Assembly (NCBI RefSeq): GCF_041146795.1
Contig: NC_135185.1
Location: 24,374,529-24,438,528 of the forward strand
Source: Maylandia zebra
Lineage: Eukaryota; Chordata; Actinopteri; Cichliformes; Cichlidae
DNA: 64,000 nt
Direction: 5' to 3'
Part shown: positions 1 to 64,000 of the stretch, piece by piece
Numbering within the stretch: the stretch's first letter is position 1
How the letters are laid out: every line of letters begins with the position of its first letter
Translations under genes and position numbers: made by a program
Notes under the pieces: generated by a model
Database searches by the model: none
Told to the model about the DNA's origin: nothing
Seen by the model: the letters and a program-made list of their open reading frames with translations, nothing else

Positions 1-1180
1 GCTCGGTTTGTGCACTTATGTGTATAATGATGAGCTTTTTACTGCTACTCCTCTCCTTTCTATCGTAGCTTCATAAGTGATGTACTAACATAATCAAAAC
101 ATAATATGTAAATTTCTGTAAATCAGTAGATATAATGTTGATCTGCTGAGTTGTTATGGGATTCCAATACTAAGTGTAAGCCATGTGTGAAGTTCATATG
201 AACAAATAACACTTTTTTTCCCTGGTGTCTCAAGCAAAAGCCTGGAGGACATGCTGCTTCACAAGTACTCCATCAAAAAGTATGCCCAGTCCTCTAACAG
301 TTTCCATTATCGGCCTGTGTGTGCTATGTCAAGCCTGTCACTCAGCCGAAGCCTTTATGCGGGGACACAGCAGCGGTGACTCACTGTTGTCAAACTGTTT
401 GGTGGAGGAGTTGACAGAAAAATGGCAACCTTGGGAAGCATGTGCATGCCTGAGATGGAAGCAGACAGTATATCACATCGCAAGCTCTTGTTAGGGCACA
501 GCGTGTGTTGATTTAATGTGTGTGAGTGTGTGCCCATGCACGTCTGTTGACCTCCTCGTGTCTTCTTCAATATTTGTGTCGTCCACGCACCCACTGTGCG
601 CCCACGAAGACAGCAGACCTAATTGGCTTTCCTGTTGCTGTTTTGATGACTCACACTATGGCACGATGTGAAGCCGTGCTATTACTGACACCAGTCAGGT
701 CTCATTTATTGATGAGTCACTTATTTAAAATAAACTTTTGTATTCACTGAGCTACCTGCAGTAGAATCTACGTCAGGTTGTGCTGCCATTTCCGTCATAA
801 TCTTATGTAGCACAAATTGTGCTTTTCCGGAAAACGTCAAGCAAATTCTACATACTTGATCAAATGCGAAATCAAAATGCTCCACTAACTAGTGAAGGCT
901 AAGCTCTTTAGATGGCTGCACTGAAAAAGAAAGGCAAAAAAGATTCATTTCTACTCATTTCCATTTCAGGTTTTCCTTGAAAATACCCCCACAGCTTAAC
1001 ACTGGGCTTTTAAGCATGAATAATAAACTTTTTTTTTTCTCACTATTATATTGCTATTTTCATTTGAATCTGATCACCTGTTCCACATGAAAAGTCAATC
1101 ATAAAAACCAGCCATATACAACCATTCTGTGAAGACATAATGAAAATCACATGATATTTTGCACAATGCTATTATTCATA
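1..1180 (+). other. kcnk10 upstream intron, 5' part
   Basis: AT-rich intron sequence. No kcnk10 exon was found here: a TM1 exon (EQPFES-type motif) was looked for and is absent. Positions 242-361 contain an open, coding-like reading frame (starting LEDMLLHKYSIKKYAQ) ended by TGA, but no family could be assigned. An AATAAA lies near 728. Confidence 0.5.
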
Positions 1181-1189
1181 ATCTAAAAA

Positions 1190-2245
1190 AGTGCATTTAA
1201 ATTAATTAATCAGGAAAAAGTGTGAGCACATCTATAAAAGCAAAGGTTTTGGTAGTTTGCTTATGTGGAGCATTCTGATGTGTGCGCATTCAGGATTAAA
1301 GACATCAGCAATGATCTTAGAGAACCAATTGTTACTGCTCATCAAGGGCATTTCCAAACAATCTGAGATCGATCATTCTACAGTGAGAAAGATTATTCAT
1401 ACGTGGAAAGCTTTCAAGATAGCTCCAAAGTTTCCGAGGAGTGGAAATCACAGCAAATTCACAAGTTTAGACAATGAGTCAACAGGCCCGAAGTTAACAG
1501 GTGAAATGTTAAAACTGGCTTACGTTTGCAAAGTTGCATCTGAACAAACAACAACGCGATTTTGGAACAATGTGCTTTGAACAGACATGCACAATGCCCC
1601 ATTTGGCAAAAACGAAACAGCATATCAGGACACCTCATGCCAACTGTTAAGCATGATAGTGGAGGCGTAATGACTTGGACTTGTTTTGCAGCCACAGGAT
1701 CTGGGCACCTTATAGTCAGTGAGTCAAACCTGCATATATCAATTCTAGACAAAACTGGGTCACGCAACAAGATTTGATTACAAGCACAGCAACAAAACTA
1801 CAACAGAACGGCTAAAAAGGGAAAGAGTCAATGTGCTGCAATGGACTGAAGTGCTGTCCTGGGACCTTAAGAGAGCTGTGCATAAAGGGACACCTGCAAA
1901 CCTCAATGAACTGAAGTAATGTTGTAGTTATATGTATCCCAAAATTCCTCCACAATGATGTGAGAGACTGATGATGATTACTGAAAAGGATTACTCAAGC
2001 TACTGGTGCTAAAGGTTCTGTAACCTACTGGATCACTATATGTAATTAGTTTAAATCCACTGTTTCTGTATTTTGGCTTAGCTGTTAAAAAATATGGTAT
2101 AATATATCATGTGATGCTGTTCATCTGAGCTGGAACTAAAATAATTTTAGGACCTGGTAAGGACCAGATGATTTTATATTATTATTATACCGTGATACGT
2201 AACCTTAGAAAGAGACCGTGCACTTTCTTTTTACCCTGATTGTAT
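1190..2245 (+). mobile_element. Decayed Tc1/mariner-like transposon (intronic)
   Basis: Fragments of a Tc1-type transposase can be read in several broken frames: KDISNDLREPIVTAHQGH near 1300, then YSEKDYSY and HKFR-like helix-turn-helix remains, CALNRHAQCPIWQKRNSIS and HLMPTVKHDSGGVMTWTCFAATGSGHL near 1565-1725, and RDLKRAVHKGTPANLNELK near 1865-1915. The order and wording are those of fish Tc1-like transposases (…VKHGGGGVMIWACFAATGPGHL…). Frameshifts and several internal deletions destroy the ORF, and the segment with the second catalytic Asp is degenerate. The 3' non-coding part (GGACCAGATGATTTTATAT near 2160, then CTTTCTTTTTACCC near 2225) fits the family tail. No clean 5' terminal repeat was seen. 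It is an old, immobile copy. Confidence 0.75.
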
Positions 2246-4544
2246 ATGATGGACCTCAGTGTCCTTCATTGCAACAAGCATTAAGTCTTCAAGGGGGTTA
2301 GGTTAAAGCTTTAGATATTAGTAATGTTGAAAGTGCTGCAGAGGACAGTGCTTGGCAATGTATCACAATGAGGTTGGGTGAAGGATAGAGCAAGGCACCG
2401 TGCTGGCAGGATCACCGCTGTCCCCCGCTGTGGGGTAGAAAGGCACACCGAGAGGATAAAAATCTGCAGTGAGTGTGTTTGCTCTGTAATGATCCTGCAC
2501 TGAAGAAACAGAAAACACATTAGCCACGAGGACTCGTGAGCACTCTGCAGTGATTCTTTGGTGAAATCAAAATAGAAAGGAGCACGAGGCGTGAAACGAA
2601 AACACCATTTGTCTTGCTAATTAATGTACTGCAACACAACACAAGTCACCATCCTCATGGCTCCAAAATGCATGTGCAAAAGGAGGATTTTTCTCTCATG
2701 AAGCATGAACATGGCTGAGAAACAGACAAGTGCCAAAAATAGATCTCCTCATACAGTATTCAGATACATTGTGCGGCTATATATAGCTCTCCCTTGACTC
2801 CAGAATTAGGTTATTTGGGGTTTATTATATAATTACCACTTTGATATTGCCCCCATAAAGCAGCTGTGTCTGCTAAAACCTATGAAGTAACGTAATTGAA
2901 ACTGCCTAATTATAGATACAAAAAATCTGTCTCATTAGGGAGAGAGGGCACTGATGGAGCCGAGGTAATCACATGTAAGATTCTGAATAGGCATGTGCAG
3001 CTATGTGTTTAGTGGTCCCAGACTCTCTGCTGTGAAATGCGTATCACGGCAGTTCATACATATTTTATTATACCGCTCTGCACTCTCTGAAAGGTTATCT
3101 CACATCTCACTGTATAAAATGGGGGCTGCTCTGTGTGACTTTCATGTCAGCAGAAGTTTTGAGCCTAAAGATAAAGAACTATAAATGCTTGTGTAGAGAA
3201 CACAGCATGCCCATAAACAGAAAATGTAGAAAGACCAAATGACAGTCAATTAACTTTTCACGGCAGCATAATGGAGCACAGAAGGCAATCAATGAAAATA
3301 ATGAAGCAGTAAATGTTTTCCCTGCACTAGACAAACTAGTCGATGGAACGCAGAAAAAAAGGCTGACGTGAACGAACAACAGGGAAACAGCAGTGTTTGG
3401 GCTGCAAGTGAGAGTCTGTGTGGATTTGGTCCATGTGAACTGTGAAAACATGGAAACTGGGTGTGTGGAGAAACAGCTCCTCGAAGAGAGCCAGACACTG
3501 AACAGTTTAAACGCATCCTGTGGTCAGATCAACTTGATGTGCACACGATTAGTAATTCGAAAGGCTCAGAAGAGCCTGCTGCACCACCTTTTACTTAAGT
3601 TTCACTGCCTTTCTCTCATTTAAAAAAACAAACAAGTCTTTTTTTAAACTCACAAGCCAAAGATGATCAAGAGGAAATTAAAAAAAGAGCAACTATACAT
3701 GTTTATTGCAATGCTTAGTTATTGAGTTTCCAATTACAGTTCACAACAGTCAGAAAACGGTAGCTCAACACAATACGAGTCTGGACTGAACTACAACAGT
3801 TATCAGCTGATTTAATTAAGTGTAACTCAATCCACAGCCTCAAGGCCAGGGACGTCTCCAGAATTTCTTCATGGGGGTGGCCATGTGGGCACCACCAAAA
3901 ATATTGCGGTGGCACACCAAAAGCAAAACAGTGCAGGAGTGCCGAAGGTGATGGGGTGATGACTATAAATTGTGAGGGACCTACAAAGTGACACAATATG
4001 AATGACAAAAATCACATATGCAGTAATAAATAAATTATTTATTCCGCTACCAAGGACCCCCCTTGGTAGCGCCCCTGCTCGTTCCACGGATATAAGAATG
4101 ATTCAGACCTCATTTAACTTGCATTCCCTTCCTCTATTGTTCAGAGCCTTTTTTCTTTGTATTCAGGTGGTGACCTTCTGGGCTGATGTTGGAGATCGTT
4201 GCACTGGATCTAATCTCAGTTTCCTCACGAGTGTTACGCAATCAATTGCAATACATAGAGGCGCATGTAACAGAAACAATACGTTGTTACTCACTCTGTT
4301 CACACCATTGGGGCTGTGTATAGTGAAATCAAAGCAGACACGTGTTTGTTGTGTTGTCATCAGCTGAGCTGGCATATAGTCATAGCTTTGATTAGTTTGT
4401 AAAAGCTCAGCGGCAAAACAGGAGCCAGCTGCTATTAAGCATTTTGGCATGACTTTCACTAATTATGTCAAAGTACACATTTCAGTTTTAAGCAATTTTA
4501 AATACTTTTAATCCATATAATTTCTATATTTCTCTACTTTCCAG
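2246..4544 (+). other. kcnk10 intron, rest
   Basis: AT-rich intron sequence with no exon, RNA gene or clear repeat that I can support. Short open frames on both strands have no recognisable protein content. Confidence 0.5.
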
Positions 4545-4662
4545 CATGCTATAGATTCTGTGAGTGGAGGAGTGAGGCCTACTGGAGACACATTGTACAA
4601 TTCCAGTCACTGGGACCTGGGCAGTGCCTTCTTCTTCGCTGGAACTGTCATTACAACTATCG
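4545..4662 (+). CDS. kcnk10: kcnk10 (TREK-2) coding exon: extracellular cap end and first pore helix
   Basis: Internal exon of a two-pore-domain K+ channel of the TREK group. It follows a pyrimidine-rich acceptor ending in CCAG and stops at a GT donor (g|gtaaaa). Translation starts HAIDSVSGG, then [22 protein letters not shown], that is the cap end with an NSS glycosylation site, pore helix 1 and the first residues of the first selectivity filter. The last base opens a Gly codon finished in the next exon (phase 1), as expected for TREK genes. This piece and the next one match TREK-2 ([21 protein letters not shown]) better than TREK-1 (GFGNISPRTEGG). The exons for the N-terminus, TM1 and most of the cap are not found in the 4.5 kb upstream, so the gene starts before the window. 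Confidence 0.9.
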
Positions 4663-6330
4663 GTAAAACTATTAGATAATGCTCTCTTTATTACTCTAAA
4701 ACACGATGAACCTGGTATTGCTGACAGTCCATGCAATTTTCATTGTACGTGTGAACCATCAAAATTCCTTTTGAACTCAATTTTAACAATCTAAGAATAA
4801 TGTAGACTGAGGCGAACCTCAAATCTCATAAAAAATACATGCACGAGGTACTCTCAAAAGCACAGTCTTCATTTATACAGCGTGAACAGATGTAAGAGGA
4901 TGTACGAGAACGAAAAAAAGTTTGTAGTAGTGAGGACTACTAAATGGCATCAATGTTAAGCCTTGCCATTCTTAAGTATATATGAGAGAGAGGGAGTCCC
5001 CTTCACGAGAATTCAGTCTGATGTAATTTTGTTGAAGATGTATGTGAGACCTGACTCATTATTCAGTGTATGATGAAGACACTGTTGAGTTTTTTTTAAT
5101 TGTCTCATTTTGCCCTTTGTTGCTTTTTAAAGAGAAACAGTAAATTGTGACTCACTGAAATTCTTTTTAAAATGAAAGTAAAAAGACTTTGGGTACCTGG
5201 CTTTGATCAGATGGAACATTTTGATATACAATCACAAAATCAAAGCTGAGGCACTACTGTTTGTATTCCCTCTATCAGCTGTGGGTACCATCCTTTAGGT
5301 GACTGGAAAAACAACATGTCCCTGACCTCCTTAATGGTGTAGTCTAGAAATTTAATTAACCTGGTAGCTTGCTTCATTTAATCTAGTGCACAAATAGAAG
5401 ATCAACACAAATATCACCCCATAGGACCCCCTCCATTAATAATAAAAAAAAGCAAATTATATGTATTTTTAATTAAGAGAAAAAGAAAATATTTGAGAAG
5501 ACCTTCAAAGATAGCAGGATACGATCAATATTAATTAGACATTCCACAGAAACAAAAACAGGGAGGCTTTAACTCTACAGATAAACAGGATAAGATTGAA
5601 GCCTCCTTAAGGACATCATATTTTTCCTTTGATCTATTATGTCCAGTGGCTTGAAAAATTGAAGACACTCATTTTAAAATTATATGAGCAATATATATAC
5701 TGTTAATGTGTTTCTCTTAAAGAGACTGAAATTTGAAATAGATCCTTGCATGCTTTCTTTTTCTGATGCTGAAGCCATTGACTCCATTTTCTTTTACTAA
5801 TATACTTTTTTTCACTAATATACCAATATTTTCTGATCCAATATCCACAATTAGAAGTAAAAAGCAATGAGAGGTGGCTTAAGACTTTTGCACTGTACTG
5901 TATGTTGTCCAACATGTGTAAACATATTACTTCTCTCAATAAAGGTAGTATATTCTACACAAAGAACAGGTATTATGCTAATATTCTGCTTTTCAGCAGG
6001 TTAAAACAGGAGATAGTGATTTGTGTCTCCTGCCTGACGCTCCTCAAGCTCCTTCCTTTTACCTCCCTGTATCATAGTATGTCATTATTAATTCAATTTT
6101 CTTTAAGGGGAATCTAATTATTGCATTACTTACCTCAAGCCCTGCTCCTGGAACTGAAAGGTATTACATAAGAGCTTCAATTGATTATGTTGCATAAGGA
6201 GGTCTTGATTGTCTTCTGCTTCTCATCTCACCACTCACTCTTCTCAGCCCTGCTTTGTTTTTTGACCTTCCTGTCCTGTTTCTTCATTTCTTCTCCCCTC
6301 CTCCTCATTCTGCTTTCAATTGTTCAACAG
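4663..6330 (+). other. kcnk10 intron between the first-pore exons
   Basis: It is bounded by the GT donor at 4663 and the AG acceptor at 6330 and is AT-rich. No coding or repeat structure was recognised. The pyrimidine tract before 6331 is long and typical of a 3' splice site. Confidence 0.7.
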
Positions 6331-6491
6331 GTTACGGAAACATAGCTCCGAGCACGGAAGGCGGGAAAATCTTTTGCATCCTTTATGCCATATTTGGCAT
6401 CCCTCTCTTTGGCTTCTTGTTGGCGGGGATCGGAGACCAGCTGGGGACCATCTTTGTAAAAAGTGTCTTAAAAGTTGAAAAGATATTCAGG
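6331..6491 (+). CDS. kcnk10: kcnk10 exon: first selectivity filter and TM2
   Basis: The acceptor is ttcaacag and the donor agg|gtgaga. Joined in frame to the previous exon it gives [20 protein letters not shown], a canonical first K+ filter (TIGYG), then TM2 ([21 protein letters not shown]) and the start of the cytoplasmic loop (VLKVEKIFR). The glycine hinge GIGDQLG and the TEGGKIFC loop are TREK signatures. The exon length (161 bases, phase 1 to 0) keeps the frame open. A longer reading frame runs through the 5' intron side from 6255, but it carries no splice or family evidence and is treated as intron. Confidence 0.92.
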
Positions 6492-6734
6492 GTGAGATAC
6501 AAGTAACACATTGTGATGTTTTCTTCTTTACTGGCTGTGTAAAAAAGTCAAATATGCAGATATCATTCTAACATTTAGCTGCATTTTTATTCTTACCCTA
6601 ATGGCATATGTAATGGTGTCTTCTTTTTTGTTTGTGAGCCATGTTTCATTGCTTTTTGTGGCTCACACTGTCACTCTTACATCATCTTTTTAGTTGCTTA
6701 TATTGGTTCTAAATGCACCTCCTGTTCTTTTCAG

Positions 6735-6927
6735 CAAAAACACAAGCAGATTAGCCAGACGAAGATAAGGGTCACATCTGTTATCCTGTTCATCCTGGCT
6801 GGCTGCATTGTCTTTGTCACCATCCCTGCTGTCATCTTCAAACACATTGAAGGCTGGACCACACTGGATGCCATCTACTTTGTCGTGATCACGCTCACTA
6901 CAGTGGGAATAGGAGACTACGTGGCAG
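6735..6927 (+). CDS. kcnk10: kcnk10 exon: TM3 and second pore loop (GIGD filter)
   Basis: The acceptor is gttcttttcag and the donor ggcag|gtagag. Translation begins [19 protein letters not shown] (loop and TM3: [22 protein letters not shown]) and continues into the second pore helix ([22 protein letters not shown]). TREK channels normally have GFGD at the second filter; here the bases gga-ata-gga-gac encode GIGD. A second AG nine bases into the exon (cacaag|cag) could act as an alternative acceptor and would drop four residues from the TM2-TM3 loop. With the first acceptor the loop is two residues longer than in human TREK-2 as I remember it. Everything else is strongly conserved, so this looks like a functional exon. 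Confidence 0.9.
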
Positions 6928-7022
6928 GTAGAGCTACGCTCCAAAATTCGGGCACAATAAGCTGTTCTGTTGAAGTTTTGGGCTTAATTTCTGACCATAA
7001 CGACATTTTCCTTCCTCTTCAG

Positions 7023-7165
7023 GTGGAAATCGCAAGATCGATTACATGAAGTGGTACAAGCCTCTGGTGTGGTTCTGGATCCTCATAGGTTTAGCGTACT
7101 TTGCAGCCGTCCTCAGCATGATCGGAGACTGGCTCCGAGTACTGTCTAAAAAGACCAAAGAGGAG
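7023..7165 (+). CDS. kcnk10: kcnk10 exon: TM4
   Basis: The acceptor is cttcctcttcag and the donor gag|gtaagt, a near-consensus 5' splice site. In frame with the previous exon it gives [48 protein letters not shown]. This is the second-pore exit loop, TM4 and the start of the cytosolic tail that couples pH, lipid and stretch signals to the pore in TREK channels. The [38 protein letters not shown] block is nearly invariant in TREK-2 proteins. The reading frame continues some 80 bases past the donor into intron before a stop, so the 3' border rests on the splice consensus and on family alignment. Confidence 0.92.
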
Positions 7166-7379
7166 GTAAGTCTTGTATATGTATTATTTTACAACTCTAC
7201 TCTGGATCTGAAGGTTCAGAGGCAGCATCTTATATGTTATAATTATTAAAATATCTATAGTGAGTTAAAAATGATCTGTGGTTTGTGTCTCAATTTTTTT
7301 ATTTTTAGGATCTCACTACGGTGCTGCAGTATTCAGAATTAAAAGCATTCTTATTTTCCTTGTATTGTCTTGTGCTTCC

Positions 7380-7960
7380 ATCTCTTAAAGACCTCAGTCG
7401 CACAAGCTTAGAGACCAGGTGGCATCCCCCTGGCATAGCAGTGTTTCACGATGGAAAAATATGTATTTCCCCAAGCGGTTGGTAATGCTTGCTGGAGGTT
7501 GCTGTGTGCCACTAATTAAAATCTGTTACAAAGAGGGTGCTGCACCAAAAACCTCCTTGTGATGTCTTTGGTTGAATGCAGATTTCCACCAACATCTGTA
7601 ATTTTGCAAACCCTCGCCATTTACTTTTCAGAAAGACAACTTTTATTTTGAAGGCAGATGCTTTCTCTTTTCAATATGTTCCACTTTTCAGTTTCACCAC
7701 TGCTTGGCAAGTAGTTTACAAGTATTTGCAAATGACTCAGCAAACTACTTGTCACCAAAGCAATCACAAAGAGGTTTGCCATGCAGCATTGTTTGGGTGT
7801 TTGCAAATGTTTTCACTCTATCAACTTCCAGCAACCTCCAGCAACCAATCAGCAACCAACAAGTGGATATGCATGTTTCCCTAGTGACCCTTCTCTTTAA
7901 AAGCATCTCGTCTTTTCATGAACATTTAAGAAAATCAATATTAACCTGATGCCAGCTGGG
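7380..7960. repeat. Possible inverted-repeat (MITE-like) element in kcnk10 intron
   Basis: Two arms about 30 bases long face each other at 7478-7508 (ending GCTGGAGGTTGCTG) and 7827-7857 (starting CAGCAACCTCCAGC). A second shorter inverted pair lies inside (AAGTAGTTTACAAG near 7710 and CAAACTACTTG near 7740). No transposase or clean target duplication was identified, so the borders are approximate. Confidence 0.4.
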
Positions 7961-8566
7961 CGTAAGAGTAAGAAGAATAATTGGAAATGAAGCATTTAAA
8001 GCAAGGGCAATGAAAATGGGGCATAGGTCAATTGAGTCTAACATTCATGAGTGCAGTCTTTTAGACAGTAGCTTTTCTTTAATATTTCCAAGGCTGATAT
8101 TGGTAAATGTAAGATCCAACCTTACTAATGGCTACAAAGCTATAATTTAGCACAACAGTTAGAATGAACAAAACAGGTTTCAGATATTAAGTAAAAGCAA
8201 CACACAAACTTAGTAATTAATGACTACTAAATCACAGACCTGATGAGGGTTAAACACTTTTGCTCGAGCGTACATTTATTACATTACTAAACTTTTGTGT
8301 TAAACTGAAAACAGGCTTGTGCCAAGTTAGTAATGAAAGGACCTTTTGTGATATATTGGAAGAGTTCACGCCCAGCAGTGAAGCTCCCTGACAGCTTAAT
8401 GTTCAATTAACAAATTATTGGCTTTAGAATTATTTTGATGGGTTCGTTTTTTTCTCTCAACAGTATGCTGGCTCTCTGAAATGAATGAAACACTCTTCAA
8501 AACTTTGAGAATCAATGTTTCACTGGAACTTTTGCCACATTAAATATAAGTATTCAACAGTGTAGT

Positions 8567-8568
<2 letters not shown>

Positions 8569-8653
<85 letters not shown>
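8569..8653. repeat. (TA)n microsatellite
   Basis: An uninterrupted TA dinucleotide tract of about 85 bases in the last kcnk10 intron, 237 bases before the final exon. Confidence 0.97.
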
Positions 8654-8656
<3 letters not shown>

Positions 8657-8889
8657 AAAGAAAAGCATAATAGGGCCTCTTTAGAATAGCAAATACAGTT
8701 GAAAGTGGCAGGGAGACTTTGCCTGTAAAAAGCTACTTTTGACCACTTTCGTAATTATGAAATTACGTTTTCTTTGTGTCAGTAGTAGATGTTATATGGT
8801 GCTATATTGAATGGTATATATGGGATACTGTTGCTAATCTGTATATTATCCTTTAACTGTTGCTTTGTTTCCATGTTCATATTTCATAG

Positions 8890-9537
8890 GTTGGGGAGTT
8901 TAAAGCACATGCTGCTGAATGGAAAGCAAATGTCCGAGCAGAGTTTCGTGAAACTCGACGACGTCTGAGTGTTGAGATCCACGACAAGCTCCAGCGGGCA
9001 GCCACCATCCGTAGCATGGAGCGCCGTCAGCTTGGCCTAGAGCAGCGAGCTCACTCCCTTGACATGCTGTCACCAGAGAAACGGGCTTTGTTCGCCAGTC
9101 TGGATGCTAGCCGCTTCAAGACGTCCTCCCAAGAGAGCATCGACAGCAAACTGAACAACCTGAGGTTGAAGGGGGCATGCGAGCCGTACGATCATCAGGG
9201 AAACGAGCAAACGCAAGAGACCGCATCATCTTCAGAGGAAAATCTCTTCAACCTACGATTCGGATCCCTCAGTAAGCTGGCCAGGCGCAACAAGAACCGT
9301 GAACTGCGGAGGAACATACCTGAAGATGTTCGGCGGGCAAGTTTAAGCATAAACAATGGCAGCGCCATGCTCGGGGAGGAGGGAACGGAGGAAGAAGAAG
9401 ATGGTGAGCCAGATGAGGAAAACAAAGAAAGAAAAGAGGGAAACACCAGTCTGACAAACCTCTCGCAGTACACAATGGAGCGCTCAAAGTTGAATGGGTT
9501 CACACCGGCACTGGCCAAAGACAGTGAGAATAATTAA
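8890..9537 (+). CDS. kcnk10: kcnk10 last coding exon: cytosolic C-terminal regulatory tail
   Basis: The terminal exon follows the acceptor atttcatag and ends at TAA (9535-9537). It starts [21 protein letters not shown], the amphipathic proximal tail that in TREK channels binds phosphoinositides and holds the acid-sensing glutamate. It continues [27 protein letters not shown], with an RRLS protein kinase A consensus. [22 protein letters not shown] and [17 protein letters not shown] are TREK-2 signatures and separate it from TREK-1 and TRAAK. The distal part is more diverged, with an acidic run ([21 protein letters not shown]), and ends ALAKDSENN. The five exons seen give about 421 codons of the channel. 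No frameshift or stop was found. Confidence 0.93.
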
Positions 9538-10814
9538 GTATTGAATGCACAAACACTTCATCCACATACAAGGAGTGTTGAGACAGGAAGAGTGAAAGAT
9601 ACTCAGACTGGGAGAGTGCACAGTCCTTTGAGATGTCAAGAAATGTGCCTTTCTGTTTCCTATGCTTAGATTGGAACTGCTCCCAAGAAGTCAGTCATCA
9701 TGCCATAGCTATGGGAAGAAAATGTGTTGCCAAAAATGAATAAAACTAACGGTGCAGAAGAGGGTGTAGTAGAAATACCTCATTGAGATGTTGCTGTTAA
9801 ATAGGCTACTTAAGAACTTTGATTTCTACAGGAGCAGTATTGAACCGCTCTGTTGATTTTTTTTTAGCCCTCAAGGCTCTTCTTCCATCTGTTCATGCTG
9901 AATCTTATTTTTTTAACAATGTGGGCAGGACCGCTTGAGAGCTAGATTCATGCCATTCATTCAGTACTATTATTGATCTATGGGTTGTCATCTCATACTC
10001 TAGGGGTCTATTTTTAGCCCAGCAGCATGCTACAAAGTGACTTTAATATTTATCGAACAGAGGAAAGTAGGTTGTGTTTTTGCTGGATCAACAGGCCGTA
10101 TTTACCTAGATGACATGTAGAACGATTGCTACATTATGTTTGGCTTTGAAAATGTAGCCTGATGCGAAAAACTACAATATGTTAACAGCTTAAAAAAAAC
10201 AATCTGAAGTGCATGGTACCAACCATAACCATTCATTGCTGGCATAAACTAACTGGAAAGCTTGAATTTGCAGCTATCATAATGAGCAAAATACACTTCT
10301 TTCATTACTACTCTTCTCTCAACAGACAAACAATGTGTCTCTGTAATGATTGTTACCATTTTCTGAATTGTGAATCAACACAGACAAACATACACAAACA
10401 CAGACTGTCGGTAATGTAAAACACAATTGCATTTTTTTAATGACATTCAAATGATCACAAACACGTTGAGAGTGTTTGGATGGATTTTAATTGATGAATG
10501 TGATGCTGTTAATTTGTATTTGCCAAGCATGTTTACATCTATGTTTACTTCTTTTTTTAAATCACCCAAGTTGTATTTTTCATTGAACTGTAAAATATAC
10601 TGAACGTGTTTCTTTTTTGTATTGCTTTTTTAACAACACAACTCACAAAGCATCTTGACACTGCTATGTGTGGACGGGGGCATTTCTTAAAATTTTAGTC
10701 CATTTTCACTTGATTTGTATTTTGCAAACATTTACTGACACTCAAAAACAGCTTTAAATTTTACAGGATTAAATGTACCACTGTTGTACTTTGCATGCAT
10801 TCCTTAAGGTGAAC

Positions 10815-10891
<77 letters not shown>

Positions 10892-11116
10892 TTCCAGTAG
10901 CCTGCTTGTCTGATATGATAGCATTAACCTTTCCATGACCCTAACCTGTGACACACTGAGCGGCTGTTTGTTGTGTACAGTTTATTTTTGTCACATTAAA
11001 TGTAGTGAGTGCCTTTTTAAAACTGAATAAATGAACAAAACATAAGAGGTATATTCATTATGTAAGTACTCACAGAAAATGAATGCAGTATCGACAAAAT
11101 TTGGACTAAGATAAAG
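9538..11116 (+). other. kcnk10 3' UTR and downstream sequence
   Basis: Non-coding sequence after the kcnk10 stop. Possible poly(A) signals AATAAA occur near 9740 and near 11025, so the 3' UTR is either about 0.2 or about 1.5 kb long. The second would include the (CA)n tract. No other gene was recognised. Confidence 0.5.
10817..10889. repeat. (CA)n microsatellite
   Basis: A pure CA dinucleotide run of about 73 bases, possibly inside the long form of the kcnk10 3' UTR. Confidence 0.97.
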
Positions 11117-11357
11117 TAGAGCCTGACCAATTTATTAATGGGCCAGTATTATATACAATACATAATAGCATATTTTATTGCCTTTCAAAAAAAGGCAATA
11201 AAAGATGAGAGAAACACCCTTCAACCATGTCGCAAGTGTTGACATTGCATAATTTGTCCACCAGAGGGCACACTGCAACTTCCTTTAGGACGAAGCAACG
11301 TGTTTGGAAGGCAACACCATGTGATCCGAGCAAAGCTGGGTGTAAGCAAGTAAATAT

Positions 11358-11371
11358 GTTTATATATGTAA

Positions 11372-11411
<40 letters not shown>

Positions 11412-11412
11412 G

Positions 11413-11449
<37 letters not shown>
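11358..11449. repeat. (TA)n tract, 3' side of the R4/Dong insertion
   Basis: Near-pure TA repeat with a few TG and AA interruptions, abutting the 3' end of the retrotransposon. With the TA tract at 14887-14926 it marks the target sequence into which the element inserted. Confidence 0.9.
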
Positions 11450-11457
<8 letters not shown>

Positions 11458-11504
11458 CACCCAGCACGCCCCTGCGGGCGGTTTATCCTTCAAGCTCGGG
11501 TCCT

Positions 11505-14500
11505 CTACCAGAGGCCTGGGAGCTTGAGGGTCCTGCGCAGTATCTTAGCTGTTCCCAGGACTGCGCTCTTCTGGACAGAGATCTCCGATGTTGTTCCCGG
11601 GATCTGCTGGAGCCACTCGCCTAGCTTGGGAGTCACCGCACCTAGTGCTCCGATTACCACGGGGACCACCGTTACCTTCACCCTCCACATCCTCTCGAGC
11701 TCTTCTCTGAGCCCTTGGTATTTCTCCAGCTTCTCGTGTTCCTTCTTCCTGATATTGCTGTCATTCGGAACCGCTACATCGATCACTACGGCCGTCTTCT
11801 TCTGTTTATCTACCACCACTATGTCCGGTTGGTTAGCCACCACCATTTTGTCCGTCTGTATCTGGAAGTCCCACAGGATCTTAGCTCGGTCATTCTCCAC
11901 CACCCTTGGGGGCATCTCCCATTTTGACCTCGGGACTTCCAGGTTATACTCGGCACAGATGTTCCTGTACACTATGCCGGCCACTTGGTTATGGCGTTCC
12001 ATGTATGCCTTGCCTGCTAGCATCTTGCACCCTGCTGTTATGTGCTGGATTGTCTCTGGGGCATCTTTACACAGCCTGCACCTGGGGTCTTGCCTGGTGT
12101 GATAGACCCCAGCCTCTATGGATCTTGTGCTCAGAGCTTGTTCTTGTGCTGCCATGATTAGTGCCTCTGTGCTGTCTTTCAGTCCAGCTTTGTCCAGCCA
12201 CTGGTAGGATTTCTGGATATCAGCCACCCCCTCTATCTGCCGGTGGTACATACCGTGCAGGGGCCTGTCCTTCCATGATGGTTCCTCGTCTCCCTCCTCT
12301 TTCTTGGGTTTCTGCTGCCTGAGGTATTCACTGAGCACTCGGTCAGTTGGGGCCATCTTCCCAATGTATTCTTGGATGTTCGTTGTCTCATCCTGGACTG
12401 TGGTGCTGACACTCACCAGTCCCCGGTCCCCTTCCTTCCGCTTAGCGTACAGCCTCAGGGTGCTGGACTTGGGGTGAAACCCTCCATGCATGGTAAGGAG
12501 CTTTCTTGTCTTTATGTCAGTGGCTTCTATCTCCTCCTTTGGCCAGCCTATTACCCCAGCAGGGTACCTGATCACGGGCAGGGCGTACGTGTTGATGGCC
12601 CGGATCTTGTTCTTACCATTCAGCTGACTCCTCAGGACTTGCCTGACCCTCTGCAGGTACTTGGTGGTTGCAGCTTTTCTAGCGGCCTCTTCATGGTTCC
12701 CATTCGCCTGCGGGATCCCCAGGTACTTGTAACTGTCCTCTATGTCTGCAATGTTGCCTTCTGGTAGTTCAATCCCCTCAGTTCTGACTACCTTCCCTCT
12801 CTTTGTTACCATCCGACTACACTTCTCCAGTCCGAACGACATTCCAATGTCATTGCTGTATAGCCTGGTAGTGTGGATCAGTGAATCGATGTCTCGTTCA
12901 CTCTTGGCATACAGCTTGATGTCATCCATGTACAGGAGGTGGCTGACAACTGCTCCGTTCCGTAGTCGGTATCCGTAGCCAGTCTTGTTAATGATCTCAC
13001 TGAGGGGGTTCAGGCCTATGCAGAACAGCAGTGGGGACAGAGCATCTCCTTGGTAGATCCCGCACTTGATGGTGGCTTGTGCTATGGGCTTGGAGTTGGC
13101 CTCTAGTGTTGTACGCCACATCCCCATTGAGTTCCTGATGAAGGCTCTTAGGGTCCCATTGATCTTGTACAATTCTAGGCATTCCAGTATCCAGCTGTGG
13201 GGCATTGAGTCATAGGCCTTCTTGTAATCAATCCAGGCAGTGCACAGGTTGGTCAGTCTGGTCTTGCAGTCTCGGCTGACTGTTCTGTCTACCAGTAGCT
13301 GGTGTTTTGCGCCTCTGGTATTCTTGCCAATTCCTTTCTGTGTCCCGCTCATGTATTGACCCATGTGCCTGTTCATCTTAGCCGATATGATGCCTGACAG
13401 GAGCTTCCATGTAGTACTGAGGCAGGTTATTGGTCGGTAGTTGGAGGGGACCGGTCCCTTCTTGGGGTCCTTGGGGATCAGGACCGTCCGACCTTCGGTT
13501 AGCCATTCCGGGTGTCTCTCGTTAACTAGCAGCTGGTTCATTTGTGCTGCTAGACGCTCGTGGAGTGCAGTCAGCTTCTTTAGCCAGTAGGCGTGAACCA
13601 TGTCGGGCCCTGGTGCTGTCCAACTCTTCATACTGGAGACCCTTTCTTGGATATCTGCCACTGTGATGGTTACTGGATCCTGTTCGGGGAGGTTGCTGTG
13701 GTCTGCCCTCAGATCCACTAGCCACTGAGCATTGCCGTTATGGGTTGCATCCTTCTCCCATATGCTCTTCCAGTATTGCTCGGTCTCCAGCCTTGGTGGT
13801 GCTGTTCTCTTATTGTTCCCTTGCCACTGAGAGTACACCTTTGCTGGTTCTGTGGAGAACAGCTGGTTTATTCTCCTGCCTTCTATCTCTCTGGTGTACC
13901 TTCTCAAGCGGCTGGCCAAGGCTGTGAGTCTTTGCTTGGCAGTTTCTAAGGCCTCAGGTATGGACAGCTTGCTGTATTTCTTATGCACCTTCTTTGTCGC
14001 ACCTTTCTGCAACTCCGTTAGTTGGCTAACCTCCCTCCGTGCTACTTTGATCTTGCCCTCTAGCCTCCTTCTCCATGGAGGGTACTGCCCCTTGTCGCTG
14101 TTCAACTTGTAGCCAAGCATCTCACTGATCACTGCTGCCGTATTGTAGATCAGCTTGTTAGTGTCGGTAATCGTGGTTGTAGGTATTGTCCGTAGTGCTG
14201 CATTAACATCATCTAGCAGACCTTCTGAGGGTACTTCACGTAATCTTGGTAACCGGCTATGGGGGATCCAGGTTTCAAGCTTGGCCATGATCGTATCTTT
14301 CAGGTCAGTTCCTCTCGCACTTAACGATCCTTCTCCTATCGCACTTGGGGCTATGTACCCAATCTCGGGTGGGGGTGATGATATCGCCCCCCTGACCGGG
14401 CGTCCTGACTCCTCCTTGCCGTAGCATTTGTGTTGTACCTTGTCAATCTCTAGCTGTGAGAGCAGTCCCTTCTTTCGAATGTTGGAACACTGAGCTACTA

Positions 14501-14786
14501 GTTGTTTCGCTGTCATTGTGGATGTTGGGTATCGAAGAATCCATAGGTCCCTCAGCCTATTCATGTAGCCCCTTCCGCCAGGGTTACTTGCGTAGTAGCA
14601 TTCCAACAACGCCCTGTTTTCGTCTCTTGCCCACCGATGCCTTCTTGTTCCAGTAGCCCACTTTTCGTCAGGGTGCCCTGGTTCCTCAACACCTGACGCG
14701 GACCTTGTTGATCCGGGCGACGTCCGAGCCGGCATGCCTTCATATTTATCTGTCTCGCTCATGTCTGCGGTAGGCTTGCTTAGCAT
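11505..14786 (-). CDS. R4/Dong-type retrotransposon polyprotein (reverse transcriptase plus restriction-like endonuclease)
   Basis: 1093 codons without interruption. Residues about 48-115 (HRWARDENRALLECYYAS… then RDLWILRYPTSTMTAKQL) resemble a Myb/SANT-like DNA-binding fold. The reverse transcriptase occupies roughly 380-690: the TAPGPDMVHAYW entry motif, IPKDPKKGPVPSNYRPI, motif A AWIDYKKAYDSMPHSW (517-532), motif B GIYQGDALSPLLFC (576-589) and the catalytic YMDD (619-622). A C-terminal Cys/His motif (C903, C906, H915, C920) precedes a restriction-like endonuclease core PDIVVVDKQKKTAVVIDVAVP (987-1007) with KLEKYQ downstream. The element copies itself by target-primed reverse transcription. 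The N-terminal Met at 14786 is the first in frame; the next Met (codon 9) is also possible. Confidence 0.9.
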   Translation of the reverse strand: MLSKPTADMSETDKYEGMPARTSPGSTRSASGVEEPGHPDEKWATGTRRHRWARDENRALLECYYASNPGGRGYMNRLRDLWILRYPTSTMTAKQLVAQCSNIRKKGLLSQLEIDKVQHKCYGKEESGRPVRGAISSPPPEIGYIAPSAIGEGSLSARGTDLKDTIMAKLETWIPHSRLPRLREVPSEGLLDDVNAALRTIPTTTITDTNKLIYNTAAVISEMLGYKLNSDKGQYPPWRRRLEGKIKVARREVSQLTELQKGATKKVHKKYSKLSIPEALETAKQRLTALASRLRRYTREIEGRRINQLFSTEPAKVYSQWQGNNKRTAPPRLETEQYWKSIWEKDATHNGNAQWLVDLRADHSNLPEQDPVTITVADIQERVSSMKSWTAPGPDMVHAYWLKKLTALHERLAAQMNQLLVNERHPEWLTEGRTVLIPKDPKKGPVPSNYRPITCLSTTWKLLSGIISAKMNRHMGQYMSGTQKGIGKNTRGAKHQLLVDRTVSRDCKTRLTNLCTAWIDYKKAYDSMPHSWILECLELYKINGTLRAFIRNSMGMWRTTLEANSKPIAQATIKCGIYQGDALSPLLFCIGLNPLSEIINKTGYGYRLRNGAVVSHLLYMDDIKLYAKSERDIDSLIHTTRLYSNDIGMSFGLEKCSRMVTKRGKVVRTEGIELPEGNIADIEDSYKYLGIPQANGNHEEAARKAATTKYLQRVRQVLRSQLNGKNKIRAINTYALPVIRYPAGVIGWPKEEIEATDIKTRKLLTMHGGFHPKSSTLRLYAKRKEGDRGLVSVSTTVQDETTNIQEYIGKMAPTDRVLSEYLRQQKPKKEEGDEEPSWKDRPLHGMYHRQIEGVADIQKSYQWLDKAGLKDSTEALIMAAQEQALSTRSIEAGVYHTRQDPRCRLCKDAPETIQHITAGCKMLAGKAYMERHNQVAGIVYRNICAEYNLEVPRSKWEMPPRVVENDRAKILWDFQIQTDKMVVANQPDIVVVDKQKKTAVVIDVAVPNDSNIRKKEHEKLEKYQGLREELERMWRVKVTVVPVVIGALGAVTPKLGEWLQQIPGTTSEISVQKSAVLGTAKILRRTLKLPGLW

Positions 14787-14820
14787 AGGGGGTCTAGCCT
14801 TAGGACCCTTACTGGATACA

Positions 14821-14886
14821 GACGCCCCAGGCAGGAATCGAACTTGCGATCCTCTGTTCCAAAGGCGTGTAGTTTAACCACTACGC

Positions 14887-14890
<4 letters not shown>
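14821..14890 (-). promoter_or_regulatory. tRNA-like head with Pol III A and B boxes at the 5' end of the retrotransposon
   Basis: Read on the minus strand, this stretch has an A-box-like TAGCGTAGTGGTTA and, about 35 bases on, a near-perfect B box AGTTCGATTCC in a T-arm context. It ends GGGGCGTC. The anticodon arm is poorly paired and the acceptor stem incomplete, so this is not a functional tRNA gene. It sits exactly between the (TA)n target and the retrotransposon leader. A Pol III-type internal promoter or a captured tRNA 3' part are both possible. Confidence 0.55.

Positions 14891-14926
<36 letters not shown>
14887..14926. repeat. (TA)n tract, 5' side of the R4/Dong insertion
   Basis: TA dinucleotide repeat with one AA interruption, the other half of the microsatellite split by the retrotransposon. 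Confidence 0.9.
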
Positions 14927-14928
<2 letters not shown>

Positions 14929-15929
14929 GAAAAAAATGTAAATATGTTTAGATGATTGGAATATCAGATTTTCACATCAACAAAATATCAGTATTGGTCT
15001 TCACGATCCTAGATTGGTCAGGCTCTGGATTAAAGGTAGCCATATAAACATATAATTCAGCCATTCTTCTTCTCCTCCATAATGTGCTCCTTACCACATA
15101 TTCTATTGATAACTACAGTTAATGATGCTTGCTTTAAAGGTTTTGCACCAATAAAAACAAAGAAATAGCAGCACTGTTGTGATAACTACACCAAAGCTGG
15201 AAAAATAAAGAGTGAAAATGGCAGTGTGTGAACACCAACAGCCTCATCAGCACTGCTGATTTACTCTTTTTCTTCTTTTCATTTTTTGACAGTTCTTATT
15301 TATAATATATAATATATATTTAAGTTACATTTTCTTATTTCCATTTAACATTTAAACTTTTTATTATAATTGTTTAAATAACATATGTAATGATAGTGAA
15401 TCTTCCTCTGTGAAGCTTTTTGCAGTTAATATTATGCACATTATGCACAGAGCTTAACAAATTTATTTAACCACCATCTAATGTGGGGTTTACGTCAAAG
15501 CTGCCCTAATTAACGGCACAAAATAATTTTCTTCTGTTTTTGTAATTGTCAGTCCATCAGTGTGCACAAGTTCTTTCATTCAAATTATATTTTTAATGCT
15601 AAATATAATTATTATTGTTGCCCACAGCACATTATTTTCAAATTAGGATGTCAAATTACAGTTATTTACAGAACAGAAACTGCAGTTTTAGGCACTGAAT
15701 TATTTTTTGTCCTTTGTGCTGATTTATGTTTGGGCATTCAGTTTTATTTGCCTTAATAAATAAAACAAAACTTTTAAACTAGTTTTTGACAAATTTCTAA
15801 AATGTTTGTATATATTGTTTTTATGATGGGTGGTTTAATACAACACTATTTCAGAAAAGTGTTGCAGAAAACTGAAGGCCATGGTCTTCATGCACATGCA
15901 CCCTGCTTTAAAATAGCTGACAGCCCTAA

Positions 15930-16016
<87 letters not shown>
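15930..16016. repeat. (AAAG)n microsatellite
   Basis: About 21 tandem copies of AAAG, strongly purine-biased (one strand all purines). Confidence 0.97.
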
Positions 16017-16859
16017 GAAATGCCATGGAGACAGGTCAGTGAAGAAAGAGAAATTATCTGCATTTAACAATTGGTGTTATCTGTGGAACTTTCTTTCAGA
16101 TAGTGATGTGATCTCATCCTGCTGCACTCCTTGTTTTCTCTTTTGTCTTTCATTGTCTCTCTGTTCCCTTATCTCAATGGCTTTCCTACACATGATGAAT
16201 CACCAGCAGATTTTAATCTCACTCTTGAACATTATTGCTCTGTGTCAGTCATTAGTCTACTTACTCATGTGTTCAAACAATTAATCAGAGTCGTCTATAT
16301 TGTAGAGGACGGTGAACTCATTTGATGGACGCGTCTGTGTGTGATTGAGCTGGTAATGAAAATGCCCTACAGTAAGACTCACAAACCAAACATATAAAGT
16401 TAGGTATGTAAAATCTGACACAGCAAAAATGCTAAAAAATAATATGCAGCATACTTTCACCCCACACACACTTACAACACGAGAGAAACAACATCGAACT
16501 CAACATAAAACTATAAAAAAGAAAAGAAAGCAAAGAAAAAGATCCTCATATTGTCTCACTTTTAAATATTATAATATTTTTAACAAATTCTTAACTTTGT
16601 GCCTCAATTGAATATAATGAGGATCTGACGTGGGTACGGCAGCATGGTATACATGTACACGCTAAGGTTAATATGCCAAGTCACACATAGAAAACTGGAT
16701 GAATAAAACACAATTTACCAAAACACAGTGGAAATAACTGTCAAGAGTTGGGACATAATAACTTTACAGTAATTTTACATTGACTCTTGGAGGGATCAGG
16801 TCACTTCCTGAAAGTAAATTTTATTTCTAAAGCTAAACTAAAACTAAAGTGCTTTAAAC

Positions 16860-16965
16860 TCAAACAAACAAACAAACAAACAAACAAACAAACAAACAAA
16901 CAAACAAACAAACAAACAAACAAACAAACAAACAAACAAACAAACAAACAAACAAACAAACAAAC
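16860..16965. repeat. (CAAA)n microsatellite
   Basis: About 26 uninterrupted copies of CAAA. The reading frame through it encodes TNKQ repeats and is not a gene. Confidence 0.97.
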
Positions 16966-17329
16966 AGTTTCCCCCAAACTTAAATAAATAAGTAAACGTT
17001 CTTAGCGTGATGCTTACATCTACTGACAGTATACTTCTAAATCTCGCAGTTGGGGCATCATGATGAGTGGATTCTTAAATCTGGCTTCACCCAAAGGCCT
17101 CCTTTGTGTAAATGGTCCTAAAGGTAAGTAAGAATAAGGTTGTGGGGATGTTTGACTTTGATGTCTATTGAACTGATATGTGATTTATCATTTTTATCCC
17201 TCAGAGTCAAACAGTCATGATGCTGCATAATTAAGAGTTAAGAGTAAATATCATGGTTAAATGATATACCTTTGCCAAGCTTGTGACTCTGTAAACTACT
17301 ACACCTCATTTCCTGTTCTGCTCCCCCTA

Positions 17330-20008
17330 TCCGGTTGTTCAGTGATGACGCGACGAATCCTACTTCCGGGTCTAAAGTAGTCTGCGTTTAATATGGCTTT
17401 TGTGTTGTTAACATGTTTAATGTTATGTATTTTCTTCTATTTGATCTCAAAAAGCTCCTAAAACAGTCAGTGATCACTGTTGACCTCCCTCGGCTTTTAT
17501 TACCACTAATCATTTATTTAAGCTCAGTTTTTAAAACCTTAGGATGTAACTACAGCCCAGCCCATGCAGCAGTATATGAATGACTAACCTCGTATTGTGG
17601 ATGGATTATCTCAGTTGTTCTCCTGGCTGAAGTTTGGTCCTTTTACAGCATCCTGCCATGCGATTACATTTGTTCCTGACCACCGAGAACACTCACGGTA
17701 ACTTTTATCGAGTGGAAAAAAAGTTAGCTTGTTTATATTATGCTAACGTAGCTGTGTCGCTAGCGGTCACGCAGCACATCATTATATACCAGCTAGCCCA
17801 ACTTCAGTAACCCTACTAGGGTTGCCAACCGTCCCTTAAAAAACGGAATCGTCCCGTATTTAGAAACAAAAGTACACGTCCCGTATTGAGCTAATAAGGG
17901 ACGCACTTTATCCCGTAATACAGTGAGAATCAAAAGTAGTCTATAACTTTTAATGGAATTAACACTTTGTTTGAAAACATAATTCCCAGCCCCTCTCCTG
18001 CTTTGTGACCAATGCGCTGACAGCACACTTATGACAATTCGAGTATGACAAGTCAGATTATCGCTTATCTCATTGGTCGAGGAAAGGTCGCTTACGAAGA
18101 AAATACCGGCCAACAGGGAAACAAACGCCGACACTGCGGTGCAAGTCTCGGACGGCACACTGTGCCTCCATAAGGTTATAACAGAAAATCTGTCGCTCTC
18201 TCTCTGTGTCTGTCTTTCACTCACACAGACACGCACACCGCCACCATCAACTTTGCTAAATTGCTAATGAAAAACATTAATAAGGCAGCTGTGATTGAGC
18301 AGCAGTGTAAATCCAACTATTTTCACGGTTGTTATGGTCGTGATAATTTTGTGATGCCACATCGAAAAGGCTCGGATGAGCTTTCCAAAGTTCTACAAGT
18401 TGTGCCTCCATCGCTTGTGTCCAGATCACACGCTGCACAGCCGTGCTGCTCCATCTTTTTCACCGACGTTTATGTGTTTGCGCGTGAGCAATGTGAGCGC
18501 CTGTGGTGACACCCTCACGAGCGATTGATGATCGGGAGCTGCTCGAGGTGTTAATCGCTTCTCGTTACCCCACGTATACTACACGATGCACGATGAAGGC
18601 CAAAATCGGGCCGATCACCAAATCGGTCGCACGACTCAAAAATCGGCTCAAAATGGGCCAAAAATCGCACAGTGTAAGCCCAGCATTAGAGCAGCAATGT
18701 TTGTTCGCTCAGAGAAAGAAAAAAAAGGCTGCAAAAGTACAGGGAGGAATGGGAAAAGGAAAACACCTGGCTGGAAAAGTGCACTATAAAGCGCACTGCA
18801 CCGTGTGCTGGCGCACTTTTTCCATAGGCATGCTTCTAATGGTGGGCACATGAAGAACACGAGGGGCGTGAAAGCTCGGGGAACCCTTAACCAATTTCTT
18901 GTCCACCAGGCATGGCAGAAGCAGATATGGTATGTAAACACTGGTTTGTTTTTTTAAACCCTCTGGTTAAGGTTAATATGGGCATGTGCAGTGAATATCA
19001 GCGCTATGTGGCCAGAAGTGTGATAATATAATTTATTTTGTGTAATAAACAACTGCAAGGATAAATGATTACAACAAATAGATGACTAATACATAAAAGT
19101 AATACATAGATGAATAATGATGATGAGTTATGATGCGTAATCATGGGAACAAGCGGGTTTACAAACAGGAGCAGCTAATTAGCATTAGAAAAGCTGAAAT
19201 AATACCTCAGCTGAAGCCAATTGTACTAAATGCACTATATGTGCACTGTTACAAGAATATTTTTGGATAGACTACTTTCTATTAATTTATATAATTTTAA
19301 GTTAAGCAGGACAGAGTTCTTTTAAAGAAAGATTTACTTATATTCTCAAAAGTTAAGCATGACAGGCTTCTGTTTAAGAAAGAGACCTGTTTTACTGTGT
19401 TAATGTTGTCATTGTGAGCTAAAAATAAATGGCTAAAATGATCATTTGTTTCACATATAGTCATATCACAAAGAATATGCATCTGCTTAAATCAAGTTCA
19501 AGTCAAATGGTTAAAAAATAATTTCACACACAAAAAAAGAGCTACCACACTGGGAAGGGTGAAGACAACTGGGTTGCCCAGCCCTGGCCACGAGGTGTCC
19601 CTTATTTATTTTTCAGGGAGTTGGCAACCCTAAACCCTACAAACGTTACTGCTGTTTAGTTTTCTGTCTTCATTTATGCTGGAAGTGATAGCAGAGCTGT
19701 ACGTTTTAATTTGTTTCCAAAACCCCGCAGTCAGGACATGCTATATTGTATTTAGATAGAAGCTAGCGAGCTAACTCCCTGCTAACTTCTAACTCCTTTA
19801 AATGTCATAAATTCCGTTTTCATGGATGCCTGGATGTTAAACTCAATTGTTACACCTGGTAGAGCAGAATGCTGATCATTTTATTAAAGATGAAAGACTT
19901 TAGACAGTTTTTCAACTCTCAGTAATGCCATAGTGATCGTTTGATATATGGACCTGCAGCGGAGTTTAGACCCAGACACGGCTAGTGACGTCAGACTGAA
20001 CAACCGGA
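17330..20008. mobile_element. Outer inverted-repeat DNA element (TA target duplication), split by a hAT insertion
   Basis: TATCCGGTTGTTCAGT at 17328-17343 is repeated in inverse as ACTGAACAACCGGATA at 19995-20010. Imperfect similarity continues inward: GGGTCTAAAG near 17370 against the reverse of GTTTAGACCC near 19963. If the TA at each end is the target duplication, the element proper is 17330-20008. Without the nested hAT copy it would be about 0.85 kb and non-coding, so a non-autonomous element. The superfamily was not determined. Confidence 0.65.
17817..19632. mobile_element. hAT-type DNA transposon, internally deleted, with 8-bp target duplication
   Basis: Perfect 13-bp terminal inverted repeats, TAGGGTTGCCAAC at 17817-17829 and its complement at 19620-19632, are flanked by the identical 8-mer AACCCTAC at 17809-17816 and 19633-19640. 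TAGGG-type ends plus 8-bp target duplications are diagnostic of hAT. The 1.8-kb body has no intact transposase. Near 18720-18920 the plus strand keeps KKAAKVQGGMGKGKHLAGKVHYKAHCTVCWRTFSIG followed, after a frameshift, by GGHMKNTRGVKARGTLNQF, which resembles the N-terminal BED-like zinc finger (CxxC…H) of hAT transposases. The block at about 18300-18690 (AAAATCGGGCCGATCACC, CACAGTGTAAGCCCAGCA) may be a further nested element. Confidence 0.85.
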
Positions 20009-20010
20009 TA

Positions 20011-22400
20011 ATGGCCACTAGATGGCGCAGTCTGGGTTAAATTCATTGAAGGTTAAATTGAATTTGCACACACAAATGTGTTGTTTGTTTTTGATGCTGC
20101 AAACATTAATGAGTGGGACTAATGAACATCCAAGCTTTTAAACCTTCCCTCATGCCAAAAGCATTTCTTATGGCTTCAGTTTTCCCTCATGCACAATGAC
20201 ATTTAAGGAGACTGTGACTGATGTCATCCATCAGCGTTAGTGCGTGTATGAATGTCCATGAGAGCATGCGTATCCCATCCAAAGCGGCCAATAACATGCG
20301 TGGGCACACATCCTTATCTTAGCAAGGGTAATCAATGGGAGGATAGCGGGTCTGAAATAAATTCACACACTGTTGTAAACAGATCCAGAAGATGGATTAT
20401 AATGGAGAAATCTGCTCAGTTTCCTTCCCGTTTGCAGATGTTTAAAATGACCATGAATGACTCACAATGAAAGCATCAGTGGAGGTCAACACTTTTTATT
20501 TATTTCTATTTATGTATCATATCTTTACAGTCATTTACAAAAAGAATCTGCAGTCTAGACTGCGGCTTTTCTCCAACTTAAAATTTAGCCCAGCAAACTA
20601 TGTGACAGAGACAGGCCTGCCTCATGTTCATTATTCAGAATGGTTGGAATATCTATGACATTTTTGGTAATTTCCCAACAGCATGAGTGAGAAGATACAA
20701 ACAACACTGCAGAAAAGAAATTGCATAATAGCTAACACAGCCTAAATTGTAATAATAACTTTTTAGAAAAGCTTACAGTACAGTGTATTTAGCCTTCTAT
20801 TTCTGGTCTGACATTTGGACTAGCAAAAAGAAAAATTCCCGATAGTGATGTGTGAGAATATTATCACCACATGATGGCAGCGTACTACATCTTGTGCTAC
20901 ATTATCTGTAGACCAGGTGCAATGCACAGGCACTGATAAATGCTAATTAGTAACACACAAGTGAAGTAGGAGAATTTCACCCACCATGAGCACAGACTTC
21001 CTGGATGAGCTGCACATCATGCCAAATTATTTGTGAGATAACTGCAGTACAAACTCTCCAAAAAGCACAATGCTACAAAGCTTTTAAAACGGGAGTCCAT
21101 TGACCCTGACGCTATAATAATGCTCTCCACGTTATGAAATAAAAATGTTTACAGATTAGAGAAATTATTTTAGGTGACAATAACTGGCTAATTTTAACTG
21201 AAATGCCAGCTAGACGGATCCTCAAGTCCATGTTGGTGTAAGTGCACTCTGTCTCCTAATTTAAATGCTGCATTGATGAGCAAATTTCATTTTACTTGAA
21301 CTCAGTGTGATTAAACCAGAAGATAAAAACAAAGAAAAAAAAATGTAGTGAAGTGAAAACAGCGAAATAAAACTTTAAAAAGAAGTAAACCACCACTGAA
21401 CATTCACACACACCCTCAGCACAATTTAAATTTGGGAACTGCACCTGATGACCTGAGAGGCCTGATTGGTTATAGACACTGAGAGAGTCAGAGATGTGTG
21501 ATCTGTATTGAACTGGGAGCCTATCAAGTGACTTCAATACTGGGGTAATGTGGAAATGACTGTGTATGTGTCATGATTCTGGCTGCAGCATGCAGAATTC
21601 TTTGAAGTTTTGGATAATCCTGCAAATAGACCTTTACAGTAGTGTAACTTACTTAATATAAATACACGGAACAATTTCTCATAGTTACTATTACAGTAGA
21701 CTTATCTAACTTTTGATATATTTTTAAGTGATAGAAAGCAGCTATGGCAACCTGAGATAATGGTCCAAAACAATGCCATGGTTTTTGACTTGAAAATGAT
21801 ATGCAGAATTTAATTCCCAAAAAGCAATTCATTCAAATTTAAAGCACTAAATTTATCACAGTGAGTAACCAATACCAGCTAAAGGAATATGCAAATTTTC
21901 CGACATTTGAATTGCTGGTTGTTTCCTCTAACACGCTTTCATACAAGACAAAAAAACCTAACCTAACAAAAACTACTATTTGATACATATTTCATATGTT
22001 GCTGATATATCAAATATGTAGTGCATACAAACAAAGTTTCATTTCAAGGAAAGAAACCTGTCACCTGTGACAGAATTTCATCAAATACATTAAACTAATA
22101 CATAAAGAGGGCTCCACTACAGTACTCATAGGTTCTTTCCCCTACTTGGACATGTGATTATATCTTGCCTCCAGGCTTTGTGGGGTTGTTTTCAGAACAA
22201 ATACTTGTGAGGAAGAGACAAGTGTGAAAGTGCTAAAAGCGACAGGAAGGATAACACAGAAGAAATGTTGGAGGGAGTGTCAGACAGGGCCTAGAGGAGC
22301 AGAGCAAGCTTGACATAAAATATCACAGGAGGGAGATATGAAACCTGCATAACAACTTGCTTGACAACTGAAATAATGAAGTAAAGTGTAATATGATGTC
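20011..22400. other. Intergenic, no gene seen
   Basis: AT-rich sequence without coding content that I recognise. The segment 20955-21112 is repeated in direct orientation near 25209-25390 and is listed separately. Confidence 0.55.
20955..21112. repeat. Dispersed direct duplication, copy 1
   Basis: Begins ACACAAGTGAAGTAGGAGAA and runs through GAGCACAGACTTC, CATCATGCCAAATTATTTGT and AAAAAGCACAATGCT. The same ordered blocks occur near 25209-25390 in the same orientation, with two short insertions there. It could be an unrecognised interspersed repeat or a local duplication. Confidence 0.7.
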
Positions 22401-22459
22401 ATTTATACAAGTCAAGGAAAAAAGGTGCATCACAGAGATAGCTACACTCTGTGGTTACT

Positions 22460-23443
22460 TACAGGTACACCTTGCTAGTACTGGGGTGGACCCTTCTTTG
22501 CCTTCAGAGCTTCTGTCTTCATGGCATAGATTCAACAAGGTAATGGAATCATTTCTCAGTTTATGGTCCAAACATGTGTGGAAACAATTCAAGAAATCAG
22601 TTTGAGATGAGTGTACCCATGATGGGCACACTGTGGTAATAAAGGAATAGGCACGGTCAGCAACAATACTCGGGTAGGCTGTGGGGTATAATTGGTGCTC
22701 AGCTTGTATTAAGAGGGCCAAAATCTGACAACATTGCACCAACACCACCAGCCTGAGCAGCTGATCCAAGGTCGGATCAATGTATGCTTTCTTCTAGTTT
22801 ACGCTACATTTTGATAGTATCATTTGAACATTGTAGCAGACATCAAGACTCATCAGAGCCGGAAACATTTGCCCTCTCTTCTGATGTCTAGTTTTGGAAA
22901 GCCTCAGTTTTTTGTTCTTAGCTGACAGGAGAGGTACCCAGTGTGGTCTTCTGCTGCTGTAGCCCATCTGCTTCAAGAGTCCACACACTGTGCATTTAAA
23001 GAAGCTCCTCTGTATAGTTTGGTTGTAACAAGTGGTTATTTGAGTTGGTGTCATTTTCAGATCAGGTAGAAGCTGTTTGACTGTCCTTTGACAACAAGAA
23101 GTCATTTTCACCATTTTCATTTTCTAGGTGAAAATGGCTTTTGCTATTTTTTCAGATCCTCTATGAACCTGAGTGATGGTTGTGCAGGGAAATCACAGTA
23201 GATAAGGAGGTTTGAATTTCTCACATCAGCCCACCTGACACCAACAACCTTATCACATTCAAAGCCACATATGTGATCTACTGTCCAGATGCTCAGTGTG
23301 AACTTCAGCAGGTTGTCTTGACCGTGTCTAAATGCCTAAATGCACTGAGAGGTTGCAATGTGATTGGCTGTTTAGATTAATGATGACTAGATTAATAAGC
23401 AATTGAACAGGTGTACCTAATAAAGTGTCTGGTGAGTGTATAT
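22460..23443 (-). mobile_element. Decayed Tc1-like transposon (second family)
   Basis: On the minus strand the terminal sequence ACTCACCAGACACTTTATTA leads into broken transposase frames. KMTPTQITTCYNQTIQRS and KQMGYSSRRPHWVPLLSAKN near 23060-22905, then YPTAYPSIVADRAYSFITTVCPSW near 22720-22640, match a common fish Tc1-like family (…QMGYSSRRPHRVPLLSAKNRKRRL… and …TAYLSIVADHVHPFMATVYPS…). The 5' region also keeps the leader ATTGCTTATTAATCTAGT. The start and the central catalytic part are missing, and stops and frameshifts are frequent. The far end (ACAGGTACACCTTGCTAGTA, 22462 on) is the family's 3' region. Confidence 0.75.
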
Positions 23444-23904
23444 GATGGGTTTAAGTGACACTGCGCGAGCTGTCTAAGCCAATAGTGCCAAAAGAAATAT
23501 CTAAAAAAAAAAACAACTCCAGGGTTTGTCAGGTGGCCACAGGCTCTTTGTCCGTAATGAGTTCTTCCTTTTTCCTGTCACTGACTATAATGTCAGCTGA
23601 CATCAATCAAGCAGTACAGAAATTTATTTGTTAGAAAGCACAAGACACAGACCAAAAAAAAAAATTCTTCTGCTTGAAAAAACAGCTAATGGAGCACGAG
23701 TCTGTGAGGTCATGTCAGGGGGGCTCATATCAAACTGAGAGTGAGGTCACATTTTTAAGTGAAAAATTCATTTCAGTTCAATTTTATTTCTGTAGCTTTG
23801 AAGAAAATGTGTCTGAGAAAGATGGACTAATTAGGGGTAACTGATTTTACTAATTAATGGTCTAAATAAGTACCAAGAAAAAGAGTAACCACGAAAAAAG
23901 GAGA

Positions 23905-24421
23905 CCTATCTCAGGACCTGTACACCTCCAGGACATTGCGGCGTGCAGCTCGGATCTCAGCTGACCCTTCTCACCCTGGACACAGTCTGTTTGACCTGCT
24001 CCCCTCAGGCAGGAGGCTCCGGTCCATTCGCACCAGAACCTCTCGCCATAAGAACAGTTTCTTCCCCTCTGCTGTTGGACACATGAACAATAACCATATG
24101 ACTGTTCCCGCTACTAACACATGACCCTACGCTGTGTTCACTGCATCATTCCATGTTTGGCACTGATCACCACCTGCACTCATGTATATATCTTTCAACG
24201 TAGCACTCTTAATTCTTATTCTCATGTATATATCTCATGTATAGCTCATGCACATATCTTTCTACGTAGCACTTTTAATTCTTATCCCTACTTTTATTTT
24301 TTCATGTCTATTTAAGTGCTATTTATGACACTATGTTTGCACTGAAGCACCGCAGCAATTTCCTAATGTTGTAAACCTGCTCAACATTTGGCAATAAACC
24401 CCTTTCTGATTCTGATTCTGA
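23905..24421 (+). mobile_element. 5'-truncated L2-like LINE, 3' end
   Basis: The plus strand encodes the end of a LINE ORF2 (DPSHPGHSLFDLLPSGRRLRSIRTRTSRHKNSFFPSAVGHMNN, stop near 24122). A 3' UTR of about 290 bases follows, with a tail of repeated TTCTGA units (CTGATTCTGATTCTGA, ending 24421). The protein wording and short simple-repeat tail instead of poly(A) fit the CR1/L2 group. Confidence 0.75.
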
Positions 24422-26267
24422 ATAGAATAGGATCGAGTGCATGTACATGTATATATTACCCTGAGTACTCCCATAGTACACCTGCAAGCCACAGCTTCCA
24501 GCGCTAGGATTGGTCAAAGTGTAGTTATACTTCCTGACACACTGATTCAATGCTAGCTTTCCAAATGGCAGTAAGGTGGACCCTCACATAATGGGAGCAA
24601 TTTAAGCCAAGCTGTCAGCGGTCTTCATTGCAGCACCATATCTCAGTTTGCACTGCTTCATCCTGTTACATTTTTGTACAGTCAGACCACCAGTGCAATT
24701 TACTGCCTCATTCATCCATCATTCCTGAGAGAGCAGGCTGTCTGACACGTGCCACTGCTGAAACGCTGCCAACATCCAGGCAGAGGAAGGGCTTCACTAA
24801 CAAAACCTATTGATCCAGAGGTACTTGTCTTCTCTGATGTGCTTACTTTACTTACAAAGATGCCAGTCTGTTACAGAGTCAAGGGGAACTGAAGGTGAAG
24901 GCTATTCAGTGATAGGCGATGCTTATCTGATAGTCTGGATGGAAAAAAAGAGGCAAAAAGAACACTCAGGTGGAGCACATGCACTTTCCAGCCTTTGTTG
25001 TTGTGTAACAGCAACCTGAGGAGTGTGTCACTTTAAATACATGTGGAAAAAAAAGCAAAGCCTTCCCATCGAGCACCTTTGAGTTTTTATAATTTTCTTT
25101 TCTTTCTTTTGAACAACACTTACCATCGTTTTTTATTTTATTTTAAGATTTGTCTGTGGACATGTGGATTATCACCATCACAATCTTGTTTTTCTGAAGT
25201 TTTCTGAAACACACAAGTGAAGTAGGAGAATTTCACTCACCAACACATGAGCACAGACTTCTTGGATGAGCTGTCAGGACAATGAACTGCATATCATGCC
25301 AAATTATTTGTGAGATAACAACAGTGCAAATTCTCCAAAAAGCACAATGCTGCAAAGCTTATCTCTTAAAATGGGAGTCCATGGATACCGACTCACTGTT
25401 GGTTAAGAACTCAAGCGGTCATTTGGGGGAGCTGCACTTCTTCTTTTTTCTTTCTAAGTTTTCATGCTCACATTAAGATGACTCAACTCCCATATGGATA
25501 CCAGCAAATCTGCCAGAGACTAGGATGCTAAGAGAACAAACACTGACAAATATTTCACAAAGTTCTTTTATTTACAGTGCTTTCAGTTAAAGTTTAAGAG
25601 TGCAAACATGAATATATCATTCACTCTGACAATTGAGAAAAGTGCATTATTTGAAAAAGAATCATTTTAGATCATAATGTTGTGTGCGTGGTGATGGAAA
25701 GAGCAAATTTATTTTGGTTTGTTAAATGCAAATGTTCTTTCCACATGGCACCTGACCCAGACAGTTGTCTGACAGAAAATACAAACAACGTGACTAAAAA
25801 GCTGAAGTGAAACCACTCTGACCAGTAACTCGCTGATAAGAGACAAAATCAGATCAGCAGTTGCAAATAAGCACAGGCATTTAAATATCTCTTTTCCAGT
25901 CTTGTTGTCCACTCACGGAAGTAGTAAGTCACTGCTAAGGATTTTTATGATTTTAATGAAAATCAGAAGGTGCGATCAAAACAATGTAACCATTTGCACT
26001 GAGTAGTCACTGAGCTTTATTAAAGTAAAGAGCAAACATTTCATCAGTTTTCTGAAATATAAGTTATAGGATAATAAAAAAAAGCTCCCGATCATTTCCT
26101 CTAAAACTGCAAAACTGCACTGAACTCTGCAAAAGATGTGCTCTCTGAATGCCTTTTTTGTTATTTTTGGCCATGCTCCACCAATCCACAAAGTTCAGTG
26201 AAATTCTGCTGGTATTTTTTTGCATAACCTTACTGACAAAAAGTTTTATATGCCTCAATCCCTATGG
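24422..26267. other. Intergenic 3' of gpr65
   Basis: No gene was recognised. The gpr65 3' UTR (minus strand) presumably begins here. An AATAAA-type signal for the minus strand (TTTATT) occurs near 26015, about 250 bases past the stop. Confidence 0.5.
25209..25390. repeat. Dispersed direct duplication, copy 2
   Basis: Same sequence blocks as 20955-21112, about 4.25 kb downstream in the same orientation. It differs by small insertions (CAACACA and a GTCAGGACAATGAA segment) and scattered substitutions. Confidence 0.7.
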
Positions 26268-27233
26268 TTAAATAGGTAACAGAATTCCTCTCTTCTTTTC
26301 CTGCAAAAAGAGGACAATCTGACTGGCACATGCCTGTCCTGTGCTAGTAATGAAGCAGTAAAGCAGTGGGTCGGCAAGACAGTTAAGGCTTGATAGGGCA
26401 ACGCTGATCTTGTAGGGATAGAGGATCCATGCAATGTTCCTGCAGTCATTAACCAGTATGCGAAGAAGCATCATGACATGAATAGGTCCGAAGCAGAACA
26501 AAAGGCCAAGAAGAACCAATGTTAATAGCTTTAAAATCTGCTTTTGTTCCTGCTTGTCAGTGGCCTGATTGGATTTTACAGCTGTGCAAATCCTCCAGGT
26601 GGAAAAGAACACTAGGAGAACTGGAATAATAAACCCCAGAAAGAAGCGCATTACATTAGCCCGGAGGAGAGTCGCTGACAGTGGACTAAAAATGTCAAAG
26701 CACACTGAAAAGTTTTTCTTTTCATGGTATGAGTCCTCCCAGGAGATGGTGCTGGTGTTGAAACAGACCACCAACAACCAAATGGTAACAGTGACTGCTG
26801 CTGCAGTGCTAACTTTCCTCCACCATCTGCACTTTAATGGGTGAACCACTGCTAAGTAGCGGTCAACTGCAATGCAGCAGAGGAGAGCTTCGCTGGTGTA
26901 GAAGTTGGTAAAGAGAATGTATATGGACAGCACACAAACATAACGCCCATGGATCCAAACTCCTCGCCACAGGAAGTCCAACCAGAGAATAAAACAAACA
27001 GTGAAGGTTAGGTCACTCAGCGCCAGACTGAACAGATACACACCGAGCTCGTTCCTCCTTCTAATGTGCTGCCAGGATACGTAGAGGAAGAAGGTGTTGG
27101 AAGGGATGGCGATGGCAACGACAGCCATGTAGAACAACAGAAATGAACTTCTCCCGGCTGCATCGTCGACCAGGTTACATTCTGAATGATTACTGGTCAA
27201 GGTTGAGTTTTCCATTGTAGAGGTTGTGTTCAT
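26268..27233 (-). CDS. gpr65: GPR65 (TDAG8), proton-sensing G-protein-coupled receptor
   Basis: Class A GPCR, 321 residues, single coding exon. TM1 starts FLLFYMAVVAIAIPSN. NELGVYLFSLALSDL (TM2) and the VDRYLAVVHPLK box after TM3 are typical of the GPR4/GPR65/GPR68 group. The closest wording is GPR65: SNQATDKQEQKQILKLL before TM6, CFGPIHVMMLLRI in TM6 and KISVALSSLNCLADPLLYCFITSTGQ in TM7 with the group's DPxxY variant. N-terminal NST/NHS sites may be glycosylated. The Met at 27233 is chosen because an acceptor (ttatttttctacaag|gt) lies 9 bases upstream, giving a 5' UTR intron. The frame stays open to 27332 but that part has no family support. In mammals the receptor signals acidic pH through Gs and cAMP, mainly in leukocytes. 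It converges tail to tail with kcnk10, as in human. Confidence 0.88.
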   Translation of the reverse strand: MNTTSTMENSTLTSNHSECNLVDDAAGRSSFLLFYMAVVAIAIPSNTFFLYVSWQHIRRRNELGVYLFSLALSDLTFTVCFILWLDFLWRGVWIHGRYVCVLSIYILFTNFYTSEALLCCIAVDRYLAVVHPLKCRWWRKVSTAAAVTVTIWLLVVCFNTSTISWEDSYHEKKNFSVCFDIFSPLSATLLRANVMRFFLGFIIPVLLVFFSTWRICTAVKSNQATDKQEQKQILKLLTLVLLGLLFCFGPIHVMMLLRILVNDCRNIAWILYPYKISVALSSLNCLADPLLYCFITSTGQACASQIVLFLQEKKRGILLPI

Positions 27234-27333
27234 ATGCTTACACCTTGTAGAAAAATAAGGAAGCAATACATGAATGGATGTAAATACACAATACCTGTAA
27301 GAGTCTCTACCAAGTTCACAGACCTGCCACATG

Positions 27334-29019
27334 ACTACATCTCAACTCATGAAAGGACTTTTTAAAGTTGGCAAGTCTGACACCACTGGGAACTACAAAT
27401 TATCAATGGAATGTGAAAATGGAGAACTCTACCTATGCACTATTTTTTTAAAAAGAGGAAAATTTACTACTTAGAAAGAATAGTTGAAAGATGCTGTTGA
27501 GTGTAAGCCCTTTTGTTTTGGTAGTTTAAGATTAAAAGGCAGAGTGTTTCAATTGTGCGGATTGATTTGACATTCAGCATGAGTGTGAGTCAACCTTATG
27601 CAAGTGCAATTAAATTGTTACAATAGCCTCGCTTTTGCAGCATTGGGTTGTTTACCCAGTGTTTTGAGTTCATGGAGTTTTTAGTTATATTTGAATATTT
27701 TCTGTTCGCTCTTAGTTTGCTTTATTTGCCCCGACCCCACTTTTTCCTTAGTTACCATTTATTTTTGTTTATATTGTTCTATATATATTTTCCCGTTTAG
27801 TCTTGTTCTCAGTTCCTGGTTGCTTTAGAGTTTTTTTTTTCCTATGTCAATTCCCCTGTAACAAACTCATTCGTGTCTGTTTCCCTGTTATCACGTTTCA
27901 CCATATACCTTACTGTAAAACAATTTCCTGTCATTTTTACAAGATTTGTTTAGGCTTTGGTTGTGTGCTATTTCAATGAACAAGCTTGCTACACTGGCAC
28001 TGTGTTTCACTTTTCCTCACAGTTACATTTCCTGATATTGTCTACCACGAAAAACATGTGAAAAGTTGCAAATACAACTTTTCCTAAGTACTCTAAATTC
28101 TCAGTTATATTGCAACATGATAGAAAATCCTAAGGTCACATTTTTATTGCAATGGAATTATTTGATAGGGGCTTGTTAAATTTTTTTTTATAGTATTCCT
28201 TTAAACCATAAAGTCATATTAACAAAGTACTTACTCTGTATCAAGTTGTATTTCCACTCAAATTTCTATAAATTCTTAGAATAAAACCAATAAAACAGAT
28301 GAAAGGCTGACGTATTCTGTTTCTTCGTCTTCACCGCTTAATCAATCTGCTAGAAAGAAGAGGAAGGGTCAGCAGCTGCTGCATTTTATCCTTAACAACT
28401 GTATCATTTACTGGGTGACAGGATATGACAAAACAAACTACAGGACCAGGTGATTTTAATTTAAGCCCATATGAAAGTGTGTGTCTCTGTTTGGCGTGTC
28501 AACAGACATGAACTCAGGTAGAGGTGATGCCAATAATCGTCCCATAAAGTGATAGATGTCTTTTCAGCTCGTTGTTTGAACAGCGCAGATATGTCTTTAT
28601 GGTTTTGTTTCAATGACTGCACGCTCTAAAAGAACAGATGCTTTTTTTTATTAGTATCTCATGGAAGCATGAATAGCTGTCAAGTGTTATAAATACAAGT
28701 GGTTAGTAGGAAAATTCCACAGTGTGCTTCTCTTTGTGCAAAAATACACTCAAATATTCAAGTGCAGTGATACACAATAATACTGAACACTGGATCAAAA
28801 TGAAACTATTAACACCACAGCCAAATATTTCAAATTACACAAATCACAGTTAAAATTAAACATCACATTAAAGACAAATATACAGAAGAAATAAAAAAAA
28901 TAATTAATATGCCTAAACTTAGATCACATGTAGGTTACATATAGGTTGCACAGCCCCAAATAATAGTTAGATTTTCATTATATTTACATTTTATGTTGAA
29001 AGAAGGGGAAAGAAATCAT
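27334..29019. other. Intergenic between the two proton-sensing-type receptors
   Basis: Holds the presumed upstream part of gpr65 and the 3' UTR of the neighbouring receptor (both minus strand). Nothing else was recognised. Confidence 0.5.
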
Positions 29020-29961
29020 TCAAACAGAGCTATCACTGTGCTTTCCACGCATAAAAAGCCACCTCACATTTTGTGCAGTTTTCTTAATCTCTGTCTTTGC
29101 GCTCTCATTGATTAGACAGTATATTATAGGATCCAGTGTACTGTTTAGCGTTGTGGTGGCAACTGTCACCATGAATGCACTTTTGAGCCTAGTTGCCCAG
29201 ACGCAGGACCCAGGCTCCAGTATAGCCCTGAGCAGCATGACCAACTGGTAGGGCATAAAAGACACTATGTAGGTTAGAAGGAGTAGCAATAACAGCCATC
29301 CCACTTTCCTGCGGTCTTCCACTTGGATGGAGGTGTTACATTTGATAGAGCGCATGATGTTATGATAGCAAAAAGTCATGATGAAGGTAGGAACCAAGAA
29401 ACTCAAGGCGAACCTTGTAAGGGCAACAGCGGCATCTTCTTGTGTCATGGGTATCTGCTGATCACACAAGTATCTTGAAGCTTGCAGCGCCCCCATGTGG
29501 TGAAGTAAGACAATGTGGAGGGCAATCTCCAAAGCCCAGACAGCTATACTCACAAGCACTGCTGTCCTCACCTCCCTGATCCAGTTAAAGTGGAGTGGGT
29601 AGACCACTGCCAGATAGCGATCAGCACAGATGCAGCAAAGGAGACCAGAACCAACAAAAAAGCTGTTGTACATGATTACAGCCATGAGGTTGCAAAGTTC
29701 GTCACCTATGTGTTGCCCCATGGCCTGTACTATCCAAATAGGCAGAGTGACTGTGTATAGTAGGTCAGAAATGCACAGGCTGACAAGATAGACTGCCATG
29801 CTGTTCCCCTTCTTCATCAGCATCCAGGCCACATACAGAGACAGGCAGTTGGCTGGAAAGCCCACACTAAAAAAAAGAGAGTACGCCGTTGGATACATGT
29901 ACCTCTGCACCGAGGAGTTAGCCGTGCATGAGTTTGTGTTGTTGGTGATCGTCGAGTCCAT
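29020..29961 (-). CDS. Proton-sensing-family GPCR (GPR4/GPR65/GPR132-like)
   Basis: An intact class A receptor of 313 residues in one coding exon. Seen: N-terminal NNT and NSS glycosylation sites, TM1 AYSLFFSVGFPANCLSLYVAW, TM2 AVYLVSLCISDLLYTVTLPIW, TM3 ending CICADRYLAVVYPLHF, TM6 SFMPYQLVMLLRAIL and TM7 with LDPIIYCLINESAKTEIKK. DPIIYCLIN and LCCICADRYLAVVYPL are closest to GPR4 and GPR132, but the neighbour is gpr65, so an old tandem duplicate is likely. The extracellular face keeps histidines (for example GQHIGDE) that could titrate; a role in pH sensing is inferred. It lies on the same strand as gpr65, 1.8 kb upstream of it. Fish have several members of this family and I cannot assign the exact orthologue. 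Confidence 0.8.
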   Translation of the reverse strand: MDSTITNNTNSCTANSSVQRYMYPTAYSLFFSVGFPANCLSLYVAWMLMKKGNSMAVYLVSLCISDLLYTVTLPIWIVQAMGQHIGDELCNLMAVIMYNSFFVGSGLLCCICADRYLAVVYPLHFNWIREVRTAVLVSIAVWALEIALHIVLLHHMGALQASRYLCDQQIPMTQEDAAVALTRFALSFLVPTFIMTFCYHNIMRSIKCNTSIQVEDRRKVGWLLLLLLLTYIVSFMPYQLVMLLRAILEPGSCVWATRLKSAFMVTVATTTLNSTLDPIIYCLINESAKTEIKKTAQNVRWLFMRGKHSDSSV

Positions 29962-32900
29962 CCTGACACAGCGGTGACTGAAGCCCGAATGGGAAGCTCA
30001 TTCGATTCGAGATCTGAAAATGCAAATAATGGGGAAGTGTTGTTGTGCTCAAAATAAAAACAGTGTTTGATGATTTACGGAAGCTGTCCTGTTTTTACAG
30101 TACTAAGCAAAATGTGCTCATCAAGTTTCTTAATTCCGTGTCCGAGTACTGGTGAATGTAAAATCCCACAAATGCAACAGAATTAGAAAACACTTCACAA
30201 GTATATGTTTGTGTTTTTTAAACCGTGGAAATGTGCCAAAATGTATCATTTACTTTATTAGAGTGTCCCCATTCTATACACTCTGTATAACTTTCCAGGA
30301 ACAGCATATATTTGCATGTCATGGCGTTCTGCCAGTGTAGCTCAGAGGATTAAAGTGGGATATGGCCACTGTAAACACTGCAACAGTTACATCCTTTTTG
30401 CACACGCTCTTTTCTACTCTGTAATATTCCCGTTAACGTTCTTGATATTTATTTATAATAAACTCTGTCAATCCTTGATATTTATTATTGAGTGATCTGT
30501 GTATATTGGGCTATTGCTTAAATGTCTTAAATGTGTAACATATGCTATTGTTAAATAGTGTAGTCTGTTTCTGTTACTGTTATTTATACTGCAGCAACTG
30601 TAACCCACATAATTTCCTTAGGGATTAATAAAGTATGCTGATTCTGGTTGATTAATTCAACTTCTGAAAGTGAAAAAGAAAATAGGAATACTGCGTTTAT
30701 TTAAGTCTAAAATCTAATTTTAATGTAGTGAAGTAGATTTTGAGTAGGATTTTACGTGATGTCCGCGAATGCAGCACTGACATCCACACCTTCCCAGCTG
30801 ATAATTAGCGGCCTTATAAGAAACAGCTGCGCTTCACTATGCACGGAGGCATTTGGTAGTCTGTTCTATCCAAGGTGGTCAAGCGCGTTAAGTGGTTAAG
30901 CGTTGCAGAGCGGTTTGATTTCTTCAGGAAAGCCGCTCATTCTAGTATTGCCCTTAGAGAGTGTTAAGTGGGACTCAGTCGTCAAGGGTGGAACTTGACG
31001 ACTGTTTCCCTCTTTTGTTACAGAATTGTGCCATACTGCTGCTGTCTTGTTCAGTCTTGTTCGCTTTTATTCTGTCTTGTTGTGGCCTGTTGTCATCTTA
31101 TGGACTGGCCTTGACTGACTCCTGGCTTTATAGTCTTTTACTCGGAATTGTTTGATATATTTTAATCTTGCGTTTATAAATAACTGTATCTTAGGGTGTG
31201 TTTGTTTTATTTCTCTTTTATTAATTTGTTTAACGTTTTATGCTTTGTTTTGTTGCTTTAGTGGAGGTGCGGCCGCTTGTTGAGGGGCTAGGCACGTGAG
31301 ATGGAATCCCCTCCCCGATGCGTGAGAGTGTACACACCGGGCATAGGTAGACTGCACCATTTAGATTTCAGTGTGAGTGACAGTGAGGTTTGCAGTGGAA
31401 CTATACGGGTCAGTAATTGGTGGCACCCTTGGGAACTCCTCTAGGTTGCCTCCTCAAGTCGTCGTTCTCCACTATTTGTTTAGTTATTTTATTGAGCTGC
31501 TTTTGTTCTAGGGTAGCATAGTGACAGCGAGCCTGGTCATTTTAATCACTGTTTGTTAATAAAGTCTTCTAATTGACAGTCTTGCGGTCTCAGCCCTGTT
31601 ACCTTAAGAACTTTTCTGATTTTACAGTTCTGTTTTTTAGTATTTTCCGTAATAAATTTTGATTTGTAAAATTGATCAGCCTCACCTCTGCTATTAATAA
31701 GGAGCCTGTGGGCTTTGGTAGCTAGTGTAACATTTACATTGGCTATAGAAATCTTTCCTGGGGTGTAACTCCCTCCCCAGGTGGCGTTGTCAACATCCTG
31801 TGGTCTCCTTAACTGGTTATCCTCCTTCGTGCCACCACATTAACAAAGGTACTCGGCTTGAATCAGTAAAGTAACGAAAAAAAAAGCTTTATTTTCTGTT
31901 GCCTATATTGTAGAGGGTGACTTTGCTTCTAAACGGGAAAATGAGTAGGGAAGAGGTTTGTGGGATTCGGTAGGCAGGGGAGCCCTAAAATCTGCTTTAA
32001 CTGCTCAATTTGGGGGGGGGAGTCACAACTCACAATAATTTCTATTGTGGGCTCCAGTAGATTTTCTTGGTGTACAGGCTCTGATAACCTGATCTGCTGC
32101 TGTTTGTGGATGTACACAACTGAATTCAACAAGATGTCTGCAGATGTTTCATGCGTTGTCCTGTATTTCCATTCTCTACGCTGACAGTACACTACGTGCT
32201 GTCTTTTTTTTTTTCTCTCCTAGGTGGCATGAAGGTGGAATCATTGATTGAATCTAAGCATCATCAGCTTAACTTCAAATTCATCTCTGCTACACTTAAT
32301 GCAACTTAACTCTGACCATGAAACCACAGCCACACAGCAGTCACACACTGCACTTTACTTTGAATTCACCACAGTTCCCTCTGAACTGGCCCCTGCAGGG
32401 CCAGCTGGATACTGAAGTTCTGCAACCACAACTTGTGGACACCTGCAGTTGTCATGGTGCTGTGCCATCTCTTTGTGTGCCACATACCCTGTTGATTAAT
32501 AGGTGAACAGGACTGCCTTTCATGTGTTACTGTTTAGGCTTTAATCTGTTTCCTGTTTGAAGTCCCACAGTGACCTAAAAATAACTGCCTTCAAATCTGT
32601 TAAACCAAAAGTAATGAGCCTGTTGTGAACATGTAAAAAGTGAAAGAACAGAAATTTGTTTAAAAATGTAAGGAGTAAAAAGCGGTCAGAAAAATAAATA
32701 CTCAAGTGAAGTACAGCCTCCTGAAAATTTTAAGTGCAGTAACAAAATATTTTGTTCTTCGTTACTTCCCACCTCGGGATATTGCAATGTGCACTCTTGA
32801 GACAAAGCAGGCATAGACAGCCCACTAACCACATATCTTGCATAGAGAGCTGGTTCCTGCTTACCAAATAAAGGCTTGTTGGAGTTGCTGCTATCCAGTG

Positions 32901-33238
32901 TATAAAACTCATGCCATCTCTGATTTGTGGCCAGATCTGCTCTAAATGTCCCATGTAGTGGAACACAGACATTTAACTGTGGCAAAATTTAGGAAGTGCA
33001 TTTTATTTAAAATGTTTTGGTGGTTTCTAATAATAGAATTTGACATTGACATTGCACAGATATAAAGTAACTGCAGACCGCTTATAAATCTGCAAAATGT
33101 TAATTTTTCCTACTCAAGCTTTAATTCCATACTTTTTGTCCACATCTTCACTTGTAGTGGGTCACTGGCCCACCAGGGGGGGCTCATGCCACAGATTGAG
33201 AACAGCTACTTTTAACAGCTCACTGAACCTGAAGTATA
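29962..33238. other. Intergenic with repeat remnants
   Basis: No host gene was recognised. Near 30590-30650 the sequence GGGATTAATAAAGTATGCTG resembles a LINE-type 3' tail. 30962-31830 is comparatively GC-rich with an AATAAAG at about 31558 and may be LTR-like, but no matching ends or target duplication were found. A run of nine G lies near 32012. Confidence 0.4.
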
Positions 33239-34790
33239 CAGGGAGTGCAGAATTATTAGGCAAATGAGTATTTTGTCCACATCATCCTCTTCATGCATGT
33301 TGTCTTACTCCAAGCTGTATAGGCTCGAAAGCCTACTACCAATTAAGCATATTAGGTGATGTGCATCTCTGTAATGAGAAGGGGTGTGGTCTAATGACAT
33401 CAACACCCTATATCAGGTGTGCATAATTATTAGGCAACGTCCTTTCCTTTGGCAAAATGGGTCAAAAGAAGGACTTGACAGGCTCAGAAAAGTCAAAAAT
33501 AGTGAGATATCTTGCAGAGGGATGCAGCAGTCTCAAAATTGCAAAGCTTCTGAAGCGTGATCATCGAACAATCAAGCGTTTCATTCAAAATAGTCAACAG
33601 GGTCGCAAGAAGCGTGTGGAAAAACCAAGGCGCCAAATAACTGCCCATGAACTGAGAAAAGTCAAGCGTGCAGCTGCCAAGATGCCACTTGCCACCAGTT
33701 TGGCCATATTTCAGAGCTGCAACATCACTGGAGTGCCCAAAAGCACAAGGTGTGCAATACTCAGAGACATGGCCAAGGTAAGAAAGGCTGAAAGACGACC
33801 ACCACTGAACAAGACACACAAGCTGAAACGTCAAGACTGGGCCAAGAAATATCTCAAGACTGATTTTTCTAAGGTTTTATGGACTGATGAAATGAGAGCG
33901 AGTCTTGATGGGCCAGATGGATGGGCCCGTGGCTGGATTGGTAAAGGGCAGAGAGCTCCAGTCCGACTCAGACGCCAGCAAGGTGGAGGTGGAGTACTGG
34001 TTTGGGCTGGTATCATCAAAGATGAGCTTGTGGGGCCTCTTCAGGTTGAGGATGGAGTCAAGCTCAACTCCCAGTCCTACTGCCAGTTTCTGGAAGACAC
34101 CTTCTTCAAGCAGTGGTACAGGAAGAAGTCTGCATCCTTCAAGAAAAACATGATTTTCATGCAGGACAATGCTCCATCACACGCGTCCAAGTACTCCACA
34201 GCGTGGCTGGCAAGAAAGGGTATAAAAGAAGAAAAACTAATGACATGGCCTCCTTGTTCACCTGATCTGAACCCCATTGAGAACCTGTGGTCCATCATCA
34301 AATGTGAGATTTACAAGGAGGGAAAACAGTACACCTCTCTGAACAGTGTCTGGGAGGCTGTGGCTGCTGCTGCACGCAATGTTGATGGTGAACAGATCAA
34401 AACACTGACAGAATCCATGGATGGCAGGCTTTTGAGTGTCCTTGCAAAGAAAGGTGGCTATATTGGTCGCCGATTTGTTTTTGTTTTGTTTTTGAATGTC
34501 AGAAATGTATATTTGTGAATGTGGAGATGTTATATTGGTTTCACTGGTAAAAATAAATAATTGAAATGGGTATATATTTGTTTTTTGTTAAGTTGCCTAA
34601 TAATTATGCACAATAATAGTCACCTGAACACACAGATATCCCCCTAAAATAGCTAAAACTAAAAACTACTTTCAAAAACATTCAGCTTTGATATTATTGA
34701 GTTTTTTGGGTTCATTGAGAACATGGTTGTTGTTCAATAATAACATTATTCCTCAAAAATACAACTTGCCTAATAATTCTGCACTCCCTG
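33239..34790 (+). mobile_element. Tc1-like transposon, DD37E type, apparently complete
   Basis: A 1552-bp element starting CAGGGAGTGCAGAATTATTA and ending in the exact inverse, flanked by TA on both sides (33237-33238 and 34791-34792). A second repeat unit related to the tip lies inside each end: GCATAATTATTAGGCAACG at 33421-33439, and its inverse at 34592-34611. This is the IR/DR layout known from several Tc1-like groups. One uninterrupted transposase ORF occupies the centre. Intact ends, TSD and ORF together suggest recent activity. Confidence 0.93.
33457..34518 (+). CDS. Tc1/mariner-superfamily transposase (DD37E)
   Basis: 353 residues, beginning MGQKKDLTGSEKSKIVRYLA. Residues about 8-55 form the first helix-turn-helix (SSLKIAKLLKRDHRTIKRFI). 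A basic GRKKRVEKPRRQ stretch (49-60) fits the linker and nuclear-localisation region, followed by a second DNA-binding helix set (MPLATSLAIFQSC…PKSTRCAILRDM). The RNase-H-like catalytic triad is D144 (VLWTDEM), D237 (IFMQDNAPSH) and E275 (SPDLNPIENLW). The last two are separated by 37 residues, so DD37E rather than the DD34E of classical Tc1. A glycine-rich GGGGVLVWAGI box lies at 176-186. It cuts and pastes the surrounding element at TA sites. No stop or frameshift was seen. Confidence 0.92.
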   Translation: MGQKKDLTGSEKSKIVRYLAEGCSSLKIAKLLKRDHRTIKRFIQNSQQGRKKRVEKPRRQITAHELRKVKRAAAKMPLATSLAIFQSCNITGVPKSTRCAILRDMAKVRKAERRPPLNKTHKLKRQDWAKKYLKTDFSKVLWTDEMRASLDGPDGWARGWIGKGQRAPVRLRRQQGGGGVLVWAGIIKDELVGPLQVEDGVKLNSQSYCQFLEDTFFKQWYRKKSASFKKNMIFMQDNAPSHASKYSTAWLARKGIKEEKLMTWPPCSPDLNPIENLWSIIKCEIYKEGKQYTSLNSVWEAVAAAARNVDGEQIKTLTESMDGRLLSVLAKKGGYIGRRFVFVLFLNVRNVYL

Positions 34791-34792
34791 TA

Positions 34793-36577
34793 GAAGATAC
34801 AGACTTGTTTTTAAAAAGTGTAAGACTCGTGATGGACAGCTTAAAGAAGCATTAAAAATAACAAAGAACCACATCACAGGGGACAACAAGTCTGGAACGT
34901 TTTATTAATTTATTGTCTACAAGTGATTAATATTGAGTGTTACATTAAGTGCTGTGAAAAAGAGGTATGCATTTCAGTGTCCAGCAGTGATCTGTGATTT
35001 TAAACCATAAATAAACTACTTAAAGCATTGTTAATTGTATTTAAACTGTAAATTTAAGCTCCTAGGACCTGGCGTCCACATATGTGGACATCACATTTTA
35101 GGGTTGTCCAGACCACAATACTACATTTTTTTTTCCTCTACAAGGGCCCGATATCCACTTGTGAGGACATACTGCTACTGTTCTATCAAAATTTAAAGCG
35201 AATGTCCTCATATGTGGATCTCATTTTTCTTAGAAATGAAAATCAGGTAAAAAAAAAAATCACATAATTCTTTGTTTTGTTTTTTTACAATCATCAGGTC
35301 CCAATCAGCCCAAAGAGAAATTAAAAATGCATGCCATGAAAGAGTTCAGGTCTTAGGAGGTTAAAACCCTTACATATATACACGCAGAGTTTCTTTTTGA
35401 TGCAATGGGAATAGAAGCACAATACTTTAATATAATGCAAAGAAAAAAAATCCCTCTTTGAACTTTAAGTTCATCACTGAAACAATCCAAGTTGGTAGCA
35501 GTAAATCTGCATCATGCCACAGCACAGAGCACTCCAACTACATAACCATGCCCACAAGTGAAGTGGAAAATCTAACCATGCAAATATTATGTTAATAGTA
35601 TAAACACTGTTAAACTGTTGCCGTCTCTTTTGCATATTTGTTTCATTATCTCAGCTTGTGTTTATCACATGTGCAATATAAAATAAAGGTGGGAATGCTA
35701 TTCAATTATGAAGCAGGGTTATTATGGCATTAAATCTGAAATTGTGTCTAATCGATATCAATTAGAGGATGAGCAGTAGAATGACACATTTGAAATTTGA
35801 GCCTCATATCCTGTCATGCTACGAATGTCAACAGGATGTCAAGAGAAAGCTATACTGGATCACTGGTTTTGAAGAACAACCACACCCTTACTTGCCATTG
35901 AATTTTAACTTCATTGAAATTTAGCACAAACGAAAGCTCAAATATGGCCTTAAATGTAATTATAGTTTTATAATTATATTTTTCAAAATGTGACATCTAA
36001 ACAGATACGGGTTCATGGACGGTTGGTAAAACAAAACTTGTTTGAGGTATGAGGTAATGTCTCCTGTTATTCACTCCTCTGTCAGAGTCTGACGAAACAT
36101 GGAACAAAGCCCAAGACAATAAAAAGGTCCTATTGTGACTTTTTTTCTAACAGTGTATTTTCATTCTTTAACTTCAGGAGTGTTGCATGAATCACATTTC
36201 AGACGACTTGCTTGTTATCTTTAGCCTTTCCTCCATGCCAGCTGTCTTCTGCATGCTACTTTCTCTTAGCCAAAGCCAGGAGTTATGTTCCAACTGGAGA
36301 AACGGTCAAAGAACGCTCAGACTTCACTACACCAAGTAGAGTCAGACTGACAGCCTTTCAGTATCACCTCTAGGAAATGAACATGTTATGGCTAAATATC
36401 CCTTTCTGAAGAAAAAGTAATGCATGCACAATGTTAAACAAAAAAACAAACAAACATTCAGATTACAAAAACAACATTTTTCTCCTTGCCTGAGTAAATA
36501 ATTGTCCATTTAACTGGGTAAACCATCACAGCACACATCCAAAAGATCGCAGTCCCGCATATCACTTTGAGCTATGA
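34793..36577. other. Intergenic 3' of the bradykinin receptor
   Basis: AT-rich. Contains the TTAA-flanked MITE listed separately. The part nearest 36577 is presumably the receptor's 3' UTR (minus strand). Confidence 0.5.
35058..35360. mobile_element. MITE with TTAA target duplication (piggyBac-like)
   Basis: GCTCCTAGGACCTG at the left end mirrors CAGGTCTTAGGAGG at the right end (one or two mismatches), and TTAA flanks both sides (35054-35057 and 35361-35364). About 303 bp and non-coding. TTAA duplications are typical of piggyBac and also of Kolobok elements, so the superfamily is tentative. The palindromic CCACATATGTGG lies inside. Confidence 0.7.
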
Positions 36578-37570
36578 TCACAATTTAAAACTTGTCAGGC
36601 GTGTGGACAGTCGGCTGAAAGATGCTGTTTGAGTCTTGTTCCACAATATGAAGAGTTCCTTTGCTCGTTTCTGGAAAGTTTTCCCTACTAAGACGTAGAG
36701 AATGGGGTTAAGGACACTGTTGAAGAAGGCAAAGTACGTAGAGATCTGTTGGACGATGGTCAGTGTGATGTGGCATTTCAGAATGCCAGTGTTTCGGAGC
36801 ACATCTAGTATCTTTGTCACGTGGAATGGCACCCAGCAGATCAGGAATGCCAGGAGAACTGCCAGGATGAGAGTGGTGGCCTTCTGATCCGTTTTCTGAA
36901 TGTTTAAAACCTCCATTAGCCTCTTTCTCAGAGTTTGAATAATTTTGACAGTGCAGAACAAAATAATGATAACAGGGACGATGAAGCTGAATGTTATGGT
37001 TGTCACCTCAGATGCCAGATATTGCTCTGGAAAAGTTAGGTTAAGTGAACAGTGAGTAAGATTTAACTGAGAGTTGAATTCTAACTTCCTGTAGATGAAT
37101 ATGGGGAGAGCAAAGACCAAGCCAAGACCCCACACAAACAGACATCCCAGTTTGGCATAAAACGGCCGGCGTATCCTCTCATGGGAAAGTGGGTGCACCA
37201 GTGCCACATAACGATCTATGCTAACCATAACAAGGAAGTAAATGCTACAGAACGCATTCATGTAGATAACAGCTGATGTCACTTTGCACAGGCTTTCACT
37301 GAAAGGCCAGTCAAATCCCTTTCTTGTATATTCAGCCCAGAAGGGCAAAAAGCACACCAGAGCAAGGTCAGCTCCAGCCAGGTTGCTGAGGTATATCTCA
37401 GCCACAGTGCAGGCCTTCTTGTGGAGGCAGAAAACCATCAGCACAAACACATTAAAGATGATTCCAAGCACGCTGATGACCAGGATGTAGGGTGGAACTA
37501 GAGTGAAGACCAAGCTGTTGTCTTCAGGAATACAATGGTCTTCTCCTGTGTTACTTTGGTCTCCAGACAT
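36578..37570 (-). CDS. bdkrb2: Bradykinin receptor (B2-like), intact
   Basis: A 330-residue class A GPCR in one coding exon. It matches bradykinin receptors through VFCLHKKACTVAEIYLSNL and LPFWAEYTRKGFDWPF. Other marks: TM2 Asp (ADLALV, residue 68), Cys95 and Cys174 for the extracellular disulphide, DRY 119-121 (SIDRYVALVHP), CWVPFH in TM6 (245-250), NPILY in TM7 (288-292), glycosylation sites NLT, and a Ser/Thr-rich tail. The ligand is presumably a kinin and the coupling Gq. The TM6 and TM1-2 wording favours B2 over B1. The start at 37570 is chosen because an acceptor (tcctctctctgcag) lies 29 bases upstream and both tandem copies start at the same Met; the frame is open to 37690 but without support. 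The transcript probably begins in the non-coding exon at about 39477-39600. Confidence 0.85.
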   Translation of the reverse strand: MSGDQSNTGEDHCIPEDNSLVFTLVPPYILVISVLGIIFNVFVLMVFCLHKKACTVAEIYLSNLAGADLALVCFLPFWAEYTRKGFDWPFSESLCKVTSAVIYMNAFCSIYFLVMVSIDRYVALVHPLSHERIRRPFYAKLGCLFVWGLGLVFALPIFIYRKLEFNSQLNLTHCSLNLTFPEQYLASEVTTITFSFIVPVIIILFCTVKIIQTLRKRLMEVLNIQKTDQKATTLILAVLLAFLICWVPFHVTKILDVLRNTGILKCHITLTIVQQISTYFAFFNSVLNPILYVLVGKTFQKRAKELFILWNKTQTASFSRLSTRLTSFKL

Positions 37571-39476
37571 CTTGACAGAGTAAGAGTTGGAACGGATGCT
37601 GCAGAGAGAGGACAGCAACACAGGTAAAACATTATGAAATGCTATGTTATATGGAACACAGTGATATACTTCATTGTCATTAAAACTCATAATGCAAAAG
37701 CTGTTGCTGTATTTCCAGTTCGTTCCTAATAAATAAACACTGTGGCAAGTTCAGGCACAGAACCTGTTTTGGTGACTCCTGAAAGAAAATCATTTTTTAA
37801 ATTTATTTATTTAATGAACTTTTCTCACCATCTCTAAACCCTTACTAAAATTCAAAAACAATGACAAGAGTTAATTTTCTTAGTTTTGTTATTAGGATTA
37901 AAGCCTCTCTTTAAAAAAAAAAAAAAAAAAAATCAAAACAAAAACAACCCTTGCGATTAGGGTTGGTTCAGGTGACGGCAAACCATTCATACTTTTTTGC
38001 CATCACTTATTCAATTCAGGGAGTGTGGGAGGAACCCAGAGTACCCAGTGAGAGGATAGAAACACTATGCAAAAGGTCCCTGACTGGATTTGAACCCAAT
38101 AGCTTTGTACTTTGAAGCAGCAGAGCTTACCACTGCACCACTGTACTGCCAAGCCTAACACTGAAGTTGCTCTAGGCTCATCCAATTAGACAACTTACTA
38201 TGATGCACAACGTATTTTCCTTCTATTTCTCATAAACTTTTATCTACTTTCTACCATAGTTTGTGTTTTCCTTTGCGTACCCATGAACCACTTGTTTCTC
38301 TTCTTTTTCCACTCATCTCCCAACTATTCACAGTAAAGATGGCTAGCCCTTCCTGAATCGGGGTTTGCCAAAGGCCTCTTCCTGTCTCAAAGAAGTGTTT
38401 CCCCCCAGGGACTTGTATGCGTGTCAGGTTTTTCTCTATCATAGTCTTCATCTTTCACTATAAAGACCTTAAGGGAACAGTTTGTGCAAACTGGTGCTAA
38501 ATAAATAAAAATCAACTGATTTTCCCCCTTGCCTAGACATTTAAAATAGTAAACAAACAAACAAACAAACAAACAAAAACCCTCCTCAAAAAATAAAAAA
38601 ACCTCAATCTTTCATAGAAAATTGATTTTCTATGAAAATCTGGTGTTAATGACAGATAATTGATGTCTTGAGTAACATCAACACCAACAATAACTCAAAC
38701 ACTCAATCCTCTAAAGGGTTGCTGAACTTTGTTTTTGTTGCTTTTAAAACTTTTTTGTATTAAAAGTACTTAATTCTAACACCCCCCTGTCCCCCACGCC
38801 TATGTAGTATTTTGTATTTGTTTTTGCACATAAACGATAACAACCCAAAGGTATTCACATTTTAAACTTACTGCGGTTCAGCAAAACAGAAACCACATTG
38901 AATGCAGAACTTTTCCATATCTGTCACTTAACGCTGCATAATATGAAAAGCAATTGCACAAAAGGATGATTAACGGTTATCAGCACCAATCCAACAACAT
39001 TTTGCCTGCATGTCGCCTCCACTGTATAACTGCGGGGCATCCACAGTTTCTGTATGTTTTCTCAGCAGCTTTAAAACAATTTTAACTGAAATGCATGAAC
39101 GCTTAAAAACAAAACAAAGTGGCAAAAAACAAAAACTCGTCATCATGTGTGTGTGTTTGTATTAGTCTAAATGTTTAATCGTACTTACTCGTTTTGGTTA
39201 AAGGTTCTCAAAACGCTAAACGTGTTGAGACAAATCCAGTTAAGAATCTGCAGTTACACCTGACAGAGTTCATAACCTGCACAGCCAGAATATTAACTCA
39301 AAACTTTGTTGTTATTTGTCACAAGTAATGATATAAAGCAGAAAACACTTTTCATTATAAATCATTATGCACACTGTTAAGTAGTAGTTATGATTTAATT
39401 AACCTTAAACTGCAGAAGAAAAAAGGTAAAGAAAAAAAAACACAGACAGAAAAGTAAAAAACAAGTTTGTTCATAC
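37571..39476 (-). other. 5' UTR tail and intron of the bradykinin receptor
   Basis: The acceptor for the coding exon sits near 37599 (minus strand CTCTGCAG). The rest up to the donor at 39476 is intron, with a (A)n run near 37912-37931, a short (CAAA)n at 38550-38576 and a dispersed repeat piece at 38020-38152 (GGATTTGAACCCAA … CCACTGCACCACTGTACTGCC, a sequence type common in fish genomes). Confidence 0.55.
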
Positions 39477-39600
39477 CTTGTACGCAAGAGTCTGTCCTCT
39501 AGGTAAAAAACGAAAGCGTCCCAAAAATCAACTATACACACCCAACACCTTGTGCTACTGACTGTGGCTGTCGCTGACTTCGAGGGGAAAGTAAACCGAT
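39477..39600 (-). other. Putative non-coding first exon of the bradykinin receptor gene
   Basis: On the minus strand a donor CTTGCGTACAAG|GTATGA ends at 39477. The corresponding position in tandem copy B (near 53188) reads CCTGCAAG|GTATGT within aligned flanks, so an ancestral non-coding exon 1 with this donor is likely. The 5' border is a guess. Promoter elements could not be defined; a long TA/TG microsatellite lies just upstream. Confidence 0.5.
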
Positions 39601-39730
39601 GGCTCGCGCTGCTGCCACACACTTCGGTCAATCCCTCCCTTTTCTCTGTTTAAGTACCGTTGTGGTACGGAGGGCCTAACGTGCCGGAATGAAATAAATA
39701 AACATTTCATATCATTAATTCAACGGAAAT

Positions 39731-39972
<242 letters not shown>

Positions 39973-42399
39973 TACTCGTACCACAATCATTTCCATTGAA
40001 GAAACCGATAAATTGTCTTACCATGTGGGTTTTGGCGGGAGGTGGATTATCAAGACCAAAACAACAAGGTTCAATTGCAGCTTCTACTCAAGAAGACGGT
40101 AAGACTGGTGAACTTCATACCTCATTAATTCCACCAGCACTATTCTGCCCTACTGTGCTGCTACATTGTCATGTACATAAGGAAACATCTAAATGAAAAT
40201 AAAGTAACCTTGAACCTTGAAGTGCTGATAAACTTTCCGATAATAACTTTACCCCCCCCATAAATGTTATATTATAGCTACACCATGTGTATTCAAATTT
40301 TTTTCATTTGTTTATTAACAGTTATTTGGAGCTGAGGAATGACACTGTGCAACCAGAACCAGTTCAGGTTCTTTAAACCATCTCAGTTGCTATGGACTTA
40401 ACAGAAGAATGATTGGACTTTCCTGTTACTTTTGAAACCCATCCAAAACTCATAAAGTAAATTTTACGACACTCCCAGCACTACAGCAAGATTGCCTTTT
40501 CTTCTCGTTATGCCCCTCGACTTTGAACCAATATGTAAGCGGAAACTTAACTCCCAATTTTAAGTAGCATTTATCCAATATCCAATACAGCTGCCAGTGG
40601 AGAAGTTTCCAGTAGCTTTAAACAGTTTTCAATGTGATGCTGACATATAAGCTGTATAGTTAAATGTTGATCTCGTTAAGTGTGACTGCATGGACGCTCT
40701 TTTCACTGATTCTTTTTTTCCACCACTGCTGCAGTACATGCCTCACAGCCACAGTAATCTGAGATGCGCTGTCCTCCACAGTACTAGCACTTGAACTTTG
40801 TTTTCCTTTACACACAGCAGCAATGTGCCATTAATATAATTTTGGCCCTTAAAACCTCTGGGGATGTATAATGTCTAAGTGCATAGCTCATATACCCTTT
40901 AAAAACATTGCTTTTGCCCCCCCCCCCCACACACACTTTAGCATTACAGCTAAACTGTCACATTAATCTCTATTTCCTCTTGTCTTTAAGTGCTGTGCCT
41001 TGGTTACCATAGAGACTGCTATATTTTCTTTTGTCTGCTCAGCTCTAATAGCTGTCGGCACACCAGAAATAAGTCCAAGGACAATCTTATTGTCCTCAGT
41101 CAATGTGCTTGTCAACTTTTGGCCTGTAATTTTGCCTGATCTGATGACTGACCTTGTCCCTACAGATAATTATGTCTTACTTCTAATTTTCCTGGTGTTT
41201 TTGATGTCTACTACTTTATATATCACTTTGCTCCTGACTCAGTTTAACGACCACTTTATGCTGCTCATTTGGCGTCCCTCATGTGACAATGGTTTGGTCA
41301 TTATCACTTTCATCTGCATTCATTAACAGCTTTTTGCAGTTTTTCTGCTTAGTAAGCAGTGACTGAATGCACAAACAACAGATCCTGCTAACCACCTCAA
41401 ATGAAACAAATTAAATGTGTTTTTACATAAACGAAATTAATTAATCAATCACACATTTAAAGACGTGTAATTAATGATGCATCATTTACTATTTTAAATA
41501 ATTAATGGCACATGACATAATGATCTATTTATTCATTTAATAATATTCATTTAATTTTGGCACTTTTGAGCCTCAACAGTGTAGCAGTTTGCACTATTTA
41601 TTTTTGTAGTATTTTCTCGGAAATCATTGACGTGTCCACAAGAGTTCCAAAGTTGTCTTTAAACATGCTGCTGCTGACAATTTACAAGGTATTTACGTTT
41701 TCAAAGACACTGTGGGATCAGAGATGGGGGTGTGTGTTGAACTCTCTCACACTCTGTCTGACTCTGTCTTTATTTATAGTGGTGCAGAACTCGGGCCTTA
41801 TACATAAGATAACTCTGCACCATCCCTTGCTTCTTGTTTGAAATTTCTACATATTTAAACTTTCATTTCTTTACAAACTGTCATATTTGTAGAGAAACAA
41901 ATCCAAATGCAGTAACTTAAATCTACCTTTATTTCAGGTGATGATATATATATTTTTTTGCTTAAAAAAAAGCCAACAAAGCGAAACCTGGTTGTCGGCA
42001 TTTCATTAGCTTTCCTATAGTTTCAACATGAAAGAGAAAATACTTTTAAATATTGTAAGTACATTGACTATGATCAACTATGTAAATTTGATTAAGTCCA
42101 AAATTATTGGTATTTATGAAGCTATACAATTAACAGTACCTTTGTTATTTGGCCTGCATGAGATTAAATTAGGCTTATGATATGTAATATATTTACATTA
42201 CACTGATTTTCTATTAGTGTTTCTTTGATGCTATTAAAAAAAAAGTTAGAGATGTCATATAAGACACTGATGGCCTTGCAGATATACTGAGTGGTTTAGT
42301 AACTCATGAAGCCTTTGATGGCGTGCACCCTGACAGTGTTTCATTAGAACCCGTGTAACAGGATCACTGAGGTATTTTTAAATGATATTTTATCAAATG
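39973..42399. other. Intergenic upstream of the bradykinin receptor
   Basis: No gene was recognised. ATAAAGTAACCTTGAACCTTGA at 40199-40220 looks like a LINE-type tail. Two open frames near 41000-41326 and 41557-41841 are Leu/Ile-rich but lack family resemblance or splice support. Confidence 0.45.
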
Positions 42400-43645
42400 C
42401 TTTCAATTCAATTCAATTCAATTCAAATTCTTTATTATACCACAAGGGGAAATTAGTTTAGCAGCATGCAACATCAACGTAAACAAAACAAGAATATAAA
42501 ATAATAATGACACTAATAGTAATAGAAAGTCACAGGACGGTTATTTGCCATTAAGAAGATGGGATGCAGTAGGGATAAAAGAAACCTGGAGTCTTTGGTC
42601 TTCCTCAAAGGTACTCTAAAGCAGTGGCCAGAAGGCAACAACTCAAACTCACTGTGAAGTGGATGGTTCAAGCAATTAACAATAGAAAGAGCCTTCCTAA
42701 GCACATTTTTGTTGTAAATGGCCAAAAGTCCATCTTGCCAGCGCCCTGAAATTTTACGAGCAGTTCTTACCAGAAGTCCCAACCGATTCTTATTCTTCAC
42801 TTTCAGGTTACAGCGATACAAAAAGACATCACAGATTCAATTAAACTTATAAAACAAAGAGAACATCTCAGATGAGACATTAAAGGATATAATTTTCCTC
42901 AAAAAGAACAGTCTTTGTTGAACTTTTTTAGTAGTGGCATCAGCATGAGATTCAAAACACAATTTATGGTCAAGTATCACACCTAAATATTTATAACTGT
43001 CCACAATCCCAATATCAGCAGCCTTAATGATAGTAGGTGAAGAGCTAAAAAAGGACTTCCTAAAATTAGTAATCATGTCTTTAGTGAAAGGAAGGACTCA
43101 TCACACCAATCCACAAAATCATCTACAAACTTCCCATGGCCTGACTCGTCCCCCACAAGAAGACTGACGATCACTTTGTCATCAGCAAACTTCAGGATGT
43201 GTCTGTTCGAGAAATTACTGCAACACTCATTTGTGTTCAGAATGAACAGAAGGGGTGAGAGGCAGCAACCCTGGGGAGATCCAGTAGAGGAGGAGAGCAC
43301 GTCAGAAAATACATGATTCACTCTCATTGTGACCAATTGGTCAGAAAGTCTGTCAGCCAGCCAATCAGACTAGCGCAAAGCCTAAAATGACTGTAAAGTC
43401 TGTGAGCAAGTAAGAAGGGTTCAATTGTGTTGAATGCCGATGAAAAGTCAGCAAATAATAATCTTGCATGGGTGTGAGGGGCCTTGAAATGATTATTCAA
43501 GAAATGCAGGAGTGTGAGAACAGCATCCTCCACATCTCTCCCTGCTCTATAGGCGAACTGGAAGGGGTCAAGATGGTGTTCAACATGCATTAAAATCTCC
43601 TTCTTAATCATCTTCTCAAGTCAGAGCCACAGGCCTAAAATCATT
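42400..43645 (-). mobile_element. Decayed L2-like LINE, 3' part of ORF2
   Basis: Read on the minus strand, reverse-transcriptase pieces appear in correct order but in shifting frames: HHLDPFQFAYRAGRDVEDAV with LLFADFSSAFNTIEP (43560-43420), STGSPQGCCLSPLLFILNTN with ILKFADDKVIV (43290-43150), VDSYKYLGVILDHKL with QQRLFFLRKI (43000-42880), and the C-terminal FELLPSGHCFRVPLRK (42640-42590). The FADD catalytic box is present. The 3' end has repeated ATTCA units (42404-42427). Several stops and frameshifts make it inactive. Confidence 0.8.
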
Positions 43646-43839
43646 CAGTACCTTAGGTGAACTGCCCTTAGCAACTGGAACAATGACAGCATGTTTCCAA
43701 ATCTTAGGTACTTTTTGCTCATACTTAATCCCCCATTCATCGTTTAAAATCATCACAGCACACGTCCTAACTTAAAATATCTCAATACTGCAATTCAGTG
43801 TGTGCGTGTGAGGACATAAAGTTGGATGTTTTATTTATT

Positions 43840-44480
43840 TCATTGGTGGATGAGTACCTCAGCTCTTTTCTGGAAGGGTTTTCCCACACTAACATAGAGA
43901 ACGGAGTTAAGGACACAGTAGAAGAAGGATGAGTTAGAAGATGACCTGCACAATGTGACACTCGAGAATGTGAATGTCTTGGAGTAAATCTAGTATCCTG
44001 CTCATGTGAAATGGCAGTGGATTAGGAACACCAGGAGAAATGCCAGGTTGGTGGTGGACTTCTCAATTTTTAAACAGTTAAACTGGCCTGCTTTTTTAAG
44101 AGCTTGAATAATATGGTACATTTCTCTTTTATTTTTAATGTTCTCTCTAACTGAGAAATTGTAACTTCAATGAGCAATGATCAAGTCAAGACCCCAGTAG
44201 GCTACTCTTCCGCTCCTGGCGAAGTATGTGCAACAGTGCCACCTAAGGATCTATGCTAAGGAAAATGAGGACTTAGATGCTGCAGAACGCATTCATGCAG
44301 ATAACAGCTGATGACTATATGCGTAGGATTTCACTGAAAGGCCAGTCATAGCCATTTCTTACACAGAATACCATTAGCAAAAATGCAAAAACCCCAACAA
44401 AAAACCCTTAAAGATGATTCCAAGCACACTGATGACCAGCATGTACACTGGAAACCGCCAACATCACCGTCAACAAGCTT
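43840..44480 (-). pseudogene. Bradykinin-receptor-like pseudogene 1
   Basis: The minus strand is similar along its length to the receptor at 36578-37570: the TM7 and tail part (GGAAGGGTTTTCCCACACTAA, AGAGAACGGAGTTAAGGACA), the TM6 part (ATCTAGTATCCTGCTCATGTG), the second-intracellular-loop region (AGTGCCACCTAAGGATCTATGC) and the TM3 region (GCAGAACGCATTCATGCAGATAACAGCTGATG). Frameshifts, stops and a missing TM4-TM5 part prevent any receptor product. It is an old tandem copy in the same orientation. Confidence 0.75.
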
Positions 44481-46030
44481 GTGGGAGCCAAGTTAAGATA
44501 GTTCATATGTTTTAGTATTTATATTTCGCTGTTGTTAAGCTTGTTTGTGTAATTAATAATTTTGGAAGTAAATGCATGTTTATGGTGGAACTAAAATTAT
44601 TTTATTGCTCTGTTGGTTTGGTTATGTAGTACCATGAATACATGTGCCTTAAAAGACTCGTGTTTATAGTAAAATCCGGGCATCACGGATGTATGCAGGT
44701 TAGCGCATGCGGTGCGGGAGGGGGGAGAGAGAAAAAGAGTTAACACGGCATAAGCTATACGCGGCAGCAGGGTAGAACAGAGCCACACGGTTTTCCTACC
44801 GTAGTAGGTTATTTTGTTGAGGATAAGTTAAACCTGACCACTCCTGTAAGATGCAAACTGTGGAATACATTTTTTGTTACATCTTTTCACATCGGAGTCC
44901 CGTGGAGTTCTTTTTCCTCTTCAAACTGATGTACGCGTGTGAAGCATGGGAAAACTGGTCTCACGGCTTACACAAAGCTAATTATATCAGGAGTGCAATG
45001 ACTTCGTCATTTGTGTTGTTTTGGTTTCCAGATATTGTCACAGAGCCAAATTTGGATGGGATTCTAAACAAAAAACCAGAAAATATATCATTTTAAGTGT
45101 CTCTTTTCTGGCATATTGTCGTTACTATGTTGTTACTCTGGAGATGCAGAGATGCATGTCTATTTAAGTAACACTGATATTCAGTACAAAATACTCAAAA
45201 TGCTCATATTTCAATTAGTTCCCAAAGAGGCTGAATCAAAATAATAATTTTTAGAAAGCAGTGGCAAAATCCAAGCTCTGTGATTTGATAGTGTAGTTAT
45301 GTAGTGATGCTTGTTTTTGCTGGGCTAACAAAACTTTCATTATCTAGTTTTAGTCAGTGGCACAAAAAGCTGTAGGCACAGGATCATAGGTCGGTGGATC
45401 ATAGGTTACCTAGGTTCAGCTGTGTCCCTGCCCACAGCGTGATCACCACACTTGTAAACAGGAGCACAACTGCACATGAAAATGGCTGCAAATGATGAAA
45501 AGAATATCTGCTAAAACCAAGCAGATTTTAGTATGAATCATGAAAAAGATATATATGAGATATGTAAACTCTAAAATACTTACTTTCAGATTATGGTCAT
45601 TTTTTCCAGGAAATAATGTTGTTTGAGTATTTTACAGGATACATAATTTACAGAGATCTTATCTATCTTCCGTACCAAGAGCGCTTTACAATTCACAGTG
45701 TCATTTTCACACCAACAATCACCTGAAACGTCAAGTCATGAGTATACATATTCTAACCTTTGCAGCCACTTAAAAAACCCTGAAGACTTCATTATATGTG
45801 TGTGTAAGTTTGAATAAATACATTTGTATGAATATATTCATGCAAATGAAATTACTGTATGGGGCTGGGAAAAAGTGTTGCCCCAAATGCAGACTACTGG
45901 AGACTTGAAGAAACAAAAAAGTGAGCTTCACTACAGGAACTAAAATAACGCCAGAAGGAGTGATATTTCTGACAGCACCCAGAAATGCAATAATAATCAC
46001 AGGAACACTAACAAAAAGAAGACGACGCAA
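44481..46030. other. Spacer between receptor pseudogenes
   Basis: No gene was recognised. The part from about 45885 is shared with 57755-58180 and belongs to a duplicated block around the pseudogenes. Confidence 0.5.
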
Positions 46031-46031
46031 G

Positions 46032-47142
46032 CTAAGCCAAGAAAAACCACAAATCAAGACAGCTGCTTATTAATTCTCTGAGTTTGAAACCGTCTGCTAG
46101 ACTGTTTCTCACAACTTGACTAGTGCAGAAGGAAATGATGATAGCAGGGATGATAAAACTAAAAATGATCAGCATCCTCTCCATCATTAGATATGGATCT
46201 TTTATGAGGTTAAATGTGCATTTAGTAACATTTGACTGAGGGTGAATTTTGAACGTCCTGTAGATGACTGTGTGAAGAGCAAAGACCCCACCCAAACAGA
46301 CATCCCAGTTTGGTGTAAATGCCCTACTCTTCCTCTCATAGGAAAGCACCAGTGCAACATAGGGCTGCTCAATTAATCGAATTTTAATCTCGATTACGAT
46401 CTGGGCTTTCAACGACCATTAAAAATGACTGAGCCGATTATTAGCCCCTCCCTCGTGCTTTACTCTCGCGCTGCTCCATGTGGCAAATCGAGCGCACCGC
46501 TCTGCATTTCGAATACCTGTCACAACAATTAAGAAGAGAACCCGAGGGAAGCTCGGAAAGCTAAGTAGAAGTTATTTGGAGAGGAGAGTGACTGCCATTG
46601 GTTGAACAGAGAGGTAAAAAAAACTTCAGTGGTGTGGAAACATTATGGGTTCGCGGAGTCATAGACATAGTGTGTAAACTTTGCTACAGTGTCGTAGCTG
46701 CACCACAGAGCAACACTGCAAAATTCACTAAACATAGATGTTTACATTTTTCATTTATTTCTTATATTGCAAACATTTGCACTGCATCAGTATTTGCACA
46801 CTATTTTATATTATTTTTTGACAATCTTTAAAGTCATTATTCAATACATTGTTATTGTTAAATAAATATCGTCAAATAATCGAGATCTCAATTTCAGTGA
46901 AAATAATCATGATTATCATTTTTGCCATAATCGAGCAGCCCTAGTGCAACACAATGATCTATGCTAACCTGAACAAGGAAGTATCTTCTGCAGAATGTAT
47001 TCGTGTTGATAACAGCTGATGACACTTTGCATAGGATATCATTGAAAGACCATCTGTTATCAGCCAGCTCACACAGCACACCACACATATATACACTCGT
47101 AAACAGGAGCACCATTGCACATGAAAATAATTGCAAATGCAA
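46032..47142 (-). pseudogene. Bradykinin-receptor-like pseudogene 2, split by a hAT MITE
   Basis: On the minus strand the first part (47142-46952) reads CGVLCELADNRWSFNDILCKVSSAVINTNTFCRRYFLVQVSID, equivalent to the end of TM2 through TM3. After the 584-bp MITE the frame continues VALVLSYERKSRAFTPNWDVCLGGVFALHTVIYR and FIIPAIIISFCTSQVVRNSL (TM4-TM5 and the third loop). The N-terminus, TM1 and most of TM6-TM7 are missing. The DRY position reads Asp-His-Cys, and the ORF is broken. A close copy at 58251-58766 lacks the MITE. Confidence 0.8.
46360..46943. mobile_element. hAT-type MITE inside receptor pseudogene 2
   Basis: It starts TAGGGCTGCTC and ends GAGCAGCCCTA, with the 8-mer GTGCAACA duplicated at 46352-46359 and 46944-46951. 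The 584-bp body is non-coding, with ATTAATCGAATTTTAATCTC near the left end and ATAATCATGATTATCATTTT near the right. The paralogous block at 58587-58594 has GTGCAACA only once and no insert, confirming both the borders and the duplication. Confidence 0.93.
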
Positions 47143-47220
47143 AAAATGAATTTCTGATGCAAATCCCAGAAGATTAGTTCTGTAGCTGCAGAATTACCAG
47201 AAACTGCAAAACAACTGCAA

Positions 47221-47277
47221 AAAAACCAAAACAAAACAAAACAAAACAAAAAACCAAACCAAACCAAACCAAACCAG
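47221..47277. repeat. (AAAAC)n / (CCAAA)n simple repeat
   Basis: Short tandem AAAAC units followed by CCAAA units just before duplicated block A. Confidence 0.85.
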
Positions 47278-47479
47278 TGGTGCCTGTCAGTTGCTCAGAT
47301 GGTAGCTGTCAGCTTTATGCAGGTTACACATAGATTTACACACTCTGCTCCCAGGTAAGTCACCTAGTATGATAGCCACAACCCTAATAATCCTATTTGG
47401 ATGATATGAGTCAGTGGCAGAAACACAATCATATAATAATGAAAAACAAATCAACAACCCAAGCAGAAAACTTAGTTTA

Positions 47480-47919
47480 TCAGTTCCCAGAGTCAGAACC
47501 AGACACGGAGAAGCTGCATTCAGCTTTTATGCTCCTTATATCTGGAACAAACTCCCAGAAAGCCTCAGATCAGCTGAAACACTCAGTTTATTTAAGTCCA
47601 GGTTGAAGACTCACCTATTCTCAGCTGCATTTGAATAAAGCACCAAATCCACACTTTAAGCTTAAATTTCAAAACTTACATTTAACTACTGATTTTATCT
47701 ACTGTTCTGATTTTATCTGTTTTGATTTTATATACTGTTGTTTGTTTGTTTGTTTGTTTGTTTGTTAATTAGTTAGTTAGTTTATTTGCTTGTTTTATTC
47801 AATTTTAAATCATGCTTTTTATTTGTTCTTGTTTCTAATGTCTCTGTAAAGCACTTTGAATCACCTTGTTGTTGAATTGTGCTATACAAATAAACTTGCC
47901 TTGCCTTGCCTTGCCTTTA
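47480..47919 (+). mobile_element. 5'-truncated L2-like LINE tail, present only in block A
   Basis: The plus strand encodes AFSFYAPYIWNKLPESLRSAETLSLFKSRLKTHLF, the typical end of a fish L2/CR1-group ORF2, then a 3' UTR ending in TTGCC repeats (47897-47915). Block B at about 51312 reads straight through without it (TTAGTTTAAAACCC). TTTA occurs on both sides of the insert and is a likely short target duplication. Confidence 0.88.
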
Positions 47920-48087
47920 AAACCCTTCTAGCAAAATAAGTTTTTTAAGTTATGGAAGCTGCTATAGCGTCTTCTCTCTAAGATCACACCTTACGCTGCC
48001 AATGTAAGAATATATATATGAACACAAAGGCTCCTAATGCTTGAATGAATAATTGCCAGTTTAATTTTTCAAACTTTAAGGCTTTTT

Positions 48088-49002
48088 TCACTGCTTGAAG
48101 AATTCCTTTGTCCTGTTCTGGAAGCTTTTCCCAATAATGACGTGGAGAATGGGGATAAGGACACTGTTGAAGAAGAGTAAGTACATGGAGACCTCTTGGA
48201 TGATTACAAGTATGATGTGACATTTCAGCAACACTAGTAACGATGCCACGTGGACTGGCACCCAGCAGATAAGGTATGACAGTACAACTGCCAGGATGAG
48301 AGTCGTGGTCTTCTGCTCTGTTCTCTCAGGTTTTAAAACCCCCATTAGCCTTTTTCTCAGAATTTGAATAATTCTGACAGCGCAGAACGAAATAATGACA
48401 ACAGGGATGATAAAGTTGAATATTATGTCTCTCACCTCATACAGCAGATATTGATCTAGTGAAGTGGAGTCGAGTGTACATTCAGTTGTATTTGACTGAG
48501 GGTTGAATTCTAACTTAATGATGATGAATATGGGGAGAGCAAAGACCAAACCAAAACTCCACACAAACAGACATCCCACTTTGGCATAAAATGGCCTGCT
48601 CATCAACTCGTGGAAAAGTGGGTGCACCAGTGCCACATAACAATCTAAGATAGCCAGAACAAGAAAGTAGATATTGCAACATGTACTCATTCTTATAACA
48701 GCTGGTATCAGCTTGCACAGGCTTTCACTAAAAGGCCAGTCATAGTTGGCTCTTGCATCATCAACCCAGAAGGGCAAACAGCACACCAGAAGAAGCTGAG
48801 TTCCAGTCAGCTTGCTCAAGTGGATCTCAGTCACAGTGCAGGCCTTCTTGTGGAGGCAGAAAACCATCAGCACAAAGGCATTAAAGATGAATCGAAGCAC
48901 ACTGATGACATAAACCGGAGCCATAGCGATGATTATGTTATTGTTGTCAACAAAGATGTAATCACAATGGTCTTCACTTGTGTTGCTTTGGTTTCCGGAC
49001 AT
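48088..49002 (-). CDS. Atypical bradykinin-receptor-like GPCR, copy A (DRY to DCY)
   Basis: A full-length open frame of 304 residues, clearly derived from the same ancestor as the receptor at 36578-37570 (MSGNQSN…, VFCLHKKACTVTEI, DWPFSESLCK, YVALVHPLFHELMSRPFYAK, ERTEQKTTTLILAVVLSYLICWVPVH). Key residues are altered. The TM2 Asp is Gln (TGTQLLLV), DRY is DCY (residues 120-122, codon TGT at 48640-48642 instead of CGT), NPILY of TM7 is IPILH, and the tail stops at EFFKQ about 22 residues early. Both disulphide cysteines remain. It sits in duplicated block A. The aligned position of the exon 1 donor (about 49692) reads AAG|AT. It is either a young pseudogene with a still-open frame or a non-signalling receptor. 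Confidence 0.7.
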   Translation of the reverse strand: MSGNQSNTSEDHCDYIFVDNNNIIIAMAPVYVISVLRFIFNAFVLMVFCLHKKACTVTEIHLSKLTGTQLLLVCCLPFWVDDARANYDWPFSESLCKLIPAVIRMSTCCNIYFLVLAILDCYVALVHPLFHELMSRPFYAKVGCLFVWSFGLVFALPIFIIIKLEFNPQSNTTECTLDSTSLDQYLLYEVRDIIFNFIIPVVIISFCAVRIIQILRKRLMGVLKPERTEQKTTTLILAVVLSYLICWVPVHVASLLVLLKCHIILVIIQEVSMYLLFFNSVLIPILHVIIGKSFQNRTKEFFKQ

Positions 49003-50019
49003 CTTCAGTGTCAGGAATTAAGTTGGCAGGGATGCTGGAGTGAAATAAAGGATACCAAAATAGGAAACATAAATATAATTTTAACTGGTATTGTTCTAAC
49101 ATAATTTGTTATGATGACAGAAAATATAGAGATGCAATTCTGAATAAGACTGTTATATAACTAACAGGCTTCAGACCCTGAGTGACCTGAATTGGAATAG
49201 GAGAAGAAAATGGATAGGTTGATAGTATTTGATTCAATTTTAAAGACCATCATCATATTAGAAAACATGCATAACCAATGCACAATTTAAATCATATTAA
49301 GAGCTGAGCGTGCTTTCCAGCATCATAGAGTCATCGCCACAACACCAGCTACATAAAACAAGTTCACAAGTTTTATTATGCTTTTTGGGGGAAGTCTGTA
49401 TTAAATACACTTTCGTTTGTGCTAAATACATTACTATAAACGTTCTTACTGCATGAGGCTGAATTTGATCAAAACACAAAACATGCTGAGACAAAATCAG
49501 TTAATCTGCCGTCTACTTGTCGACACGTTACAGTACACCTAAGAACATCACTGCTTCCAAAACCTGTGCAGCTGTTAAACTGAAGAAATTTCCTTTTTTA
49601 TACAGATAGTGCCAAAAAGTCAAAAACACTGTTCCTGATGGACAGTGATTTAGACCTTGCAAATATTCCAACTAAAGGTAAAGACATATCTTGCAGGCAA
49701 ATTGGTCTGTGCTCCTAATGGAAAAAGAGCAAACAGCCAGCTACACTCTCTCAGTACCTTCTGCTACAGTCTTCTTTCTGAAATGCTTAATTTAAAGAAG
49801 AAACTAAACTGATAGTCAAGTGATTTCAGATAAGAGAGACATCACACCCAGGCTATGACCACTTCCTTTACTCTTCACTGAAGTCCTTAGTTACTTCTAA
49901 ACATTTTTTTCTCTGGGTTGATTTTATAAACAAAAATGACCCTATTATGGACAGAGAAAATTTTCCATTTATTAACTTAATGCCAACATGTTAGACGCTG
50001 TCGTTATCGATTAAAATAC

Positions 50020-51140
50020 ACAGGAGACTTTTAACGACATGTCTATTCCAAACTACAGATCCTGATTCATTTTGACTGCAGGAAAGACCTGGAAAAACTT
50101 TCAGGCTTTCACCTTTAACAGGTGTTTTTTAAGATATTTGTGTTGAAACATGACAAAAATGCCTGGATGTCTGCCAGTGCATCATTTTAAAAATATAGTC
50201 AATATCTTGAAATGAATTTGATATGCTACTTCAAAGCACATTGTGTGCTGTCTGTCCTGCGTGCTGCATAACAACAACAATATTTAGTATTTACTGCTGT
50301 TTACACTTAGCTAGATTAATGCGATGGTGTTGTGTTTAGTATGTTGCTTTGTTTTTTTTGCTTGTTTTCTATTCTTTCTCTCTCAACAGGTGATCCAGGA
50401 GATTTTTTTTCCCCTTTCTCACTGTCCCTCTTCCCTTCTGTTTTTCTTTTCCTTCCTCTCTTTTTTTCTCCCTTTCCTATCCCTCACTCATGTCTGTCCC
50501 GTCTGTAACAACTGAAAATAAAATAAAATAAATAATAAAAACAAAGGTCGATCAAATGGACCAATACGGCAATGCCATGATGATCCATTTGGCAAAATAA
50601 ATCCATTGGGTATCCTTGTTGGTCTTCAGACAACAATTCTGAAGGCTAAAGAACCAAATGGGACAGGCAAAAAAACAAAAACAAATACAAAACAAAAGAA
50701 AGAAATGAATTTGATATATAAGGCTAGAAATTCACAGCAATCATTTAAGTTCATTATATATTTTGAAACTTTGAGTCATAACATTTTTATTCAATTCAGA
50801 TATGGTCGAGCAGAAGGCCCACGTTGATTTGAGATGGGGTGATCCATATGAGAAACAGAAAATACACGATTATTATATGTTTATATTTTCTGTTCATATG
50901 TTCTTTGAGAGTTGAATACATAAATGTATGATGTGATTTATTAAACCGTCACAATTTTTCTTACACAGCATAATTATGTTGTGATTTGTTTGAATAAATA
51001 AGTCACACGGTGAGTAGAAATTAATTTTTTTATTCATTGACAACAAGTATTAATACAGTAGCTGCAGAATTACCAAACACTATTTGCATGTACAAGAATT
51101 TAGAAAAAGAAATTTTAAGAAGACATTTGCCCAGAGGGCA
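50020..51140. other. Rest of block A and spacer to block B
   Basis: Non-coding. 50022-50330 corresponds to 63691-64000 at the window end. A retroelement at 50225-50701 is listed separately. 50718-51140 shows nothing that I recognise. Confidence 0.5.
50225..50701 (+). mobile_element. 5'-truncated retroelement with A-rich tail and 16-bp target duplication
   Basis: The 16-mer GAAATGAATTTGATAT occurs at 50209-50224 and 50702-50717, enclosing a non-coding piece that ends in an A-rich tail (AAAAAAACAAAAACAAATAC). The body matches, in inverse, the 3' part of the element at 53396-55606 (for example CAGAATTGTTGTCT there, AGACAACAATTCTG here). The left target duplication and first part of the insert recur at about 63877-64000, so the insertion predates the segmental duplication. 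Confidence 0.85.
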
Positions 51141-51483
51141 GCTGTCAGCTTTATGCAGGTTACACATAGATTTACACACTCTGCTCCCAGGTAAGTCACC
51201 TAGTATGATAGCCACAACCCTAATAATCCTATTTGGATGATATGAGTCAGTGGCAGAAACACAATCATATAATAATGAAAAACAAATCAAAAACCCAAAC
51301 AGACAACTTAGTTTAAAACCCTTCTAGCAAAATAAGTTTTTTAAGTTATGGAAGCTGCTATAGCGTCTTCTCTCTAAGATCACACATTATGCTGCCAATG
51401 TAAGAATATATATATGAACACAAAGGCTCCTAATGCTTGGATGAATAATTGCCAGTTTAATTATTCTACCTTTAAGGCTTTTT

Positions 51484-52392
51484 TCACTGCTTGAAGAATT
51501 CCTTTGTCCTGTTCTGGAAGCTTTTTCCAATGATGATGTAGAGAATGGGGTTAAGGACACTGTCAAAGAAGGCTAAGCACACACAGACCAAATCGATGAT
51601 TTCCAGCATGATGTGACATTTCTGACTGTCAGTGTTTTCGAACACAAGTGTTTTCACGCAGAATATCACCCTGCAGATCAGGCATGACAGTACAACTGCC
51701 AGGATGAGAGTCGTGGTCTTCTGCTCTGTTCTCTCAGGTTTTAAAAACCCCATTCGCTTTTTTCTCAGAATTGTAATAATTCTGACAGAACAGAACAAAA
51801 TAATGATAACAGGGATGATAAAGCTGAATATTATGTTTCTCACCTCATACAGCAGATATTGATTTTGTGAAGTGGAGTCGACTATACATTCAGTAATATT
51901 TGACTGAGGGTTCAATTTTACCTTACTGTAGATGAATATGGGGAAAGCAAAGACCAAACCAAAACTCCACACAAACAGACATCCCAGTTTGGCATAAAAT
52001 GGCCTGCTCATCAACTCGTGGAAAAGTGGGTGCACCAGTGCCACATAACAATCTAAGATAGCCAGAACAAGAAAGTAGATATTGCAAAATAAATGCATTC
52101 TCACACCAGCTTGTACCAGCATGCACAGGCTTTCACCAAAAGGCCAGTCAATGCTTAATCTTACATCATCAGTCCAGAAGGGCAAACAGCACATCAGAAC
52201 AAGATGAGTTCCAGTCAAGTTGCTCAAGTAGATCTCAGTCACAGTGCAGGCCTTCTTGTGGAGGCAGAAAACCATCAGCACAAACGCATTAAAGATGATT
52301 GCAAGCAGGCAGATGACATAAACTGGAGCCAGAGTGAAGTCATTGTCAACAAAACAATGCTCTTCACTTGCGTTGCTTTGGTTTCCGGACAT
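51484..52392 (-). CDS. Atypical bradykinin-receptor-like GPCR, copy B (DRY to DCY)
   Basis: An open frame of 302 residues, the partner of copy A. It shares DCY (residues 114-116, codon at 52048-52050), the VTEI in TM2 and the early stop after EFFKQ, so these changes predate the duplication. Its own changes: the TM2 Asp is His (TGTHLVLM), and CWxP of TM6 is CRVI (SCLICRVIFCV). It keeps NPILY in TM7, Cys at the TM3 start (GESLCM), an N-terminal NQS/NAS and a loop NIT glycosylation site. An acceptor (tttatttcactccag) lies about 34 bases before the ATG at 52392, and the exon 1 donor (CAAG|GTATGT) near 53188 is intact, so splicing still looks possible. Ligand binding without G-protein coupling is conceivable; loss of function is the simpler explanation. 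Confidence 0.7.
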   Translation of the reverse strand: MSGNQSNASEEHCFVDNDFTLAPVYVICLLAIIFNAFVLMVFCLHKKACTVTEIYLSNLTGTHLVLMCCLPFWTDDVRLSIDWPFGESLCMLVQAGVRMHLFCNIYFLVLAILDCYVALVHPLFHELMSRPFYAKLGCLFVWSFGLVFAFPIFIYSKVKLNPQSNITECIVDSTSQNQYLLYEVRNIIFSFIIPVIIILFCSVRIITILRKKRMGFLKPERTEQKTTTLILAVVLSCLICRVIFCVKTLVFENTDSQKCHIMLEIIDLVCVCLAFFDSVLNPILYIIIGKSFQNRTKEFFKQ

Positions 52393-53188
52393 CTTCAGTG
52401 TCAGGAATTAAGTTGGCAGGGATGCTGGAGTGAAATAAAGGATACCAAAATAGAAAACATAAATATAATTTTAACTGGTATTGTTCTAACATAATTTGTT
52501 ATGATGACAGAAAACATAGATACACCTAATTCTGAATAAGACTGATATGTAACTACCCGGCTTCAGACCCCGAGCGACTTGAATTGGATAAGCAGAAGAA
52601 AATGGATTGATATATAGTATTTGATTCAGTTTTAAAGACCATCATCATATTAGAAAACATGCATAACCAATGCACATTTTACATCATATTTAGAGCTGAG
52701 CGTGCTTTCCAGCATCATAGAGTCATCACCAATGCACCAGTTACGTAAAACAAGTTCACAAGTTTAGTATTCCCATCCTCACATTTACAGACAGTTTAAA
52801 ACAATTTAAATGTGAATTTATTATATGTTTTGGGGGGCAGTCTTTATTAAATACATTTTCGTTTGTGTTAAATACATTACTATAAACGTTCTTACTGCAT
52901 GAGGCTGAATTTGATCAAAACACAAAACATGCTGAGACAAACATGCTGAGACAAAATCAGTTAATCTGCCGTCTACTTGTCGACACGTTACTGTACATCT
53001 AAGAACATCACTGCTTCTAAAACCTGTGCAGCTGTTAAACTGAAGAAATTTCCTTTTTTATACAGATAGTGCCAAAAGGTCAAAAACACTGTTCCTGATG
53101 GACAGTGATTTAGACCTTGCAAATATTCCAACTAAAGGTAAAGACATAGGAAAGTAAATTCCAAGTCAAATTAAGCGTTTACATACCT

Positions 53189-53300
53189 TGCAGGCAAATT
53201 AGTCTGTGCTCCTGATGGAAAAAGAGCAAACAGCCAGCTACACTCTCTCAGTACCTTCTGCTACAGTCTTCTTTCTGAAACGCTTAATTTAAAGAAGAAA
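53189..53300 (-). other. Putative non-coding first exon of receptor copy B
   Basis: Minus-strand sequence before the donor CCTGCAAG|GTATGTAAACG, aligned with the exon 1 candidate of the intact receptor. The 5' border is not defined. Confidence 0.4.
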
Positions 53301-53395
53301 CTAAACTGATAGTCAAGTGATTTCAGATAAGAGAGACATCACACCCAGTCTATGACCACTTCCTTGACTCTTCAATGAAGTACTTAGTTAGTTCT

Positions 53396-55606
53396 TTTTT
53401 TTTTTTTTTTTTTTTGCGCCTGTCCCGTTTGGCTCTTTTGCCATCAGAATTGTTGTCTAAAGGCAAAGAAAGATGCCCAACGGATTTACTTTACCAAATT
53501 GACCATCCCAGCCTTGCCGTAATGGTCCATTTGATTCACCTTTTATTGTTGATTTTATTTTCACTTACTGAATACGGGACAGACTTGACTGGGGGAAAGA
53601 AGGGGAGAAAGAAAGAGGGAAAGAGAAACAGCTGAGAAGAGGGACGGGAGAGAAGGGCAAAAGACAAAAACCAACAGAATGAGCAGAAAAAAAAAAGCAT
53701 ACATCAATCACCTGGATCACCTGCTGAGAAAGAAAAAAGAAAACAAGCAGAAGAGAACAAGAGTAATAGAATAAACAACATCACAATGATATATGGGAAT
53801 ATGACAGTAAATACTAAATATTAAACATTATTGTGCAGCACATAAGATCAACAGAACACAGTGTGCTTTGAGGTAGGAGCCAAAAAGGGTGTAGTTTGTG
53901 GGTGTGATCACCCGTGTGTACACCTGTGAGCATGGACGCGCTTGTTTTTTGTTTTTTAAAAGGTTCCTTCATGTAATGATCTGCTAGAGGGTGTGGGGGG
54001 GCCACAGCCCCGTCCTCCAGGGCATGAAGCAGGTATGGAGGAGATCAAAACTCCAGACATCCAGAGGCCCCCAGAACACTAGAGACCAAGGAAGACCAAC
54101 AGAGTGGCAGCCGCGCCACTGTCCCAGAAAGAGCTGAGGAGAGTCCCAGATGAGGGCTCACTCAGCAGCCGCGGAGCAGAAGCCAGGGGGAGTTGCAGTG
54201 ACGCGCCCGTGAGCTCCGCCGGCAGCCAGCCGTGCCTGAGTGACCGAGCCCCAGGCCGAGAGGCCGGGGGCACCCCACCTCCGAAGTGGCCCGAGCGAGC
54301 CCCAGGCTCCAGGCCCCGATAAGCGGCCGCCAAGTTGTGAACCGGTGTGTACCTGGACGCCCATCCCCGGACACAAAGAACCACCAACGCACCGATGTCT
54401 GAGGGAGTCCGCCACTGGCAGGGGAAGTGGTGGTAGGGGGAGATAGGCCTCCATACCTTGGAGGGCCTAAGATGTCCCCAGAGAGGTGGCGCCTGACACC
54501 CAACCTGACATATAGACACAGAAATACAGGCACACACATACACAAACATCCATTCCCACCCTCATGCTCTCATATGCACTTCCTCCACACTCAACCAACG
54601 TGGAGACAGACATAAAGAGACGCTGTACACACGATCACACTCCCCAAGCATACTCTACAAACCGGGTCTAGGTACCCTTGCCCCTGGAGGGGGGGAACTG
54701 CACCCAGACCCAGGTGGTGTTACCCTTTTCCCTGCGGTGGGGGGAGGCAGACCGCCCCGACTCCGCAGCAGCAGGGAGGCCCCACACTCCAGACCGCAGT
54801 CGGACGGCCAACTCCTCCTCCTAGCCCCCCCGCTCCAGCAGGTCGCAGAGAATGGGGGTGAGAGAAGACTACAAACCTCCCTCCACCCGCTCATTGTAGT
54901 GTTGATGCATGTGTGTTCTAAGGTGCAATTAAAACCCAGGAGGGCATGGAGCTACCTGCCAGAGAGCAGCAGGTAAGCGCATGGTCCCTCCTGCTAGCCC
55001 TCAATGTCTACGTGTATTTAACATTGAGAGGTGGGCAACGACGCCAGGGGTGGGGTGTACACCCTGATGGTACTTTGGATTCCGTGTATCGTGCCCACCC
55101 TCAAGATCCTATATGTATGTGTAATGAGAGTGTGAGTAATGTGAATGTCTAAGTTGTGGGATAAAATTGAGGCAGAGGCAGCCAGAAGGGGACGGGGGGG
55201 GGGGGGGGGGGGGGGGGGGGTAGCCTCCTCTGCACCCTGGTGACATACCCCTACTCCAAGGTCCTGCACGTGTGGGTGGTTGTGGTGGAGCGGGAAGAGG
55301 GAGGCAGCTGGAGATGGGGAGGGAAGGAAGGGAGGGGCGAGTGACCCCTCCCTGGGGCCAGCTCCCCCGCTGACCCCAGTAGGCACCCCCATACTCCGCG
55401 ACCCGCCAGGGAAAGGGGGCCCAGGCCCATCCAGACCGGGGCCCAGTGCAGCAGCGCCTCCCGGCCCCACAGAGCCCGGGACAGTCCACCCAACCCCACC
55501 ACAGAGAAAACTGCACCCACCCCACCATCCACTCATCTTCCAGACTACATAAGAAAATAAACACCCAGGCTGAGATCTTCCTCCACCTCTCCTGTGTCTC
55601 CCCCTC
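53396..55606 (-). mobile_element. 2.2-kb retroelement with poly(A) tail inserted in block B
   Basis: The direct repeat CTTAGTTAGTTCT (53383-53395) and CTTAGTTACTTCT (55607-55619) surrounds an insert that begins, on the plus strand, with about 20 T (a poly(A) tail on the minus strand). Block A has the uninterrupted sequence near 49888. The part next to the tail matches the shorter copy at 50225-50701. The distal 1.5 kb is very GC-rich with a 27-G run. It contains overlapping open frames on both strands that look compositional. No reverse transcriptase was recognised; it may be the 3' region of a 5'-truncated LINE or a non-autonomous element. Confidence 0.82.
55194..55220. repeat. Poly(G) run of 27
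   Basis: Uninterrupted G tract inside the GC-rich retroelement. Sequencing and assembly length errors are likely here. Confidence 0.9.
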
Positions 55607-55740
55607 CTTAGTTACTTCTAAAAATGTTTTTCTCTGGGTTGATTTTATTAACAAAAATGACCCTATTATGGACAGAGAAAATTTTCCATTTATTAACTTA
55701 ATGCCAACATGTTAGACGCTGTCGTTATCGATTAAAATAC
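55607..55740. repeat. Segmental duplication, block B (second part)
   Basis: Matches block A 49888-50019 (CTCTGGGTTGATTTTAT, TTAATGCCAACATGTTAGACG, GTTATCGATTAAAATAC). After 55740 similarity stops and resumes only at 63691. Confidence 0.85.
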
Positions 55741-57335
55741 CAATACGGGACTTACTCTGCTGTAAGAACACAGGTGGGGAACAGAACAGAGCTGAGGTAA
55801 GTCAGGAAAAAGGAAAGGGCAGAGAAAGTGAGTAAAACTAAATGACATGGGCAGAAACAGAAACTTTAAAAGTAAAGACAGGAACTGATGAAAGGGAGCA
55901 GACAAACCAGAATACATACAAACCAAAATGGTGCGATAAGACAGACTGAGCACGACACGAGGAGACATAATGACAGAGACAACTAGATACGAGAAAAGGG
56001 AAGAAGCTAAATGCAGCCTGAAAGTCACCAGTAACAAGAGCTAAGAAGGTCTCAATTAACAAGCATATATAATAAATTATACAGAATACACACAATTAGA
56101 AGATAATATTCAGCCTTCCAATTTTATTTGAATGGTGCCAAATCACAAAAACAGTCACCTCAAGGTGTGTTTATATTATAAGGTAAAAGACGCTAAGATA
56201 AGTACAAAATAAGCCTTGCAAATTACAATAAATGTATAGAAGAATCACAGGGATATAATACCACACCTAACAAAACTATAAACAAAACTACCTTTCAAAA
56301 ACGAAGAGCAGAGATTTTAATTAATCTCCAAAATATTCATGAAAAACCTCAAAACAGAAGATGACACTTTATGCATAAAAAGCAGATATTGATTCAATAT
56401 TAAATGCCTGCCCCCGTGTTAATGCAATTAAATAATCCTAGACATAATTGTTGCAAAGGACTTGAGTTGAATAAATACTCGATACAATAAGTTGAAGAAA
56501 ACAAAATTTAGATTCTTTGATAAGAAGTAATAAAACTGTCGCTGACACTATTTGTTTCCAATAATTAAACAAAGTAGAACTCACTTTTTTCTCTTTTGTT
56601 TTTTCTTTTTGAATACTTTTTATTTTATTTGCTTCTCTGTCCTTGGTCTAGAGCATGGATGCAAGCTGCAATTATTGCAGTCATACATGTTGTAAACTTC
56701 CGTAATACAACAGGGCCACCCTAACTGTACATTTGGATTATATGTGCAAATGACAGGAACATATTCATCTTGCACAGAGGACAAAAAATGTGTTTCTCTA
56801 TTGGAAAACACTGATTGACTGTTCCACAAATAACACAATTTAAAACAGCAGCTGGTTGGGGCTTCTGTGCTTACAGCCAGAGCTGTGTGCCTGAGAAGCT
56901 CTTATCAAGGATATCCATCATCCATCATGGTGGTCATCCTGTGTCTTTCTGTGTCTGCTTTGTGTCTGCTTTGTGGGCAGAGCATTGGTTCCTCACCTGT
57001 TCTGCTCACCTGCTGATGACAATCAACGAGGCAATACTTAAGGGCAGGGCATCTACTCATCTACTCTGTGCCAGTCTGTCAGCTATCTCATGGTGGTAAC
57101 CAGGCTGTATCTTTACGTCTGTGCTCTGTACTTATCTTGATTTCCTTGTGTCTTCAGTTTCTCTGCCACTTCACTGCTTAACACACTCCTAGCTCAAGTC
57201 TCTGGATGCTGGTCACTTTGGCAAAATTCACTGAATTGCCTCTCACCTTCTTCCCGTCACTCTTGGATTCTTGGAAACAAGGCTGAATGGGAAAATGGGA
57301 TTTAGAAGGGTTCTAAAGAAGGCTTAGTATGCAGA
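55741..57335. other. Start of the large insertion in block B
   Basis: No gene was recognised. 56112-56190 (ATTTGAATGGTGCCAAATCAC … CACCTCAAGGTGTG) looks like a widespread fish repeat fragment. The rest is AT-rich sequence of unknown origin. Confidence 0.45.
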
Positions 57336-57562
57336 ATCTCAGTATTTATTCTGTCGAGTACATCTAGTATCCTGCTCATGGGAGAATGGGCACCCAGCAG
57401 ATCAGGAATGCCAGAATGAACAACTCACAGGATGAAAGTGGTGGCCTCCTACTCCATTCTCTGAGTGTCTCACCCCTCTTTTCCCCAGTGCGTGAATAAT
57501 TATGACAGTACAGAAGGAGATCATGGAAACAGAAATGATGAAGCTGAAGATAATGGTCCTTG
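57336..57562 (-). pseudogene. Bradykinin-receptor-like pseudogene 3 (TM5-TM6 remnant)
   Basis: The minus strand resembles the TM5-TM6 part of the intact receptor: ATCTAGTATCCTGCTCATGG, GGCACCCAGCAGATCAGGAATGCCAG (the CWVP region), GTGGTGGCCT and ATGATGAAGCTGAAGATAATGGT. It is short, frameshifted and interrupted on its right by a hAT-like fragment. Confidence 0.7.
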
Positions 57563-57753
57563 TTGTTTTTATCGATATAAAAATATGGAAATGTACCGAT
57601 ACGTGATCAGAATTATAATATTTCTGACTATCTGAGGCAAAAAAATTTCAGATTCAAATCAAATCGAATCGTGGATCAAATTGATTTGGGAGCTTGTGAA
57701 TCAGAATCGAATCGATTGTAGAAATCAGTGGCGATACCCAGCCATAGCCCTAA
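57563..57753. mobile_element. hAT-like repeat fragment
   Basis: Read on the minus strand it starts TAGGGCTATGGCTGGGTATC and continues with AATCGATTCGATTCTGATTC, resembling a common fish non-autonomous hAT end. The other end is not intact. Confidence 0.5.
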
Positions 57754-57754
57754 G

Positions 57755-58840
57755 TGCAGACTACAGGAGACTTGAAGAAATAAAAAAGTGAGCTTCATTG
57801 CAGCTGATTCAATGCTAAAAGAAAAAATCCAAACAAAGGCTTAGAAAGTCCAAATAGCACCAGGAGGAGAAAACACACTAGGAACTAGACAGATGGACAC
57901 CAGAGGCTTTAAACACATACACAAAGTAATCATGAAGAGTCAGCACAGCTGGAGATAACAAGGCATAGCAGAATCTAGACACAAACGGGAAAGGTAAAAA
58001 AATATAGACCACAAGAGGCCAAAGACCCAAATTAAAAAGACGAAGCAACAAAACAGGGCAAAGCCTAACATTAAGACGGGGACTTGACAGTAAAACACTA
58101 GGGGAACTAAAATAACGCCAGAAGGGGGGATATTTCTGACAGAACCTTGAAATGCAATAATAATCACAGGCACACTAACAAAGCTCAGCCTAAAATAATA
58201 ATTAAACTAAAGCTCAAGAACAGCAATGAAAAGCAAACTAAAATGCTCAATTATAAGAAGAAGACGCAAGATAAGCCAAGAAGAACTGCAAAACATGACA
58301 GCTGCTTAATTCTCTGAGTGTTTAAACGAACTGCTAGACTGTTTCTCAGAGCTTTTCTAATGCTGTGCAGAAGGATAACAGGGATGATAAAACTAAAAAT
58401 AATCAGCATCCTCTCCATCATTAGATATGGATCTTTTGTGAGATTAAATGTGCATTCAGTAACATTTGACTGAGGGTGAATTTTGACCTTCCTGTAGATG
58501 AATGCGTGAAGAGTAAAGACCCCACACAAACAGACATCCCAGTTTGGTGTAAAATGCCCTACTCTTCCTCTCATAGGAAAGCACCAGTGCAACATGTGAT
58601 CTATGCTAACCTGAACAAGGAAGTATCTTCTGCAGAACGCATTCGTGTTGATAACAGCTGATGACACTTTGCATAGGATATCAGTGAAAGACCATCTGTT
58701 ATCAGCCCAGAAGCTCACACAGCACACCACACATATATACACTCGTAAACAGGAGCACCATTGCACATGAAAATGGTTGGAAATGCAAAAAATGAATTTC
58801 TGCTGCAGATCCCAGAAGATTAGTTGTTCCTTTGGTACTT
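57755..58840. repeat. Duplicated pseudogene block C
   Basis: Matches 45885-47170 (GTGCAGACTAC, GGAGACTTGAAGAAA, AACTAAAATAACGCCAGAAG, the pseudogene, GAAAATGGTTGGAAATGC). Relative to that copy it has an extra segment at about 57800-58096 and lacks the hAT MITE. Confidence 0.85.
58251..58766 (-). pseudogene. Bradykinin-receptor-like pseudogene 4 (no MITE)
   Basis: An open but receptor-incomplete frame: FWADNRWSFTDILCKVSSAVINTNAFCRRYFLVQVSID (TM2 end to TM3), a frame change at the former DRY region, then FTPNWDVCLCGVFTLHAFIYRKVKIHPQSNVTECTF and MLIIFSFIIPVI (TM4-TM5). There is no TM1, TM6 or TM7. It is the sister of pseudogene 2 and preserves the empty MITE target at 58587-58594. Confidence 0.8.
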
Positions 58841-59489
58841 AAGATGACAGACAACATTTATTTATATTGATAAATATATTTCTATATAACAGTGTTTGAG
58901 GGTACTCCTTTAAAAAGCGATGTGTAGGCGCACCTCACTTATATATTTATGTATGTATAAATTATATTTATAATAGGCGAGACCTGTTTTTGGTTCTCTA
59001 AACTGTGGCATGCTTGTTATCAGATCATCAGATCATAACCAGTTTTTATTTTCTAGGATTCATTATTTACAGCAAGAGTAGATTTGCATGAAAGGAAATG
59101 GTTTGTAATGGACAGATGCACACAGTAAAGATGTATCACACAGTAAAGATGTACCACAAGACGGTTGATCTGTTTGTCTCACTAACAAACTAAACATGGC
59201 ATTTTTAGAGGGTACAGCAGCCATGGCAGTTTGTCTTGAAACAGCAACAGTAATCTCCACATTTAGACCTTTTTCTAAAAATCCATTTTTGACTTTAATC
59301 TCGAAATATTGACTTTAAAAAAAAATTCACTTATGTGCAAATAAAGTGGCAGGTAATTTTAAATTCTATCGGCTCAACTCACAGCGAACACACAAACTGT
59401 TTGTATGCTGTGTGTGGCACAGTGTGTTGCTAGCTAAAGGCCCAGCTGCTGTCTGTCACAGGGAGAGAAAGAGTGAGAGATAACTTTAC
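58841..59489. other. Spacer before the nested LINEs
   Basis: AT-rich, no gene recognised. Confidence 0.5.
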
Positions 59490-61790
59490 TCTGAGAATAG
59501 AATAGAATAGAATTCAACTTTATTGTCATTGCACATGCACAGGTACAGGGCAACGAAATGCAGTTTGCATCCATCCAGAAGTGCTTTAGCCATGATATAG
59601 ATATATTACAATATATATTAGCAATAGTATAGATATGTAAGTATATTACAGAAATGGGTCTATTATGGTATGTTATAATGTATACGGTATGAAGTATGTT
59701 ATGAATATTCTATAACTATAAGCATGTACAGGCTGTAGTGAATACAAGCTATGTACAGGCTATGAACAGGATATAAATATGAAAAACTATACAGAATATG
59801 AAATAAATAACTTTAAAGAAATCTGAGATATACAGCTATACAGAAATGTGAACTATGCAAGTTATAAACAGTTGTAGGATTAAAAATTATCGTATGTACA
59901 GAATGATTATTTACACAGAACTATAAAGTAGTGCAGTTAAGATAAGTGAGATATGTGGATAATTTCTACAGAGGCTATATAAAGTGCTAGTGTTTGTGAG
60001 TGGTGGTTCAGTCCATGTAATTATTGTGTGTTTGAGGGTACGGTTGTCCATTGTGTGTGTGTGTAGGTGGTTCTGGGTGTGTGTATGTTCAGTCCATGAG
60101 TTTAACGTGGGTCAGATGTCAGGAGGCAGAGTTCAGGAGTCTGACAGCTGTGGGGAAGAAGCTGTTCCGGTACCTGGTGGTCTTAGTCCGGAGGCTCCTG
60201 TGGCGCCTCCCAGAGGGCAGGAGGGTGAAGAGTCCATGTGATGGGTGACTGGGGTCTTTGATGATTTTCCCAGCCCTTTTCAGACACCGCTTCCTGTAGA
60301 TGTCCTTTATGGCAGGAAGTGGTGCTCCGGTGATGCGCTGGGCAGTTTTCACGACCCTCTGCAACGCCTTCCGGTCCGAGGCAGAGCAGTTCCTGTACCA
60401 GACTGTTATACAGTTGGTCAGGATGCTCTAGATGGTACCAGTGATGGAAGTTCACCAGGATGTCTGAGGACAGGTGGTTCTTCCTCAGAGTCCTCAAGAA
60501 GAAGAGGCGCTGGTGAGCCTTCTTGACCAGCTTGGAGCAGTTGGTCGTCCAGATGAGATCCTCGGAGATGTGGACTCCCAGGAACTTGAAGCTGCTCACG
60601 CGCTCCACAGCCGTCCCCTTAATGTGGATGGGTGGATGTGGGTCAGCATTCCTCCTGTAGTCCACGATGAGTTCCATAGTCTTCTTGGTGTTAAGCAGCA
60701 GGTTGTTTGTGTCGCACCACTCAGCCAGACGATCCACCTCCTCCCTGTAGGCGGCCTCATCGTTGTCACTGATGAGGCCAATCACCGTGGTGTCATCTGC
60801 AAACTTAATGATGGTGTTGGAACCATCAGCAGGTCTGCAGTCGTGGGTGAAGAGGGAGTAGAGGAAAGGCCTCATCACACAGCCTTGTGGTACACCGGTG
60901 TTCATTGTGATTGTAGATGAGCAGTGGTTATCCAGCCGGACATGTTGGGGGCGGTTTGTCAGGAAGTCCAGTAACCATTTGCAGATGAGGGAACTGATGC
61001 CCAGGTCTGTCAGTTTCCTGATGAGTTGTGAGGGGTGGATTGTATTGAATGCTGAACTGAAGTCTATAAACAGCATTCTGGCGTAGGTGTTGTTGTTGTC
61101 CAGGTGTGAGAGGACAGAGTGCAGTGCGATGGAGACTGCATCCACTGTGCTCCGGCGGTATGCGAATTGGTGGGGGTCAAGGGGGAGGAGGGGGGGGGGG
61201 GGGGGGGGGGGGGGACAGGATTTGAAGTGTGTTAGGACCAGCTGCTCTAAGCACTTAGTGATGATGGGGGTGAGTGCTACTGGGCGGTAGTCATTGAAGC
61301 TAGATGGGTTGGAGTTTTTGGGTATCGGGATGATGGAGGTGGATTTGAAGCAGGTCGGTACCACAGCGTGGACCAAGGACAGGTTGAATATGTCTGTGAG
61401 CACTCGTGCAAGCTCCCCAGAACACGCTCTGAGAACACGCCCGGGGATGCCATCAGGACCTGCAGCCTTGTGGACATTGATCCTGCTCAGCACCGCTCCT
61501 ACATCGGTGGGGGAGAGAGTCAGAGGTTGGTGGTCTGGCGTCATGTCTGTTTTGGTTGTGGTTGTGGGGTTCCCTCGCTCAAAACGAGCATAAAACCTGT
61601 TGAGCTCCTTGAGGAAGGAGACATCAGAGGATGCGGGGGAGGGTTTGGTGGTCCTGTAGTCTGTAATGGTCTGGAGTCCTTGCCACATGCGTCGGGGGTT
61701 GGAGTTGGAGAAGTGTTCTTCTGCCTTCTTTTTGTAATGGTGTTTGGCTTTTTTGATGCCCTTCTTTAGATTAGCCCTAGCTTCTTCACT
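59490..61790 (-). mobile_element. L2-like LINE (older), 3' part
   Basis: On the minus strand, from 61790 down: [23 protein letters not shown], then [38 protein letters not shown], motif A MLFIDFSSAFNTIHPSQL, TGVPQGCVMRPFLYSLFTHDC, the catalytic box KFADDTTVIGL, LNTKKTMELIVDYRRN, SFKFLGVHI and QRLFFLRTL. Near 60430 the frame shifts, and the C-terminus (LQRVVKTAQRITG, KDPSHPSHGLFTLLPSGRRHRSL) is read in another frame to about 60119. The 3' UTR ends in ATTCT repeats (59496-59512). A 25-base G/C run expands a proline stretch. The N-terminal part of this ORF resumes at 63189 after a nested LINE. Confidence 0.87.
61190..61214. repeat. Poly(G) run inside LINE reverse transcriptase
   Basis: 25 consecutive G on the plus strand, encoding Pro repeats (SCPPPPPPPPLLP) in the minus-strand LINE frame just before the FAYR motif. 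Confidence 0.9.
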
Positions 61791-63188
61791 TCCTGCCACC
61801 ATCAACTCACTTCAGTTTGCTTACCGGACTAATTGTTCCACAGACGATGCCATATCTCACCTGCTCCACACATCCCTGAGTCACCTGGACACTGGCAGAG
61901 GGAATTATGTTAGGATGCTGTTCGTGGACTACAGTTCAGCATTCAACACAATAATTCCCTCTAAGCTTTTCACCAAGTTGACGGATCTAGGACTCAGCTC
62001 ATCACTGTGTCAGTGGACCCTCAACTTCCTCACAGACAGACCCCAATCAGTGAGGGTGGGAAAACAAGTCTCCCCCTCCATCTCACTCAGCACTGGAGCG
62101 CCTCAGGGCTGTGTTTTAAGCCCCCTGCTGTACTCACTGTACACTTATGACTGTGTAGCCACATCAGACACCACTCCCATTGTCAAGTTTGCTGACGACA
62201 CTGCTGTTGTGGGCCTGATCTCCGACAACATCGAGACGGCCTACCTGGAGGAGATTAGGAACCTGGAGACCTGGTGCCAGGAGAATAACCTCCTCCTAAA
62301 CATCAGCAAGACTAAGGAGCTGATCGTGGACTTCACTACAAAGCAGGCGAGGAATTACAAACCCCTCATCATCAGTGGCATGCCAGTGGAGAGAGTGGAC
62401 AGTTTCTGATACCTGGGTGTTCACATCACTCAGGACCTGTCATGGTCCTGCCACATCAACTCCCTGGTTAAGAAAGCCCGTCAGCGCCTCTTCTTCCTTA
62501 GAAGACTTAGAGACTTCCATCTGCCACTGAAGGTGCTCAAGAACTTCTACTCCTACATCATCGAGAGCGTCCTGACGGCAAACATCTGCACCTGGTTTGG
62601 GAACAGCACCAAGCAGGACAGATGAGATCTGCAAAGAGTGGTGCGCTCAGCCGAACGCATCATTCAATCAGAGCTCCCTGACCTGCTGTCCATCTACACC
62701 AAGCGGTGCAAGTCCAAAGCTAGGAAGATTATGATGGACCTCTCCCATCCCAACAATGGACTCTTCTCACTGTTGAGGTCTGGGAAGCGCTTCCGCTCCC
62801 TTAAGGCCAAAACAGAGAGAATGAGGAGGAGCTTCTTCCCCCAGGCTATTCGGGCCCTGAACCAGGTGTAGGACTGGACTCTCCCACACACGTCACTATA
62901 AGACTGGACTCTCACACACGTCACCACATGCACCACCACACATTTCCTATAATCCTATAATTCCTATAATTTATAATCTTTATAATCTCATCTGCTATTT
63001 GCACATTCTTTACTGTAAATTCCTAAGTTAATTTGTAAATTTTGTAGTAACCTGTAAATTGTAAATATTGTAAAACTTTTTCTTCTGTCATTTAATGGTC
63101 GGGCAATGTACAGCTACAAGCATTTCACCCGCATGTCATACTGTGTATGGTTGTGTGTGTGTGACAAATAAAATTTGAATTTGAATTT
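61791..63188 (+). mobile_element. L2-like LINE (younger), inserted in the older LINE in opposite orientation
   Basis: 5'-truncated within ORF2. The frame from about 61803 reads [73 protein letters not shown] and [13 protein letters not shown], then YLGVHITQDLSWSCHIN, VRSAERIIQSELPDLLSIYTKR and FSLLRSGKRFRSLKAKTERMRRSFFPQAIRALNQV. Only two stops break it, TGA at 62407-62409 and TGA at 62623-62625, both where CGA (Arg) is expected. The 3' end is ACAAATAAAATTTGAATTTG with TTTGAA repeats. No long target duplication was seen. Confidence 0.88.
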
Positions 63189-63560
63189 GGCTGTACTGTA
63201 GGCGTGTGCATCTCCTGACCTAAAGGCGGTGTTGCGGGCCTTCAGGAGGAGACTAACATCCTGGTTCATCCAAGGCTTCTGGTTGGGGTACATGGTGATC
63301 CGTTTCTGGGTGGTGACACTGTTTGTGGTTTTGGAGATGTAATCCAGTACAGATGAGGCGTACTGGTCCAGGTCTGTGTGGGTGAACATATTCCAGTCTG
63401 TGTTTTTAAATCTGTCCTGGAGCACTGCGTCTGTCCCCTCTGGCCACACTTTAATAGTCCTCACAGCAGGTTTCACACGTTGGATAGCACGTAGGAAGAC
63501 AAGCACAACATTTGAGAAAGAAAAGAGGTTAGATTTAAAGGTAAGGACTGCTCAGTGATC
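63189..63560 (-). mobile_element. L2-like LINE (older), upstream part
   Basis: Minus-strand frame AVRTIKVWPEGTDAVLQDRFKNTDWNMF, then ITMYPNQKPWMNQDVSLLLKARNTAFRSGDAHAYSTA, the linker region before the reverse transcriptase. It joins in sense to [15 protein letters not shown] at 61790 once the nested LINE is removed. The 5' end is near 63560 or unclear. Confidence 0.85.
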
Positions 63561-63690
63561 CTCGATAAACTGCAAATTTAAATCTGGAATACACAGACTT
63601 TGATTTGGGTTTCCATTATAGCGACCCTTAAAGGGAGCAGCCAAAAAACAACAGTGAAGAAGAAAATGTAAAAACATGAGCTAATTAAGA

Positions 63691-64000
63691 AGGAGACTTT
63701 TAACGACATGTCTATTCCAAACTACAGATCCTGATTCATTTTGACTGCAGGAAAGACCTGGAAAAACTTTCAGGTGTTCACCTTTAAAAAGGTGTTTTTT
63801 AAGATATTTGTGTTGAAAAATGACAAAAATGCCTGGAGGTCTGCCAGTGCACCATTTTAAAAATATAGTCAGTATCTTGAAATGAATTTGATATGCTACT
63901 TCAAAGCACATTGTGCGCTGTCTGTCCTGCGTGCTGCATAACAACATTCAATATTTAGTATTTACTGCTGTTTACACTTAGCTAGATTAATGCGATGGTG
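63691..64000. repeat. Segmental duplication, block B (third part)
   Basis: Matches block A 50022-50330 nearly base for base (AGGAGACTTTTAACGACATG … GCTAGATTAATGCGATGGTG) and runs off the window. It includes the left side of the shared retroelement insertion. Confidence 0.9.

Follow-up and report, generated by a model that had tools for sequence, protein, structure and literature searches.

The 64,000-nucleotide stretch of Maylandia zebra DNA analysed here (the window) carries a group of kinin-receptor-like sequences. Two of them, copies A and B, were characterised by the ORF list, Pfam, PDB matches and branch omega, the intact gene by the ORF list and its PDB match, and the broken copies and the fragment by self-BLAST:

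36578-37570, minus strand: intact gene of B2-kinin-receptor-like type, with 330 aa from the Met that copies A and B also have
43834-44451, minus strand: kinin-receptor copy broken by stops, without Arg3.50 (DP followed by a stop)
46107-47064, minus strand: kinin-receptor copy broken by frameshifts and an insert, without Arg3.50 (DHC)
48088-49002, minus strand: copy A, uninterrupted kinin-receptor-like 7TM ORF of 304 aa
51484-52392, minus strand: copy B, uninterrupted kinin-receptor-like 7TM ORF of 302 aa
57356-57557, minus strand: TM5-TM6 fragment, overlapping a part also present in the 58-kb copy
58263-58793, minus strand: broken kinin-receptor copy that shares deletions with its sister, the 46-kb copy

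The fragment at 57356-57557 is perhaps a fourth broken copy. An earlier sequence-only reading had described A and B as bradykinin-receptor-like, and the family searches agree. Indeed, Pfam 7tm_1 matched A at 1.5e-38 and B at 2.8e-39 (133 and 136 bits, the cut-off being 30.5), and the best PDB match of both was the B2 bradykinin receptor (6.1e-49 for A, with six top entries that are all B2 or B1; 2.1e-49 for B, with six matches at 1e-30, again all B2 or B1). With B2 ranked first and B1 next, bradykinin receptors are thus the closest of the solved GPCRs. The intact gene likewise matched the B2 bradykinin receptor best (7.6e-74); its mechanical ORF extends to 37690, the extra part lying upstream of a likely splice acceptor at 37606-37593 (minus strand), where the boundary falls between CTCTGCAG and CATCC. 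The sole NCBIfam match for the three proteins, a lactate transporter model on B whose 20.8 bits lie far below the cut-off of 390, was attributed to chance. No relative was found among 36 pattern matches in the bacterial and archaeal collection or 83 in the viral collection, and Rfam at gathering scores gave nothing between 24000 and 64000.

Both copies are full length, with zero stops and zero frameshifts in the ORF list, and the motif losses previously read from the letters are all present. The DRY arginine is replaced by cysteine in A and B (DCY), which have GAT TGT TAT at the site where the intact neighbour has GAT CGT TAT; at D2.50, the TM2 aspartate, A has Gln and B has His; and both proteins end two residues past KEFF, with a tail 21 alignment columns shorter than that of the intact protein. 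Copy A keeps CWVP and has IPILH in place of NPILY (N7.49 and Y7.53 gone), copy B keeps NPILY and has CRVI in place of CWVP (W6.48 and P6.50 gone), and F6.44 is changed in both. The canonical class A signalling set (R3.50, D2.50, CWxP, NPxxY) is incomplete in each, while D3.49, Y3.51, P5.50 and I3.40 are retained in each. An altered DRY within an otherwise uninterrupted 7TM protein is a feature that A and B have in common with atypical receptors. The arginine codon CGT holds a CpG, and its change to TGT is of a high-rate kind; moreover, the arginine is absent in the 3/3 broken copies covering the site (GAT CCT TAG; GAT CAT TGT; GATCA-CATG, with the frame disturbed). For these two reasons, the loss of the arginine is by itself weak evidence for a new function.

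On the extracellular side, N-glycosylation sequons are present in the N-terminal part of B, and A, B and the intact gene all carry Cys at columns 13, 98, 177 and 269, so that both copies have the cysteines for two extracellular disulfides (TM3-ECL2 and N-term-TM7), pairs that are described for B2R (PMC8821558, excerpt). The cysteine at column 13, before which the B2R alignment stops short, is the presumed counterpart of B2R C47. The residues R4.64, D6.58 and Q7.36 contact kinin in human B2R (PMC8821558, excerpt). R4.64 is Ile in A and Ser in B, Q7.36 is Glu in A and Leu in B, and D6.58 falls opposite an alignment gap in both, where the alignment beside the indel is uncertain. The intact gene has all three, yet is without the E5.35 and D7.32 of B2R. 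As judged from these residues, the copies are unlikely to bind kinin unchanged, and the label of kinin decoy that had been suggested for them is unsupported, since neither keeps R4.64 or Q7.36.

Copies A and B lie in a tandem duplication delimited by self-BLAST and alignment, which assign no strand to the following features:

47480-47915: 436-bp stretch on the 3' side of A, with no counterpart beside B
47916-49898: tandem duplication unit holding A
51312-53395: tandem duplication unit holding B, partner of the former

Beyond the 436-bp stretch, the block 47288-47479 matches 51124-51315, and these 192 bp are included in the flank count, which gives an A-B divergence of 62/1256 aligned sites (0.049, or 4.9%). 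A false duplication by mis-assembled alleles was judged unlikely, given the flank divergence of about 5% and the 436-bp stretch found only in A. Between the coding regions of A and B the divergence reaches 12%, and its excess over the flanks is amino-acid-changing. The A-B indels of the CDS (9, 9 and 12) are each a multiple of 3, whereas none of those in the 5' flank is (37, 14, 1, 53 and 2; p 0.018). Substitutions are clustered in the CDS, with 24/80 runs longer than 1 compared with 5/39 in the 5' flank.

Upstream of the main reading frames, non-coding exons were proposed as follows:

39189-39276, minus strand: putative 5'UTR exon 2 of the intact gene, donor GTAAGT
49450-49563, minus strand: putative 5'UTR exon 2 of A, splice sites from consensus only
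52896-53023, minus strand: putative 5'UTR exon 2 of B, acceptor GCACAG and donor GTAAGA (consensus only), with a 14-bp tandem repeat inside
53181-53191, minus strand: putative exon-1 splice donor of B, GCAAG followed by GTATGT across the junction

The putative exon 2 of A (68 bp, 72% identity, E 9e-9) and that of B (59 bp, 71% identity, E 2e-6) both match the stretch 39176-39243, which lies upstream of the intact gene; the putative donor of B has a counterpart at 39471-39481 (weak alignment, E 0.14). Copy A is without this donor, a 37-bp deletion leaving GCAAGATATGT (49684-49694). The layout suggested by these features, with 5' non-coding exons and a single main coding exon, would resemble that of the mammalian kinin receptor genes.

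The divergence between A and B was then compared between two halves of the protein, divided at helix midpoints with Ballesteros-Weinstein ranges, the division having been set after inspection of 30-codon windows. The extracellular half has a pN of 0.211 and a pS of 0.107 (N versus S, p 0.014; N versus flank, p 6e-18), whereas neither the pN (0.060) nor the pS (0.052) of the intracellular half departs significantly from the flank rate. Such divergence since A and B separated is what would be expected if G-protein constraint had been lost. Similarly, amino acids differ between A and B at 55/154 extracellular and 18/144 intracellular columns (p 3e-6), and A, B and the intact gene all disagree at 24/154 versus 4/144. 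Where the intact gene and human B2R agree, both copies have lost the residue equally often in the two halves (12/49 extracellular, 19/77 intracellular). Taking one count per codon, 73 codons are non-synonymous and 11 synonymous (p 0.003); when only single-base codons are kept, the N versus S test weakens to p 0.09 overall and to p 0.045 for the extracellular half. With all codons counted, the extracellular synonymous divergence exceeds the flank rate (p 0.011), chiefly in TM6-ECL3-TM7.

Pairwise, branch and M1a/M2a codon models, all our own Python implementations, were applied to three sequences from one genome, and gapped columns were removed in the three-way fits (298/333 kept). The dN/dS ratio, which the sequence-only reading had put forward as a check, is above 1 for the A-B pair (omega 2.19, p 0.004 by likelihood) and on the B branch (omega 3.38, p 0.002; 9.8 in its extracellular half, p 1e-4), but on the A branch (omega 1.4, p 0.4) it does not depart significantly from 1 when the gene is taken as a whole. 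For A-B, the bootstrap of dN minus dS by NG86 just includes zero. M2a was favoured over M1a (2dL 33.2, p 6e-8), and 100 null simulations, run for this comparison alone, reached a maximum of 11.4, with 3/100 above 5.99. Of 17 sites with a posterior above 0.8, 15 are extracellular, including 3.33, 6.54, 6.55, 7.32 and 7.36, positions that are among the kinin contacts of B2R or B1R (PMC8821558, excerpt). The branch joining the intact gene to the A/B node, stem included, has an omega of about 1.08 (1.24 extracellular, 0.88 intracellular), so that constraint is invisible there too and rapid change may characterise the whole cluster.

We tentatively favour the reading, which we hold to be quite possible though short of probable, that B is an atypical non-G-protein peptide receptor with a positively selected extracellular half, and A a weaker sister or a copy on its way out. 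The earlier choice between a non-signalling decoy and relaxed constraint is thereby shifted towards retained function, mainly for B, because the extracellular excess and an omega above 1 are unlike plain decay; the kinin-binding part of the decoy proposal is left unsupported by the changed R4.64 and Q7.36. As the selection signal lies on the branch of B and not clearly on that of A, and as the putative donor is lost in A, B is probably not a plain pseudogene, and A may be decaying.

Some of the same data would suit young pseudogenes, whose frames stayed open by luck and whose high divergence came from relaxed constraint, an explanation that we consider somewhat unlikely. At least three neighbours are plainly broken, Arg3.50 is missing in A and B as in the three broken copies covering the site, the intracellular half has kept to the flank rate, the omega of A is indistinguishable from 1 over the whole gene with its putative exon-1 donor gone, and a neutral frame would remain open at the flank rate with a probability of 0.24 to 0.30. 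However, relaxation predicts flank-like divergence, whereas one half of the protein diverged four times as fast as the flanks, and the omega of B and the in-frame indels of the CDS also speak against it. In the broken 46/58-kb pair, a neutral control with too few sites to be decisive, the excess at codon positions 1+2 falls short of significance (10/204 versus 3/103, p 0.55, in the cleanly aligned part; 22/243 versus 6/121, p 0.21, including the badly aligned stretch), although it points in the same direction as that of A-B. If B were nevertheless a pseudogene, the case would call for caution on omega values above 1 drawn from three sequences.

FPR1 and FPR2, class A receptors that keep their activation motifs, offer a model for a second alternative, namely that B (perhaps A) still signals via arrestin or a Cys3.50-tolerant G protein and has acquired a new ligand range under FPR-like selection. 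FPR1 and FPR2 are peptide-sensing receptors that signal, and positive selection is reported in their extracellular domains (PMC10566242, excerpt); they resemble B in this selection, and differ from A and B in keeping those motifs. The retention of D3.49, Y3.51, P5.50 and I3.40 is consistent with continued signalling, but the changes at R3.50, D2.50 and F6.44 in both copies, the further motif losses particular to each, the short tails and an intracellular half without detectable constraint since the A/B split make it distinctly unlikely. A gene conversion mosaic, with homogenised flanks and inner loops or with a segment from an unseen paralogue inserted into one copy, is very improbable and was rejected as the main cause of the pattern: codons 241-300 are high in synonymous and non-synonymous divergence alike (sd 9.5, nd 32.5), but conversion would shift both classes, whereas outside the indel zones extracellular synonymous divergence is 0.069 (versus flanks, p 0.36) and non-synonymous 0.182, and codons 61-240 alone, a stretch chosen after viewing the windows, give 47.8 non-synonymous versus 4.2 synonymous changes.

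If B is an atypical receptor, a B2-type kinin-receptor gene would have been copied in tandem several times, and one copy would have lost Arg3.50, part of the C-tail (both as shown by the states that A and B share) and presumably Asp2.50 before duplicating into A and B. From class A receptor biology, this copy would most likely have stopped activating G proteins; an A3 receptor carrying R3.50A shows high-affinity agonist binding and no cAMP or ERK signalling (PMC9328438, excerpt). B would have remained in frame, kept its four extracellular cysteines and altered its ligand-facing extracellular half under positive selection, its ligand probably moving away from the canonical kinin. It would then work like C5aR2 or the decoy chemokine receptors, either binding and holding peptide, of which less would reach signalling receptors, or signalling through arrestin; the short tail makes arrestin-driven uptake doubtful.

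Atypical chemokine receptors have an altered DRY box, and the C5aR2 gene adjoins its signalling paralogue. Non-signalling relatives are already known for chemokine and complement receptors; none of a kinin receptor appeared among the matches listed from the open-licence literature. D6/ACKR2 shares its agonist with a canonical receptor and has no functional G-protein coupling (PMC7612807, excerpt); the ligands of such receptors are chemokines, a point of difference from A and B, and they take up ligand. C5aR2 (C5L2) has Leu for Arg3.50 and an altered NPxxY, and binds ligand without G-alpha coupling (PMC5494583, PMC7612807, excerpts). Copies A and B resemble it in the replaced Arg3.50, in having an intact paralogue as neighbour and, for A, in the changed NPxxY, and a C5aR2-like atypical receptor fits B by analogy; C5aR2 nevertheless belongs to a separate family and couples to arrestin, and A and B are without most of the C-tail. 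It is possible, if doubtful, that a fish kinin-receptor lineage has turned more generally into such an atypical receptor, a kinin-family counterpart of C5aR2, with its ligand face in an arms race or ligand shift and its signalling face drifting. Kinin mimics made by parasites or microbes, or a rapidly evolving peptide of the fish itself, could for instance drive such change. A tandem pair half selected and half free would, if so, illustrate how a receptor turns from signalling to binding.

An extra BDKRB2-like set in gar and six fishes, a probable local duplication of BDKRB2 (PMC6504862, excerpt), resembles this cluster in its local duplication; that excerpt makes no mention of DRY loss or selection. 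With human BDKRB2 and BDKRB1, copies A and B have in common the 7TM frame and the cysteines of TM3, ECL2 and TM7, and differ in lacking R3.50 and D2.50, in the changed R4.64 and Q7.36 and in the unaligned D6.58. Residue 3.33 is Arg in A and B, Lys in human B1 and Ser in human B2, and K3.33 has a role in B1R (PMC8821558, excerpt).

At least six kinin-receptor-like copies are clustered on the minus strand at about 36.5-58.8 kb, according to an ORF scan and self-comparison of the window, and a fragment at 57356-57557 may represent a fourth broken copy, since the part that it duplicates is also held by the 58-kb broken copy:

36578-37570, minus strand: intact gene, B2-kinin-receptor-like
~43.8-44.5 kb, minus strand: broken copy
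~46.1-47.1 kb, minus strand: broken copy
48088-49002, minus strand: copy A, full-length (304 aa)
47916-49898: tandem unit of A
51484-52392, minus strand: copy B, full-length (302 aa)
51312-53395: partner unit of B
~58.3-58.8 kb, minus strand: broken copy

By sequence, the best solved-structure matches of the three open copies are the B2, then the B1, bradykinin receptors, and a probable local duplication of BDKRB2 in fishes has already been described (PMC6504862). The broken copies at 46016-47179 and 58255-58825 present 88-93% identity and deletions in common, and thus derive from a copy that was duplicated when already broken.

As the sequence-only reading had claimed, A and B both lack the DRY arginine (GAT TGT TAT instead of the GAT CGT TAT of the intact gene) and the TM2 aspartate D2.50 (Gln in A, His in B), and both terminate early in the C-tail, shortly past KEFF; the losses of NPxxY in A (IPILH) and of CWxP in B (CRVI) also hold. 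Given the identical TGT codon, a single loss of the arginine before the A/B duplication would be the simplest reading. Taken alone, this loss is little proof, because the intact gene has a CpG in this codon and the arginine is also missing from all three broken copies spanning the site. With positions numbered by ourselves from the conserved x.50 residues, R3.50, D2.50, F6.44, R4.64 and Q7.36 are altered in both copies, and at D6.58 each has a gap in the alignment. N1.50, W2.60, C3.25, I3.40, D3.49, Y3.51, W4.50, P5.50 and P7.50 are unchanged, as are the cysteines of ECL2, the N-terminus and TM7. Both copies also carry two N-terminal N-glycosylation sequons (N4, N7), neither of which is found in the intact paralogue.

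The open frames by themselves are weaker evidence, since a neutral 900-base frame evolving at the flank rate would stay stop-free with a probability of 0.24 to 0.30. Between A and B, 109 of 897 aligned coding sites differ, compared to 62 of 1256 (0.049) in the non-coding flanks of the tandem unit, which includes an additional 192-bp block past a 436-bp stretch present at A only. Coding indels are of 9, 9 and 12 bases, against 37, 14, 1, 53 and 2 bases in the 5' flank (p 0.018). Of the differences counted by the NG86 method, 91.3 were non-synonymous and 18.7 synonymous (dN 0.145, dS 0.098), the bootstrapped 95% interval of dN minus dS (-0.010 to 0.102) just including zero. When a transition bias of 2.2 was assumed, pN was 0.138 vs a pS of 0.080 (p 0.02), and non-synonymous divergence exceeded that of the flanks (p 6e-11). 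Maximum likelihood gave an omega of 2.19 (p 0.004), and a site class with omega around 8 improved the three-sequence fit (2dL 33.2; maximum of 11.4 in 100 null simulations).

This excess lies in the extracellular half of the receptor, where pN is 0.211 and pS 0.107 (0.182 and 0.069 without two indel zones), whereas neither value of the intracellular half (0.060 and 0.052) is distinguishable from the flanks. Amino-acid differences affect 55/154 extracellular vs 18/144 intracellular columns. Extracellular synonymous divergence over all codons also exceeds the flanks (p 0.011), chiefly owing to TM6-ECL3-TM7. The older change common to A and B relative to the intact gene is about equal in the two halves (29/154 extracellular, 33/144 intracellular), though human B2R and the intact gene resemble each other more in the intracellular half (77/142 identical vs 49/145), which suggests that the signalling face had been relaxed already on the A/B stem. 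However, both copies lost the residues that the intact gene has in common with B2R at an equal rate in the two halves (12/49 extracellular, 19/77 intracellular), which counts against a special intracellular loss.

When branch rates were left free, omega reached 3.4 for B (p 0.002) and 1.4 for A (p 0.40 against 1), and in the extracellular half 9.8 (p 1e-4) and 1.1, respectively. Equal neutral times gave 3.8 for B (p 1e-4) and 1.7 for A (p 0.19) in that half; only codons 1-240 favoured selection on A (2.5, p 0.03). For a data set of this small size, positive selection on B has fairly good support. On the branch between the intact gene and the A/B node, omega was 1.08, so that ordinary purifying selection is not visible there; either the stem was fast, or the intact gene was fast as well.

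Upstream of A lies a stretch of 68 bp with 72% identity to one found 1.6 kb before the start codon of the intact gene (E 9e-9); B has it as well, over 59 bp (71%, E 2e-6). This stretch ends with a GTAAG donor, and a CAG acceptor lies just 5' of the start codon, in all three genes. These consensus-based exon and splice-site assignments predict that exon 2 is non-coding and that there is one main coding exon, which would make the intact protein 330 aa long instead of 370. In B and the intact gene, a weaker match (E 0.14) points to an exon 1 that ends in CAAG/GTATG; the putative exon-1 donor of A was removed by a 37-bp deletion.

In human B2R, R4.64A was reported to abolish kallidin-induced activation, and D6.58 and Q7.36 to contact the peptide, whereas in B1R the C-terminal carboxylate of the des-Arg ligand is held by K3.33 and R5.38 (PMC8821558). 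Position 3.33 is Arg in A and B, although 5.38 is Tyr, so a B1-like ligand preference is one shift that could be guessed at. Kinin binding by the intact gene is itself putative, two acidic contacts of B2R being replaced, 5.35 by Tyr and 7.32 by Thr. Teleosts reportedly have no plasma kallikrein-kinin cascade, their kinin being [Arg0]-bradykinin (PMC3835742), so that their ligand setting is unlike that of mammals.

Without R3.50, the adenosine A3 receptor reportedly still bound its agonist with high affinity and recruited arrestin, but its cAMP and ERK responses were abolished (PMC9328438). C5aR2, which has Leu at 3.50 and an altered NPxxY, is described as binding C5a without G-alpha coupling (PMC5494583; PMC7612807). 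B fits this pattern best, and we infer that it may be a non-signalling receptor. Among the matches listed from the open-licence literature, none described a DRY-less kinin receptor. The short tail of B counts against arrestin-driven uptake, and surface binding or interference with the intact receptor would be more likely than scavenging.

Near the kinin cluster, two more intact GPCR-like ORFs are present on the minus strand (26268-27332 and 29020-29961), their best PDB matches being the psychosine receptor, which we take to be GPR65, and GPR4. An open ORF of 353 aa on the plus strand (33457-34518) looks, by eye, like a Tc1-type transposase, and long minus-strand ORFs at 11505-14786 and 60183-61805 resemble, also by eye, retrotransposon reverse transcriptases. 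Two repeat pairs of 96-98% identity, one of 310 bp (50022-50329 and 63691-64000) and one of 136 bp (49884-50019 and 55605-55740), are perhaps mobile elements.
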